Source: a virus | Length of the DNA: 34,562 nt | Strand: one strand, 5' to 3' | Virus record (IMG/VR): IMGVR_UViG_3300043172_000287 | Span: 1 to 34,562 of that record | In this document: positions 1 to 34,562 of the stretch, one piece after another | Position numbering within the stretch: position 1 is the first letter of the stretch | Layout of the letters: each line of letters opens with the position of its first letter | Notes under the pieces: model-generated | What the model was told of the DNA's origin: nothing | Databases searched by the model: none | What the model saw: the letters and a program-made list of their open reading frames with translations, nothing else | Program-made: the position numbers and the translations under genes

Positions 1-1179
1 ATGGCGTACCCGTTCTTCGGGGAGCTGGTCATGAGGATGGTGATGCATGAGTCTAAGACAGCAGGGGTAGGTACTACTTGTGTGGATCACAAGGGCAACA
101 TGTACTACAACCCCGAGTGGGTCAAGGGATTCACCAGTGTGCAGGAAACGATGTTCGAGCTTGCACATGAGGTGATGCACCTTGTCCAGCGGTGTACCGT
201 GCGGTTCCCTCAAGGTGGGAACCATAGGGTATGGAACATAGCCGCTGACATCAAGGTGGATAGCATCCTCGTTGACTCAGGGCTCAAGCAATCGGCGGTG
301 AGCAAGAAGAACATCACCGATGAGCTGATGGAGAAGCACCGTGGTAAGACAACGGAGCAGATCTACTACCACCTGATGCAGAACCCCGATGAGGTTAAGT
401 CCTTTGGTGGGTGCCCTCATGAGCAGCAGGGAGAGGGTGGTGGTGAAGGCCCGAAGATAGAGCCCGGTAGCCAAGTTGGTGAACGGGGTTGCACATCGGG
501 TGCCTTGCATGGTGAGGTGCCCAACGCTGAGACAGTGGAGAAATGGAAGCAGCATGTCATCGCTGCTGCCATGAACGCGCAGAAGCGGGGCAAGGCACCG
601 GGATTCGCTGATGAATTCCTTGCCGAGATCCGCAGGCCCAGCGTCACATGGAAGGAGTACCTGAGAAGGCAGGCCACGGCTCTGTTCAGAGGTAGGTATG
701 CGTACCCACGACCGAACAGACGAACCCGTGCTATTCTCAGGGGTGCCAGCAGTCAGATGGTACTACCTACTAGGACACGTAGCCCCAACGGCGCCGTCAT
801 CTTGATGGATTGCTCAGGGTCTATCGGCGAGGACAACATGACTCAGTTCTTGTCGGAGTGTTCAGGTATTCTACGTGAGACAGGGTGCAAGTGGTTGAAG
901 GTTTACTTCCACGATGTACTATGCTACCATGTAGAGGACTTCGACCTGAAGACCATTGATAAGGTCAAGGTATCTTGGGGAGGCACATCTCATCTAGATG
1001 TGTTCGAGAAGGTTATCGAAAGTGGAGACAAGATTGGTATGGTAGTAGCCTTCACCGATCTGGAGTCGGAGTTCCCCACTGATAAGCCTCCCTTCCCGGT
1101 GCTGTGGGCTGTGCCTGAAGGGTACGAGGGACATGACTACCCTTGGGGTGACATGGTGGTGGTGAAGAATACTAAGTGA
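1..1179 (+). CDS. VWA-like metallopeptidase-domain protein (DUF2201 type), 5' end probably cut
   Basis: The N-terminal part looks like the putative metallopeptidase domain of the DUF2201 family. HEVMH at residues 56-60 is a zinc HExxH motif, preceded by the family-like PFFGELV and YYNPEW segments. The C-terminal third is a VWA-like domain with a MIDAS-type DCSGS at residues 270-274 and a later GGTSH. A Gly/Glu-rich linker at about residues 140-165 separates the halves. In bacteria such proteins usually sit beside a MoxR-type AAA+ ATPase and are thought to act as a metal-dependent chaperone or protease pair. Any such partner would lie upstream of this window. The ATG is at base 1, and relatives usually have extra residues before PFFG, so the true start may be outside. 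Family assignment is firm; the substrate is unknown. Confidence 0.8.
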   Translation: MAYPFFGELVMRMVMHESKTAGVGTTCVDHKGNMYYNPEWVKGFTSVQETMFELAHEVMHLVQRCTVRFPQGGNHRVWNIAADIKVDSILVDSGLKQSAVSKKNITDELMEKHRGKTTEQIYYHLMQNPDEVKSFGGCPHEQQGEGGGEGPKIEPGSQVGERGCTSGALHGEVPNAETVEKWKQHVIAAAMNAQKRGKAPGFADEFLAEIRRPSVTWKEYLRRQATALFRGRYAYPRPNRRTRAILRGASSQMVLPTRTRSPNGAVILMDCSGSIGEDNMTQFLSECSGILRETGCKWLKVYFHDVLCYHVEDFDLKTIDKVKVSWGGTSHLDVFEKVIESGDKIGMVVAFTDLESEFPTDKPPFPVLWAVPEGYEGHDYPWGDMVVVKNTK

Positions 1180-1186
1180 GGTTGAC

Positions 1187-1426
1187 ATGAGTGAAACGGT
1201 GAGTAAACATAGTGACTGGTACCAAATGGAAGAGGAAGTCACTCACTTCTGTGGTGGTAACACATTGAATGAGAAGGTTGGGGTAAACAAACCCAAGGGT
1301 ACACAAACAGAGTTGACCAAGTGGTTCAACCCTACCACTAAAGAGGATGACTCAGATACCAGTACGTGCAACGCTTGCGGTGCTGAGTACAAACAAGGCG
1401 ACCAACTGAATAAGATAGGGAGTTAA
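1187..1426 (+). CDS. Small hypothetical protein with a CxxC knuckle
   Basis: This 79-residue protein begins 7 bp after the metallopeptidase gene. It is hydrophilic and Thr/Lys/Glu-rich. Near the C-terminus it has CNACGAEYKQGD, a single CxxCG zinc-knuckle-like motif. One pair of cysteines cannot complete a zinc site, so binding would need dimerisation, a partner or other ligands such as upstream His residues. A purine-rich GTGAGG precedes the ATG at short spacing. I do not recognise a family. Confidence 0.65.
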   Translation: MSETVSKHSDWYQMEEEVTHFCGGNTLNEKVGVNKPKGTQTELTKWFNPTTKEDDSDTSTCNACGAEYKQGDQLNKIGS

Positions 1427-1427
1427 G

Positions 1428-2435
1428 ATGGGAAAATGGACTACAACTAGCTTCATCGAAGCGTTCATGACTAATAGACTTGGACGCAAGAGAGTACATG
1501 GTACGTACCGTGTGCTTGAAGGCGACCACTGTAGGCTGCTGGTCAGAGCTGCTGTTGAGTATGGTAGACCAGCCGGTAGCTCACTGATGGCTATTAACCT
1601 ACAGCCAACGATCAACACTAACCCTATGGCCTTCTGGCATCATCACAACTACCATAACCTCTCGTATAGGATGAGGAGAGGGTTTAATGTGGGCCAATGG
1701 CAATCGCTACCTCAAGTAATGATGAGTGGTGAGGATGCAAACCTTATCTCATCAGGCATCATCGAGGAGGGTACTGATTGTGTATTGGTGGAGATAGGAG
1801 ATAAGCCTTACCTTATGTATAGGGCTGCGAATCCTGCTGGTGAGTACATAGATGCGTTCAAGTGGATAAAGCCTGTACCTAATAGATCGTCTAACGTCGC
1901 GGAGGCAGTAGCACAGACCAAAGATCCTGAAGGTCAAACTAATATCTGCGGTGAGTGGTGGGGTGAACCTCAAGCCTTTGACTTCATGCCACCTGTGTTT
2001 GATCCTGAGGCAGTAAAGACTATGAGTAACCCGATGAACCCTCTTGACTATGGGTTCACTATGGAGGAAGTGTACGCTGTATCCTCTGGGTATGGTGATG
2101 ATGAGATGTATAGTCTCCGTCCTAAGTCTGAGCTACTCGGCGCTCCACCTACTGCAAGGGCGGGCAACTGGCTGAGTGCCATACTCAAATGGCAGAAGGC
2201 AGCTGAGTCTTGGGAGGCTAGATCACCTACTGAGTACAAGGGATTGTCTTGTCAGACCAGCCGGTACACCACAAGGGTGGACCCTAAGACGGATGGTTCC
2301 ATACTCCGAACATCACAAGGTGTGTATGTAACAGGGAAGCTGCACTCTAAAGATACATGGGATGAGGTGTGTGTGCTAGATAGATGGCATAAGCTGATGA
2401 CCATATCCAAGCGACTCAGGGTCAACTCATGCTAG
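1428..2435 (+). CDS. Hypothetical protein, unknown function
   Basis: This is a 335-residue soluble protein with no signal peptide or membrane segment. It starts directly after the previous stop (TAAG ATG) and ends 7 bp inside the following sigma-like gene, so it belongs to the same operon. A His/Tyr-rich stretch (HHHNYHNLSYRMRR) lies near residue 75, and a Trp/Phe/Pro-rich patch near residue 185. I recognise no catalytic motif or family. Its position just before a transcription factor gene is suggestive only. Confidence 0.7.
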   Translation: MGKWTTTSFIEAFMTNRLGRKRVHGTYRVLEGDHCRLLVRAAVEYGRPAGSSLMAINLQPTINTNPMAFWHHHNYHNLSYRMRRGFNVGQWQSLPQVMMSGEDANLISSGIIEEGTDCVLVEIGDKPYLMYRAANPAGEYIDAFKWIKPVPNRSSNVAEAVAQTKDPEGQTNICGEWWGEPQAFDFMPPVFDPEAVKTMSNPMNPLDYGFTMEEVYAVSSGYGDDEMYSLRPKSELLGAPPTARAGNWLSAILKWQKAAESWEARSPTEYKGLSCQTSRYTTRVDPKTDGSILRTSQGVYVTGKLHSKDTWDEVCVLDRWHKLMTISKRLRVNSC

Positions 2436-3694
2436 CCTATAGAAATCCAAGGTATAGAGCTATGGTACGTAACAATTACTATGAGGAGGTAGCCAGGGAT
2501 CAAGTGTATCTAACAGAAGCCGAAGAGATTAGTCTAATCAGTCAGTACACAGAGCAGAAGGCTAAGCTGCATCTCTATGTCCTTGATAGGAAGAGATGTG
2601 TCACGCACTTTCTGAAGGTGTATGATGAGATCAGGGCAGCGGGTACCTCCATAGCTAAGCTGAGTGCGGAGACTAACACCCGTAAGGCAGGGCTCAACAC
2701 TATGATTGATGGTAGGTTCGATGTTCAATTGAAGGCAGCACGTTACGTGGATGCGGCAGTAGATACCAGCTGCTACCTAAGCACCACGCTGTTTGATCTG
2801 AACCTATCGAATGAGATCTATAATGAGATGCTTGCACTGTGCAAGCCCACTAAGAAACTGGATGCTATACGTGATGAGCTAAGTAGGATAGAGGATACCC
2901 TGCTGCGCTCAATGTTGATGGCTGCGTGTGAGATAGCCAAGCGTTGCTCGTCCACCATCCTGAGTATAGATGAGAAGGATGCAGCACAAGAGGCAAAGAT
3001 CTTTCTCCTTGAGTCTATCCGCAGGTACAACCCTGACTATCGGACACCCAAAGGTGAGCGGGTGAAGCTATGTACCTATGCATATGGTAGGGCAGAGCGA
3101 TTGGTCATGGAGTGGGTGCTTACTAACAGCAGGTTGGTACGTGTGCCTCGTTCAAAGATGAAGCGCATACTGATAGTAGTCAAGGCTTATGAGGGCCTCG
3201 ACTCTAGTGATACCAACCTATTCACGGTAACGAAGGAAGCTAATGCTATCATGAAGGGTCGTAAGACATTGACAGCTAACAACGCCTTCGATATCAAGGA
3301 GGTAGATGAACTCATAAAGATCTTGACAAGTAACTACATCAGGTTGGATCAGCCGTTCAATAGAAAAAGCTCAACAGGACCTCTTACTATAGGTGATATG
3401 ATTAGTAACGAGGAACCCTCTGCTGCGGATGTTCTCGAAGCAGCGGATAACAAAGAGCTACTGTTGGATGCTATGCAAGATTACCTTACTAAGCTGGAGC
3501 TACAGATCATAACACTTCGGTACTTCCATGATCCATTGGGGGATGTACCTAAGGCGTTGACTGAGATCGGTCCGTTGCTAGTGTCAGTGTATGGAGGTGT
3601 GAGCTATAGTAGAGAGACAATAAGAAAGTTCGAGAAGATAGCACTAGATAAACTGAAGGCAGTTGAGGAGGTTCAAGAACTATGGTCACTGTAA
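2429..3694 (+). CDS. Divergent sigma-70-family RNA polymerase sigma factor
   Basis: The C-terminal two thirds follow the order of a sigma-70 factor. Region 2-like sequence spans residues 155-242: DAAQEAKIFLLESIRRYNP matches the usual 'D-x-x-QEG-x-x-GLL-x-A-x-x-xF-x-P' pattern, then CTYAYGRAERLV and RLVRVPRS. A region 3 equivalent ends in IRLDQPF followed by TGPLTIGDMI, the typical 'LD-P...L-D' linker. Region 4-like sequence spans 345-412, with LELQIITLRYF, ALTEIG and SRETIRKFEKIALDKLK, the 'SRE-IRQ-E--AL-KLR' helix-turn-helix. The turn between EIG and SRET is about five residues longer than usual. The N-terminal 150 residues are unrecognised. It would bind host core RNA polymerase and redirect it to a phage promoter class. 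The start overlaps the previous gene by 7 bp. Confidence 0.75.
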   Translation: MLAYRNPRYRAMVRNNYYEEVARDQVYLTEAEEISLISQYTEQKAKLHLYVLDRKRCVTHFLKVYDEIRAAGTSIAKLSAETNTRKAGLNTMIDGRFDVQLKAARYVDAAVDTSCYLSTTLFDLNLSNEIYNEMLALCKPTKKLDAIRDELSRIEDTLLRSMLMAACEIAKRCSSTILSIDEKDAAQEAKIFLLESIRRYNPDYRTPKGERVKLCTYAYGRAERLVMEWVLTNSRLVRVPRSKMKRILIVVKAYEGLDSSDTNLFTVTKEANAIMKGRKTLTANNAFDIKEVDELIKILTSNYIRLDQPFNRKSSTGPLTIGDMISNEEPSAADVLEAADNKELLLDAMQDYLTKLELQIITLRYFHDPLGDVPKALTEIGPLLVSVYGGVSYSRETIRKFEKIALDKLKAVEEVQELWSL

Positions 3695-3993
3695 GCTACG
3701 AGCTGGTACTTGGTGTGTTTGCACTAGGACTAGGGTTGGGAGGGTTGACATGCCTGATCGCTGTGGTTCTGGGTAGTGTTTGGTACAACACAAGGAATAA
3801 AAAGGATGATGATGAGGATGAGGATGAAGGGCTCGTCATACCTATGTCAGCGTTGATGGGTGGAGGTGCAGGCAATAGAGCTGTAAGCTACGCTGACCTC
3901 CAACGTGCTGCCGCTGAGGTATCGGCAGCGCAAGGACAAGCAGCAGGGGCAGCTGATAAGAAAGGTCCTCCCCAAACCACCGCATACCTATAG
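3682..3993 (+). CDS. Small single-pass membrane protein
   Basis: This 103-residue protein has one long hydrophobic helix at about residues 6-34. It is followed by a basic/acidic stretch (RNKKDDDEDEDEG) and an Ala/Gly/Gln-rich, probably disordered tail. The layout suggests an inner-membrane anchor with a cytoplasmic tail. It overlaps the sigma-like gene by 13 bp, and a GAGGAGG ribosome site lies about 10 bp before the ATG inside that gene. The function is unknown; a holin or envelope role would be speculation. Confidence 0.7.
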   Translation: MVTVSYELVLGVFALGLGLGGLTCLIAVVLGSVWYNTRNKKDDDEDEDEGLVIPMSALMGGGAGNRAVSYADLQRAAAEVSAAQGQAAGAADKKGPPQTTAYL

Positions 3994-4001
3994 GAGATGT
4001 G

Positions 4002-4370
4002 ATGCCTTACATTACACAAGACGACAGGAAGCAGTACGATCCAGACTTGGATGCGATAGACGATGGCTTGTCTGAGTATGGGTACATCTCTGGTCATGTG
4101 ACCTATGTACTCTACAAGATCCTGGCTCGGTGGTGGAAGATGAACCCTTGTTATGACACCATCGCCCACATCAGAGGGTGCCTCATTGGTACGCTCAGTG
4201 AGTTGGATCGGCGGTACTTCTTCCCGTATGAGAATGATAAGATCAATCAGAATGGTGACGTTGACCTAGAGCACAGGGGCATGGTTGAAATGTGTGATGA
4301 ACTTGAGTGTGAAAGGTGCAACAATCTTGCGTGCAACGATGATGACATAGACAACAGGGGAGGTGCGTAA
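4002..4370 (+). CDS. DUF6899-like conserved phage protein
   Basis: The protein starts MPYITQDDRKQYDP. It continues with a helical segment around YVLYKILARWW, then IGTLSELDRRYFFPYENDKINQNGDV. This arrangement (MPYI-Q-DR at the start, then Y-RR...PYE--KI--NGDV) is what I recall for the DUF6899 family of small phage proteins of unknown function. The C-terminus adds a Cys/Asp-rich tail (CDELECERCNNLACNDDD) with two CxxC-like pairs that could hold a metal. An AGGAG site sits at suitable distance from the ATG. A GTG three bases upstream is in frame but closer to that site, so the ATG is preferred. Confidence 0.75.
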   Translation: MPYITQDDRKQYDPDLDAIDDGLSEYGYISGHVTYVLYKILARWWKMNPCYDTIAHIRGCLIGTLSELDRRYFFPYENDKINQNGDVDLEHRGMVEMCDELECERCNNLACNDDDIDNRGGA

Positions 4371-4579
4371 TGTATGTACCGGAAGGATACTATCACAAAG
4401 CTACAAACGAGAGCTTCAATAGTGGTGAGAAGGTGGAGATCTATCACAGTACAGTGGAAGATGATTACCTTGTAATCATAGGTATAGATCCTAATGATAT
4501 AGGCTACTACTTCACCAAGACACAGCTTGAACTGCTTGTCCTAGCAGGTACGGATGTGCTCAATGATGAGAAGGTATAA
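4370..4579 (+). CDS. Small hypothetical protein
   Basis: This 69-residue acidic protein is translationally coupled to the preceding gene through a TAATG overlap. It is rich in Tyr and beta-prone residues (YHSTVEDDYLVIIGID) and ends in a short helix. No cysteine pairs, membrane segment or family could be recognised. Confidence 0.65.
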   Translation: MYVPEGYYHKATNESFNSGEKVEIYHSTVEDDYLVIIGIDPNDIGYYFTKTQLELLVLAGTDVLNDEKV

Positions 4580-4581
4580 GC

Positions 4582-5307
4582 ATGGGTGGTAAGGGATCAG
4601 GTAGGAAGAAGGGAGACAAGCAGAGGGTAGGGAGGAACAACAGTACCTTCCTCACTAGATCTCTTGTTGATATCAACAATGAGATCAAGCAGGCATATGT
4701 CCATATCACAGGGAGAGATAAGCTATGGAAAACATACAACAAGGTCACACCCACTGAGGCAGAGGCTTGCTTCGCTGACCATAAGGGCAGGTGTGCGTAC
4801 TGTGACAAGGCACTGACATACCTGGGTCATGTGAGTGTCAACTCAGCTAGGTTGTCATGGTATGTACCCCTCAAGGTGGGGGGTGAGGCACGACCGGACA
4901 ACTTGATCGTAGTATGTGCCCGGTGTGAGAATGATTACAACTCGACACGCAAGCTACGAGGTGATATAGTAGGGCTAGATAGCTTTGCTGATGCTTGTGA
5001 GCAGCTGTTCATAGCTGTTAAGGAAGGGAGGCCGCAAGAAGAAAGAGATAACCTAAAGGATAGGTTGAACGTGAAACTATCTACTGTTGCTACCTGCATG
5101 AGGTACGTCGCTCGTCCTAAGTGGAGGCCCGTCGTCCTTGAGAAGATGATCGAAGGAGAGAACACTATTGGTGAGAGGCTAGAAGATATGGCCAAGGGTA
5201 AAGATACAAAGTATTCTATCACTGAGGATATGAAGCAGATGGTAACCACTAAGCAGTACAAGATACTGAGAGGAAAAGACAATGGCAAGAATGAAACTAA
5301 GACGTAA
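4582..5307 (+). CDS. HNH-fold nuclease-like protein with altered catalytic His position
   Basis: Residues 71-117 carry the HNH/zinc scaffold: CAYC (71-74), then VPLKVGG, PDNLIVVCARC (105-115) and a trailing Asn. In active HNH enzymes the residue before 'xP-xxGG' is normally Asp-His; here it is Ser-Trp (SWYVPL, residues 92-97). The zinc cysteines and the DNL asparagine remain but the usual general base is missing. The N-terminus (GGKGSGRKKGDKQR) is a basic, DNA-binding-like tail. The C-terminal half is helical and unrecognised. It may be a structural or DNA-binding relative rather than a nuclease. The end overlaps the next gene by 26 bp. Confidence 0.65.
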   Translation: MGGKGSGRKKGDKQRVGRNNSTFLTRSLVDINNEIKQAYVHITGRDKLWKTYNKVTPTEAEACFADHKGRCAYCDKALTYLGHVSVNSARLSWYVPLKVGGEARPDNLIVVCARCENDYNSTRKLRGDIVGLDSFADACEQLFIAVKEGRPQEERDNLKDRLNVKLSTVATCMRYVARPKWRPVVLEKMIEGENTIGERLEDMAKGKDTKYSITEDMKQMVTTKQYKILRGKDNGKNETKT

Positions 5308-5749
5308 GCCGAAGCGACCGGATCGCAAGACAATTCGTGTGTACCTGTATGATGTCAATGTGAGTACAGTGGCGGATGTGGTGCTACTTAAAGATCAATT
5401 CTCCAAGAGGTTTGCACCGGGCACAAAGCAACACAAGGACTACAACTGGTACGACTTCAGTAACGTACAACATGAGGATGTCTACTTGGAAGATGACTTC
5501 GGAACTATGGAAGCTTACATCGAAATCCCTGAAGGCCCTGACCAGTGGGCTGTTAGACTAGGGAAGTACAACGAAAGGCTCAGCGTCTACAATGAGTGGG
5601 CTAAGGATAAGAAGGTGGAGATCGCAGCAGAAGAGAAGCGAAGAGAAGCAGCAGCTCTCAGGAAGAAACAAGGTATGATCGAAGACATCAACGCCAAGAT
5701 AGTACAGCTAACAGCTGAGGCTAAGGGACTAGAGGATGAAATCCTTTAA
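5282..5749 (+). CDS. Hypothetical protein with C-terminal coiled coil
   Basis: This 155-residue protein has a very basic N-terminus (ARMKLRRKPKRPDRK) and a beta-rich middle with acidic patches. From about residue 100 it has a continuous Lys/Glu/Ala helix (EEKRREAAALRKK, then IVQLTAEAKGLEDEI) expected to form a coiled coil. It overlaps the HNH-like gene by 26 bp and the next gene by 14 bp, a strong sign of operon expression. A GAGGAAAAG ribosome site precedes the ATG. The function is unknown. Confidence 0.65.
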   Translation: MARMKLRRKPKRPDRKTIRVYLYDVNVSTVADVVLLKDQFSKRFAPGTKQHKDYNWYDFSNVQHEDVYLEDDFGTMEAYIEIPEGPDQWAVRLGKYNERLSVYNEWAKDKKVEIAAEEKRREAAALRKKQGMIEDINAKIVQLTAEAKGLEDEIL

Positions 5750-5987
5750 GGATATATTTACATGGGTTAATAATCCTAACGCTAGAAAGATACACCTAAC
5801 TGTAAATAGTGAGTGGTATCTCTACTCCTATGAGGGTAGGTTACTTACTGCTCATGGATGTGAGCAGTCTTATGGAGGTAGTATATTTGAAGGAGAAATT
5901 AACCACTGTGCTTACTGTCAGGCTGAAGTACCTACTTCTATGGAGGTAGCAGGTAAGCTACTGGTATGGGGTAACGACTATGAGTGA
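5736..5987 (+). CDS. Small CxxC protein, member A of a dispersed paralogous family
   Basis: This 83-residue protein has an early Trp-centred strand (SEWYLYSY) and a late motif CAYCQAEVPTSMEVAGKLLVW. The plan 'polar/Gly-x-W-hydrophobic...CxxCxxx(I/V/A)P...' recurs in four other small genes of this window (5980, 8457, 8726, 16143). The local sequence is more A+T-rich than the flanking genes. It probably forms a small zinc-ribbon-like fold, although one CxxC gives only two ligands. Its ATG lies 14 bp inside the preceding gene and it ends 8 bp inside the next family member. Confidence 0.7.
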   Translation: MKSFKDIFTWVNNPNARKIHLTVNSEWYLYSYEGRLLTAHGCEQSYGGSIFEGEINHCAYCQAEVPTSMEVAGKLLVWGNDYE

Positions 5988-6300
5988 CCTAGGTGGTAAA
6001 TTCAGAGTGAATCACCCGAATGATGTGATAGCTAAGGATGGGTGGCATGTAGTACGCAACGAACGATCATACGATATGTATGGTGATGGTAACAAGAGGA
6101 TGATATGGTACAACACGTACCACTACCATGAAGGGATAGGGCTCAACCGCTGCACCGTGTCTCCCTCGGTATCCCTGGTAAGGGAAGGTGAGATCACGTT
6201 GACACCTCACATGTTTTGCCGTAGCTGTAGCACAGAGGTACCGGAATATATCCAAGGGTTCTTGAAGATGATTGCATGGAGTGAAAGAGATGAAGATTGA
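5980..6300 (+). CDS. Small CxxC protein, member B of a dispersed paralogous family
   Basis: This 106-residue protein shares the family plan: DGWHVVR near residue 20 and CRSCSTEVPEYIQGF near residue 80, then a hydrophobic KMIAW. It directly follows member A with an 8-bp overlap, so the two look like a tandem pair. The middle is longer and richer in Tyr/His than in the others. The end overlaps the helicase gene by 11 bp. The molecular function is unknown. Confidence 0.7.
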   Translation: MSDLGGKFRVNHPNDVIAKDGWHVVRNERSYDMYGDGNKRMIWYNTYHYHEGIGLNRCTVSPSVSLVREGEITLTPHMFCRSCSTEVPEYIQGFLKMIAWSERDED

Positions 6301-7759
6301 GTTCGATAATACCATAGCCTTGGTTAAGCCTGCCTCTGATGGTGAGCTTGAGATGTACGCCAAGGTGAGAGATCAGATAAAGACTATGGCCCCCGGTGCT
6401 AAGTACATGCACAACCATAAGCTGTACCTCCGTACCAGTGGGAAGCATGGTTGGGATGGTAAGGCAAGTGTGCTTAGTAAGCCACACCCTAGCAACAAGA
6501 GCGCCTTCTTCCCGACAGGGCTATTGCCTTACGTGTATAAACAACTGATGAGCCTGATGCCTAAAGAGGTCATCAGCTTCAGTGATCTACGCAATGTGCC
6601 CAAGGCTCAGGTAGGTAAGCTAACCGTACCTCTGTATGATTTCCAGCGGATAGCCTATGACTCAGCGATGCACAACACAGTGACTATGGGTGGCAACGTG
6701 TTCGACTGGCCGTGTGGTGTGCTGAAGATAGCTACTGGTGGTGGTAAGACAGAGCTAGCCGTTGCCATGTTCGAGACTAACCCCGTGCCTACTATATTCG
6801 TGGTGCATCGCAAGCACCTGATGAGTCAGGCTATTAGGAGATTCGCTAAGTATGGTGTGACAGCAGGACAGATAGGCGACAGTGTATTTGATCCGGACCC
6901 CAACGGTATCTCGGTGGCCACGATCCAGACACTACACAACAGGCTCAAGGAAGGGGACATGAGCAAGGTCAACCAGTTCATCAAAGCAGGGCAGATCTTC
7001 TTTGATGAGGCCCACCTGTGTGCTAGTAAGCTGGACAAGGGCAACCAGTTCATTCAGTTGAGTAGGCAGTTCCGCCATGCCTACTACCGTTGGGGTCTGA
7101 CGGCTACACCCTTCATGAAGGATGAGTACAGCAACCAATTGTTGCAGGGTGCCACGGGTGATCTACTGTGTAGTATCAGCAACGATCAGCTCATCAAGGC
7201 TGGGCACCTCACCCCACCACGGGTGGTCATCATCGACATGCCCCCGCTGGGTGGGCCTAAGAAATGGCCGGAGGTGTATGAGTCCAGCATCATGTGGAAC
7301 AAGATGCGGAACGACCGCATCATTGAGGAACTAGAGAAGTGTCCGAAGCCTGCCTTTGTGATGTGTACTAGATTAACACATGCAAGTATGCTACATACTA
7401 TGGCGGAAACAAAGGGGATTTCTCTTCCCGCAGTTCAGCACGGTAAAACTTCCCTAAAGGATAGGGATGATGTGCTGTCCAAGTTGCAGGCAGGCAAGGA
7501 AAAAGCTATAATAACAACAACCATCTACGATGATGGGGTGGATCTCCCTGATCTACGTACCCTCATCCTAGCAGGAGGAGGTAAGTCTACCGTAGCTAAC
7601 CTACAAAGGATAGGCCGTGGCCTACGTAAGGCAGCAGGCAAGCATGAGGTGCTAGTCATTGACTTCAATGACAAGACAGGTGCCATACTGAAGAGGCACA
7701 GCACGGCACGCAAGAAGGTATGGAAGGATGAAGGGTTTAACATTGAGGAGACATCATGA
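6290..7759 (+). CDS. SF2 DNA/RNA helicase, UvsW-like
   Basis: This 489-residue superfamily 2 helicase has Walker A ATGGGKT (148-154), DEAH box FFDEAH (237-242), motif III LTATPF, motif V DDGVDLPDL and motif VI QRIGRGLR (439-446). A Q-motif-like YDFQRIAYD precedes Walker A. The short N-terminal region and single two-lobe core resemble T4 UvsW/RAD25-type helicases that remodel branched DNA during recombination-dependent replication. The ATG chosen has a GAAAGAG site in front and overlaps the previous gene by 11 bp; a TTG 18 bp upstream is less likely. A promoter-like sequence lies inside the reading frame near its 3' part. Confidence 0.9.
   Translation: MKIEFDNTIALVKPASDGELEMYAKVRDQIKTMAPGAKYMHNHKLYLRTSGKHGWDGKASVLSKPHPSNKSAFFPTGLLPYVYKQLMSLMPKEVISFSDLRNVPKAQVGKLTVPLYDFQRIAYDSAMHNTVTMGGNVFDWPCGVLKIATGGGKTELAVAMFETNPVPTIFVVHRKHLMSQAIRRFAKYGVTAGQIGDSVFDPDPNGISVATIQTLHNRLKEGDMSKVNQFIKAGQIFFDEAHLCASKLDKGNQFIQLSRQFRHAYYRWGLTATPFMKDEYSNQLLQGATGDLLCSISNDQLIKAGHLTPPRVVIIDMPPLGGPKKWPEVYESSIMWNKMRNDRIIEELEKCPKPAFVMCTRLTHASMLHTMAETKGISLPAVQHGKTSLKDRDDVLSKLQAGKEKAIITTTIYDDGVDLPDLRTLILAGGGKSTVANLQRIGRGLRKAAGKHEVLVIDFNDKTGAILKRHSTARKKVWKDEGFNIEETS
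7484..7513 (+). promoter_or_regulatory. Possible intragenic promoter inside the helicase gene
   Basis: TTGCAG, an 18-bp spacer and a perfect TATAAT are preceded by the same A-tract and GC dinucleotide found at the three intergenic promoters. AAAAAAGCTATAATA is identical over 15 bases to the promoter at 19852. The bases also encode helicase residues, so this could be chance. If active, it would transcribe the GP88-domain gene and the downstream ligase block. Confidence 0.35.
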
Positions 7760-8460
7760 CGCTACTTAGTAATGCAAAGACCAACGCTAAGACCAAGAAG
7801 ATGTTGGAGGAATTCGGATACGAGGCAGTGATACAATACATGGCCCCGGATAAGGTGGCCGATGGGAAGCACACTGCCTGCCCTTGGGCTACTCAAGGGT
7901 GCCGTGACTCCTGCTTGTACACAGCAGGGCGGGGAGCTATGCGGATGGTGCAGGACTCACGTATCCGTAAGACGTTGAGCTTCTTTGAGGATCACTGGGG
8001 GTATGCGCTGCTGCTACAAGATGAACTAGAGAATCTTGAGAAGCGAGCCATCAAGAATGGCTACGCCCCTGTAGCTAGGCTGAATGGTACGAGTGACATC
8101 AAGTGGGAGGATTACATCCCGATGGAAGCCTTCAGCAACACGCAGTTCTATGACTATACCAAGGGTTACAAGAGGATGTTCAAGTATCTAAACGAGAGCA
8201 AGAGCTTCCCATCAAACTACCACCTCACGTATAGCTTCGATGAGCACACCACACCAAGGCAGGTGGGTAGGATACTCCACTACGGAGGTAACGTGGCCGT
8301 GGTGTTCAAGGATCAGATACCCGAGAAGTTCTGGGGTCACAAGGTTATCTCTGGTATGGAGCATGACTTCAGGTTCCGTGACCCACGAGGGTACATCGTA
8401 GGGCTACTCGCAAGGGGCCGTGCCAAGCAGGACAGCACTGGCTTCGTGGTGTTGGGATGA
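7756..8460 (+). CDS. GP88-domain protein (phage gene product 88 family)
   Basis: This 234-residue protein matches the phage/plasmid gene product 88 family as I remember it. The N-terminal cysteine cluster TACPWATQGCRDSCLYTAGRG (C42, C49, C53) is followed by R-x-x-KT, ARLNGTSDIKWED and FYDYTKGYKRM. The Cys spacing (C-x6-C-x3-C) together with conserved RLNGTSD and YDYTK suggests a metal or cluster site, but no activity is established. It overlaps the helicase by 4 bp (ATGA) and is followed the same way by a CxxC-family gene. Confidence 0.75.
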   Translation: MTLLSNAKTNAKTKKMLEEFGYEAVIQYMAPDKVADGKHTACPWATQGCRDSCLYTAGRGAMRMVQDSRIRKTLSFFEDHWGYALLLQDELENLEKRAIKNGYAPVARLNGTSDIKWEDYIPMEAFSNTQFYDYTKGYKRMFKYLNESKSFPSNYHLTYSFDEHTTPRQVGRILHYGGNVAVVFKDQIPEKFWGHKVISGMEHDFRFRDPRGYIVGLLARGRAKQDSTGFVVLG

Positions 8461-8729
8461 ATGGGAACTTATGGGATCCTGATTCTAATTACAGTGAGGT
8501 ACTACTTACGATAGGTGATTGGAAACTAATACGAAGATCAGATAATAGCGGTGACGTACTCTATAGGTCAATGATGAGACATGACTGCTCGGAGTATGAT
8601 GGAGAAGAAGTACTGAAGAATGGGGAGGGCCCACAAGAATGCAGTTATTGTGACAGCCGTATACCCGATGAGATCTGGGGTATGTGGCAGCTGCACAATA
8701 TAGATCAAAGAATAAAGTGGAGCCAATGA
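8457..8729 (+). CDS. Small CxxC protein, member C of a dispersed paralogous family
   Basis: This 90-residue protein carries GDWKLIRRS near residue 20 and CSYCDSRIPDEIWGMWQL near residue 62, the same plan as members A, B, D and E. The gene is A+T-richer than the flanking GP88 and ligase genes. It begins with an ATGA overlap on the GP88 gene and ends with another ATGA on member D, so it sits as a coupled insert between enzyme genes. Confidence 0.7.
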   Translation: MNGNLWDPDSNYSEVLLTIGDWKLIRRSDNSGDVLYRSMMRHDCSEYDGEEVLKNGEGPQECSYCDSRIPDEIWGMWQLHNIDQRIKWSQ

Positions 8730-8995
8730 TGCCTACAACTAAAATACACCTACAACTAGATGATGGTTGGTCTATAATGCAAATGCTTAGCAACACAAGC
8801 GCCATAGCAATCTATTGGGTGACACATGAGCACCCAGAGCGGGAAGAAACTTGGAGGTATGTTGATCTCAAGAGGTGCCCCAAGACAAGCAAGATGAAGT
8901 GTATCTTCTGTAATAAAGTAGCACCCACCGAAGCACTTGGATTTTGCAATATGCTAGAGGGTGAAATGGTATACGATGAGGTAAGAAGAAAATGA
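8726..8995 (+). CDS. Small CxxC protein, member D of a dispersed paralogous family
   Basis: This 89-residue protein carries DGWSIMQML near residue 13 and CIFCNKVAPTEALGF near residue 60. It pairs in tandem with member C, as A pairs with B. Two adjacent ATGs (8726 and 8729) could serve as start. The first overlaps the preceding stop; the second has slightly better distance from GTGGAG. The end overlaps the ligase gene by 4 bp. Confidence 0.65.
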   Translation: MMPTTKIHLQLDDGWSIMQMLSNTSAIAIYWVTHEHPEREETWRYVDLKRCPKTSKMKCIFCNKVAPTEALGFCNMLEGEMVYDEVRRK

Positions 8996-9864
8996 AACCG
9001 ATGCTCGCTTGTAAGATCACGTTAATGGAAGAGGTGAATTTCCCTGTACTATGTACACCTAAGATAGATGGGATCAGGTGTGTCACCTTAGCAGGTGGTG
9101 CCCCAAAGAGTAGGACACTGAAGGATATCCCCAACCTGCATATCAGAGAGGAGATCAAAGGGTATGGGGTAGAGGGATTGGATGGAGAGATCTGGATACC
9201 CGGAGCCGAGACATTCGGTGATGTGTCCAGCTGTGTGATGAGGGTGAAGGGTCAGCCTGACTTTGAGTACATCGTGTTTGACAACTGGAAGCTGCTAAAC
9301 AAGCCTTATCATGAGAGAGTAGCCAGCCTCAACAACATACCCAAGCCCACCCCTCCGTGGTTGAAGATACTCCAGCCTGTCACGGTGACAGATGGGGAAG
9401 GGTTCATGCGGTACTGGAATGACTGTGTTGACAAGGAGTATGAGGGTGTGATCGCAAGAAGTAGGGGTGGTGTCTACAAGTATGGTCGCTCCACTATAGG
9501 TGAGCAGCTGCTCATGAAGTACAAGCACTTCGAGGATGATGAGGCAGAGATCATCGGCTTCGAAGAACAGATGACCAACACCAACCCCAAGGTTACGAAT
9601 GCCCTGGGTAGATCACAACGATCCAGTGCCAAGGCAGGGAAGGTACCCGCTGGTAAGCTGGGTAAGTTCAAGTGCCGTAACCTCAAGACAGGTATTGAGT
9701 TTGAGGTGGGCACAGGGTACAGCGACAAGCAACGGATAGAGTACTGGCAGAATAGGCAGGTGTACGTAGGGTACACCCTGAAGTACAGGTACCAACCACA
9801 TGGGGTGAAGCTTAAGCCCCGGTTCCCCACGTTCTTGGGGTTCAGACATAAGGATGATATGTAA
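8992..9864 (+). CDS. ATP-dependent DNA ligase
   Basis: The adenylation domain is complete. The motif I lysine is K24 in PKIDGIR, motif III is EGLDGEIW (61-68), motif IIIa is FEYIVFDNW, motif IV is EGVIAR (151-156) and motif V is LLMKYK (173-178). A C-terminal OB-like region contains GKFKCRNLKTGIEFEVGTG. At 290 residues it is a minimal phage ligase of the T7 type. It would seal nicks during replication and recombination. It starts by ATGA overlap with the preceding small gene. Confidence 0.9.
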   Translation: MKPMLACKITLMEEVNFPVLCTPKIDGIRCVTLAGGAPKSRTLKDIPNLHIREEIKGYGVEGLDGEIWIPGAETFGDVSSCVMRVKGQPDFEYIVFDNWKLLNKPYHERVASLNNIPKPTPPWLKILQPVTVTDGEGFMRYWNDCVDKEYEGVIARSRGGVYKYGRSTIGEQLLMKYKHFEDDEAEIIGFEEQMTNTNPKVTNALGRSQRSSAKAGKVPAGKLGKFKCRNLKTGIEFEVGTGYSDKQRIEYWQNRQVYVGYTLKYRYQPHGVKLKPRFPTFLGFRHKDDM

Positions 9865-10010
9865 TGGCGTGCTTTTGGGGACACAGGTGGACTCAATGGG
9901 GTAAGGTAATGGACGTTGACATACTAACAAGAGATGGGAGGCGAGGTGTAGAACACATGCAACGCAGATCATGTGAGACTTGTAACAGGACAGAAGAAAG
10001 AACACTATAA
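9864..10010 (+). CDS. 48-residue hypothetical phage protein with CxxC
   Basis: This short gene begins MACFWGHRWTQWGKV and ends with RRSCETCNRTEER. The arrangement 'FGHxWxxW ... RxCxxC' is common in small phage proteins of unknown function and suggests a single zinc knuckle. AAGGA lies 9 bp before the ATG, inside the end of the ligase gene, and the start codon touches the ligase stop (TAATG). Confidence 0.6.
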   Translation: MACFWGHRWTQWGKVMDVDILTRDGRRGVEHMQRRSCETCNRTEERTL

Positions 10011-10018
10011 CAACAACA

Positions 10019-10049
10019 GGCACCAAGATGGTCAAGAGACTGAGGTGCC
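10019..10049 (+). other. Inverted repeat before the DnaB-type helicase gene
   Basis: GGCACC and GGTGCC form a 6-bp stem with a 19-nt loop, ending three bases before the AGGAGG ribosome site of the helicase gene. There is no T-run, so it is not a classical terminator. It could affect translation initiation, or be chance. Confidence 0.3.
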
Positions 10050-10061
10050 ACAGGAGGATGC

Positions 10062-11468
10062 ATGAACAACAATAGTACGTTTGATGAGAAGGCATTTCTA
10101 TATGCCTTGACCTCTCGTCCTGAGGATGCGAGGAAGTTTGCGGTATCATTCAAGCCATCATGGCTGCATACCACTGAGTATGTGCCTATCCTGGCTGAGA
10201 TATTCTCATTCACTAGGAAACATGGAGAGCAGCCGTCCATCCCCACCCTACATGAGGTGTTCAAGGACAAGGATGAGGCGGCATACAACCTCAGGTACAA
10301 GGATGCTTTGGATAGCCTCGTCACTGAGATACCTGACAACTCCCGCATGATCTACACATTGGACCAGGCGAGAGATACAGGTGTAGTGCGTGACTTCCAA
10401 GAGCTGACGAACAGCCAAGCATTCCTGGCTAAGCAGGCCGAGCTGAAGGGTAGTGATGTGCTTAAAACATTACACTCATTCTTCAATAAGCATGGTGTGC
10501 TGTCTGAGGATAGGACGATGGATGTAAGGGAGGCCATTGATAACCTCATTGATGTTCATGGTTATCAGCCTGAGCTTATTCGTATCCCTTGTGGCATCCA
10601 CACGATAGACAAGTGGACAGGTGGAGGGCTACGGACCAAGCAGCTAGGTATCATAATGGCCCCCACGGGGGATGGTAAGTCCAGTATGCTGGTGGTCATG
10701 GCGCACAAGATGGCCACGATTGAGCAGCGTAGGGTGTGGATGGTCACCAATGAGCTGTCGCTGGAAGAGCAGACAGAGAGAATGCTGTCCCGCATCACAG
10801 GCACCAAGGTACAGGACATCATTGATGAGCCTGCGTGTGCCTATGAGGGGTTGGATAGGCACTGGAAGGGAGGGCTGGATCAGAGGCTCCGACTTACTGA
10901 GGTCAACCGTGAGGTGAGTGTTGATGACCTCGAAGCAGAGATGATGAAGTGGGTCAACCTGATTGGGTGGAAGCCTGATGTACTGGTGCTTGACTTCATC
11001 GAGCGCATGAAGCCTGTTGACAGCGGGTACAGCAGGGATCGTACATGGGATTGGCTGGGTGCCATCAGCCGTGATCTCTCCCGCTTCGCCAAGCGCCACA
11101 ACATACTGGTGTGGACTGCTGCTCAGACTAATAGGAGTGGGTACGCCAAGGATACGAAGAGGAAGCTGCCGCTTGGGTTGGACATGGCTCAGGGTTCGGT
11201 CAAGCATCTTCAGGAATGTGCCTGCATCATTGGGATGCGGCAAGAGGAGCTGCCTGATGAGAAGATCATCATGGAACTGGTGGATCTGAAGCAACGGTTC
11301 GCTAAAAGATCCAAGCGCTCAGTGTTTCTTGAGTGTGACCTCAGCAAGATGTCAATTACGAATAACGAATACATTAAGGAGACTTGCGAGGTTGATGACA
11401 TCGACAAGAAGGAGGCGATCACACCACGAGAGGAACAGAAGAGGCGGCAGGCTAAGAATAATCGGTGA
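10062..11468 (+). CDS. dnaB: DnaB-type replicative DNA helicase
   Basis: This 468-residue hexameric-type helicase has a RecA core at about residues 175-430. Walker A is APTGDGKSS (200-208), the DnaB-like 'TNELS' is at 229-233, Walker B is DVLVLD (306-311), and WTAAQTNR (351-358) corresponds to motif 3. SKRSVFL near 420 fits the arginine-finger region. The N-terminal 150 residues are helical and would contact primase or loader. No primase zinc or TOPRIM segment is fused; the primase-like gene lies 2 kb downstream. A good AGGAGG site precedes the ATG. Confidence 0.88.
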   Translation: MNNNSTFDEKAFLYALTSRPEDARKFAVSFKPSWLHTTEYVPILAEIFSFTRKHGEQPSIPTLHEVFKDKDEAAYNLRYKDALDSLVTEIPDNSRMIYTLDQARDTGVVRDFQELTNSQAFLAKQAELKGSDVLKTLHSFFNKHGVLSEDRTMDVREAIDNLIDVHGYQPELIRIPCGIHTIDKWTGGGLRTKQLGIIMAPTGDGKSSMLVVMAHKMATIEQRRVWMVTNELSLEEQTERMLSRITGTKVQDIIDEPACAYEGLDRHWKGGLDQRLRLTEVNREVSVDDLEAEMMKWVNLIGWKPDVLVLDFIERMKPVDSGYSRDRTWDWLGAISRDLSRFAKRHNILVWTAAQTNRSGYAKDTKRKLPLGLDMAQGSVKHLQECACIIGMRQEELPDEKIIMELVDLKQRFAKRSKRSVFLECDLSKMSITNNEYIKETCEVDDIDKKEAITPREEQKRRQAKNNR

Positions 11469-11473
11469 TATGG

Positions 11474-11502
11474 TTGCACGCACCGAAAGAAAAAGCTATA
11501 AT
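11474..11502 (+). promoter_or_regulatory. Promoter P1, sigma-70 type
   Basis: TTGCAC, a 17-bp spacer and TATAAT lie immediately after the DnaB stop codon. The spacer ends in AAAAAGC, as in the copies at 19852 and 28427, and GATATGG precedes the -35 box here and (as ATATGG) at 28421. Transcription should begin near 11509 and read through a leader hairpin into the 43-codon gene. Confidence 0.8.
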
Positions 11503-11510
11503 AGGAGCAT

Positions 11511-11540
11511 GAGAGGGGGCCTTTAGTCAGGTACCCTCTC
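11511..11540 (+). other. Leader stem-loop at the predicted 5' end of the P1 transcript
   Basis: GAGAGGG pairs with CCCTCTC (7 bp), and an inner CCT/AGG pairs as well. The stem would begin within a few bases of the predicted P1 start. A hairpin at the extreme 5' end can protect an mRNA from degradation; that role is inferred only. Confidence 0.45.
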
Positions 11541-11571
11541 ACATACACCTGAACATAGGGAGGAACGTTCA

Positions 11572-11703
11572 ATGCATCGAGAGGTCTATCGTGCCGAAGC
11601 ACCGCTCTGCCTAGAGAAAGGGATTAACTACCCCTGCCACTCTGAAAGAGTAAAAACCGGTTCAACACGCCCAGAGGGCACACTGAAAGGTAAAGAAGAA
11701 TAA
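11572..11703 (+). CDS. 43-residue hypothetical protein, first gene after P1
   Basis: The peptide begins MHREVYRAEAPLCLEKG and has a basic C-terminus ending KGKEE. GGGAGGA lies 7 bp before the ATG, a very good ribosome site. The gene sits about 60 nt into the predicted P1 transcript. It has two cysteines and no membrane segment. I recognise no family. The ribosome site and promoter position are the main evidence that it is real. Confidence 0.55.
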   Translation: MHREVYRAEAPLCLEKGINYPCHSERVKTGSTRPEGTLKGKEE

Positions 11704-11984
11704 GAGTAATGAGAACATCAAAGACATCAACAGCAGGAGGAACGAGATCTTTCAGATCTTTTCTTTGTAGATGTTTGTTCTACATATATTGTCTTGGGAC
11801 TGAGCGAAAGCACGCCAGGACAAAATCCCCTGGGGGGCTGATGTATTGGCGGCAAGCTAACCAGCTATCTAACTCCGGGGAACACTACTACCAGCAGCTA
11901 AGTACACTGTGCTGCTGGACCGGCCCCTCTACTGGGTGCGTCATGACGCTCAGTATGAGGGGCTACTAGGTTTAGGAGACAGAC
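11704..11984 (+). other. Hairpin-rich segment with no convincing gene, possible structured RNA
   Basis: Several inverted repeats follow one another: AGATCT/AGATCT around TTC (11745-11759) followed by a T-rich run; TGTAGA/TCTACA (11766-11784); CCAGG/CCTGG (11815-11833); CCAGCAGC/GCTGCTGG (11891-11918, with GGGG/CCCC outside it); and GCCCCTC/GAGGGGC (11923-11963), whose interior also pairs (TACTG/CAGTA, then GCGT/ACGC). An 86-codon frame from 11709 lacks a ribosome site and has a low-complexity, Cys/Ser/Thr-rich product, so I do not call it. The density of stems suggests a structured RNA or a processing/attenuation region downstream of P1. Confidence 0.5.
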
Positions 11985-12167
11985 ATGAGCCATAAGTACA
12001 GAGATGAGTACGTAATCATCATCCTTCGTGGTTGCCTTGATGATCTGCTCAATAGGATGGATAAGTACATCGACCGCCGGGTGCCTGATGACGGACCCGA
12101 CATGGAGTACAGCAAGCTGTACGATGAGATGAAGATATGCAAGCAAGCACTGGAGGATACCAAATGA
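11985..12167 (+). CDS. Small hypothetical protein
   Basis: This 60-residue, mostly helical, charged protein (YRDEYVIIILRGCLDDLLNRM near the start) has AGGAGA 7 bp before the ATG. It is coupled to the next gene by ATGA. It has no metal motif and is not recognised. It is the first gene after the hairpin-rich segment, so the long stem at 11923-11963 lies just ahead of its ribosome site. Confidence 0.65.
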   Translation: MSHKYRDEYVIIILRGCLDDLLNRMDKYIDRRVPDDGPDMEYSKLYDEMKICKQALEDTK

Positions 12168-12412
12168 TGTGGAGATTCAAGGAATGGGCACTAAGAATGA
12201 CAGAGCCTTGGCTTGAGGAGAGAGCCAGCCTCATGCTTGAGTGGCGTGTGTTCGCACAGAAGCACAACGCCAAGTACCCAGGAGATATACAGTGTGTGTA
12301 CAAGGGCATGGAGCTTAACCCTATGGATAAGATGCACGTTCAGGATGACCACGAGGTTAAGCCTGACTACCTGTGGGATACTTACAACGATGCGAAGGAT
12401 AGACTGGGATGA
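12164..12412 (+). CDS. Small hypothetical protein
   Basis: This 82-residue protein is rich in Trp, Met and Asp (MMWRFKEWALRMTEPW at the start). Adjacent ATGs at 12164 and 12167 are both possible; GGAGG lies about 8 bp upstream. An in-frame ATG at 12137 is inside the preceding gene and lacks a site. The end overlaps the following gene by ATGA. No family is recognised. Confidence 0.65.
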   Translation: MMWRFKEWALRMTEPWLEERASLMLEWRVFAQKHNAKYPGDIQCVYKGMELNPMDKMHVQDDHEVKPDYLWDTYNDAKDRLG

Positions 12413-12780
12413 GGCGAGACAAACTGGAAAGGATCATCAAGTTGATACGTTGGAAGAAACCCAAGTGGTTCTATAAGAGGTGCAGTCAGTGTTCCGATGA
12501 TGTGAAGGATGAAAACATGTGGTACTTCAAGCAGTACTACAGCGGTTATGCAGGGTACCCTTCTCTATGCAGCAAGACATGGGTGTGTATGGAGTGTGCG
12601 CCTCGCATGTCGGATGTCATTCTGCTAAACAGTAAGTACTTCGGTGACCACTATGGTGACGTTGACCTCGCCCCTCTCGTGGATGAAGAGGAAGAAATGG
12701 CGATGCTTGTGGCTGAAGGTGCGACCTGGGGAGAGGAGGGGATCAAGCTCCTCAAGCAGGATATTGATGCCGGTGTATGA
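12409..12780 (+). CDS. Hypothetical protein with zinc-ribbon-like cysteines
   Basis: This 123-residue protein has a basic N-terminus (RRDKLERIIKLIRWKKPKW). It then has CSQC near residue 25 and CSK...CMEC near residues 54-63, a spacing that suits a four-Cys zinc ribbon. The C-terminal half is strongly acidic (VDEEEEMAML). Together this suggests a small nucleic-acid or protein adaptor; the function is unknown. The last 14 bp overlap the next gene. Confidence 0.65.
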   Translation: MRRDKLERIIKLIRWKKPKWFYKRCSQCSDDVKDENMWYFKQYYSGYAGYPSLCSKTWVCMECAPRMSDVILLNSKYFGDHYGDVDLAPLVDEEEEMAMLVAEGATWGEEGIKLLKQDIDAGV

Positions 12781-12988
12781 GTATCTATGTGACAAGGGGC
12801 ATGAGACAGAGGTGGAGCAGTCCATCAAGGATGATGCCTTGACTGAGTGCCTCTACTATACGGATAAAGAGAAGCGTCTGGCTTCGACGCACTGCGCTCA
12901 GGAGTGCGGTGCCCCGTGTCGTAGGCTGATACCTAATACCAGCTTCAAGTTCAAGGGTGGGCCTCCCACCCCGAAGTACCACACATAG
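12767..12988 (+). CDS. FmdB-like zinc-ribbon protein
   Basis: The 73-residue product begins MPVYEYLCDKGHETEVEQS and later has CAQECGAPCRRLIPNTSFKFKGGPP. This is the pattern of the FmdB zinc-ribbon family: 'MPxYEYxCxxCGxxFE', a second Cys pair, then 'F-x-F-x-GG'. The first pair is C-x3-H rather than CxxC, a mild departure. Members are tiny and often called putative regulators without a proven role. The start is inside the preceding gene, with GCAGGAT before it. Confidence 0.7.
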   Translation: MPVYEYLCDKGHETEVEQSIKDDALTECLYYTDKEKRLASTHCAQECGAPCRRLIPNTSFKFKGGPPTPKYHT

Positions 12989-12996
12989 GAGATAGC

Positions 12997-13089
12997 ATGA
13001 GCGTAACACTGAAAGATATTTGGCTGTGTCAACTGATTCAGATAGCGCAGTTTGGTATGATCATTGGCCTACTGTTGGTTAAGCTATGA
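12997..13089 (+). CDS. 30-residue membrane micropeptide
   Basis: The peptide starts MSVTLKDIWLC and ends in a hydrophobic run (FGMIIGLLLVKL), consistent with one short transmembrane helix. TAGGAGATAGC provides a ribosome site close before the ATG. Its stop overlaps the next start as ATGA. Its place in a chain of coupled genes supports it being translated; the function is unknown. Confidence 0.5.
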   Translation: MSVTLKDIWLCQLIQIAQFGMIIGLLLVKL

Positions 13090-13271
13090 GCGACCTGACA
13101 TTCGAGGTGACTGAGTTCTTTCAGGATAAGCAGCAGCGATTCGAGGCGGCACTGAAGTTTGCTACTTGCATGCGGTATGAGTTTGGTAAGCCCCTCAGTC
13201 CTATGAGTATCAAGTTCGCAGTACAGAGGGCCGACGAACTGATCGCCGAGCTGGAAGAGACAGAGAAATGA
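13086..13271 (+). CDS. Small helical protein, first of a tandem paralogous pair
   Basis: This 61-residue helical protein shares with its downstream neighbour the start MSDL, a central Q-RFEA-L, a Pro at the same relative place and a terminal A--AD---A-LE. The two are adjacent, of equal length and coupled by ATGA, which points to tandem duplication followed by divergence. This copy has an internal Cys and a basic middle (RYEFGKPLSP). The function is unknown. Confidence 0.7.
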   Translation: MSDLTFEVTEFFQDKQQRFEAALKFATCMRYEFGKPLSPMSIKFAVQRADELIAELEETEK

Positions 13272-13450
13272 GTGACCTTGAGATACTAGAGGAAATGGTA
13301 AAGGAATACCAGAAGAGCGAGCAACGATTTGAGGCAACACTGAGGATCTACCTCCAGCGTGAAGGGGGTAGGTACTCAACACCGCTGGCTAACATTCAGG
13401 ATGCTATCGAAGAGGCAGACGCAATGCTTGATGCGTTAGAAAACGAATGA
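13268..13450 (+). CDS. Small helical protein, second of a tandem paralogous pair
   Basis: This 60-residue acidic helical protein (MSDLEILEEMVKEYQKSEQR) is similar to the gene just upstream, sharing the RFEA-L core and the C-terminal I-DAIEEADAMLDALE. Both probably form helical hairpins or dimers. The stop overlaps the start of a 24-residue hydrophobic peptide. No family is recognised. Confidence 0.7.
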   Translation: MSDLEILEEMVKEYQKSEQRFEATLRIYLQREGGRYSTPLANIQDAIEEADAMLDALENE

Positions 13451-13521
13451 TTATCTTCGGGATTACACTGGTGGTGTACATATTGATGTGGGCTTTAATA
13501 TGGGGCATAGCTTGTGACTGA
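13447..13521 (+). CDS. 24-residue membrane micropeptide
   Basis: Almost the whole product is one hydrophobic helix (MIIFGITLVVYILMWALIWG), long enough to span a membrane. It is coupled to both neighbours: ATGA at its start, and its last 8 bp overlap the GTG start of the primase-like gene. No separate ribosome site is obvious, so it would rely on coupling. Confidence 0.45.
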   Translation: MIIFGITLVVYILMWALIWGIACD

Positions 13522-14359
13522 GTATAGCAAGGCTGACATTGCACAGTGGCTCCTCGGGGCCTTCGCCGTGAACAAGAAGAACGGTGATGAACTACAGTTC
13601 GACTGCCCTGAGTGCGACCACCCCCAGTTCTACTTCAACGTGAGCAAGGGGGTTGGGTACTGCCATCGGGCATCATGCCGTATCACCATCAACATGGATG
13701 AGATGATTGACAGGGTAGGCTATGTCCCTGATCTTGCAGGGTATGTGCCTGCTCTTGACAACATCAACGCCGTCGTATCTCTGCCGGTGACCCTGCCCAA
13801 GGATGCCAAGCAGATCGAGTACCTCGATCTAGCCGTGGATGCACTGGCCTTCAGAGGTGTGGGTTGGGATCACATCCAGCAGTTCAAGATCCATCAGGAT
13901 GACAAGCGATTGTACGTGCCAGTGTATGAGGATGGTGAGCTACGCCAGTACAACAGCCGACGAGTGGACAAGAGCAAGGCACCTTTGGATTGGTTCGATG
14001 CAGGGCCGAAGCCTTATCGGTATGCTTCAGGCCACCCCATCACTCATTACTTCCTGGGTTGGGAGGAGTGTAAGCTGTGGGAGGATCTGGTACTGGTAGA
14101 GAACACGTTTGTTTCTATGTGGTTGCGTCACCTACATGCTACCGCTACGTTCGGGTCACACCTGAGTGACGAGCACATCTACAAGATACAACACAGCAAG
14201 ATCAAGAGGGTGACCTTCTTGTGGGATGAGGGGACAGGGGTTGCCAGTGAGAAAGCGGTGCGTAAACTAAGGGACTTAGGGATAGCGTGCAAGGTGATAG
14301 AGATTAAAGGTCAGCCGGATGACTACACCTTGGATGAGATACAGGAGATGATGGAATGA
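13514..14359 (+). CDS. DNA primase-like protein (zinc-binding plus TOPRIM)
   Basis: An N-terminal zinc-binding region has C31, C34, C50 and C55 (FDCPEC, then YCHRASC), as in T7-type primases. After a linker containing LYVPVYEDGELRQYNSR comes a TOPRIM-like domain: LVLVEN (E196), FLWDEGTG (D238) and KGQPDDYTLDEI near the C-terminus, which resembles the 'G-DP-D' end of primase TOPRIMs. The acidic DxD is replaced by DE, so the metal site is slightly unusual. It would make primers for the DnaB-type helicase 2 kb upstream. The start is GTG. Confidence 0.82.
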   Translation: MTEYSKADIAQWLLGAFAVNKKNGDELQFDCPECDHPQFYFNVSKGVGYCHRASCRITINMDEMIDRVGYVPDLAGYVPALDNINAVVSLPVTLPKDAKQIEYLDLAVDALAFRGVGWDHIQQFKIHQDDKRLYVPVYEDGELRQYNSRRVDKSKAPLDWFDAGPKPYRYASGHPITHYFLGWEECKLWEDLVLVENTFVSMWLRHLHATATFGSHLSDEHIYKIQHSKIKRVTFLWDEGTGVASEKAVRKLRDLGIACKVIEIKGQPDDYTLDEIQEMME

Positions 14360-15450
14360 GCATAGTAAAAAAGCTAAGTGATATAGCAACCTATGGGGTT
14401 GACTCCTATGGTACTGAGGATGCTCTTGCCTATTTCAATACCATGGAGCACGCTAGAGGTGCAACTGATACCCTCTTGCATAGGTTTGAGGCTGATGGGT
14501 ATGGTGACGCTGTCAAGATCAATGAGGAATTGGTTAAGGTCATGGGAGATCCTGTCCTCAAGCAGGAAAACGTTGTAGATAAGACTTACTACAATGAGTA
14601 CACCGATGCCTCAACCTATATTAGGATCTACTTCAACGGAGGTGAGGATCGTGACATTCAGATCAGAGGGATCACGGCTACCCCTGCTGTATACGACAAG
14701 CTGAAGGAGATTGTCAGCACTTTTATTGACATGAAGAAGCCTTCTAACTTTGTCTTCGCTCTCATGAGTGGGCATAACGGGCTGAGCCTACGATCTGTTG
14801 GTAAGATTAACCATGACCTCGTTGTGGCCAACTACAGTAAGGAAGCTATTGAAGGCTACAAGCATATCACTGAGTGTCTCTCCTCCAAGGATCCCTGCGG
14901 TAGGCTCATCCTACTTCAAGGGGCTCCGGGTACAGGTAAGAGCTACATGATCCGGTCGTTGGTGTCGAACATCAACTCCACCTTCATTGTGGTTGGGGCA
15001 CACATGATCGCTGAGCTGTCGGGGCCTGCTATTCTCCCCGTCATCCTTCAGTGCGTGGACACTGATGATCCTAAGCCCATCACCTTCATCCTTGAAGACT
15101 CGGACATTGCCCTGTCTCATAGGAAGAACGGGGGTGTGGCTGAGCTGAGTGGACTCTTGAACCTTGGTGATGGCCTGCTTGGTGACCTGTTGGACATCAG
15201 GATACTGGCTACCACCAACGCTGAGCTGCTTGATCTGGACCCTGCTGTGGTGCGGCCGGGCCGCATGTGTCAGCACATCAAGCTTGAAGCCTTCAACCCT
15301 AAGGATGCGTCGGCTCTCTATTCTAATATGGTTAAAGGAAAAGCACTGACGCTTAGAAAGCCCACTACCTTGGCCGAGATCTACAGGATGGCCCGTGAGG
15401 ATGGGTGGGTACCGAAAGCAGAGAAGAAGGAGGTGGGACAGTACCTATGA
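14356..15450 (+). CDS. AAA+ ATPase
   Basis: This 364-residue protein has a poorly recognised N-terminal half. The AAA+ core has Walker A GAPGTGKS (189-196), Walker B ITFILEDSD (242-250), sensor 1 ATTN (285-288) and DPAVVRPGRM (295-304), the 'D-A--RPGR' arginine-finger signature. In Walker B the usual hydrophobic-DE is written ED. The core is closest to the FtsH/proteasomal-ATPase/BCS1 type. It is coupled to the primase-like gene by ATGA. It may act as a loader or remodelling factor at the replisome; no protease domain is present. Confidence 0.85.
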   Translation: MSIVKKLSDIATYGVDSYGTEDALAYFNTMEHARGATDTLLHRFEADGYGDAVKINEELVKVMGDPVLKQENVVDKTYYNEYTDASTYIRIYFNGGEDRDIQIRGITATPAVYDKLKEIVSTFIDMKKPSNFVFALMSGHNGLSLRSVGKINHDLVVANYSKEAIEGYKHITECLSSKDPCGRLILLQGAPGTGKSYMIRSLVSNINSTFIVVGAHMIAELSGPAILPVILQCVDTDDPKPITFILEDSDIALSHRKNGGVAELSGLLNLGDGLLGDLLDIRILATTNAELLDLDPAVVRPGRMCQHIKLEAFNPKDASALYSNMVKGKALTLRKPTTLAEIYRMAREDGWVPKAEKKEVGQYL

Positions 15451-15506
15451 GTTGGCTGCTGATCTTGTGGGCCTTACTACTACTCATCTCAGGAGATGAG
15501 CGATGA
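15447..15506 (+). CDS. Possible 19-residue membrane micropeptide
   Basis: MSWLLILWALLLLISGDER is a hydrophobic helix followed by a charged end. It starts by ATGA overlap on the AAA+ gene and its stop overlaps the next start. AGGAGG lies 12 bp upstream, rather far. At this size the evidence is context only. Confidence 0.3.
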   Translation: MSWLLILWALLLLISGDER

Positions 15507-15688
15507 CCATCTGCTGCCAATGCGGGCGGCACTACTGGCCGGGGAAGAAGGAATGCCCTGGTGATCCAACAAGCGATGGGTGTAACCATATACCCTGTGA
15601 TAAGTGTGAACACTACGTTGACAAGAAGGAGAAAGAATATGGAAGATCGACAAAACGGAAGCAGGCTGGGCGCACACAGAAAGCCTAG
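15503..15688 (+). CDS. Small cysteine-rich zinc-finger-like protein
   Basis: This 61-residue protein has CCQCGRHYWPG at the start, then CPGD, GCNHIPCDKC and a very basic tail (KRKQAGRTQK). The Cys/His spacing suits one or two small zinc sites and the tail could bind nucleic acid. AGGAG lies 8 bp before the ATG. The last 50 bp overlap the next gene in another frame, more than is usual here, which lowers confidence a little. Confidence 0.55.
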   Translation: MTICCQCGRHYWPGKKECPGDPTSDGCNHIPCDKCEHYVDKKEKEYGRSTKRKQAGRTQKA

Positions 15689-16118
15689 GGTTTCAGCTGA
15701 GTCATGGATGTTGCTGGTTGGTTTGATCGCTGCCCTCTTCATCTTCTGTGAGCTGGCTACTGCTCAGGAGTACAAGCCCTACACGATAGACACAGGTGTT
15801 ATCGTGGATGGGGCTGAGATATGCTTCTCACCTGACCTCCACGTCACCTCCGTTCAGCTGCTCATTACATGGCAGCGGTTGGTGAATGAGCTTGATGCTT
15901 ACGAGAAGGGTGGGGCTAGGATGAACGAAGAGGATGCCATCGCAGGTGAGCTGCTCTATGAGAACCATCTGTGTGCAACGATGGGTGCGTACTACAGCAT
16001 CGTCATCACTCAGGCTATGGAAGGGTACGTGCTGGCTCACTTCGATGAGCAGTATGGGTTTGGTGAAGGACCTTTCATCGTGGCGAAGAAGGATGTCCTT
16101 CCGGATCACGGCATTTAA
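15639..16118 (+). CDS. Putative exported or membrane-anchored protein
   Basis: This 159-residue protein has a short basic N-terminus and a hydrophobic helix, WMLLVGLIAALFIFCELA, then TAQEYKP. This is either a signal peptide with a possible cleavage after ATA or an N-terminal anchor. The remaining 110 residues would lie outside the cytoplasm and include two cysteines that could pair. AAGGAGA is 7 bp before the ATG. Longer in-frame starts upstream lack a site. The function is unknown. Confidence 0.65.
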   Translation: MEDRQNGSRLGAHRKPRVSAESWMLLVGLIAALFIFCELATAQEYKPYTIDTGVIVDGAEICFSPDLHVTSVQLLITWQRLVNELDAYEKGGARMNEEDAIAGELLYENHLCATMGAYYSIVITQAMEGYVLAHFDEQYGFGEGPFIVAKKDVLPDHGI

Positions 16119-16142
16119 TGATGATTATCACAGGATAAAGTA

Positions 16143-16571
16143 ATGGACCAGAAGATTAAAGATAAAATAGCTGAGCAGTATGGGCCGATCAAGCTTAACC
16201 GTGGGCGCTGGTTTATTATAGCTGATGCTCTAGATAAGGGAGCACCTCATGAGCTATGGCACCTATGTGATCCAAGGTTTAAGGAGGATCTAGACTTCGC
16301 CACGTACCAAACTTGTTCGTGGTATGATGACAGGCCTATCACCCCTAACTGGAGGTGCAGCTGCAACAAGATTCCACCTGATAGTATCGTGGCAGTATGG
16401 TGCCTGCTGGAACCGGACCATACCTCTGAGTGTATCCAAGAGGCACTCAAATTTAACATTGAGGATGAGCTGCAGGATGCAGCTGATGAGTACGCGATGG
16501 CTATCTGGGGACCTATGGAAGAGGAGTCGTGGGATTATATGCATGACATAGGAGATCTCCTTGGAAGCTGA
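16143..16571 (+). CDS. CxxC-family-like protein, member E, with C-terminal extension
   Basis: This 142-residue protein repeats the family plan: GRWFIIADAL near residue 21 and CSCNKIPPDSIVAVWCLL near residue 77. The cysteines are spaced C-x-C instead of CxxC. An acidic helical tail of about 45 residues (IEDELQDAADEYAMA) is absent from the others. Like them it is A+T-richer at its start than nearby genes. AGGATAAAG precedes the ATG. Confidence 0.68.
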   Translation: MDQKIKDKIAEQYGPIKLNRGRWFIIADALDKGAPHELWHLCDPRFKEDLDFATYQTCSWYDDRPITPNWRCSCNKIPPDSIVAVWCLLEPDHTSECIQEALKFNIEDELQDAADEYAMAIWGPMEEESWDYMHDIGDLLGS

Positions 16572-16707
16572 AGACAAAGAGTGTACCTGTTGTTCTATCA
16601 TTCCTGACCCGGAGTTTTGTAAGTGTGGGTGTGGGGGCTGTTGTACTGATGAGGGATTCATCGAGTGGGCGGTGGCAATACAGGAGGCAAAGATCCGTGA
16701 GTCTTAG
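16561..16707 (+). CDS. 48-residue cysteine-rich protein, TTG start
   Basis: Eight cysteines occur within 21 residues (CTCCSIIPD, then CKCGCGGCC), enough for two metal ions or a small cluster. CTCCSIIPD resembles the CxxC...IP motif of the neighbouring family. The TTG start lies 6 bp after TAGGAG and overlaps the end of the preceding gene by 11 bp. The C-terminal half is an ordinary amphipathic helix. The short length and rare start codon keep confidence moderate, but such a Cys pattern is unlikely by chance. Confidence 0.5.
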   Translation: MEAEDKECTCCSIIPDPEFCKCGCGGCCTDEGFIEWAVAIQEAKIRES

Positions 16708-16817
16708 AGAAGACCTACACACTTGTTATACTATAGTTAAGCTTAAGTGTATCCGTAAAGTCCTTCGGTTTGTCATGGGGCTCCACGTTCGGCATGAGCT
16801 ACGTAAAAAGGAGAAGG
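16708..16817 (+). promoter_or_regulatory. A+T-rich spacer with inverted repeats before the polymerase gene
   Basis: The spacer contains ACACTT (16719-16724) and AAGTGT (16745-16750), able to pair, plus the palindrome TTAAGCTTAA and a TATACT that could be a -10 box without a good -35. AAAAGGAG near its end is the ribosome site of the polymerase gene. I see no convincing gene. It may hold a weak promoter or a regulatory hairpin. Confidence 0.35.
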
Positions 16818-19379
16818 ATGGAGAGCTGTAAGATCGCTTGTGCGGGCCAACCGGCATGCAAGTTGGGGTCGCTGACCAAGTTTGTACAGGTCGCAGGAGA
16901 GGAGCTTGCTGCGTGTCCTACACCCACTCCTGACGCTCCGAATAAGCACAAGATCATGGTGATATGCAAGGCACCAGACAATATGGACCGTCAGACAGTG
17001 GGGAACGGGAGAAATCTGGACAAGCTGAAGGATCTCCTGGCCCTAGCTACCATCTCTACCGCTGACGTATACGTCACGGGGCTGGTCAAGTGCTGCCCTC
17101 CCAAGCGCCCAGCTGCGGTGGGAGAGGTGAAGGCATGCATGGGCCACCTCGCTGATGAGCTGAGGGCAGTGGACCCTGATGTGGTGGTACTCATGGGTGC
17201 TGCTACCCTCCGTGCCTTCAACCTCATGGGTGAGGGTGGTATCTACAAGCTTCATGGTCAGATCTTCAAACGTACTTTTCCTCATGACGATACCCTAACC
17301 AAAGAGTACAATGTGGTGGTAACTACAGACCCGAACGCATTGTTCATGAACCCTGACCCTCGCCTTGAGGGTAACATCACCAAGGATCTCAGGGTGGCTA
17401 AGTCCTGCGTGGAGGGGGAGCTAATCAATCCGGATGCTGAGGATACTAAGTACAAGCTGATCGAGGGCGGGGTTGATTTGGCCTGGATGATCGAGCAGAT
17501 CCAAGAGAAGGGTATGTTCTCCTTCGACACTGAGTCACGGGCCTTGCCTTGGTCCGATGAACCCATGATATGTATGCAGTTCTGCTGGGGGTACGGTGAG
17601 GATACCATTACCTCTGCGGTGCTGCCCTTCTACAACCATGACCCGGAGGGTACTGACTGGAAGCTGAAGGCTACGTGGAATCAATTCGAGAGAGAAGGTA
17701 TTATTAAGCTGCTGAAGGTGATCTTTGAGGATGCTAACATCCCCAAGGTAGCGCACAACATTAAGTACGACATGTGTGTGTTGCGTAAGCATTGTGGCAT
17801 TGAGGTTAAGGGATTCCTCTTCGATACAATGCTTATGCACCACCTTCTATGGGAGCACCCGCCCCATGACCTTGAGTACCTGTCTGATCTGGAGCTGAAC
17901 ACAGGTGACTACAGTAAGGAACTACATAAGATCACGGGTCATGGCAAGGTACTGAAGAATACATATGACTATGTGCCTGACCTCATGATGTGGCTGTATG
18001 GTAGCAAGGATGCGGAGAACACATACCGTTTGTTCTGCCGGTACTACCCCCGACTGAAGGAGAATGAAGAGCTGTGGAAGCTGTATCTGGAGGAGGTACA
18101 CCCCTTCATCCGCACCCTGCTCAGGGCTGAGTGGTATGGTGTCCGGTTGTGCCCCGATGTGATTGATGCTCTGACTGAGGAGTTCTCTAAGGAAAGGGAC
18201 GCCTTGCTTGTTAGCCTCAAGGATCAGACGTGGCCTGAGTTTAACCCTGATGCTCACAATGAGGTAGCCCAAGCCATACAGGATGCTGGGTTCGGGAGGG
18301 ACATCGAGGATAAGCGTAAGGCGAAGGGTTACTGTACAGATAAGGCAAGGCTGTTGAAGCTAGTTGACAAGCTACCCCTTGTGGCAGATATCATGCGGTT
18401 CCGGTCACTTACGAAACTGGTCGGTACATATATGAACAATGCTAAGCTACTGACTAAGGGTGATGGGAGGGCTAGGATAGGGGTGATGATCCACGGTACT
18501 GTGAATGGTCGGGTGGCTGTGCCATTCCTCCATCAGATCCCACGCCTGGATCATGACCGTATCGCCAAGGGGCTAGGTAACCTCAGGGATATGTTCATCG
18601 CCAACCAAGGGTATAAGGTGGTGTACGGTGACTTTAGCCAGATTGAATTGGTGACGCTAGCCATCTGCTCCGGAGACAAGAACATGCTGGAGGTCTTCCG
18701 GTCAGGCCAGGACATTCATAGGGCTACCGCCGCTGCCTTCCTTGAGATGGAAGACGATCAGGTGAACGACCACAACCGCAACCTAGCTAAGCCTGTTAAC
18801 TTCAGTCGTATCTATGGTGCGGTGGAGGGTAAGTCCCTCATGAAGGAGACATGGCAGGACTTGGATGGCAAGACGCATCCCGTGACACAGGAGATGGTGG
18901 CCCGAGGGTATGCATCCTTGGACGCAAGGTTCCCTGCTGCGGCTGAGTACTTCAAGACTACGGTGGCTGAGATCTCAGCCAACGCCGGTACCCTTGTTAC
19001 CCCCTTCGGGAGGATCAAGCACATGGGTACCACGATGAACTCAGGCAATGAGTGGGCAAGGGCCAACGCTGAGCGGCAGGCTGTGAATGGTAGCATCCAG
19101 TCACCAGCCAACTCAGTCACGGTGCGGTGCCTCAACGCAGTGGATGACTACCTCATGGAGCAGATAGAGGCGGGTGTCCTGACAGACGAAGAAGCCTTCC
19201 TTATCCTGACAGTGCATGACTCCGGGGCATGGGAGGTGAAGGATGAGCACGTTGACTGGTTCGTACCTAAGATTAGAGAGATCTCTAACCTTCCGGTACC
19301 ACAGCTAGATGACTTCCAGTTCACCATGAAGGTGGGCGTGGGTAACAGTTGGTCGGAAGCAGAGTTGAATGCAACGTAG
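16818..19379 (+). CDS. polA: Family A DNA polymerase with N-terminal UDG-like domain
   Basis: This 853-residue protein has three parts. Residues 1-200 resemble a family 4/5 uracil-DNA glycosylase: C4, C8, VKCCPPKRPA (C92) and a further C107 match the Fe-S cysteine plan, and DPDVVVLMGAATL is typical. However, the GEAPG motif reads CKAPD and the HPS motif reads DPN. The proofreading exonuclease follows: FDTES (D237/E239), AHNIKYD (D318) and YGSKDAENT (D398). The polymerase domain has motif A DFSQIELV (605-612, Val instead of Arg), motif B R654-K658-F662-YG and motif C VHDS (Ser instead of Glu after the catalytic Asp 801). The start is the ATG after AAGGAG. It is the main replicase. Confidence 0.92.
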   Translation: MESCKIACAGQPACKLGSLTKFVQVAGEELAACPTPTPDAPNKHKIMVICKAPDNMDRQTVGNGRNLDKLKDLLALATISTADVYVTGLVKCCPPKRPAAVGEVKACMGHLADELRAVDPDVVVLMGAATLRAFNLMGEGGIYKLHGQIFKRTFPHDDTLTKEYNVVVTTDPNALFMNPDPRLEGNITKDLRVAKSCVEGELINPDAEDTKYKLIEGGVDLAWMIEQIQEKGMFSFDTESRALPWSDEPMICMQFCWGYGEDTITSAVLPFYNHDPEGTDWKLKATWNQFEREGIIKLLKVIFEDANIPKVAHNIKYDMCVLRKHCGIEVKGFLFDTMLMHHLLWEHPPHDLEYLSDLELNTGDYSKELHKITGHGKVLKNTYDYVPDLMMWLYGSKDAENTYRLFCRYYPRLKENEELWKLYLEEVHPFIRTLLRAEWYGVRLCPDVIDALTEEFSKERDALLVSLKDQTWPEFNPDAHNEVAQAIQDAGFGRDIEDKRKAKGYCTDKARLLKLVDKLPLVADIMRFRSLTKLVGTYMNNAKLLTKGDGRARIGVMIHGTVNGRVAVPFLHQIPRLDHDRIAKGLGNLRDMFIANQGYKVVYGDFSQIELVTLAICSGDKNMLEVFRSGQDIHRATAAAFLEMEDDQVNDHNRNLAKPVNFSRIYGAVEGKSLMKETWQDLDGKTHPVTQEMVARGYASLDARFPAAAEYFKTTVAEISANAGTLVTPFGRIKHMGTTMNSGNEWARANAERQAVNGSIQSPANSVTVRCLNAVDDYLMEQIEAGVLTDEEAFLILTVHDSGAWEVKDEHVDWFVPKIREISNLPVPQLDDFQFTMKVGVGNSWSEAELNAT

Positions 19380-19388
19380 GAGAATAGA

Positions 19389-19850
19389 ATGATATCAATA
19401 ACGCTAGAACATTTGGAAGGTAAGGATTGGGTGGAGCAAGAGATCAAGCTTGATGTCGATGCAGACATGGGCCTGAGCGATGAGACACTGGATCAGGATA
19501 TGTGTGCTATGCCCCGTGTCATTGCGTACTACGCCGAGCTGAGCGCTGAGTTGTATGCTCAGGCAGCAAGGTACAAGCAACGGATGGAGGTGTCAGAAGC
19601 GGTTGCCTCACAAGCATGCAGGAAGTATGCTCAATCTACAGGTGAGAAGATCACAGAAGGGGGTATCCGTGAACAAGTAACCCTGAACGGGGAGGTTCAG
19701 GAGACAAGGGCTAAGTACTGGACCGCTGATGCCCAGCACAAGAAGCTCGATGGGTTCTACAGGGCCCTGCGAGAGAAGGCATCCTTGGCTATCGCCATCT
19801 GCTACAAGCAGAAGGAAGAGATCCGGGTCATGAACAGCCCCCTCACTTAG
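19389..19850 (+). CDS. Hypothetical helical protein, possible UvsY-like recombination mediator
   Basis: This 153-residue protein has a short beta N-terminus and then long helices. The order is reminiscent of T4 UvsY: an acidic DETLDQDM, a Tyr-containing helix (VIAYYAEL), a QRMEVSEA helix, a YAQSTGEK turn, and a C-terminal helix with KLDGFYRALREKASL. Its place between polymerase and the ssDNA-binding and RecA genes fits a mediator that loads recombinase onto coated ssDNA. Similarity is weak, so the name is an inference. Confidence 0.6.
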   Translation: MISITLEHLEGKDWVEQEIKLDVDADMGLSDETLDQDMCAMPRVIAYYAELSAELYAQAARYKQRMEVSEAVASQACRKYAQSTGEKITEGGIREQVTLNGEVQETRAKYWTADAQHKKLDGFYRALREKASLAIAICYKQKEEIRVMNSPLT

Positions 19851-19851
19851 G

Positions 19852-19880
19852 TTGCACGGACCAGAGAAAAAAGCTATAAT
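19852..19880 (+). promoter_or_regulatory. Promoter P2, sigma-70 type
   Basis: TTGCAC, a 17-bp spacer ending AAAAAAGC, and TATAAT start two bases after the preceding stop codon. It has the same boxes and A-tract as P1 and P3. It should drive the ssDNA-binding protein, RecA and gp46/47 block, with a leader of about 43 nt before the next ATG. Confidence 0.8.
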
Positions 19881-19929
19881 AGAGATACAACCGATTCGTC
19901 AAGCGCGGCGATAATGTAAAGGAGAACGA

Positions 19930-20646
19930 ATGTCAGACAATGGACTACCCGAAGGATTTGGACAGAACGACCCGGACTTTGTACGTGATGCATACGTAGC
20001 ATCTCAGAAGATGGGAGGAGATCAAGGGACCGTGCTGTTCCTGAAGACAGGTGTTACTCACTGTCGTATTCTTCCACCCCATGTGAGTGCGCCGTCATGG
20101 TTCCGTGCTTATCAAGAGCATGGACTTAGGCCGGGGGGTAAGTACCGAACCTACACCTGTCCCAAGTCAGTGGATGGGAGTGATTGTCCCATCTGTGAGG
20201 AGGGCACGGTACTGTATGAAGCGAAGGGCGATGCTAACTTGAAGGCAGCGAAGCGGCTGTATTCTAAGCCAGCCTTCCTGTACAACGCATACGTCTACTC
20301 ATCCCCGGATTCTAAGGAATTGAAGGATGGGATCTTTGTCATCAAGTCAGGTGTCAAGGTGTACAAGCAGCTGATGGAGTACGACAATGATCCGGCCGGT
20401 GATTGGGGAGACATCTCTAACCTCCAGTCCGGTATCGACTTCCGCATTGAGCGGAAGGGTCAAGGTAGATACAAGACAGAGTACAACGTGATGGGCGTAC
20501 CTAGTCGAAGCAACATCATCGACAAGGTAGCAGCCGCAGGGTACGAATTTGGAACCCCGACGGATCTTACCTCCGTGTATCCAGCTCTCTCATATGAGGA
20601 TCTGGAGAAGGCACTGAGTGAAGACGTTCCGGAATCAGGTGACTAA
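19930..20646 (+). CDS. gp32-like single-stranded DNA-binding protein
   Basis: This 238-residue protein has an OB-fold-type core with a zinc site. H64, C77, C86 and C89 (YQEHGL, then YTCPKS and DCPICEEG) mirror the T4 gp32 ligands His64, Cys77, Cys87 and Cys90 almost position for position. GVTHCRILPPH precedes the site and GDWGDISNLQSGIDFRIER lies in the second half. The acidic tail EDVPESGD is typical of SSBs that recruit partners. AAAGGAG stands before the ATG. Having its own strong promoter fits the high level such proteins need. Confidence 0.85.
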   Translation: MSDNGLPEGFGQNDPDFVRDAYVASQKMGGDQGTVLFLKTGVTHCRILPPHVSAPSWFRAYQEHGLRPGGKYRTYTCPKSVDGSDCPICEEGTVLYEAKGDANLKAAKRLYSKPAFLYNAYVYSSPDSKELKDGIFVIKSGVKVYKQLMEYDNDPAGDWGDISNLQSGIDFRIERKGQGRYKTEYNVMGVPSRSNIIDKVAAAGYEFGTPTDLTSVYPALSYEDLEKALSEDVPESGD

Positions 20647-20653
20647 TTAGTAT

Positions 20654-20719
20654 GGCACTAGCCTTGGAGTCCATGAGAACCTGCGGCAGCAGTAGTATCC
20701 TCGACTCCCGGCTAGTGCC
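20654..20719 (+). other. Long perfect-stem hairpin between SSB and recA block
   Basis: GGCACTAGCC pairs perfectly with GGCTAGTGCC (10 bp). After a small asymmetric loop, GGAGTC pairs with GACTCC (6 bp), then GAG with CTC, and CTG-CGG-CAG can form a small tip. The total is 19 or more base pairs in 66 nt. No U-run follows, so it is not a standard intrinsic terminator. It lies about 20 bp before the next gene. Likely roles are mRNA stabilisation, RNase III cleavage or attenuation between the abundant SSB message and recA. Confidence 0.7.
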
Positions 20720-20739
20720 TCCTGTCCTACGGAGGTATC

Positions 20740-20880
20740 ATGAAGAAGGATAAAGAAGACAAGGTTGACCAAGGAAGGTATCGACTCTATGTAGGTATTG
20801 GGAACCTGCTTGTCAGTGGAGCTGCGTTGTTAATCAGTGCAGTAACACTTGGCCTCCTTGTTTGGAAGGTGTTACTATGA
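20740..20880 (+). CDS. 46-residue single-pass membrane protein
   Basis: A charged N-terminus (MKKDKEDKVDQGRYRLY) is followed by a hydrophobic helix of about 25 residues (LLVSGAALLISAVTLGLLVW). The orientation is probably N-in. GGAGGTATC is a strong ribosome site just before the ATG. Its stop overlaps the next start by ATGA, beginning a chain of small membrane genes that leads to recA. Confidence 0.6.
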   Translation: MKKDKEDKVDQGRYRLYVGIGNLLVSGAALLISAVTLGLLVWKVLL

Positions 20881-21068
20881 ACGAGATCATGACATGGATA
20901 GCTAGTCAAAGTCCAGGGTGGATCTTCCTGATCTTCCCGTTGTTCATCGGATGTATGATAGTCAGTGTTTGGCGTGACCACCTTAGGCAGAAGAAGCTGG
21001 AAGCTAACCCTCATAACATGGACGACAACGAGTACCAACGGTTCAACTGGAAGAGGTTTAATAGATGA
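20877..21068 (+). CDS. 63-residue single-pass membrane protein
   Basis: An N-terminal helix (GWIFLIFPLFIGCMIVSVW) is followed by a basic then Asn/Asp/Arg-rich cytoplasmic-type tail. It starts by ATGA overlap on the previous gene and ends the same way on the next. A TTG 15 bp upstream is in frame but not needed. The function is unknown. Confidence 0.6.
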   Translation: MNEIMTWIASQSPGWIFLIFPLFIGCMIVSVWRDHLRQKKLEANPHNMDDNEYQRFNWKRFNR

Positions 21069-21139
21069 GTGCGCTTCTGTTAGCACTAGGGTTCTTAGGT
21101 CTTGTAACTTTTGTATGGTGGTACACGGAGGTAAGATGA
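21065..21139 (+). CDS. 24-residue membrane micropeptide upstream of recA
   Basis: MSALLLALGFLGLVTFVWWY is a near-complete transmembrane helix. It overlaps both neighbours by ATGA, and the recA ribosome site (CGGAGGTAAG) lies within its last codons. It may serve mainly as a coupling device for recA translation, or be a real membrane peptide. Confidence 0.45.
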   Translation: MSALLLALGFLGLVTFVWWYTEVR

Positions 21140-22200
21140 GTAATTTCGACGACATGTATAAGGCAGTGGCCAAGGCTACTGCTAAAGATAAGGAAGCAAA
21201 CGCCTCCGTCCACAAGGCAGGTGACATCAGCATCAAGAGCTACATCCCTTGGGGAATCCGGACGGGCCTCCCTGAGCTAGACTTACACATAGGTAGACCG
21301 GGCTGGCCTGCTGGTCGGTGTATCGAACTGTATGGGTTTGAGCACTGTGGTAAGACGACTATGGCTTACCATGCTATCGCTGAGGCCCAGCGTGTAGGAG
21401 GTAGCGCGTGGTTCATCGACACGGAGAAGTCATGGGATGAGGAGAGAGCAGCGGAGTGTGGTGTTGATCCGGATTCCCACTTTGGAATAGTGGACGCTGA
21501 CTCTATCGACGCCACCTTCCGCATGATCCAGCGCTGCTTGAAGGCACGCCAGGAAGACTACGACGGCCTACCTTTCGTGATCGTGATCGACTCTATCACA
21601 GGCACAGCAACGGAGGCGATGCATGCCAAGAAGATAGGCGAGGAGGAGAGAGTAGCACAGGATGCCAAGGCCATAAGGGGAGGCATGCGAAGGATCGGAC
21701 CTACTGTAGCTGAGACAAACACCCACCTATTCATGATCAATCATGCAACAGCCAACATCACATCCAACAAGTACGCCAAGCAGAGTGACTCATCTGGTGG
21801 GCACGCCATCAAGCTGGCGGCTACGGTCAGGTGTTGCATGAAGCATGCAGGCTGGCTCAAGGAAGCGGATAAGATAACCCGGTACGGACAGAAGATCGGC
21901 ATCGCAGTGGAGAAACTCAAGGGCTCAAAGCTCACTCACCCTGAGGTGAAAGAGACACCCCTGCTCAACACCATCGGGTTCGATACGACCGAGAGCCTAC
22001 TCAGGGCTGGTATTGAGTCAGGCTGGATAGCACACACGAAGGGCTCACAGTCCTATAGCCTGGGTGAGGAGTCATTCGCTCGGACGGACTGGCCGCAGGT
22101 AGTGTTCCAGCAAGGTGGTATCGACAAGGCATACACCACCTTCCTTGACTGGTGTACGGAAGAAGAGATCATTAACCCCTGGGGGCAGGCGATATCATGA
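21136..22200 (+). CDS. recA: RecA/UvsX-type recombinase
   Basis: This 354-residue protein has Walker A GFEHCGKTT (67-75), catalytic Glu at FIDTEKSW (E97), Walker B FVIVIDS (147-153), and an L2-like NHATANITSN...SGGHAIK segment starting near residue 202. The N-terminus is short and hydrophilic. GGAGG lies 6 bp before the ATG inside the preceding micropeptide; longer upstream in-frame extensions would read through the membrane genes and are rejected. It would pair strands during recombination-dependent replication, with the gp32-like SSB and gp46/47 encoded around it. Confidence 0.92.
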   Translation: MSNFDDMYKAVAKATAKDKEANASVHKAGDISIKSYIPWGIRTGLPELDLHIGRPGWPAGRCIELYGFEHCGKTTMAYHAIAEAQRVGGSAWFIDTEKSWDEERAAECGVDPDSHFGIVDADSIDATFRMIQRCLKARQEDYDGLPFVIVIDSITGTATEAMHAKKIGEEERVAQDAKAIRGGMRRIGPTVAETNTHLFMINHATANITSNKYAKQSDSSGGHAIKLAATVRCCMKHAGWLKEADKITRYGQKIGIAVEKLKGSKLTHPEVKETPLLNTIGFDTTESLLRAGIESGWIAHTKGSQSYSLGEESFARTDWPQVVFQQGGIDKAYTTFLDWCTEEEIINPWGQAIS

Positions 22201-23255
22201 AGGTACTACTTTTCTCTGACATGCACCTACACAACTGGAACTACGGCTCCATTCTCATAGAGGGCGTGAACTCCAGGCTGTTAGATCAAGCCAAGGTCAT
22301 GGATCAGATAGCCGAGTACGTCAGACAACACAAAATCGAACATGTGATATTTGCAGGTGATTTGTTCCACTCTCATGGTAAGCTAGATGCCAGCGTTCTG
22401 AAGGTGGCATACGAGGGCATTGATAAGATAGCGCAAGCTGTCAACAGTATGATGAATCCAATGGACTTCATCGTGGGTAATCATGATACAGCTCAGAAGG
22501 ATAAGAAGATACACTCATTACACTGGCTGGCTCCTTACGGTAACGTGACCAATACTTTCAGGCATGATCGCGACGACTACCACTGGGATTACCAAGGGTT
22601 CAGCTACCTTTCCTATACGGAAAACGTAAATGAAATCAAGGAGTTCTTTAAGAAGGCCAACCCTGTCTGCATCATGCACCAAGGGATAGCAGGCGTGCCG
22701 ATGGGATCAGGCTTCCTTCCTAATGAGATGTTCACACTCGACATGATCCCTGATCATGTGGAGCATGTGTTCACAGGCCACTACCACCAGCACAATACAT
22801 GGTCCGACAAGGCGACCATCATTGGCTCCACCATGCAGCTGAATTGGGCTGATGCGGGAGACAAGAGAGGCTTCATCGTCTTTGATACAGATGAGAACGT
22901 GGCTGACTTTGAGTTCATCGAGTCGGTAGCTCCTAAGTTTGTGACGTTTAACATGCTAGGTAGAGGGAGTGCGGACTACATCTACAATGAAAGGCTTGGT
23001 AAGACGAGTCTGTTTAGAGACAACTTCGTTCGTGTGATTAACTATAACTCAACCTATACTTTTGAGATTAGAGAAGGGCTTCTAGAGGCAGGCGCAAGAT
23101 CTGTGGAGTTTGTATTACCTAAGGTAGCTAACACCCCACTGCACACGGATAGCAGCGCCGCAGGGTTCGACATACCCAAGCTGGTCGCTGAGTACGAACA
23201 GCAGCAAGGTGTGACAGAGGGATGCAGCACGGTCGGAAAGGAATTGATGAAGTGA
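22197..23255 (+). CDS. sbcD: SbcD / T4 gp47-like recombination nuclease subunit
   Basis: This 352-residue metallophosphoesterase carries all metal motifs: SDMHLH (D8, H10), GDLFH (D55), GNHD (94-97), MHQG (H161) and GHYHQH (H195, H197). These belong to the Mre11/SbcD family. The C-terminal 120 residues would hold the capping region and the contact with the SbcC partner. It is coupled to recA by ATGA and to the SbcC-like gene by a GTGA overlap. The pair would resect double-strand ends for RecA. Confidence 0.92.
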   Translation: MKVLLFSDMHLHNWNYGSILIEGVNSRLLDQAKVMDQIAEYVRQHKIEHVIFAGDLFHSHGKLDASVLKVAYEGIDKIAQAVNSMMNPMDFIVGNHDTAQKDKKIHSLHWLAPYGNVTNTFRHDRDDYHWDYQGFSYLSYTENVNEIKEFFKKANPVCIMHQGIAGVPMGSGFLPNEMFTLDMIPDHVEHVFTGHYHQHNTWSDKATIIGSTMQLNWADAGDKRGFIVFDTDENVADFEFIESVAPKFVTFNMLGRGSADYIYNERLGKTSLFRDNFVRVINYNSTYTFEIREGLLEAGARSVEFVLPKVANTPLHTDSSAAGFDIPKLVAEYEQQQGVTEGCSTVGKELMK

Positions 23256-25045
23256 AACTAATCCACCTGAAAGCCCACAACGTTTTCTCCATTGGGACCA
23301 TTGAGCTAGACCTCGATGATAGAGGGTTACTGCTGGTCACCGGCTGGAGCTACGATGATAACAATGGCAACATGGCTGGTAAGTCTAGCGTGGCTAACCA
23401 TTGTATATCATGGGGCCTATATGGTAGGACGGTTCACGGCATCAAGGCTGATGATGTGATTAACACCAGCATACCACATGCCAAGCACTGCGGGGTAACC
23501 ATCAACTTCGAAGGGATCGACGGTAAGAAGTACCGTATCTACAGGGCACGCAAGCCTAAGTCCCTGGTGCTATCAGCGTTGATGGACCGCTGCCCTGACG
23601 AAGAGTGGTGTGATTTGTCGAAGAGGAATGAGAAGGATACCCAGGAGCTGATAGATGCATTGTTGGGGAGGGACCATAAGACATTCATTCAGTCAGACTT
23701 CTTTGGACAGGGGAGGGAGCGGTCTTTTCTAGCGTTGCCAGGTAGCGAGCAGCGCGCGGTCATAGAAGAGATCCTCCCGCTCACCTCTCTTGAGGGGTGG
23801 AGCGAGAACGCCAAGGAAGAATATAGCAAAGCAAAGACCAAGGTGAACAATGCGAGAGAGTCATACGGCCACCAGCAGGAGAGATCCAACATGGCATGGT
23901 CACACCTGAAGGCACTGGAGCAGCAGCTTTCTGACTGGAACGACCAGCAACTTCTCACCATTGCTGGCGTTAGGAATAAGCTGAACACGATTCAACTCAT
24001 GTCCTCTGGTATTGAGCAGGAGATATCGAACCTGACACAGGCGCTGCCTACCCCTTATACAGTGGAGGCTAACCTCAGCCGCTACAACAAAGAGGCACAT
24101 GATATTACGGTCGAACTCAATACTATAGGCTACAAGATCGATGGCCTGACAGGGGACATTGACCGTCGTGCTTCTAAGCCTGAGGTGTGTGTGTCTTGTG
24201 ATCAACCTCTACCTTCCGAGAGGATTCAGTGGAACATGGATGCGTTGGCCAATGATAAATTAAACCGGGAAGGTCTGATCAATCGGAGAGGTGAGCTACA
24301 GGCGAAGATCTACAACGTCAACGCCAACATCGGGATCTGTGATGAGGCCCTGGTACTGAAGGCGAAGATCAGTACGAAGGCAGAGGAGGCTGGTCTTGAG
24401 GAGAAGCTGGATGTACTCCATACCCTCCCCAATCCTTTCACCCTTCTCGTTACTTCAGCTAAAGCAGAGTACAATAAAGAGCAGAAGATACAAGACAGCT
24501 ACCTCAAGATCATGGAGCTGGAAGAGAAGCACCGAGAGTACTGCTCCTTCTGGAGGAATGCATTTGGATCAGACATCAAGACCTTGCTGTTCGAGCAAGT
24601 GTGTCCCTTCCTTGAGACTAAGACCAATGAGTACCTACGGGATCTCAACAACGGTCAGATCAAAGTGAAGTTCTCTACCATCAAGAAGCTGAAGTCAGGA
24701 GACACGAAGGATCAGTTCTGCGTGACTGCTAGCTCTGACACAGGCAGCAAGATCTTTGAGTTGTTCTCAGGGGCAGAGAAGCAGCTGACTAGCTTCGCTG
24801 TAGGCATGGCGCTGTCGGATCTTGCTGGTATGCAGGTGGAGGGAGCATCATCCTGCATGATCCTTGACGAACCCTTCTTGTATCAGTCACCTGAGAACTG
24901 TGAGAACATAATCAATTTCATAACCAACCACATTGTGGATGTTGGCTCAACGATTCTGCTCATATCTAATGAGGATAACCTAGTAAATCTAGTACCCAAC
25001 CGGGTACATGTCGTGAAGAAGAAAGGGGTAACTTCAATTGCCTAA
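23252..25045 (+). CDS. sbcC: SbcC / Rad50 / T4 gp46-like ATPase subunit
   Basis: This 597-residue SMC-like protein opens with VKLIHLKAHNVFSIG, a typical SbcC N-terminus, which supports the GTG start (AAAGGA 9 bp upstream) over the ATG 30 bp earlier. Walker A reads NGNMAGKSS (K44) after an Asp/Asn-rich insertion. Coiled-coil arms flank a zinc hook CVSC (313-316). The signature is FSGAEKQ (505-511) and Walker B is CMILDE (D539/E540). It is short, about T4 gp46 length, so the arms are small. It partners the SbcD-like protein. Confidence 0.9.
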   Translation: MKLIHLKAHNVFSIGTIELDLDDRGLLLVTGWSYDDNNGNMAGKSSVANHCISWGLYGRTVHGIKADDVINTSIPHAKHCGVTINFEGIDGKKYRIYRARKPKSLVLSALMDRCPDEEWCDLSKRNEKDTQELIDALLGRDHKTFIQSDFFGQGRERSFLALPGSEQRAVIEEILPLTSLEGWSENAKEEYSKAKTKVNNARESYGHQQERSNMAWSHLKALEQQLSDWNDQQLLTIAGVRNKLNTIQLMSSGIEQEISNLTQALPTPYTVEANLSRYNKEAHDITVELNTIGYKIDGLTGDIDRRASKPEVCVSCDQPLPSERIQWNMDALANDKLNREGLINRRGELQAKIYNVNANIGICDEALVLKAKISTKAEEAGLEEKLDVLHTLPNPFTLLVTSAKAEYNKEQKIQDSYLKIMELEEKHREYCSFWRNAFGSDIKTLLFEQVCPFLETKTNEYLRDLNNGQIKVKFSTIKKLKSGDTKDQFCVTASSDTGSKIFELFSGAEKQLTSFAVGMALSDLAGMQVEGASSCMILDEPFLYQSPENCENIINFITNHIVDVGSTILLISNEDNLVNLVPNRVHVVKKKGVTSIA

Positions 25046-25619
25046 TAATACCAAGCAAGATACCGAACTGGCTAAGTTGAGCATGACGTTTGAGCATGGC
25101 TTGGACATCGACAACCGTATCATCTACATCTTCGATGAGATTGATGAGGGTATGGCAGAGGATGTGATTAAGAGTCTGTCCTTCCTGTCCCTCACTGAGG
25201 GTAAGATCACCATCATGATCAACAGCTTGGGCGGATCGGTGTCAGACATGTTCGCCATCTACGATGCGATGCGTGCCTGCGACAACGAGATCGTTACCGT
25301 TGGATTAGGCGAGGTCTGCTCTGCTGCTGGCCTACTGCTGGTAGCCGGGGACAAGCGCCTTGCGTCTAAGAATTGCCTGTTCATGGCACATCAGGTACAA
25401 GGAGGGTACGCCGCAGAGGAGCCGCTTAATACAGTCGAGCGTCAGATCGCTGCGACCCGGATGTGTTGGGATCGTTGGGCTAAGTGCATGGCTGAGCACA
25501 CTAACAAGTCAGAGAACTACTGGAAGAAGGAGCTGCCCACTAAGATCGATGAGCTGTGGCTACCTTCGGAGAAGATGAAGATGCCTACTTATGGTATCAT
25601 TGATGGGATATGGGGGTAA
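25038..25619 (+). CDS. ClpP-like serine protease
   Basis: This 193-residue protein follows the S14 fold: MINSLGGSVSDMFAIYDAM, then GLGEVCSAAGLLLVAGDKR with the nucleophile Ser95, and FMAHQVQGG with His118. The end YGIIDGIWG corresponds to the usual 'YGLID' of ClpP. A separate AAA+ unfoldase partner is not adjacent; the AAA+ protein 10 kb upstream is only a distant candidate. The TTG start has AAAGGGG 9 bp upstream and overlaps the previous gene by 8 bp. Phage relatives often act as head maturation proteases, but this one lies among replication genes. Confidence 0.82.
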   Translation: MPNNTKQDTELAKLSMTFEHGLDIDNRIIYIFDEIDEGMAEDVIKSLSFLSLTEGKITIMINSLGGSVSDMFAIYDAMRACDNEIVTVGLGEVCSAAGLLLVAGDKRLASKNCLFMAHQVQGGYAAEEPLNTVERQIAATRMCWDRWAKCMAEHTNKSENYWKKELPTKIDELWLPSEKMKMPTYGIIDGIWG

Positions 25620-25621
25620 CT

Positions 25622-25885
25622 ATGAGAGAAGTTGTAATAGCGTTAGCAGCAATCATTGTCATGTGCTTTGGTGTGATGACCTGTGTGGACTGGGCCAACG
25701 CCAAGGAGACTACCACCCTGGAGGATGCGCTTGAGCGCCCGGTGGTGGTGCATCGTCACTTTGATGATGAAACCAATGTAGCTTGTTACTGGACTGAGCG
25801 CCACCCCCAGTACATCTCTTGTGTACAGGTACATGCTATTGGGTATGGCACTCTGAAAAGGATTGAGAATGACGCCCGAGACTGA
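25622..25885 (+). CDS. Small exported protein with signal peptide
   Basis: This 87-residue protein starts with a typical signal sequence (MREVVIALAAIIVMCFGVMT) and a possible cleavage site after DWANA. The mature part has two cysteines (VACYW, SCVQV) that may form a disulfide. GGGGG lies 5 bp before the ATG; an ATG 12 bp upstream is less well placed. The function is unknown. Confidence 0.65.
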   Translation: MREVVIALAAIIVMCFGVMTCVDWANAKETTTLEDALERPVVVHRHFDDETNVACYWTERHPQYISCVQVHAIGYGTLKRIENDARD

Positions 25886-26138
25886 GAGTCTAATCGACTG
25901 CGCGTTGGATGAGGTGAGGGCCGAGCTGGTCGCTGCCTATGAGAACTTCCCTGACTTCCGCTCTGCCCATGAGGGTGTGGCGATAGTAGAGGAAGAGTTC
26001 CTTGAGTTCAGGGCTGCTGCGTACTGGCCTCATAAGCATAAGCAAACAGACGCAGAGGAGACAGAGGCACGACAGCTAGCAGCTATGAGTGTCCGCTACC
26101 TCGTAGACGTGTGCTTTAAGGAAGGGACACCGAGATGA
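25869..26138 (+). CDS. MazG-like all-alpha protein
   Basis: The 89-residue product has SAHEGVAIVEEEFLEFRAA, then EARQLAAMSVRYLVDVCF. This E-x2-E/helix/E-x-A-M-x-x-R...D arrangement is common in small phage proteins related to MazG-type nucleotide pyrophosphohydrolases. The match is to a partial core, so enzymatic activity is uncertain. AAAAGGA precedes the ATG. It overlaps both neighbours. Confidence 0.65.
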   Translation: MTPETESLIDCALDEVRAELVAAYENFPDFRSAHEGVAIVEEEFLEFRAAAYWPHKHKQTDAEETEARQLAAMSVRYLVDVCFKEGTPR

Positions 26139-26305
26139 CCAGAGAACGGATCGATGAGCTTATGGATTGTGCTGAACGTGGAGTTCCGATCGAGGGATAT
26201 GTAGTGATTGACCTCCTCGAAGAGATCATAGCACTACAAGGCACGGTCAATTACATGCGACTGTTGATGCTGGACGACGCTAAGTATGCAGGGGAAGATG
26301 GGTAA
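26135..26305 (+). CDS. 56-residue hypothetical protein
   Basis: This short acidic helical protein (MTRERIDELMDCAERGVPI at the start) is coupled to the previous gene by ATGA and overlaps the next by 8 bp. The ILE/LEE-rich middle could form a helical hairpin. No family is recognised. Confidence 0.55.
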   Translation: MTRERIDELMDCAERGVPIEGYVVIDLLEEIIALQGTVNYMRLLMLDDAKYAGEDG

Positions 26306-26849
26306 GAAGAAGACATTTAGAGCAGGTAAGCGTAAGTGCGCCCGGTGTAAGGAGATCTGGTACCGGAAGAAAGATAGTGGCGCACGTATCTGTGATGAGT
26401 GTATGGCTAGGTGTTCTAGGTGCAACGCACTACGAGAAGGGAAAGGGTACTGCCAACCATGCAACGTAGAGACAACAGCGATAGCAGCCAAGGCGAAAGA
26501 CCCTACCGGCGAGAAGGCAAGGGACTACAACTTGACTAGGAACTACGGCATCACTCTCACGGAATACAACCTGATGCTGGAGGCACAGCAAGGGGTATGC
26601 TTCATCTGTGAGGAAGCACCGAAGGAAGGCAGGAGAAGGCTAGCAGTGGATCACCTCCATTCCAAGGGTGAGAAGCAGCGCAACCCAAGGGAGAAGAGAA
26701 GTAGAGTAAGGGGCCTCCTCTGTTGGCAGTGTAACAGAGGGATAGGCGGCTTCAAGGATAGCATCACACAACTTAGGGCAGCAGCAGCTTATTTGGAGCA
26801 ATGGCCCGGTCAACAAGTTTTGAAGAAGAAGGAGAAAGATAATGGGTAA
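26298..26849 (+). CDS. Recombination endonuclease VII-like nuclease with N-terminal zinc fingers
   Basis: The C-terminal part matches the endonuclease VII (T4 gp49) fold: GVCFIC (C101, C104), LAVDHLHS (D118, H119), VRGLLCWQCN (C142, C145, N146) and GIGGFKDS. The preceding helix YGITLTEYNLMLEAQ is also typical. Unusually, residues 14-55 hold four further CxxC pairs (14/17, 32/35, 39/42, 52/55), suggesting two extra zinc ribbons. It would resolve branched DNA before packaging, or act as a free-standing homing nuclease. Alternative ATG starts at 26286 and 26298 differ by four residues. Confidence 0.85.
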   Translation: MGKKKTFRAGKRKCARCKEIWYRKKDSGARICDECMARCSRCNALREGKGYCQPCNVETTAIAAKAKDPTGEKARDYNLTRNYGITLTEYNLMLEAQQGVCFICEEAPKEGRRRLAVDHLHSKGEKQRNPREKRSRVRGLLCWQCNRGIGGFKDSITQLRAAAAYLEQWPGQQVLKKKEKDNG

Positions 26850-27651
26850 ACAGATTGACCACACAGGTGACCGATTGGTGTTCGATATTGAAGTCTCTCC
26901 GGCGGAATATTGGCTGTGGAAGGGAGGGTACGGCATCAATGTACCAACATCCAACCTACTCAAGGAACCGGCGGTGATCTGTATCTCGTACCAGTGGGAG
27001 GGGGAGAAAGAGATCCACCACCTACAGTGGGACAAGAGTCAGAACGATGCGGCGATGTTGAAGAAGTTCATCCCTATCATGCAGAGGGCAGGCACCCTCA
27101 TAGGTCACAACAGTGACAACTTCGACATCAAGTGGCTGCGTACACGCTGCCTCTTCCATCGGTTGCCGTGTCCCCCCGAGTTCATCACACTAGATACGTG
27201 GAAGCAGGCGAAGAAATTCTTTCGTTTTCAGGGAAACGGCCTAAAATACATTGCCCGCTTCCTCGGCCTTGAAGGTAAGCTAGAGACAGGAGAGAACGCA
27301 GCGCTGTGGAAAGAGGTGGTGTATAAGAAGAGTGCCAAAGCTATGAAGGAGATGTTGCGTTACTGTGACAGGGATGTCGATCAGACCATGAAGGTCTATG
27401 AAGCGTTCCTGCCCTATACGTTGACCGTTGGTCACGCAGGCAACAACATGACGGACTGTCCTCACTGTGGTGGTAGTAACACCAAGTGGGAGAAGGATCG
27501 CACCACTCAGAAGGGCGGTCAGCACACACAGTTCCGTTGCTTTACACTGAAGAAGAATGGAAAGATCTGTGGGAAGTACGCAACGGTTGCGTCTTCCAAA
27601 TGGTACAATGAAACTCCAATCAAGAAACGAAAGGGAACGACGAATAAATGA
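26842..27651 (+). CDS. DnaQ-like 3'-5' exonuclease with C-terminal zinc ribbon
   Basis: This 269-residue protein has exonuclease motifs I (VFDIEVSP, D15/E17), II (IGHNSDNFDIKWL, D95) and III (YCDRDVDQT, Y174/D178), as in the DEDD nucleases related to family B polymerase proofreading domains. The C-terminal 70 residues hold DCPHCGG (C206, C209), then RCF and KICGK, a four-Cys zinc ribbon. It is separate from the polymerase's own exonuclease. It may trim recombination intermediates. It overlaps the endonuclease VII gene by 8 bp. Confidence 0.82.
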   Translation: MGKQIDHTGDRLVFDIEVSPAEYWLWKGGYGINVPTSNLLKEPAVICISYQWEGEKEIHHLQWDKSQNDAAMLKKFIPIMQRAGTLIGHNSDNFDIKWLRTRCLFHRLPCPPEFITLDTWKQAKKFFRFQGNGLKYIARFLGLEGKLETGENAALWKEVVYKKSAKAMKEMLRYCDRDVDQTMKVYEAFLPYTLTVGHAGNNMTDCPHCGGSNTKWEKDRTTQKGGQHTQFRCFTLKKNGKICGKYATVASSKWYNETPIKKRKGTTNK

Positions 27652-27668
27652 AAGAGGAGGTAACTACT

Positions 27669-28088
27669 ATGCGAGTTTACCTATGTGGTCCTATGGCGGG
27701 CTGTACTGACGAAGAGGCTGGAGGCTGGAGAAAGGCAGCGACTGTGCATCTTAACAGTTTCGGCATCACGACCCTAGATCCAATGGATCGTGACTACAGG
27801 TACACAGCCTACGGGGCTGACCCTGAGAGCGTACTACCCCAGCTGGTAGAGGAAGACAAGATCGACATCGAGATGTCGGACGTGGTGCTTGTCAACTTCA
27901 CTAAGCCCAGCACGGGTACGGCTATGGAGATCATCATTGCATGGCAGCGAGCCAAGCGGGTGATTGTTGTGAATCCCAATGGGCTGGAGCTTTCACCCTG
28001 GGTACACTACCACTGCCACAAGGTGTATAATAGCATGCATGCGGCGTACGATCACATCGTACAGTTCAATAACCGCATTCAGAGGTGA
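27669..28088 (+). CDS. Nucleoside 2-deoxyribosyltransferase-like protein
   Basis: This 139-residue protein starts VYLCGPMAG and contains DKIDIEMSDVVLVNF and STGTAMEIIIAWQRAKRVIVV (E87), the pattern of the nucleoside 2-deoxyribosyltransferase fold. Such enzymes exchange or release bases of deoxynucleosides or deoxynucleotides, and in phages may supply or clear modified nucleotides. AGGAGG is 8 bp before this ATG; an ATG at 27648 lacks a site. Confidence 0.78.
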   Translation: MRVYLCGPMAGCTDEEAGGWRKAATVHLNSFGITTLDPMDRDYRYTAYGADPESVLPQLVEEDKIDIEMSDVVLVNFTKPSTGTAMEIIIAWQRAKRVIVVNPNGLELSPWVHYHCHKVYNSMHAAYDHIVQFNNRIQR

Positions 28089-28411
28089 GGAACTGGCAGG
28101 AGTGGTTCCAGCCACCCAGCGAGAACGATAACCCGGCTGATACTGAGCAGGCTAGGCTAGATGCGCTCAGGATTCAATCAGGGTCAGGCCACCGGGATGA
28201 GAACTTCAAGCCTCCTCCTGATGAGAACGTGGCTAAGTGTGTCGCCTGCAAGGAAGACATGGGGTTTGAGGCTGGGATGCACCTCATGATTAGCAGTGAT
28301 TGGAAGCTACACATCAATTGCTTCTACGCTGTGATCGAGAAGCACTTTGAGGATGGTGAGGTGATCGACCTGACCACAGGGAACATCCATAAAAGAGATG
28401 ATATCCCATAA
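28085..28411 (+). CDS. Hypothetical protein with Cys/His motif
   Basis: This 108-residue protein has a polar, Pro/Asp-rich N-terminal 45 residues that look disordered. A compact part follows with CVACKEDMGFEAGMHLMI and WKLHINCFY, so two Cys plus a His/Cys pair could bind zinc. It starts with GTG overlapping the previous stop (GTGA). The P3 promoter follows its stop. No family is recognised. Confidence 0.62.
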   Translation: MRNWQEWFQPPSENDNPADTEQARLDALRIQSGSGHRDENFKPPPDENVAKCVACKEDMGFEAGMHLMISSDWKLHINCFYAVIEKHFEDGEVIDLTTGNIHKRDDIP

Positions 28412-28426
28412 TATGTGCAGATATGG

Positions 28427-28455
28427 TTGCACACAGTGGAAATAAAAGCTATAAT
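28427..28455 (+). promoter_or_regulatory. Promoter P3, sigma-70 type
   Basis: TTGCAC, a 17-bp spacer ending AAAAGC, and TATAAT are followed by AGTAG. ATATGG precedes the -35 box as at P1. Transcription should begin near 28462, only about a dozen bases before the DUF3310 ATG, leaving a very short leader that contains GGGAG. Confidence 0.8.
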
Positions 28456-28474
28456 AGTAGTAAGGGAGAAAAGA

Positions 28475-28807
28475 ATGTCAGACAATGTGAACAGCCCTCC
28501 GCATTATAATCAGAGCGGTATAGAATGCATCGATGCTATCCGTTGCGCCTTAGGTGAAGAAGGTTTCGTAGCCTACTGCAAAGGCAACAACCTCAAGTAC
28601 ATCTGGAGAGCACAGCATAAGAACAATTCAGAGGAGGATCTGGAGAAGGCGGCATGGTACTCCCGTATGGCCTCAGGGGACGACCCTCGTAAAGACGCTG
28701 GATACTCTAAAGCCGTCCTCACTGGCGAAGACGCTCTGTTTGGGGAGGCAGCGATGGTACCCCCGGAGTGTGATGACCGTGTCCGAGCTGATGGGAGTAC
28801 TGGCTGA
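28475..28807 (+). CDS. DUF3310 (SaV-like) phage protein
   Basis: This 110-residue protein fits DUF3310: NSPPHYNQSGIECIDAI, then FVAYCKGNNLKYIWRAQHKN and EEDLEKAAWYSRM. The family is common in phage replication regions, sometimes labelled nucleotide kinase without good evidence. The C-terminal 40 residues are outside the domain. An upstream in-frame extension would include the promoter and is rejected. Confidence 0.82.
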   Translation: MSDNVNSPPHYNQSGIECIDAIRCALGEEGFVAYCKGNNLKYIWRAQHKNNSEEDLEKAAWYSRMASGDDPRKDAGYSKAVLTGEDALFGEAAMVPPECDDRVRADGSTG

Positions 28808-28965
28808 TGAGTAAACAGTTGGGTAAGCACACATGTACAGACGACTTCACTAAAGAAGTCTGTCCGCATGGATGGACTAGGGCGAGAGTTTGTCCGCACG
28901 GGGTCTCAAACTGCTTCGATTGTTATCGTTCAGCGTACATATTTATATGGGTTGCTGATGTTTGA
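28807..28965 (+). CDS. 52-residue protein with repeated CPHG motif
   Basis: The product has HTCTDDF, then VCPHGWTRARVCPHGVSNCFDCYR, with CPHG twice and a CxxxxxC/CxxC arrangement that suggests a small zinc site. The C-terminus is a short hydrophobic strand. GGGAG is 9 bp before the ATG, which touches the previous stop (TGATG). It overlaps the next gene by 8 bp. Confidence 0.6.
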   Translation: MSKQLGKHTCTDDFTKEVCPHGWTRARVCPHGVSNCFDCYRSAYIFIWVADV

Positions 28966-29440
28966 CGACAAGGACAGCTCATCTCGATGGGATACCTTCT
29001 TCATGGATATGGCTTTCCTTGTGGCATCCAAGTCCAAGGATAGGTCTGTCAAGGTAGGGTCGGTAGCTGTAGGAGAGGCCCACAATATGCTGGCCATGGG
29101 GTACAACGGCTTCGTCAGGTACGCCGATGACGATGATGATGAACGCCACCAGCGACCAGAGAAATATAATTGGACAGCCCACGCTGAGCTGAACGTAGTT
29201 TGCAACGCAGCTCGCAGCGGTACCAAGCTGTTAGATGCGACGTTGTACGTCACCGCCCACCCTTGTGTTGATTGTGCCAAAGCTATCGTACAAGCAGGGT
29301 TCAAGGAAGTGGTCATCCCTTCCAAGGAAGAAGATCCTTTCTGGAAAGCAGGGAGGTGGGGTGATTGGGAAGACAACTTCAAGAAGGCTCAGCAGATCAT
29401 GCATGAAGGGCAAGTGAGGGTCATAGATCATGTCGTTTGA
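28958..29440 (+). CDS. dCMP deaminase-like zinc enzyme
   Basis: This 160-residue cytidine/deoxycytidylate deaminase-fold protein has the catalytic HAE at residues 75-77 ([10 protein letters not shown]) and PCVDC with C103 and C106. [23 protein letters not shown] and an early [11 protein letters not shown] fit dCMP deaminase. It would convert dCMP to dUMP for dTMP synthesis. The start is the ATG overlapping the preceding small gene; the longer frame upstream belongs to that gene in another frame. Confidence 0.85.
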
Positions 29441-32400
29441 TAAGCAGGGTAACTGGGTAGGCAAGACGCAGGAAGAGGTAGATGCATTTGTGTCCTCCCT
29501 GGAGGAGGAGTCCTATACAGTACCCAAGGGGTTACAGGATCAGATCCAAGCTATGGGCATGCAGGTGCTGGAGGCGAACAGCGACCTCGTCAAGTCCAAC
29601 AAGAACACCAACCAAGCATTCCTGAGCCTTCTCGGTAAAGGTGTGAAGCCAGTGGATATCGTCCTCCCTGTCTACGGTGGGCTCCACGTCTTGATCCACT
29701 GCATCAACTCCATCCAGGCCCGTACCAACTGGCCGTACCGCCTCATCATAATAGATGACTGCTCTCCTGATGGTGCTACGCAGCTGTGGTTAGAGGAGTG
29801 GGCTAAGGTAAACCCCCAGCACACCGTCCTATTCAACAAGAAGAACCGAGGCTTCGCAGCTACAGTCAACCGAGGCATAGAGCTGGGTGATGGAGAGTAC
29901 ATCTGCGTACTCAACTCGGATGTGATTGTCACACCAGGCTGGTTATACAAGATGGTGCTGGCCCTGGAGGCAGACGAGCGTAACAAGATCGTCAACCCTT
30001 GCACCAACAACACCGCCCTCATTGGTATACCCCTCCAACCTGGGTACGACTACAACGATATGAACCGGGCACTTGAACGGCTATCCGCCCATCAATACCC
30101 GGAGATTATGCCAACAGGGTTCTGCTTCATGATGGAGCGTTCCTTGATTGATGAGATCGGAACCTTTGATGAGGGCTACGTGTCCTACGGAGAAGAGACA
30201 GACTTCTGGATGCGTACAATCACTCGCATTAGCAAAGGGATGGTGCCTAGTTGGAGAGCTGTCCTCGCTGACGACACTTACCTCTTCCATGAGAGAGGTA
30301 CATCCTTTAGCGTAATGGGAGCGGAAGAACACATGGGGTTCCGGAAGTCGGGAGCTGGGAGGTTCCATAGTATATGGCCAGGGTACAAGGCAGTGGAGAA
30401 AACGTTTAATATCGAACAGAAACTAAGGAAGCTGCGGACACCTATCTCTGATGAGTTCATCAAGAAGGTTAATCCTAAGTACAGCATTTGCTTCGTAGTG
30501 TATAGCACAGAGAATTGTGGTGGCATGAAGGTGATCGCCGACATCGTCAACTACCTAAATGAACAGAATGTAGAGGCTAAGGTAGCACACATCCGGCGAG
30601 ATCCAAAGATGAAGAGGAACGTGCTGCCTTCATTGCGGTCAGAGCCTATCGTGTTTGAAGGTGTGTCTGACTTCGTTACTAACTTCGGGGAGCGTGTGTT
30701 CAAAGAGGGGATCGTGGTCGCAGGCACCGGGGAGTTGATGCCCCCGGTTGCCTCGGTCACCCTTGATAACCCGAAGCTTACCTCTCTTCACTTCTCTCAA
30801 AGTGACGATACTTCCATCGCTCCTTCTGCTTCACTGAAGAAGAGCATCGCTGAGGCTAACAGGCTGTCTGATTACACCATCACCAACAGCAAGTGGACAG
30901 CCGCCAAGATGGCTAAGAAGCATAAAGTTAGTGGTAGTATCTCAGTAGGGTATGATGATCTGATGTTCTTCCCCCGAGGGAGAGATACAGGAGATGATAG
31001 GCCCACCATTCTGGTGTCTTTGGGAAACCAAATGTACCCCTTCAAGGGGCATGACCGCGGGGTGGATATGTGTCAACACCTCCAGAAGTTATGCAAAGAG
31101 AACAATAAAGAGATCCGGATCCTTGCTAACGGGGTCGATGCGGTGCAAGGATTTCCCTACATTGTGGGCCTGGGTATCATGTCACAAACTCGATTCGCTA
31201 AGGTTCTAGGGACCGAGGTGGATGTGTACTGTGACCCTGCCCACAACCATAGCTATGGACTACCTACCCTTGAGGCAATGGCTTCGGGTGTTGTACCTGT
31301 GTGCTGGAACAACAAGGGTGTAACTGAGTACGCCACCCATGACCTAGATGCCATCATCCTAAACAACAAGACAGCAGCCGTTGTCATGGCTGAGAGGATC
31401 TACAACCTACTGTTCAATGAGCCGAAGCGCCTTGTAGGCCTCCAGAAAGAAGGGCTGAAGACAGCAGCGAAGTTGAAGAGGCACGATGGGGTACTGAAGT
31501 TTGTTGGCCTTCTAGAGAAAACTCTTAACCTTGAGTTCATACCTAGGAAGATTGCTGTGATCACACCTCACCTCCGCAAGTACGGTGGGCCTACTACAAT
31601 CCTAGATACAGCCAATCTCTTGAGTGCCGCAGGGCATGATGTTGCCCTCTATACACAACATACCGACATTGACCCTAGTATTCAGGCGAGCTGTAAGGTT
31701 CCACTTCGAGTGGACTGGCAGGAGATCCCACCTTGTGATGTGGTGATCACTAATTCAGACAATGCATACAACGACAAGATCCATGCGATGGCGCACATCA
31801 AGAAGAAGGTGATGTTCAAGCTGTCTCACAATGAGCGGTTCAAGGATCTGGAATCTAAGTCTCTCGACCTGGGATGGGACACTATAGCTACTAGCACACA
31901 GTGGTTGCAGGATGCCTGCGAGAAGACTACTGATGGCTGGGACTACGTCCCTCACGCCGCCAAGCGTGTAGGGTGGTACCACTACGGTCATGAAGTTTTC
32001 AACTTAAATGCTCATCGTAGGCAATTCGGTGACAAAGAGAAGGGGATCACCGTTGGAACCTTGATCCATGCACACCCTTTGAAAGGTACGAACGAGGCTC
32101 TTCAAGTAATGAACGCCATCGCGCAGAAGTACCCCGGTACGGTTCGGATGGTGGGTGTTGGTGAGGTGCCTGACTTTTCGAAGAATAAGCCACCTTGGTT
32201 GAACTACATAGCCGGGGCCTCTAGAGAGGAGATGGCTATGGTTATGGCACAGGTAGACATTTGGTTGGTGGCTTCTCACACCGAGGGGCTTGGACGTATG
32301 ACACTAGAGGCCATGTCTAGTGCGTGTGCCATCGTGGCCACGGACACACAGGCTGAGTTCTTGGTAGATGGTGTGAACTGTATGCTCTCTGAGATAGGGG

Positions 32401-32555
32401 ACGTTAATGGCCTCACCAACTGTGTTGATATCTTGTACAACGATACCCCTAAGAAGGAAGGGATCATCACCGCAGGGGTGGCCACCGCCACTAAGGCAGC
32501 AGACCCCACGGAATACATACATAACTGGAACAAGATCATAGGAGATTTGTTTTAA
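29430..32555 (+). CDS. Three-domain glycosyltransferase (GT2 plus two GT4-like domains)
   Basis: This 1041-residue protein appears to hold three transferases. Residues 74-320 form a GT2 domain: [28 protein letters not shown] as the metal site and [10 protein letters not shown]. Residues 350-700 form a first GT-B domain with [18 protein letters not shown] and [14 protein letters not shown], where the first Glu of the usual E-x7-E is His607. Residues 707-1041 form a second GT-B domain with KYGGPTTIL and [14 protein letters not shown] (E952, E960). It could build a short glycan on phage DNA, virion proteins or a host target. It overlaps the deaminase gene by 11 bp. Confidence 0.85.
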
Positions 32556-32737
32556 TGAGCTACACGAAAGAAAAGATGATCGACCTAATCGAACAGGCAG
32601 TCATTGACGCACCGGAAGGGCAGTTTGTAGATGTAGAGCAGGCACTAAAGGTGATAGCGTCGGCAGCTAACTACTTATTCTCCCAATGCGAAGGGGCACA
32701 CGTCAAGGATGGATCCGAGACTGAGACTACTGATTGA
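32555..32737 (+). CDS. Small hypothetical protein
   Basis: This 60-residue acidic helical protein ([19 protein letters not shown] at the start) is coupled to the large glycosyltransferase by TAATG, with AGGAG about 11 bp upstream. A Thr/Glu/Asp-rich tail follows the helices. It is not recognised. Confidence 0.6.
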   Translation: MSYTKEKMIDLIEQAVIDAPEGQFVDVEQALKVIASAANYLFSQCEGAHVKDGSETETTD

Positions 32738-32894
32738 TGACGCACGTCGTAGACACATCCCTCTGTTTAATAGGCCTTGCTATGGGGGCGACGAGGCAGA
32801 GGCGTATTGTCAAGGGTGCAAGGGGCTGGAGTTTGATTGCCCTGTCCTCAAGGCAGCGAAGGAGCTAGAAGATGAGTACGACAAGAGCAGTTAG
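32709..32894 (+). CDS. Small hypothetical protein with Cys motif
   Basis: This 61-residue protein has RRHIPLFNRPCYGG, then YCQGCKGLEFDCPVL, three or four cysteines that could form a small zinc site. It overlaps the previous gene by 29 bp and the next by 23 bp, both in different frames. It is supported mainly by the Cys pattern and by filling the otherwise empty interval. Confidence 0.55.
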   Translation: MDPRLRLLIDDARRRHIPLFNRPCYGGDEAEAYCQGCKGLEFDCPVLKAAKELEDEYDKSS

Positions 32895-33621
32895 CATCTG
32901 CACATACAACCGTTCGGATACTCTCCGTGAGGTTATCAGCGGCGTACTGAGTACAGTACCTGAGGGTACAGATGTGTTCGTGTGCGACGACGGGAGTACA
33001 GATTCTACCTCCGACACAGTAGCAGAGTTCGAAGGTGTACACTACTACCGAGGCCCCAACAAGGGGGTGGGTGCCAACAAGACACGCGCCCTCTACCTCA
33101 TGAAGAACCACCACTTCAGCTGCATCCTTGAGGATGACCTCGTACCGACGGAGAAGAATTGGTTTGAGACCTACGAGACAGCCTCCACGCTGACGGATAT
33201 ACACCATTTCTGCCGTGTTCAGAACAAAGAAGTACCTGAGACTTTGAGTGGGTTTACGGATTACATGAAGCAGACCATGAGTGTCACCCCTATCTACGGC
33301 TCCAGCCCTAGAGGAGACATGACATTCCTAACGAGGCGCGTTATCACTACGGTTGGTGGTATGAACCCCTTGTTCCAGGGTGTCGGGTATGCCCATGGTG
33401 AATGGTCGAATCGGGTATGGAAGGCAGGGCTCATCTCTCACCCACTCAAGTGGGTAGACATCGCCGAAGCACGCGACAAGTTTAAGCAGCTAGGAGATAC
33501 AGAAGGTGGGCGGTGGGACGATGATCGAGATAAGATCGAGAAGCAGCTCCAGTACAACAAGAGAGTGGCTAGTAATCTAGAGAAACAAGATGATATCTAC
33601 TGCCCCCTGAGGCTCAGCTGA
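32872..33621 (+). CDS. GT2-family glycosyltransferase
   Basis: This 249-residue single-domain GT-A enzyme has SICTYNRSDTLREV at the N-terminus, VCDDGSTDST (38-46) and a metal-binding CILEDDLVP with E87-D88-D89. The C-terminal half, with a Trp/Gly-rich GVGYAHGEWSNRVWKAG, probably binds the acceptor. It is the second transferase of the cluster and touches the third at its stop (TGATGG). Confidence 0.82.
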   Translation: MSTTRAVSICTYNRSDTLREVISGVLSTVPEGTDVFVCDDGSTDSTSDTVAEFEGVHYYRGPNKGVGANKTRALYLMKNHHFSCILEDDLVPTEKNWFETYETASTLTDIHHFCRVQNKEVPETLSGFTDYMKQTMSVTPIYGSSPRGDMTFLTRRVITTVGGMNPLFQGVGYAHGEWSNRVWKAGLISHPLKWVDIAEARDKFKQLGDTEGGRWDDDRDKIEKQLQYNKRVASNLEKQDDIYCPLRLS

Positions 33622-34541
33622 TGGCTAACATCATACTAGGGTACAGGAAGGTGTTCGACAAGAGAGGCGAGGAGGTCATGACGTACTCCAATAGTACCGT
33701 GAAGGCGCTTCTAGACCAGGGACACGTTGTTACTCCTATGGGTGAAGGTCATCCTCTTGCTTCCTTCAAAAGTATAGCCACTTCTGCTCTAACGAACTAC
33801 GACTTCTTCCTCGACCTTGACTGCGGGCGAAACAAGAAAGGCGACTTAGCCTTTCAGACTGAGAAGACACCAATTCCCTCAGCGGTGAGGTATATCGACA
33901 CCCACGGACACCCCTCCTTACACAAGCGGCTGGCCAAGAACTACGATCATGTCTTCTTCGCCGTGTGGGACAAGCGGGACATCTTCACGAACCACCCTTC
34001 AACCCACTGGTGCCCCAATGCCAGTGATGCCCAATACTTCTACAAGGATGTTCTACCTATCGCTCAGCATGAGGCCCGTCCCTTTGACATTGGGTTCTTT
34101 GGTAGTAAGGGAGGAATAGATAGAGCCGATGTCCTTGAAGATATGTGTAAGCGGCACTCATGGCTAAAGGATGTACGAGAGATAGGGAAGAATGGGCAAC
34201 GATGGCCCCGTACTTCAGAAGCTATGGCCCTATGCAAGGTATTGTTCAACCGCGGACAGAAGCACGATGGCCCCAACCAGCGTGTGATCGAGAGTATGTT
34301 GATGGGGCGTCCTCTGGTATCAGATAGTGATCCGAGGGACGGTATGAAGAAGCTGTTTGAAGAGGGTACGCACTACCTCAGCTACAGGACTGACGCAGAG
34401 CTAGCCGACAACTTAGGCTGGTGCCTTCGCGAGCCTTCGTTGGCCGCGTCTATGGCTCATCGAGCGTATGAACTGGCATACGAGAAGCATCAGGTGAAGC
34501 ATAGAGTAGAGCAGATACTGGAGGTGTGTGGTGTCAAGTGA
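33621..34541 (+). CDS. GT-B glycosyltransferase, CgeB-like
   Basis: This 306-residue protein ends in a GT-B C-lobe of the CgeB/group 1 type: FDIGFFGSKGG (155-165), LFNRGQKHDGPNQRVIESM (E224), MGRPLVSDSDP and FEEGTHYLSYRTDAELAD, with a closing YEKHQVKHRVEQIL. The N-terminal lobe has LDLDCGRNKKGD. Such proteins transfer sugars from nucleotide donors. The lobe order and length are complete. It follows the GT2 gene directly. Confidence 0.8.
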   Translation: MANIILGYRKVFDKRGEEVMTYSNSTVKALLDQGHVVTPMGEGHPLASFKSIATSALTNYDFFLDLDCGRNKKGDLAFQTEKTPIPSAVRYIDTHGHPSLHKRLAKNYDHVFFAVWDKRDIFTNHPSTHWCPNASDAQYFYKDVLPIAQHEARPFDIGFFGSKGGIDRADVLEDMCKRHSWLKDVREIGKNGQRWPRTSEAMALCKVLFNRGQKHDGPNQRVIESMLMGRPLVSDSDPRDGMKKLFEEGTHYLSYRTDAELADNLGWCLREPSLAASMAHRAYELAYEKHQVKHRVEQILEVCGVK

Positions 34542-34562
34542 ACGGTGCGATAAGGGGCTACC
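34538..34562 (+). CDS. Possible start of the next gene, cut by window end
   Basis: A GTG overlaps the preceding stop (GTGA), the junction style seen elsewhere here, and stays open to the last base. GGAGGTG lies about 11 bp upstream. Only eight codons are visible, so this is a guess from context. Confidence 0.3.

Follow-up and report, generated by a model that had tools for sequence, protein, structure and literature searches.

The sigma gene, its neighbours and its relatives

The window analysed here is the whole of a 34,562-base IMG/VR record, a phage fragment whose plus strand bears its recognised genes: helicases, a DNA ligase, a DNA polymerase, a ssDNA-binding protein, a UvsX-like recombinase, SbcCD-like proteins, a dCMP deaminase and glycosyltransferases, with glycosyltransferase-type proteins of 1041, 249 and 306 aa at the window end (29430-34541). 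Among the part of the gene set that was searched, no phage RNA polymerase was found. The first gene (1-1179, plus strand) belongs to a family labelled 'HNH endonuclease' in PHROGs (phrog_1314, 1.5e-64), whereas Pfam recognizes a putative metallopeptidase and a VWA-like domain (DUF2201), and the PHROG label looks wrong. This gene is part of a sigma-gene neighbourhood that is conserved in relatives, in which an AAA ATPase gene also lies near its homologue. It is followed on the same strand by a gene for a 335-aa protein (1428-2435) with no match in PHROGs or Pfam, which overlaps the start of the sigma gene by 7 nt and stays adjacent to it in the relatives; we regard its product as a candidate partner of the sigma.

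The sigma gene itself (2429-3694, plus strand) starts with ATG and encodes a genuine, divergent sigma-70-family protein of 421 aa. The first-pass annotation had recognized in it the motifs of sigma-70 regions 2, 3 and 4, and this reading is borne out by the searches. The motifs occur in the sigma order (VRVPRSK at residues 237-243, LDQPF at 306-310 and SRETIRKFEKIAL at 394-406) and are retained in six relatives; the best family match is PHROG 351 'RNA polymerase sigma factor' (E=3.4e-18, residues 169-414), which is matched by all six members of the family alignment. Of 11 NCBIfam models that match the protein, 10 are sigma models, all scoring under their curated cut-offs, with sigma-32 (5.3e-11) as the best match and the sigma70-ECF superfamily at 1.5e-8. 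Pfam finds Sigma70_r4 alone, which scores 16.8 bits where 24.1 are required; this region 4 model (PF04545) matches five of six members of the family alignment (best E=0.0014), the window member being under the gathering score, and the family profile matches region 4 of SigA/RpoD. Homology of regions 2.1-2.4 to sigma-70 is thus indicated by PHROG 351, the NCBIfam superfamily and the fold, and the helix-turn-helix of region 4 is recognizable in the sequence. Membership in two other branches was considered and rejected: for RpoH (sigma-32), TIGR02392 scores 42.4 bits against a curated 323.1, and for the ECF sigmas (group 4), which have sigma2 and sigma4 only, TIGR02937 scores 34.5 bits against 42.9, and the protein has helices of region 3 as well as a segment resembling region 1.2.

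Relatives of this protein were found in IMG/VR contigs. A first single-sequence search detected no sigma relative; no match was obtained with tblastn against 50,697 phage records, either for the window sigma (E<=1e-3) or for the relative L021 (E<=1), nor with blastn against phage DNA, and a pattern scan of GTDB contigs with the family alignment likewise detected no relative. However, 16 IMG/VR contigs were reached via the DNA polymerase, five of which carry the sigma gene, and an alignment scan added one more. The six encoded proteins are 48-61% identical to the window protein, and pattern and alignment scans detected the gene nowhere beyond these six contigs and the window. Two of the contigs, G015 (119,599 b) and G006 (119,470 b), are similar in size, each is permuted and inverted relative to the other, and the two ends of G015 have about 33 bases in common, from which we infer that they are near-complete genomes. 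In G015 the virion genes (portal, terminase, major head and internal virion proteins according to PHROGs) occupy the minus strand at 93-119.6 kb and 1-28 kb, and the homologues of the window replication genes lie on the plus strand. An 87-kb contig, G027, lacks both the sigma gene and the TTGCA sites described below; since no homologue of the sigma neighbourhood was seen there upstream of the helicase, it is unusable as a negative control.

Domain architecture and specificity residues

A structure model built from the seven-sequence alignment (mean pLDDT 69) agrees with the sigma fold implied by the first-pass annotation: Foldseek matches it to E. coli sigma-70 with E=7.9e-7, and 87 matches have E<=0.001. 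Region 4 and its linker are of low confidence in the model (region 4 pLDDT blocks of about 40-59); support for the sigma4 domain comes mainly from the sequence, because this part is poorly predicted. Regions 2.1-2.4 (residues ~152-233, positions 2882-3127) are delimited by NCBIfam and profile alignments. They are followed by region 3.0 (residues ~234-256, beginning SRLVRVPRSK, positions 3128-3196), placed by alignment and containing a helix at 241-255 in the model, and by region 4 (residues ~345-412, positions 3461-3664), placed by Pfam and alignments.

The part preceding region 2 had been described as an unusual N-terminus of ~150 residues. It is indeed present, but it is not without precedent, as it is best read as a region 1.2-like segment (residues ~17-46, positions 2477-2566, from profile and structural alignment) and an NCR-like helical insert between regions 1.2 and 2.1 (residues ~47-141, positions 2567-2851, from superposition). 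The full-length profile aligns with 81 RpoDs in hhalign colinearly, from residues 16-419 to E. coli 100-608 (P=0.0011), and the structural alignment pairs residue 13 with E. coli 96-97, in region 1.2. With residues 1-50 alone, hhalign did not find region 1.2, and with the insert alone against the RpoD NCR it gave P=0.07, short of significance. Folded separately, residues 1-239 reach a pLDDT of 81, and 215 of these 239 residues can be superposed, with an rmsd of 3.3-3.6 A, on residues 94-452 of E. coli sigma-70, a span that takes in the NCR. The number of superposed residues drops to 134-147 on sigmas that lack the NCR (Streptomyces, Mycobacterium, Thermus) and on some of the shorter chains from E. 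coli, where the NCR was probably left unmodelled; on Caulobacter sigma-70 domain 2, 196 residues superpose at 3.0 A. The predicted N-terminus therefore looks like region 1.2 followed by a shortened NCR of the proteobacterial RpoD type, as suggested by the structure model and weakly by the sequence. It is possible that a bias of the predictor toward the well-known sigma-70 fold is the source of the likeness to the NCR. As for membership in group 1 (RpoD), region 1.2 is found in both the full-length profile and the structural alignment, and region 1.1 is lacking, with only about 16 residues preceding region 1.2.

R395, E396 and R399, invariant in all seven family members, align in two alignments with E. 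coli R584, E585 and R588, and R224 of the window sigma aligns with E. coli Q437; the E. coli numbering of the aligned residues (including R584) was checked. In sigma-70, R584, E585 and R588 exert their effect on the -35 element at positions -31 and -33, and Q437 does so at -12 (PMC2613000). The aromatic pair W433/W434 is missing, being replaced by G/S220 and R221 in 7/7 members. The longer turn noted for region 4 is also real: in the helix-turn-helix of region 4.2, G381 to R395 span 14 residues compared with seven in E. coli RpoD, the elongated turn (residues 382-394, positions 3572-3610, from two alignments) is long in every one of the seven members, and in the L019 member it exceeds that of RpoD by 12 residues.

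Two classes of TTGCA promoter-like sites

Generic scans of the window for consensus promoters gave counts below those in shuffles (17 vs 20.9, and 10 vs 16.7) and hence lend no support to any promoter; the signal came from the relatives, where a repeated element was found in orthologous non-coding gaps of G015 and G006. When all 10-mers of both genomes were counted, with reverse complements and shifted copies merged, the commonest were AAGCTATAAT (15 occurrences) and TTCCTATAAT (14); in simulations such words average 0.05-0.16 copies per genome, and no third promoter-like word was seen among the top 10-mers. Both lie 17 bases past TTGCA plus one base, which gives the architecture TTGCA-N17-TATAAT; at this spacing, TTGCAA occurs 20 times and TTGCAC five times in the window, G015 and G006 together. 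The repeated early-region words TGCTGAGGG/TCTATGCTG were rejected as promoters, as they are a coding repeat in G006. In the same genome, positions 80059-80311 (L044, minus strand) comprise a 21-base coding repeat of about 13 copies that yields a repetitive protein.

The sites fall into two classes, which are linked to different gene arms. The late class, TTCC-TATAAT-TA, precedes virion genes, and the middle class, with an A-rich run followed by GC, CA or CC before TATAAT, precedes replication genes. Because separate weight matrices for the two classes merged into one family on iteration, we used a matrix scan in which positions -18 to -13 and the 3' flank were masked, so that the classes were not predefined. 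It detected 68 sites in 41 contigs (965,785 bases) compared with eight in 820,893 simulated bases. The late signature (CC at -14/-13 and TATAAT-TA) is present at 19 of 23 virion-arm sites and one of 39 replication-arm sites (p=3.8e-11), or at 8/12 versus 1/15 when the sites are collapsed by downstream gene (p=0.0027); the other six of the 68 sites are in other or unmapped contexts. A second promoter motif upstream of virion genes, for which the first-pass annotation had suggested a search, does exist in the relatives as a distinct class. Of the four exceptions in the virion arm, three are junction sites that stand in tandem with a late site and the fourth belongs to a G015 gene after the major capsid gene; in the replication arm, the sole site with the late signature (L006, 1844) reads TATAAC, and its gene is only weakly matched. 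Five of the 39 replication-arm rows score under 16, without TTGCA at the -35 place or without TATAAT, and are probably chance occurrences.

Several individual genes in the virion arm are associated with such sites. The G015 gene after the major capsid gene (L039, 111488-112066) is HNH-like by eye and has its own middle-class promoter-like site, which is absent at that place in G006. A tyrosine-recombinase-like gene, also recognized by eye (L034, G015 12734-13513), lies in an opposite-orientation island of the virion arm, has a middle-class promoter-like site and has homologues in G025 and G027. At 14761-14955 in the same G015 locus, a small protein with a helix-turn-helix (by eye) starts 17 bases after a late-class site, and a protein of the same type, with a weak match to region 4 of PHROG 351, stands directly behind a late-class site in G025 (L103, about 47.5 kb). 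This small protein is a possible late regulator.

The window contains four middle-class sites, all on the plus strand; late-class sites are absent, which fits a replication arm. The first (7484-7512, TTGCA-N17-TATAAT with GC at -14/-13) lies within the coding sequence of a helicase, before the gene at 7756, and occupies the equivalent position in G015, G006, G003, G010, G011 and G046. The others follow a DnaB-like helicase gene (11474-11502), precede the ssDNA-binding protein gene (19852-19880), a region whose orthologs have sites in 11 other contigs, and precede the ATG at 28475 (28427-28455). These near-consensus sites, whose -10 elements end at 7512, 11502, 19880 and 28455, had been described as consensus promoters from which a possible late class would be distinct. 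They are not host consensus promoters, as their -35 element is TTGCA followed by C or G rather than TTGACA; because they have this element, form one family with the late class and are located downstream of the sigma gene, they are themselves likely targets of the phage sigma.

The order of sites around the sigma gene is regular. We counted sites on the sigma strand that score 16 or more and map as 'repl' or 'unmapped', leaving out the opposite-orientation island sites (class 'other', five rows); in the seven sigma-bearing contigs, 22 of the 25 replication-arm TTGCA sites so defined are downstream of the sigma gene. The remaining three are copies of a single orthologous site, which lies upstream of the sigma gene at the junction between early and late regions; since it is of the TTGCA type, the promoters on the early side are not all host-type. 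The host-type pattern TTGACA-N13..15-TGN-(C/T)ANNNT occurs eight times in the 18 contigs scanned, always in sigma-bearing contigs, on the same strand as the sigma gene and at a distance of 3.8-13.6 kb upstream: three times in G011, twice in G010 and once each in G015, G006 and G003; the window, with just 2.4 kb upstream of the gene, has none. With 0.05-0.7 such sites per simulated contig, the counts in G010 and G011 stand out; the single sites of G015 and G006 do not exceed what simulations give (means of 0.7 and 0.3), although the two are orthologous, and the single G003 site may be due to chance. A strict TTGACA...TATAAT scan of G015 and G006 was rejected as evidence for host promoters, its counts being near those of the simulation and partly representing the TTGCAA sites again.

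The bases before TATAAT at middle sites differ between lineages. They are GC in the window, G015, G006, G003, L005, G040 and G046, CA in G010, G011, G013, L008 and L017, and CC in L003, L006 and L009; G010 has CC instead of CA at its three junction-region sites. The more distant relative G025 (L101-L103) has ten GG-TATAAT-TAGGAAG sites with an A-rich spacer and, in most, a TGCYT-like -35. At position 224 of the sigma, the five GC-lineage sequences all have R and the two CA-lineage sequences have Q or N, and within the region 2.4 helix (214-233) the two groups differ only at 224 and 226. Over the whole protein, they differ at 73 of 421 positions, at 21 of which the GC group is invariant. The covariation of residue 224 with -14/-13 amounts to one evolutionary event and may be taken as a lead.

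A putative three-step transcription programme and its relation to known systems

We propose that the protein is an alternative sigma that redirects the host core RNA polymerase in a programme of three steps, in which host sigma-70 would read the early promoters and the phage sigma both the middle and the late TTGCA promoters; from the comparisons above we consider this scenario probable, though far from assured. In the first step, host sigma-70 would use the few TTGACA...TGn promoters upstream of the sigma operon, so that the sigma is made early. In the second step, the phage sigma would bind the host core polymerase via regions 1.2 and 2.1-2.2 and the NCR-like insert, and its extended region 4.2 helix-turn-helix would read the TTGCA -35, 17 bases from a TATAAT -10 read by region 2. 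In the third step, the middle class would serve the replication genes, including those behind the four window sites, and the late class the virion genes. Such a scheme, in which transcription by host sigma-70 supplies the phage sigma and this then opens the TTGCA promoters, would produce the site order observed. The invariant counterparts of R584, E585 and R588 and the phiEco32-like layout discussed below also speak for it. On the other hand, the replacement of W433/W434, the small number of TTGACA-TGn sites, the TTGCA-type junction site upstream of the sigma gene, the CC at the junction-region sites of G010 and the possibility that host sigma-70 recognizes TTGCA...TATAAT sites count against the model.

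How one sigma might discriminate between the two classes is a matter on which we can offer only a tentative suggestion. According to PMC7403470, the NCR of sigma-70 touches -16/-17. The phage sigma, with a putative RpoD-like NCR, might read both classes and tell them apart at -18 to -13 and just after the -10 element, possibly with the help of the NCR-like domain, and the dinucleotide (GC, CA, CC or GG) would change between lineages together with residue 224.

In the picture closest to that of the first-pass annotation, the phage sigma would be confined to the late class, TTCC-TATAAT-TA, and host sigma-70 would take the middle TTGCA...GC-TATAAT sites. In its favour, the late class stands clearly apart and is tied to virion genes, and the middle sites have a perfect TATAAT with, in the GC lineages, G at -14. 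However, TTGCA at 17-base spacing is common to both classes, unlike the TTGACA-TGn set upstream of the sigma gene, and at middle sites -14/-13 varies by lineage (GC, CA, CC) while TTGCA and TATAAT remain constant, and we therefore consider this division of labour unlikely. Conversely, the sigma could read the middle class only, the late promoters being left to host sigma-70, or to the sigma together with an extra late factor such as the helix-turn-helix protein of G015, the gene of which begins so close behind a late-class site. This idea agrees with the way in which residue 224, the counterpart of Q437, changes along with the middle class between the GC and CA lineages, but that covariation is a single event among the many positions that separate the groups, the late sites share the same TTGCA -35, and the late class drifts too, having GG at -14/-13 in G025; we find this variant improbable. 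Finally, host sigma-70 might read all TTGCA sites, since TATAAT is the host -10 consensus and TTGCAA keeps 4/6 bases of TTGACA, with the phage sigma reading something else or competing with host sigma, but the strict GCA core at -35, the clean order downstream of the sigma gene and the lack of a third promoter-like word among the top 10-mers make this very improbable.

If the three-step scenario is correct, what was an isolated gene call becomes part of a transcription programme for a phage clade of which the phage records searched contain no isolate. Our literature searches listed no report of this sigma/promoter system. The lineages provide natural pairs of sigma and promoter with differing extended -10 elements, which offer a readout of region 2.4/3.0 against the bases upstream of TATAAT. 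If the assignment of the NCR-like domain is true, this phage sigma would also be a useful comparison for the role of the NCR in RpoD.

Other phages also encode sigma-type specificity factors for their middle or late genes, among them gp55 of T4, which acts with gp33 and gp45 at TATAAATA, and gp28 and gp34 of SPO1, which are small. Among the families that we compared, PHROG 351 covers only regions 2-4 of the window sigma and leaves the N-terminal ~150 residues uncovered. The likeness to E. coli RpoD is more extensive, comprising the same order of regions, a full-length profile alignment and a structural match over regions 1.2, NCR and 2. The window sigma differs from RpoD in several ways: its N-terminus is too short for a region 1.1, its NCR-like insert is shorter (~95 residues), the W433/W434 pair is missing and the region 4.2 turn is longer by seven residues, and it would read TTGCA instead of TTGACA.

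The closest parallel in strategy is offered by phages phiEco32 and 7-11, in which, like in the system proposed here, a phage sigma acts on the host core polymerase and host sigma-70 serves the early promoters, and in which the early/middle and the late genes occupy opposite strands. According to PMC8948821, in phiEco32 host sigma-70 reads the early promoters and the phage sigma gp36 reads the late and at least some middle ones. The layout of G015 and G006, with a phage sigma and with early/middle and late arms on opposite strands, is also of the phiEco32 type, as that source outlines it. The promoters are different: tAATGTAtA in phiEco32 and GTAAtg-16-aCTA for 7-11 gp47 (PMC8948821, PMC4331800), compared with TTGCA-17-TATAAT here. 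In the case of 7-11, the motif computed in 2015 (PMC4331800) differs from that established by experiment in 2022 (PMC8948821), and this replacement cautions against motif-only reasoning in our case. In phiEco32, as described there, middle and late promoters share one motif, whereas here two subclasses of TTGCA-17-TATAAT are present, and gp36 is said to lack homology to region 4, which the window sigma possesses. By analogy, the phage clade described here appears to pursue the same strategy as phiEco32, with a different protein and different promoters.

Follow-up and report, generated by a model that had tools for sequence, protein, structure and literature searches.

A fast-evolving, tandemly duplicated family of small proteins with a predicted zinc site in a clade of uncultured tailed phages

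Small Genes and Sequence Features of the Window

The window analyzed here, i.e., the whole stretch of 34,562 nucleotides of IMG/VR record IMGVR_UViG_3300043172_000287, carries five short genes on the plus strand, in the following termed A to E. Gene A (5736..5987, 83 aa) is followed by gene B (5980..6300, 106 aa), and gene C (8457..8729, 90 aa), the start of which lies in a 4-nt overlap with gp88, by gene D (8726..8995, 89 aa), which overlaps C and the ligase gene by 4 nt each. Gene E (16143..16571) encodes 142 aa including a C-terminal extension. A sequence-only reading of this DNA had described both tandem pairs as coupled by ATGA-type overlaps. This applies to C and D, flanked by 4-nt overlaps (8457, 8726, 8992), whereas A and B overlap by 8 nt instead. 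The same reading had considered the genes richer in A+T than their neighbors, which is true within the window but nothing special, as family GC is 0.511 vs. 0.535 for large genes and other small genes equal the family (p = 0.83).

Two further short plus-strand ORFs were compared with these genes. The one at 16561..16707, previously counted as a sixth gene of this kind, has neither the Trp nor the HxC element of the five and does not match the family profile; as short homologous stretches are found near PolA in contigs G001 and G007/G012, it is a separate conserved short Cys-rich ORF adjoining PolA. The second (1187..1426; SDW...THFC...CxxC) is a single copy beside a VWA gene and is conserved in G001, G002, G006, G011 and G018. 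With E values of 0.06–0.2 against the family profile it is a borderline case, possibly a very distant relative, and was left out of the member count.

A promoter-like motif, TTGCA-N16-GCTATAAT, is located on the plus strand at 7484..7512, within the 3′-terminal part of the helicase gene and upstream of gp88-C-D-ligase. It has four exact matches in the window compared to 0.01 expected, and 13–15 copies in complete relatives. Another element, TTGTTATACTATAGTTAAG upstream of PolA, was dropped as a candidate family promoter, since it occurs once per genome in two contigs.

Homology of the Five Genes

Genes A to E are members of a single, previously uncatalogued protein family. In HMM searches from which the respective orthologue group had been left out, they were the top five among 397 ORFs of the window, with E values of 3e-7 (A), 4e-8 (B), 4e-15 (C), 5e-9 (D) and 6e-9 (E). 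When all Cys and His residues were masked in the same test, the five still scored above every other window ORF (E values of 0.011, 0.014, 1.5e-9, 4e-5 and 8e-5 for A to E), ruling out that the likeness stems from Cys alone. Across all contigs, the family profile yielded no antisense ORF at E < 1e-3 vs. 152 sense matches. The alignment of the five genes has invariant W, C, CxxC and P positions, the exception being C-x-C in place of CxxC in gene E. Thus, both the proposed homology and a similarity reaching beyond the CxxC motif are borne out. The profile-profile comparison suggested along with them was weaker, relying on tiny orthologue groups alone: it linked A with C (94% probability), B with C (90%) and C with E (86%), with all other pairs below 50%.

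Neither Pfam nor PHROGs contained a match to the five proteins in direct HMM scans. Forty-nine members gave no significant family match in Pfam, and 123 members searched against PHROGs, NCBIfam and PADLOC returned isolated single-member matches only (best E 6e-4). No match was obtained with tblastn of gene C and one G001 member against 50,697 phage records, in Rfam, or in profile searches against anti-defense and host-takeover families, both of which are poorly covered. A literature search for comparable family expansions returned nothing relevant.

Metal-Binding Motif and Predicted Fold

Family members, about 75–140 aa in length, share a core of two or three beta-strands that bear G-x-W and end in H-x-C or H-x-H, followed by a C-x-x-C-(4)-P knuckle and a helix. 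The residues concerned are W27, H40-x-C42, C58-x-x-C61 and P66 in A; W22, H48-x-H50 (plus C58), C80-x-x-C83 and P88 in B; W22, H42-x-C44, C62-x-x-C65 and P70 in C; W15, H34-x-H36, C59-x-x-C62 and P67 in D; and W23, H40-x-C42, C72-x-C74 (one residue shorter than CxxC) and P79 in E. The H-x-C element had been overlooked in the sequence-only reading.

Among 149 non-redundant members, the His is invariant (149/149), the next-but-one position is C or H in 140 as aligned, and the complete four-ligand motif is present in 139 as aligned, exceptions being mostly gap-shifted HxH. Mean pairwise identity is 21%, and near-invariant ligands on such a background point to a compact metal-binding scaffold. As in domains that work as four-ligand zinc-binding units, four suitably spaced conserved Cys/His residues are found in one chain. 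Judging from this pattern, each monomer very probably binds a single zinc ion through these four residues. The earlier notion that the Cys residues do not suffice for a full zinc site is not supported, as each protein has four likely ligands, and no dimer is therefore needed to complete the site.

The AF2 model of C comprises strands, knuckle and helix (pLDDT 80, pTM 0.69); that of B, though poor (pLDDT 62), has the same order of elements. Foldseek found no significant match for either model. The FLYWCH structure 2rpr ranked fourth for the C model, which is not significant (E 1.9, TM 0.28). FLYWCH/WRKY-GCM1 zinc domains resemble the family in their beta-strands, conserved Trp, HxH/HxC plus two Cys and similar size, but their ligand order is C..C..HxH, whereas the phage proteins have H-x-C/H before C-x-x-C, so that the family does not belong with them by ligand order. 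Similarly, zf-PARP shares a CxxCxxxIP-like knuckle and a subsequent helix but has CxxC preceding HxxC; its match (E 0.38 with a 49-row family profile) was gone with the 123-row profile. PDB profile matches to RSC8, Nup153, PARP1 and Gemin5 were at chance level. A short Cys/His metal motif is also found in two short zinc-finger families of phages, phrog_1081 and the DksA-like phrog_54, each matched by one of 123 members: the former by a G007 orthologue of A over 28 residues (E 6e-4), the latter over few residues (E 5.5e-3). The phrog_1081 profile had no match in five of the contigs.

Distribution, Orthology and Duplication

Relatives of the family were present in all 18 other IMG/VR contigs that had been recovered with phage DnaB or gp88, adding up to 152 members in 19 contigs. 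Two contigs of 119.5 kb contain 34 and 31 copies, amounting to 8.4–8.7% of the genome; they end in exact repeats of 121 and 87 bp, and identical ends indicate that they are complete. An assembly artefact was rejected because the two share 24 orthologous pairs with a median identity of 63.5%. The bearers of the family fall into a single clade of uncultured tailed phages, whose genomes measure 119.5 kb. A DnaB-anchored scan of bacterial and archaeal genome contigs revealed no relative, and hence no host was assigned; the contig of L041 was traced to Mai Po wetland sediment (PMC6461988).

Copies lie between enzyme genes of otherwise fixed order, with zero to three per junction. Reciprocal-best pairs occupy the same junction in 138 cases and different junctions in six; copies at one junction are orthologues inherited in place. 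In both complete genomes, a gene's nearest paralogue is its direct neighbor at a rate exceeding expectation (p = 0.0008 and 0.02). Taken together, this implies that the family has grown mostly through tandem duplications and losses, relocation being rare. The proposal of repeated duplication and insertion of a small module is thus upheld as far as one repeatedly duplicated and dispersed family is concerned, while insertion has to be qualified: occupied and empty junctions both exist, but orthologues stay in place and nearest paralogues tend to be neighbors. Gene E is one case of relocation, its orthologues being located inside gene arrays of G001 (39% identity) and G011 and not at the PolA junction. 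Gene A has an orthologue in G007 (34%), B has orthologues at the same junction in G002 (64%) and G007 (33%), and C has them at the gp88|ligase junction in G002, G005, G007 and G013; no close orthologue of D was found in the contigs compared. In G001, G011 and G018, arrays of 12–16 members come immediately after a conserved, divergent pair of promoter-like motifs located at the start of the rightward gene block.

Proposed Function and Alternatives

Neither a function nor a target has been described for any member, and none has a relative of solved structure. Chances appear evenly balanced that the family consists of acidic zinc-pinned binding modules, multiplied in tandem, that serve host takeover. 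Copies originate mostly through tandem duplication, remain at fixed junctions and are gained and lost there. Position and the promoter-like motifs suggest, with moderate confidence, that members are expressed early, although they are spread across the replication block and not confined to its start, which counts against early modules. The predicted zinc-pinned scaffold would present a different surface in each paralogue, each binding, redirecting or blocking different host proteins (polymerase, nucleases, defense factors), so that the phage might keep a turnover-prone arsenal. The full form of this proposal, an effector arsenal of more than 30 diversified copies with one host target per paralogue on a zinc-pinned scaffold whose fold is absent from the structure libraries searched, is more tentative and somewhat doubtful.

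In T4, SPO1 and other large phages, the early region likewise opens with many small, fast-changing genes for host takeover. Those are mostly unrelated, whereas here one homologous family fills 12–16 consecutive positions and exceeds 30 copies in all. We know of no tailed phage with a sixth of its genes in one paralogous small-protein family. Poxviruses (C7L-like and BCL-2-like families) and giant viruses (ankyrin families) have likewise expanded a single small fold within their lineages, presumably diversifying host targets. The phage family differs in its fold, its bacterial-virus bearers, its predicted intrinsic metal site and the lack of a known target. If the arsenal reading is true, it would be a bacterial-virus counterpart of the expanded poxvirus immune-evasion families. 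Should its copies bind different host proteins, the family would amount to a natural collection of inhibitors, already built on a single small scaffold, and would show how phages create new host-interaction proteins through tandem duplication.

Four-ligand zinc motifs are common in DNA- and RNA-binding proteins, and the genes are located in the replication/transcription region of genomes in which promoter-like motifs recur. Small zinc-finger-like regulators that bind nucleic acids sequence-specifically and control neighboring phage operons or host genes would fit, as would the single weak matches to phrog_54 and phrog_1081. We nevertheless regard this as unlikely: the proteins are mostly acidic (median pI 5.8; pI > 8 in 14% of members vs. 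36% of other small proteins; net charge of A to E 0 to -16), favoring protein over nucleic-acid partners, and known DNA-binding families in Pfam, NCBIfam or PDB are not matched.

Translational coupling could instead yield accessory subunits of the adjoining enzymes (helicase, gp88, ligase, DnaB and PolA), given that 96 of 151 members have an ATGA-type or longer upstream overlap and that orthologues keep their junction. However, such overlaps are common to all genes of these phages, close relatives whose enzymes are intact and 50–80% identical have no copy at these junctions, and arrays of 12–16 members lie far from these enzymes, which renders this explanation quite improbable.

Family genes diverge about twice as fast as their neighbors, yet under purifying selection: identity is 48% vs. 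73% for flanking core genes and lower than theirs in 133 of 136 comparisons with core identity < 97%, and dN/dS is 0.31 for 24 orthologue pairs vs. 0.155 for core genes (G001-G011). A near-selfish expansion of duplicates that have little function and are kept mostly by drift or as recombination substrates would agree with the high copy number, turnover and divergence and with one truncated member lacking CxxC (G001, 64903-65133). Given this dN/dS, the nearly invariant ligands and the intact reading frames that almost all copies retain in a compact genome, such an expansion is more improbable still.

Least probable are obligate heterodimers A+B and C+D sharing metal sites, which the sequence-only reading had proposed and which the two tandem pairs would fit, because each monomer has four likely ligands and the pairs are not conserved: C stands by itself between gp88 and the ligase gene in G005 and next to different partners in G002 and G007, D is without an orthologue, and A-like and B-like genes occur in reversed order in G007.

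Family Membership and Homology

The window, a 34.6-kb IMG/VR virus record, carries a phage replication block encoding a VWA protein, a sigma-like factor, an HNH nuclease, a helicase, gp88, an ATP-dependent ligase, DnaB, primase, an AAA protein and PolA, together with SSB, UvsX, SbcC/D and glycosyltransferases. Several glycosyltransferase-family matches lie in tandem in a 1041-residue protein (29430-32555), followed by another glycosyltransferase at 32872. A close isolated phage was not found (best PolA match, 28% identical), nor was a DnaB relative in a scan of bacterial and archaeal genome contigs. Related IMG/VR contigs were gathered with gp88, DnaB and PolA as anchors by strict peptide patterns, and family counts hold for the contigs so recovered. 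IMG dataset 3300009506, which yielded the contig of L041, is placed by PMC6461988 in sediment of the Mai Po wetland.

All five small genes of the sequence-only reading (A-E, at 5736, 5980, 8457, 8726 and 16143) are present, and their alignment features an invariant W, one C, C-x-x-C and P, with C-x-C instead in gene E. With membership defined by profile and start codons picked by rule, iterated HMM searches returned 152 members; every one lies on the sense strand, the antisense strand giving none. The family occurred in 19/19 contigs recovered via gp88 or DnaB, window included. Contigs recovered later via PolA, which are short or lie mainly downstream of PolA, contain few or no copies. When the profile was rebuilt five times without any window gene or any relative of the tested gene, each of A-E came out at rank five or better among the 397 ORFs of the window (E 3e-7 to 4e-15), and after replacement of Cys and His by X in profile and targets they still ranked above all other ORFs (E 1.5e-9 to 0.014). 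Profile-profile comparison among the tiny orthologue groups linked A-C, B-C and C-E (86-95% probability), the other pairs being weak; the argument for homology is carried by the wider family.

The sixth gene once counted here, a 48-residue Cys-rich ORF with a TTG start (16561-16707), proved separate from the family; homologous short stretches occur near PolA in the related contigs G001 and G007/G012. A conserved, single-copy SDW...THFC...CxxC protein beside the VWA gene (1187-1426) lies at the family's margin (E 0.06-0.2); it may be an ancient relative.

Putative Metal Site and Predicted Structure

All 149 non-redundant members (mean pairwise identity 21%) have the H, and 140 of them have C or H two residues later; CxxC has both Cys in 148, P follows it in 130 and W lies upstream in 118. 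Dimerization had been proposed to complete the metal site but is not needed, the HxC/HxH element having been overlooked. Putative ligands are H40/C42/C58/C61 (A), H48/H50/C80/C83 (B), H42/C44/C62/C65 (C), H34/H36/C59/C62 (D) and H40/C42/C72/C74 (E). The AlphaFold2 model of C (49-row alignment, no zinc in the model; pLDDT 80, pTM 0.69) predicts strands 12-19, 22-27, 38-44, with HxC at its end, and 49-52, then the CxxC knuckle and a helix (71-81). The weaker model of B (pLDDT 62) has its main elements in the same order. Foldseek returned no significant match for either.

Placement, Copy Number and Evolution

Core gene order is constant across contigs, whereas family occupancy of the junctions between core genes varies. 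Between gp88 and ligase there are two copies in the window and G002, one each in G001, G004, G005 and G011, three each in G007 and G013 and none in G003, G006, G008 and G016. Neither A-B nor C-D is conserved as a pair. The helicase-gp88 junction, empty in the window (4-nt overlap), is occupied in G003, where the new start again overlaps helicase. Low GC content characterizes the small genes of these phages in general and does not set the family apart.

Exact terminal repeats (121 b in G001, 119,470 b; 87 b in G011, 119,599 b) make these two contigs look complete. They contain 34 and 31 copies, i.e., 8.7 and 8.4% of the sequence and, by simple gene calls, 34/182 and 31/185 genes. In G001, G011 and G018 the rightward gene block opens with a run of 12-16 family genes, mostly back to back.

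Of the reciprocal best pairs between contigs, 138 shared a junction, 6 did not and 24 were undecidable. Within a genome, nearest paralogues were adjacent more often than expected from permutations in the two complete contigs (9 vs. 2.0, p 0.0008; 7 vs. 2.0, p 0.02), an enrichment not significant in three smaller contigs tested. Same-junction orthologues and adjacent nearest paralogues together indicate that tandem duplication, divergence and loss dominate. The suggested insertion of a module is mostly ancient. Relocation does occur, though seldom: in the window gene E precedes PolA, while its orthologues lie within the G001 and G011 arrays. Family orthologues are 48% identical vs. 73% for flanking core genes, and lower than the core in 133/136 comparisons (near-identical contigs excluded); dN/dS between G001 and G011 is 0.31 (24 pairs) vs. 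0.155 for core genes. The family evolves faster than the core but is clearly under selection at the protein level.

Possible Function

In the libraries searched, neither A-E nor the wider family corresponded to a named family. The many copies, their fast divergence around an unchanging scaffold, block-start position and purifying selection together fit early binding proteins with different host targets, a step to which we give an even chance. Members are mostly acidic (median pI 5.8; pI >8 in 14% vs. 36% of other small proteins), so general nucleic-acid binding is less likely; that they are regulators appears improbable. A role as enzyme accessories, at junctions between enzyme genes, is more doubtful still, and a near-selfish expansion, set beside the purifying selection, is slightly less likely than that.

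Promoter-Like Motifs

A conserved divergent promoter-like pair, TTGCAA-N17-TATAAT, directly precedes the 12-16-gene runs. The first ORF after it (G001 29726-30058, G011 33323-33655, oriented contigs; LLHIC...YYCTGC) is possibly a highly diverged copy of the family (E 0.04-0.13). The window has four exact plus-strand matches to TTGCA-N16-GCTATAAT, whose spacer is always 17 nt (7484-7512, 11474-11502, 19852-19880, 28427-28455) vs. 0.01 expected; looser matches number 13 and 15 in the two complete relatives, the divergent pair included. Either the host or a sigma-like factor of the phage itself could read the motif; one candidate reader is the protein at 2429-3694, which matches phage sigma-factor family phrog_351 (E 3e-18). 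An intergenic stretch before PolA (16700-16770) with TTGTTATACTATAGTTAAG, identical in G002 where the genes are ~79% identical, is possibly regulatory.

Follow-up and report, generated by a model that had tools for sequence, protein, structure and literature searches.

A GT2-GT4-GT4 polypeptide and the conserved glycosyltransferase cassette that it opens in an apparently little-known lineage of roughly 120-kb phages

The DNA analysed, here called the window, is a virus record of 34,562 bases. Apart from the genes described below it carries phage replication genes, encoding a DNA polymerase, a DnaB-like helicase, a primase, a ligase, a UvsX-like recombinase, SbcC/D-like proteins, endonuclease VII and an exonuclease. 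A dCMP-deaminase-like gene (28868-29440) overlaps by 11 bases the start of a long glycosyltransferase (GT) gene, which is followed by further GT genes:

29430..32555, + strand: GT2-GT4-GT4 glycosyltransferase, 1041 aa (Pfam, AlphaFold2 model, full-length homologues)
29430..29639, + strand: N-terminal helical extension, residues 1-70, with the lowest conservation in the protein (alignments, model)
29640..30449, + strand: GT2 (GT-A) domain, ~residues 71-340 (PF00535, invariant motif residues)
29913..29921, + strand: DxD-type motif Asn-Ser-Asp, residues 162-164 (N162 and D164 invariant)
30189..30197, + strand: Gly-Glu-Glu active-site motif of GT2, residues 254-256 (alignment)
30465..31535, + strand: first GT4 (GT-B) domain, residues 346-702 (PF00534, Z ~32 to MshA/BshA)
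31248..31274, + strand: His607-x7-Glu615 instead of Glu-x7-Glu (40 homologues aligned)
31536..32552, + strand: second GT4 (GT-B) domain, residues 703-1041 (PF13692, Z ~27-28 to TarM/PimA)
32283..32309, + strand: Glu952-x7-Glu960 motif of the second GT4 (invariant)
32709..32894, + strand: small 61-aa ORF between GT genes, kept in 5 relatives (no Pfam match)
32872..33621, + strand: GT2b, single-domain GT-A glycosyltransferase, 249 aa, second in the cassette (PF00535, 3e-13)
33621..34541, + strand: GT-B glycosyltransferase, 306 aa, third in the cassette (PF13524, 2.3e-17)

The open reading frame at 29430-32555 (+) starts with an ATG at 29430 and contains no stop. An earlier note on this DNA had proposed, for domain searches to check, that it encodes a single 1041-residue chain with GT2, GT4 and GT4 domains, and the reading frame, the Pfam matches and the predicted folds all agree with this. 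Residues 77-243 match PF00535 (Glycos_transf_2; 3.6e-23, 82.8 bits against a cut-off of 23.3), residues 597-667 match PF00534 (Glycos_transf_1; 2.8e-17, in two stretches) and residues 873-1005 match PF13692 (Glyco_trans_1_4; 1.5e-20). An AlphaFold2 model built on 35 homologues (mean pLDDT 87.6, pTM 0.76), which replaced a poor earlier model from 14 close homologues (pLDDT 62.7), contains one GT-A and two GT-B domains. In the model, residues 348-702 align over ~335 residues to MshA, BshA and sucrose-phosphate synthase (Z ~32), and residues 705-1041 to TarM, PimA and others (Z ~27-28). The Foldseek matches of the model include polypeptide GalNAc-transferases (1xhb, 6e4q, 2d7i), which presumably come from the GT2 part and from what GT-A enzymes have in common. 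Besides its PF00535 score above the cut-off, the GT2 domain has a DxD-type metal site and an acidic catalytic base: in 35 aligned homologues D109-D110, N162-x-D164 and E255 are invariant, and E256 and H287 nearly or fully so. The second GT4 combines the GT-B fold with a Glu-x7-Glu motif in which E952 and E960 are invariant. In four pairs of relatives dN/dS ranges over 0.12-0.24 in the GT2 domain, 0.07-0.26 in the first GT4 domain and 0.09-0.27 in the second GT4 domain, and all three are, by this measure, under purifying selection. As dozens of viral contigs carry full-length relatives (40-81% identity) and dN/dS is 0.07-0.27 throughout, the three-domain reading frame is not a chance one.

The first GT4 has the GT-B fold and the donor-site Glu and Lys/Arg, and departs from the Glu-x7-Glu pattern at the first Glu. 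The His that the earlier note had read at this place is confirmed, the second GT4 being normal in this respect. Position 607 is His in 38 of the 40 homologues and Gln in two, and never Glu or Asp, even at ~40% identity, while E615, G610, P612, the GGM of residues 364-366 and Q457-S458 are invariant, G540 is invariant or nearly so and K539 nearly so (Arg in few). Two bacterial plasmid relatives, an 1103-aa Enterobacter and a 641-aa Methylosinus protein, have Gln here, and the latter (Mt641) matches PF21374 (WsaF_N). In other GT4 enzymes the first Glu binds the 3-OH of the donor sugar, and WsaF works with Pro at the equivalent position (PMC3898925). Because WsaF, a CAZy GT4 member, likewise lacks the first Glu (PMC3898925), the domain is filed as a variant GT4-type domain. 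This Geobacillus GT4 rhamnosyltransferase and its relatives WbbX and WbsJ keep only the second Glu, as here (PMC3898925), but the motif of WsaF reads PHPSYPPLE against NHSYGLPxLEA in the phage protein, and the three-domain protein gives no match to PF21374.

The earlier note had called the first GT4 specialised or inactive. A catalytically dead domain, serving as a structural or sugar-binding module while five other sites act, would be compatible with any of the acceptors considered below, and the fact that all 40 homologues have His or Gln for the donor-binding Glu could be taken that way. It is improbable, however, since the remaining active-site residues (K539, G540, E615, GGM 364-366 and others nearby) are invariant or nearly so, since dN/dS is no higher than in the other domains, so that the domain is not decaying, and since WsaF is active with Pro at the same place and bacterial relatives have Gln. 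Of the two options, specialisation is thus borne out by the conserved His/Gln and inactivity is not. The change is read from the alignment as an altered donor pocket, and a deoxy sugar is a plausible donor. Counts of His- and Glu-type motifs by DNA pattern in bacterial genomes were dropped, as forward-strand counts were all zero and totals too low.

Viral contigs were scanned for relatives three times, each time with a deeper alignment, and full-length relatives were found in dozens of them, from 81% down to ~39-40% identity. These include contigs of 119,470, 119,599 and 121,061 bases, the second with an 87-bp direct terminal repeat. A scan of bacterial genomes with the single sequence gave no match, and one with the alignment gave a single contig of 119,592 bases with phage-like genes, binned in a Deltaproteobacteria MAG, which offers only a hint of a host link. 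Searched against 50,697 annotated phage records, the whole protein is covered to 18% at best, in the GT2 domain where listed, and searches of annotated phages with the first GT4 domain and with the GT-B gene found none. With a best coverage of 18% the lineage has no close match in this annotated collection, and a description elsewhere is possible. Judged from these contigs, the relatives constitute a little-known lineage of roughly 120-kb phages that always carries the cassette described next.

The two separate glycosyltransferases noted earlier after the three-domain gene are present (32872-33621, PF00535; 33621-34541, PF13524). The window stops 21 bases after the second of these, the GT-B gene, and in relatives it is followed by a fourth GT gene, GT2c, and then by a convergent gene of the structural operon, T1197, of ~1100-1240 codons where complete. 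The order GT2-GT4-GT4, GT2b, GT-B, GT2c, then convergent T1197, is found in 27 of 27 spanning contigs and violated in none of 59, the contigs having been picked by carriage of one cassette gene or T1197, so that finding the query gene itself carries no independent weight. When T1197 alone seeds the scan, every locus that extends far enough contains the cassette. Mean identity of the structural gene T1197 across the lineage is 37%, and its pairwise identities follow those of the three-domain gene (r = 0.91), a co-divergence that fits vertical inheritance of the cassette as a core module. Six GT domains in four genes, in the same order in all spanning contigs, support the multi-step glycan assembly line suggested by the earlier note. 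The cassette proteins show no transmembrane-like segment (peak 19-residue hydropathy 1.58), as would be expected of soluble enzymes.

The cassette closes the replication-side operon and is not part of the structural one. Its upstream neighbours vary among relatives (dCMP deaminase, DUF3310, AAA, DUF6378), and the deaminase, frequent here but not constant, was rejected as a component of the system for that reason. In one relative (L037:3513-6720) apparent ribonucleotide reductase and ThyX-type thymidylate synthase genes, recognized by eye, lie upstream of the cassette. T1197 was dropped as a candidate tail fibre: it gave no match in Pfam, PHROG or the PDB, it has the look of a long helical protein, and together with the neighbouring convergent genes it resembles, from sequence, an internal or ejection-type structural protein more than a fibre. 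In some divergent relatives additional genes are found within the cassette, namely UDP-glucose/GDP-mannose dehydrogenases (L077, L105), HAD phosphatases (L068, L079), and an IMPDH-type gene and an SDR. Peptide-deformylase genes also occur among the GT genes of L072, L073, L074, L077, L100 and L105 (PF01327 in L072, 3.1e-39; the others by likeness), and small GGQ-motif ORFs resembling peptide-chain release factors follow directly after the three-domain gene in L073 (11112-11510) and L077 (11116-11478).

A second set of sugar-related genes is located among the late genes of a ~119 kb relative (G002):

G002:16000-26202 (L021/L022), - strand: tailoring cluster between the terminase large subunit and portal genes, with epimerase, GT2 and methyltransferase-like genes

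The cluster encodes an NAD-dependent epimerase (PF01370, 3.4e-44), nearest to CDP-tyvelose 2-epimerase (4e-64), GT2 proteins and apparent methyltransferases, one of which resembles those adjoining glycosyltransferases in mycobacteriophages, e.g. McProf. Further proteins were labelled P-loop sulfotransferase-like and deacetylase-like by eye only, and one PDB search and two phage searches gave these labels no support. G001, G056, G057 and G058 have similar clusters with the genes differently combined, and the contig of the Deltaproteobacteria MAG has a reduced form.

The earlier note had named phage DNA, tail proteins or a host surface molecule as what the product could decorate. Glycosylation of modified phage DNA bases, in the fashion of the T-even phages, is suggested by the deaminase gene, which overlaps the GT start in the window and adjoins it in several relatives. 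The same gene is, however, absent beside the three-domain gene in many relatives with the whole cassette, and six GT domains with a nucleotide-sugar dehydrogenase exceed the needs of base glucosylation. The note had also proposed a search of the full genome for hydroxymethylation genes, and a search of two ~119-kb relatives, G001 and G002, found none. PF00303 (thymidylate synthase/dCMP hydroxymethylase), the hydroxymethylase family of T-even-type DNA glucosylation, has no match in these two or in G003, G007 and G010, with a control that registers in 9 genomes; PF00145 (C5-cytosine methylase) has none in G001, G002 and G007, its control also registering. A search with PF12851 (TET/JBP dioxygenase) gave zero matches, as did its control. 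Hydroxymethylation of the usual kind is unlikely given that neither PF00303 nor PF00145 is found in the relatives searched, and decoration of phage DNA, which lacks support, is accordingly the most improbable of the acceptors considered.

Proteins are brought into focus by the fourth gene. GmaR glycosylates flagellin, a host protein, whereas SunS is a peptide S-glycosyltransferase that acts on a small peptide. In a comparison with the PDB, the GT2c family profile matches GmaR (2.8e-9), SunS (3.3e-7 and 3.9e-7) and 7msk (5.7e-5), in that order. The match to GmaR and SunS spans only the nucleotide-binding half (residues 5-118), a part not diagnostic of the acceptor, and the PDB is itself a biased set of proteins. 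GmaR and SunS are not among the first matches of the other cassette GTs, and the single NCBIfam match of GT2c is SunS, far under the cut-off. GmaR is a bifunctional anti-repressor/glycosyltransferase (PMC3150276), and GT2c differs from it in having neither its TPR nor its anti-repressor parts and in an acceptor half that is not alignable. The GT2b profile matches chondroitin synthase (3e-15), and the GT-B gene gives a weak match to HepE. The likeness of GT2c to both enzymes would also agree with a small free or peptide-linked glycoside as the product, whether of the glycocin type or a modification serving host takeover. Six domains for sugar transfer are more than one would expect for such a product, a non-exhaustive search around the cassette revealed neither a small gene for a precursor peptide nor one for a transporter or a protease, and this reading is considered very unlikely.

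A role in which the cassette remodels a glycan on the surface of the infected host (LPS, capsule or glycolipid), for example to block superinfection or hide a receptor, has more in its favour. Bacterial relatives of the same build lie in polysaccharide-type loci, and the 1103-aa Enterobacter plasmid protein, of GT2-GT4-plus type, adjoins a sugar transporter and a nucleotide-sugar dehydrogenase; the weak best NCBIfam matches are to exopolysaccharide and thiol-sugar GTs, and the cassette's place at the end of the replication-side operon is in keeping with such a role. The cassette has, however, no membrane protein, flippase or polyprenyl-phosphate GT, the tailoring cluster lies among packaging and head genes, and retention without exception at the mean structural-gene identity given above is more than is usual for a dispensable serotype-conversion gene. 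Nor does it resemble GtrABC O-antigen conversion, having no transmembrane-like segment and only a weak match to phrog_841. Host surface remodelling is on these grounds considered rather unlikely.

On balance the cassette enzymes probably form a soluble, cytoplasmic assembly line by which a glycan is started and lengthened on the phage's own virion proteins. This reading draws on the resemblance of GT2c to protein and peptide GTs, the position of the tailoring cluster between terminase and portal, the nucleotide-sugar dehydrogenases within the cassette, the invariant gene order and the precedents in mycobacteriophages and a chlorovirus. Weighing against it are the position at the end of the replication-side operon and the restriction of the GmaR/SunS match to the nucleotide-binding half. 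Of what the earlier note had offered, a virion protein is thus favoured by the GT2c likeness and the late cluster, a host surface molecule less so, and the neighbouring genes do not speak for tail fibres. While domains, motifs, conservation, gene order and selection are observed directly, the activity, order of reactions, donor sugars and acceptor are inferred. In the proposed scheme GT2c or the GT2 domain would attach the first sugar to a side chain (Ser, Thr or another) in a virion protein. The GT2-GT4-GT4 chain would then add three sugars in turn from nucleotide sugars, one per domain if a 1:1 relation is assumed. The first GT4, with His or Gln for the 3-OH-binding Glu, would use an uncommon donor, for which a deoxy sugar is plausible. 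More sugars would be attached by GT2b and the separate GT-B, and the epimerase, methyltransferases, GT2s and possibly sulfotransferase- and deacetylase-like enzymes of the late cluster would tailor the glycan.

In Che8, Corndog and Myrna, capsid and tail-tube proteins are glycosylated by phage GTs (PMC12363180). Che8 gp110, Corndog gp38 and Myrna share with the present phages the encoding of soluble GTs, theirs acting on capsid or tail-tube proteins (PMC12363180; PMC11256854), and mycobacteriophages share the type of methyltransferase noted above in the late cluster, but separate GTs are reported in these three and not a three-domain chain. The chlorovirus PBCV-1 protein A111/114R is a three-GT protein that builds core sugars of the capsid glycan (PMC9614988). 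It is likewise one soluble viral polypeptide with three GT domains conserved in its lineage, in a genome with further single GTs, methyltransferases and sugar-nucleotide genes (PMC9614988). It differs in belonging to a virus of eukaryotic algae and to other GT families, no homology being shown, and in having a product known on the capsid where that of the phage cassette on the virion is inferred. Among bacterial proteins, the Enterobacter plasmid protein (WP_306675705.1, 1103 aa) has a GT2 followed by a GT4, 24% identity over 75-722 and Gln at the His607 position, and among the Foldseek matches the Actinobacillus Cps multienzyme 8qoy ranks first, its alignment spanning 942 columns at a TM of only 0.25. 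Such bacterial multi-GT polypeptides differ in their host capsule or exopolysaccharide setting and in having another C-terminal domain.

The domains are all of known families, and there are viruses that make virion glycans of their own, so that the cassette is judged to be a variation on virus-encoded virion glycan synthesis; what sets it apart is the strict conservation of its six domains in a lineage with no near relatives in the annotated phage collection searched. More tentatively, and with some doubt, the phages may represent an undescribed ~120-kb lineage with a genome-encoded oligosaccharide coat, its core made by the invariant six-domain set from a GmaR/SunS-like start on particle proteins, and its outer sugars varied by the fast-changing late cluster through epimerase, methylation and possibly sulfation and deacetylation. 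Such an O-antigen-like glycan coat on a tailed phage would be a bacterial-virus counterpart of the chlorovirus capsid glycans. If virion proteins are indeed the acceptor, the lineage makes a complex virion glycan by a fixed core and a variable outer pathway, and the question why phages carry glycosyltransferases becomes testable, with adhesion or shielding (against antibodies, proteases or host lectins) as candidate answers. It would also be a source of soluble multi-domain GTs that possibly add three sugars in succession, including a GT4-type site without the first Glu.

Two relatives of the three-domain gene (L076:3934-8343 and L079:6795-11153) contain an intein-like 390-aa in-frame insert at the identical site after the GEE of the GT2 domain (GEE^T/S), which the window gene is without. 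The two inserts are 69% identical and match LAGLIDADG_3 and Hom_end. To our knowledge inteins are unusual in glycosyltransferases. They tend to occupy conserved active sites, and an insert at GEE therefore lends indirect support to the importance of this GT2 motif. Position 1 of the inserts is Met, blocks B, F and G contain Trp, Cys and Thr, respectively, and Asn is the last residue ahead of the Thr/Ser. By reading, not by profile, they fit the class 3 intein described in PMC5050341, and they would be expected to splice. One member of the T1197 family (alignment A4) also matches Intein_splicing (PF14890, 2.3e-10) and LAGLIDADG_3.
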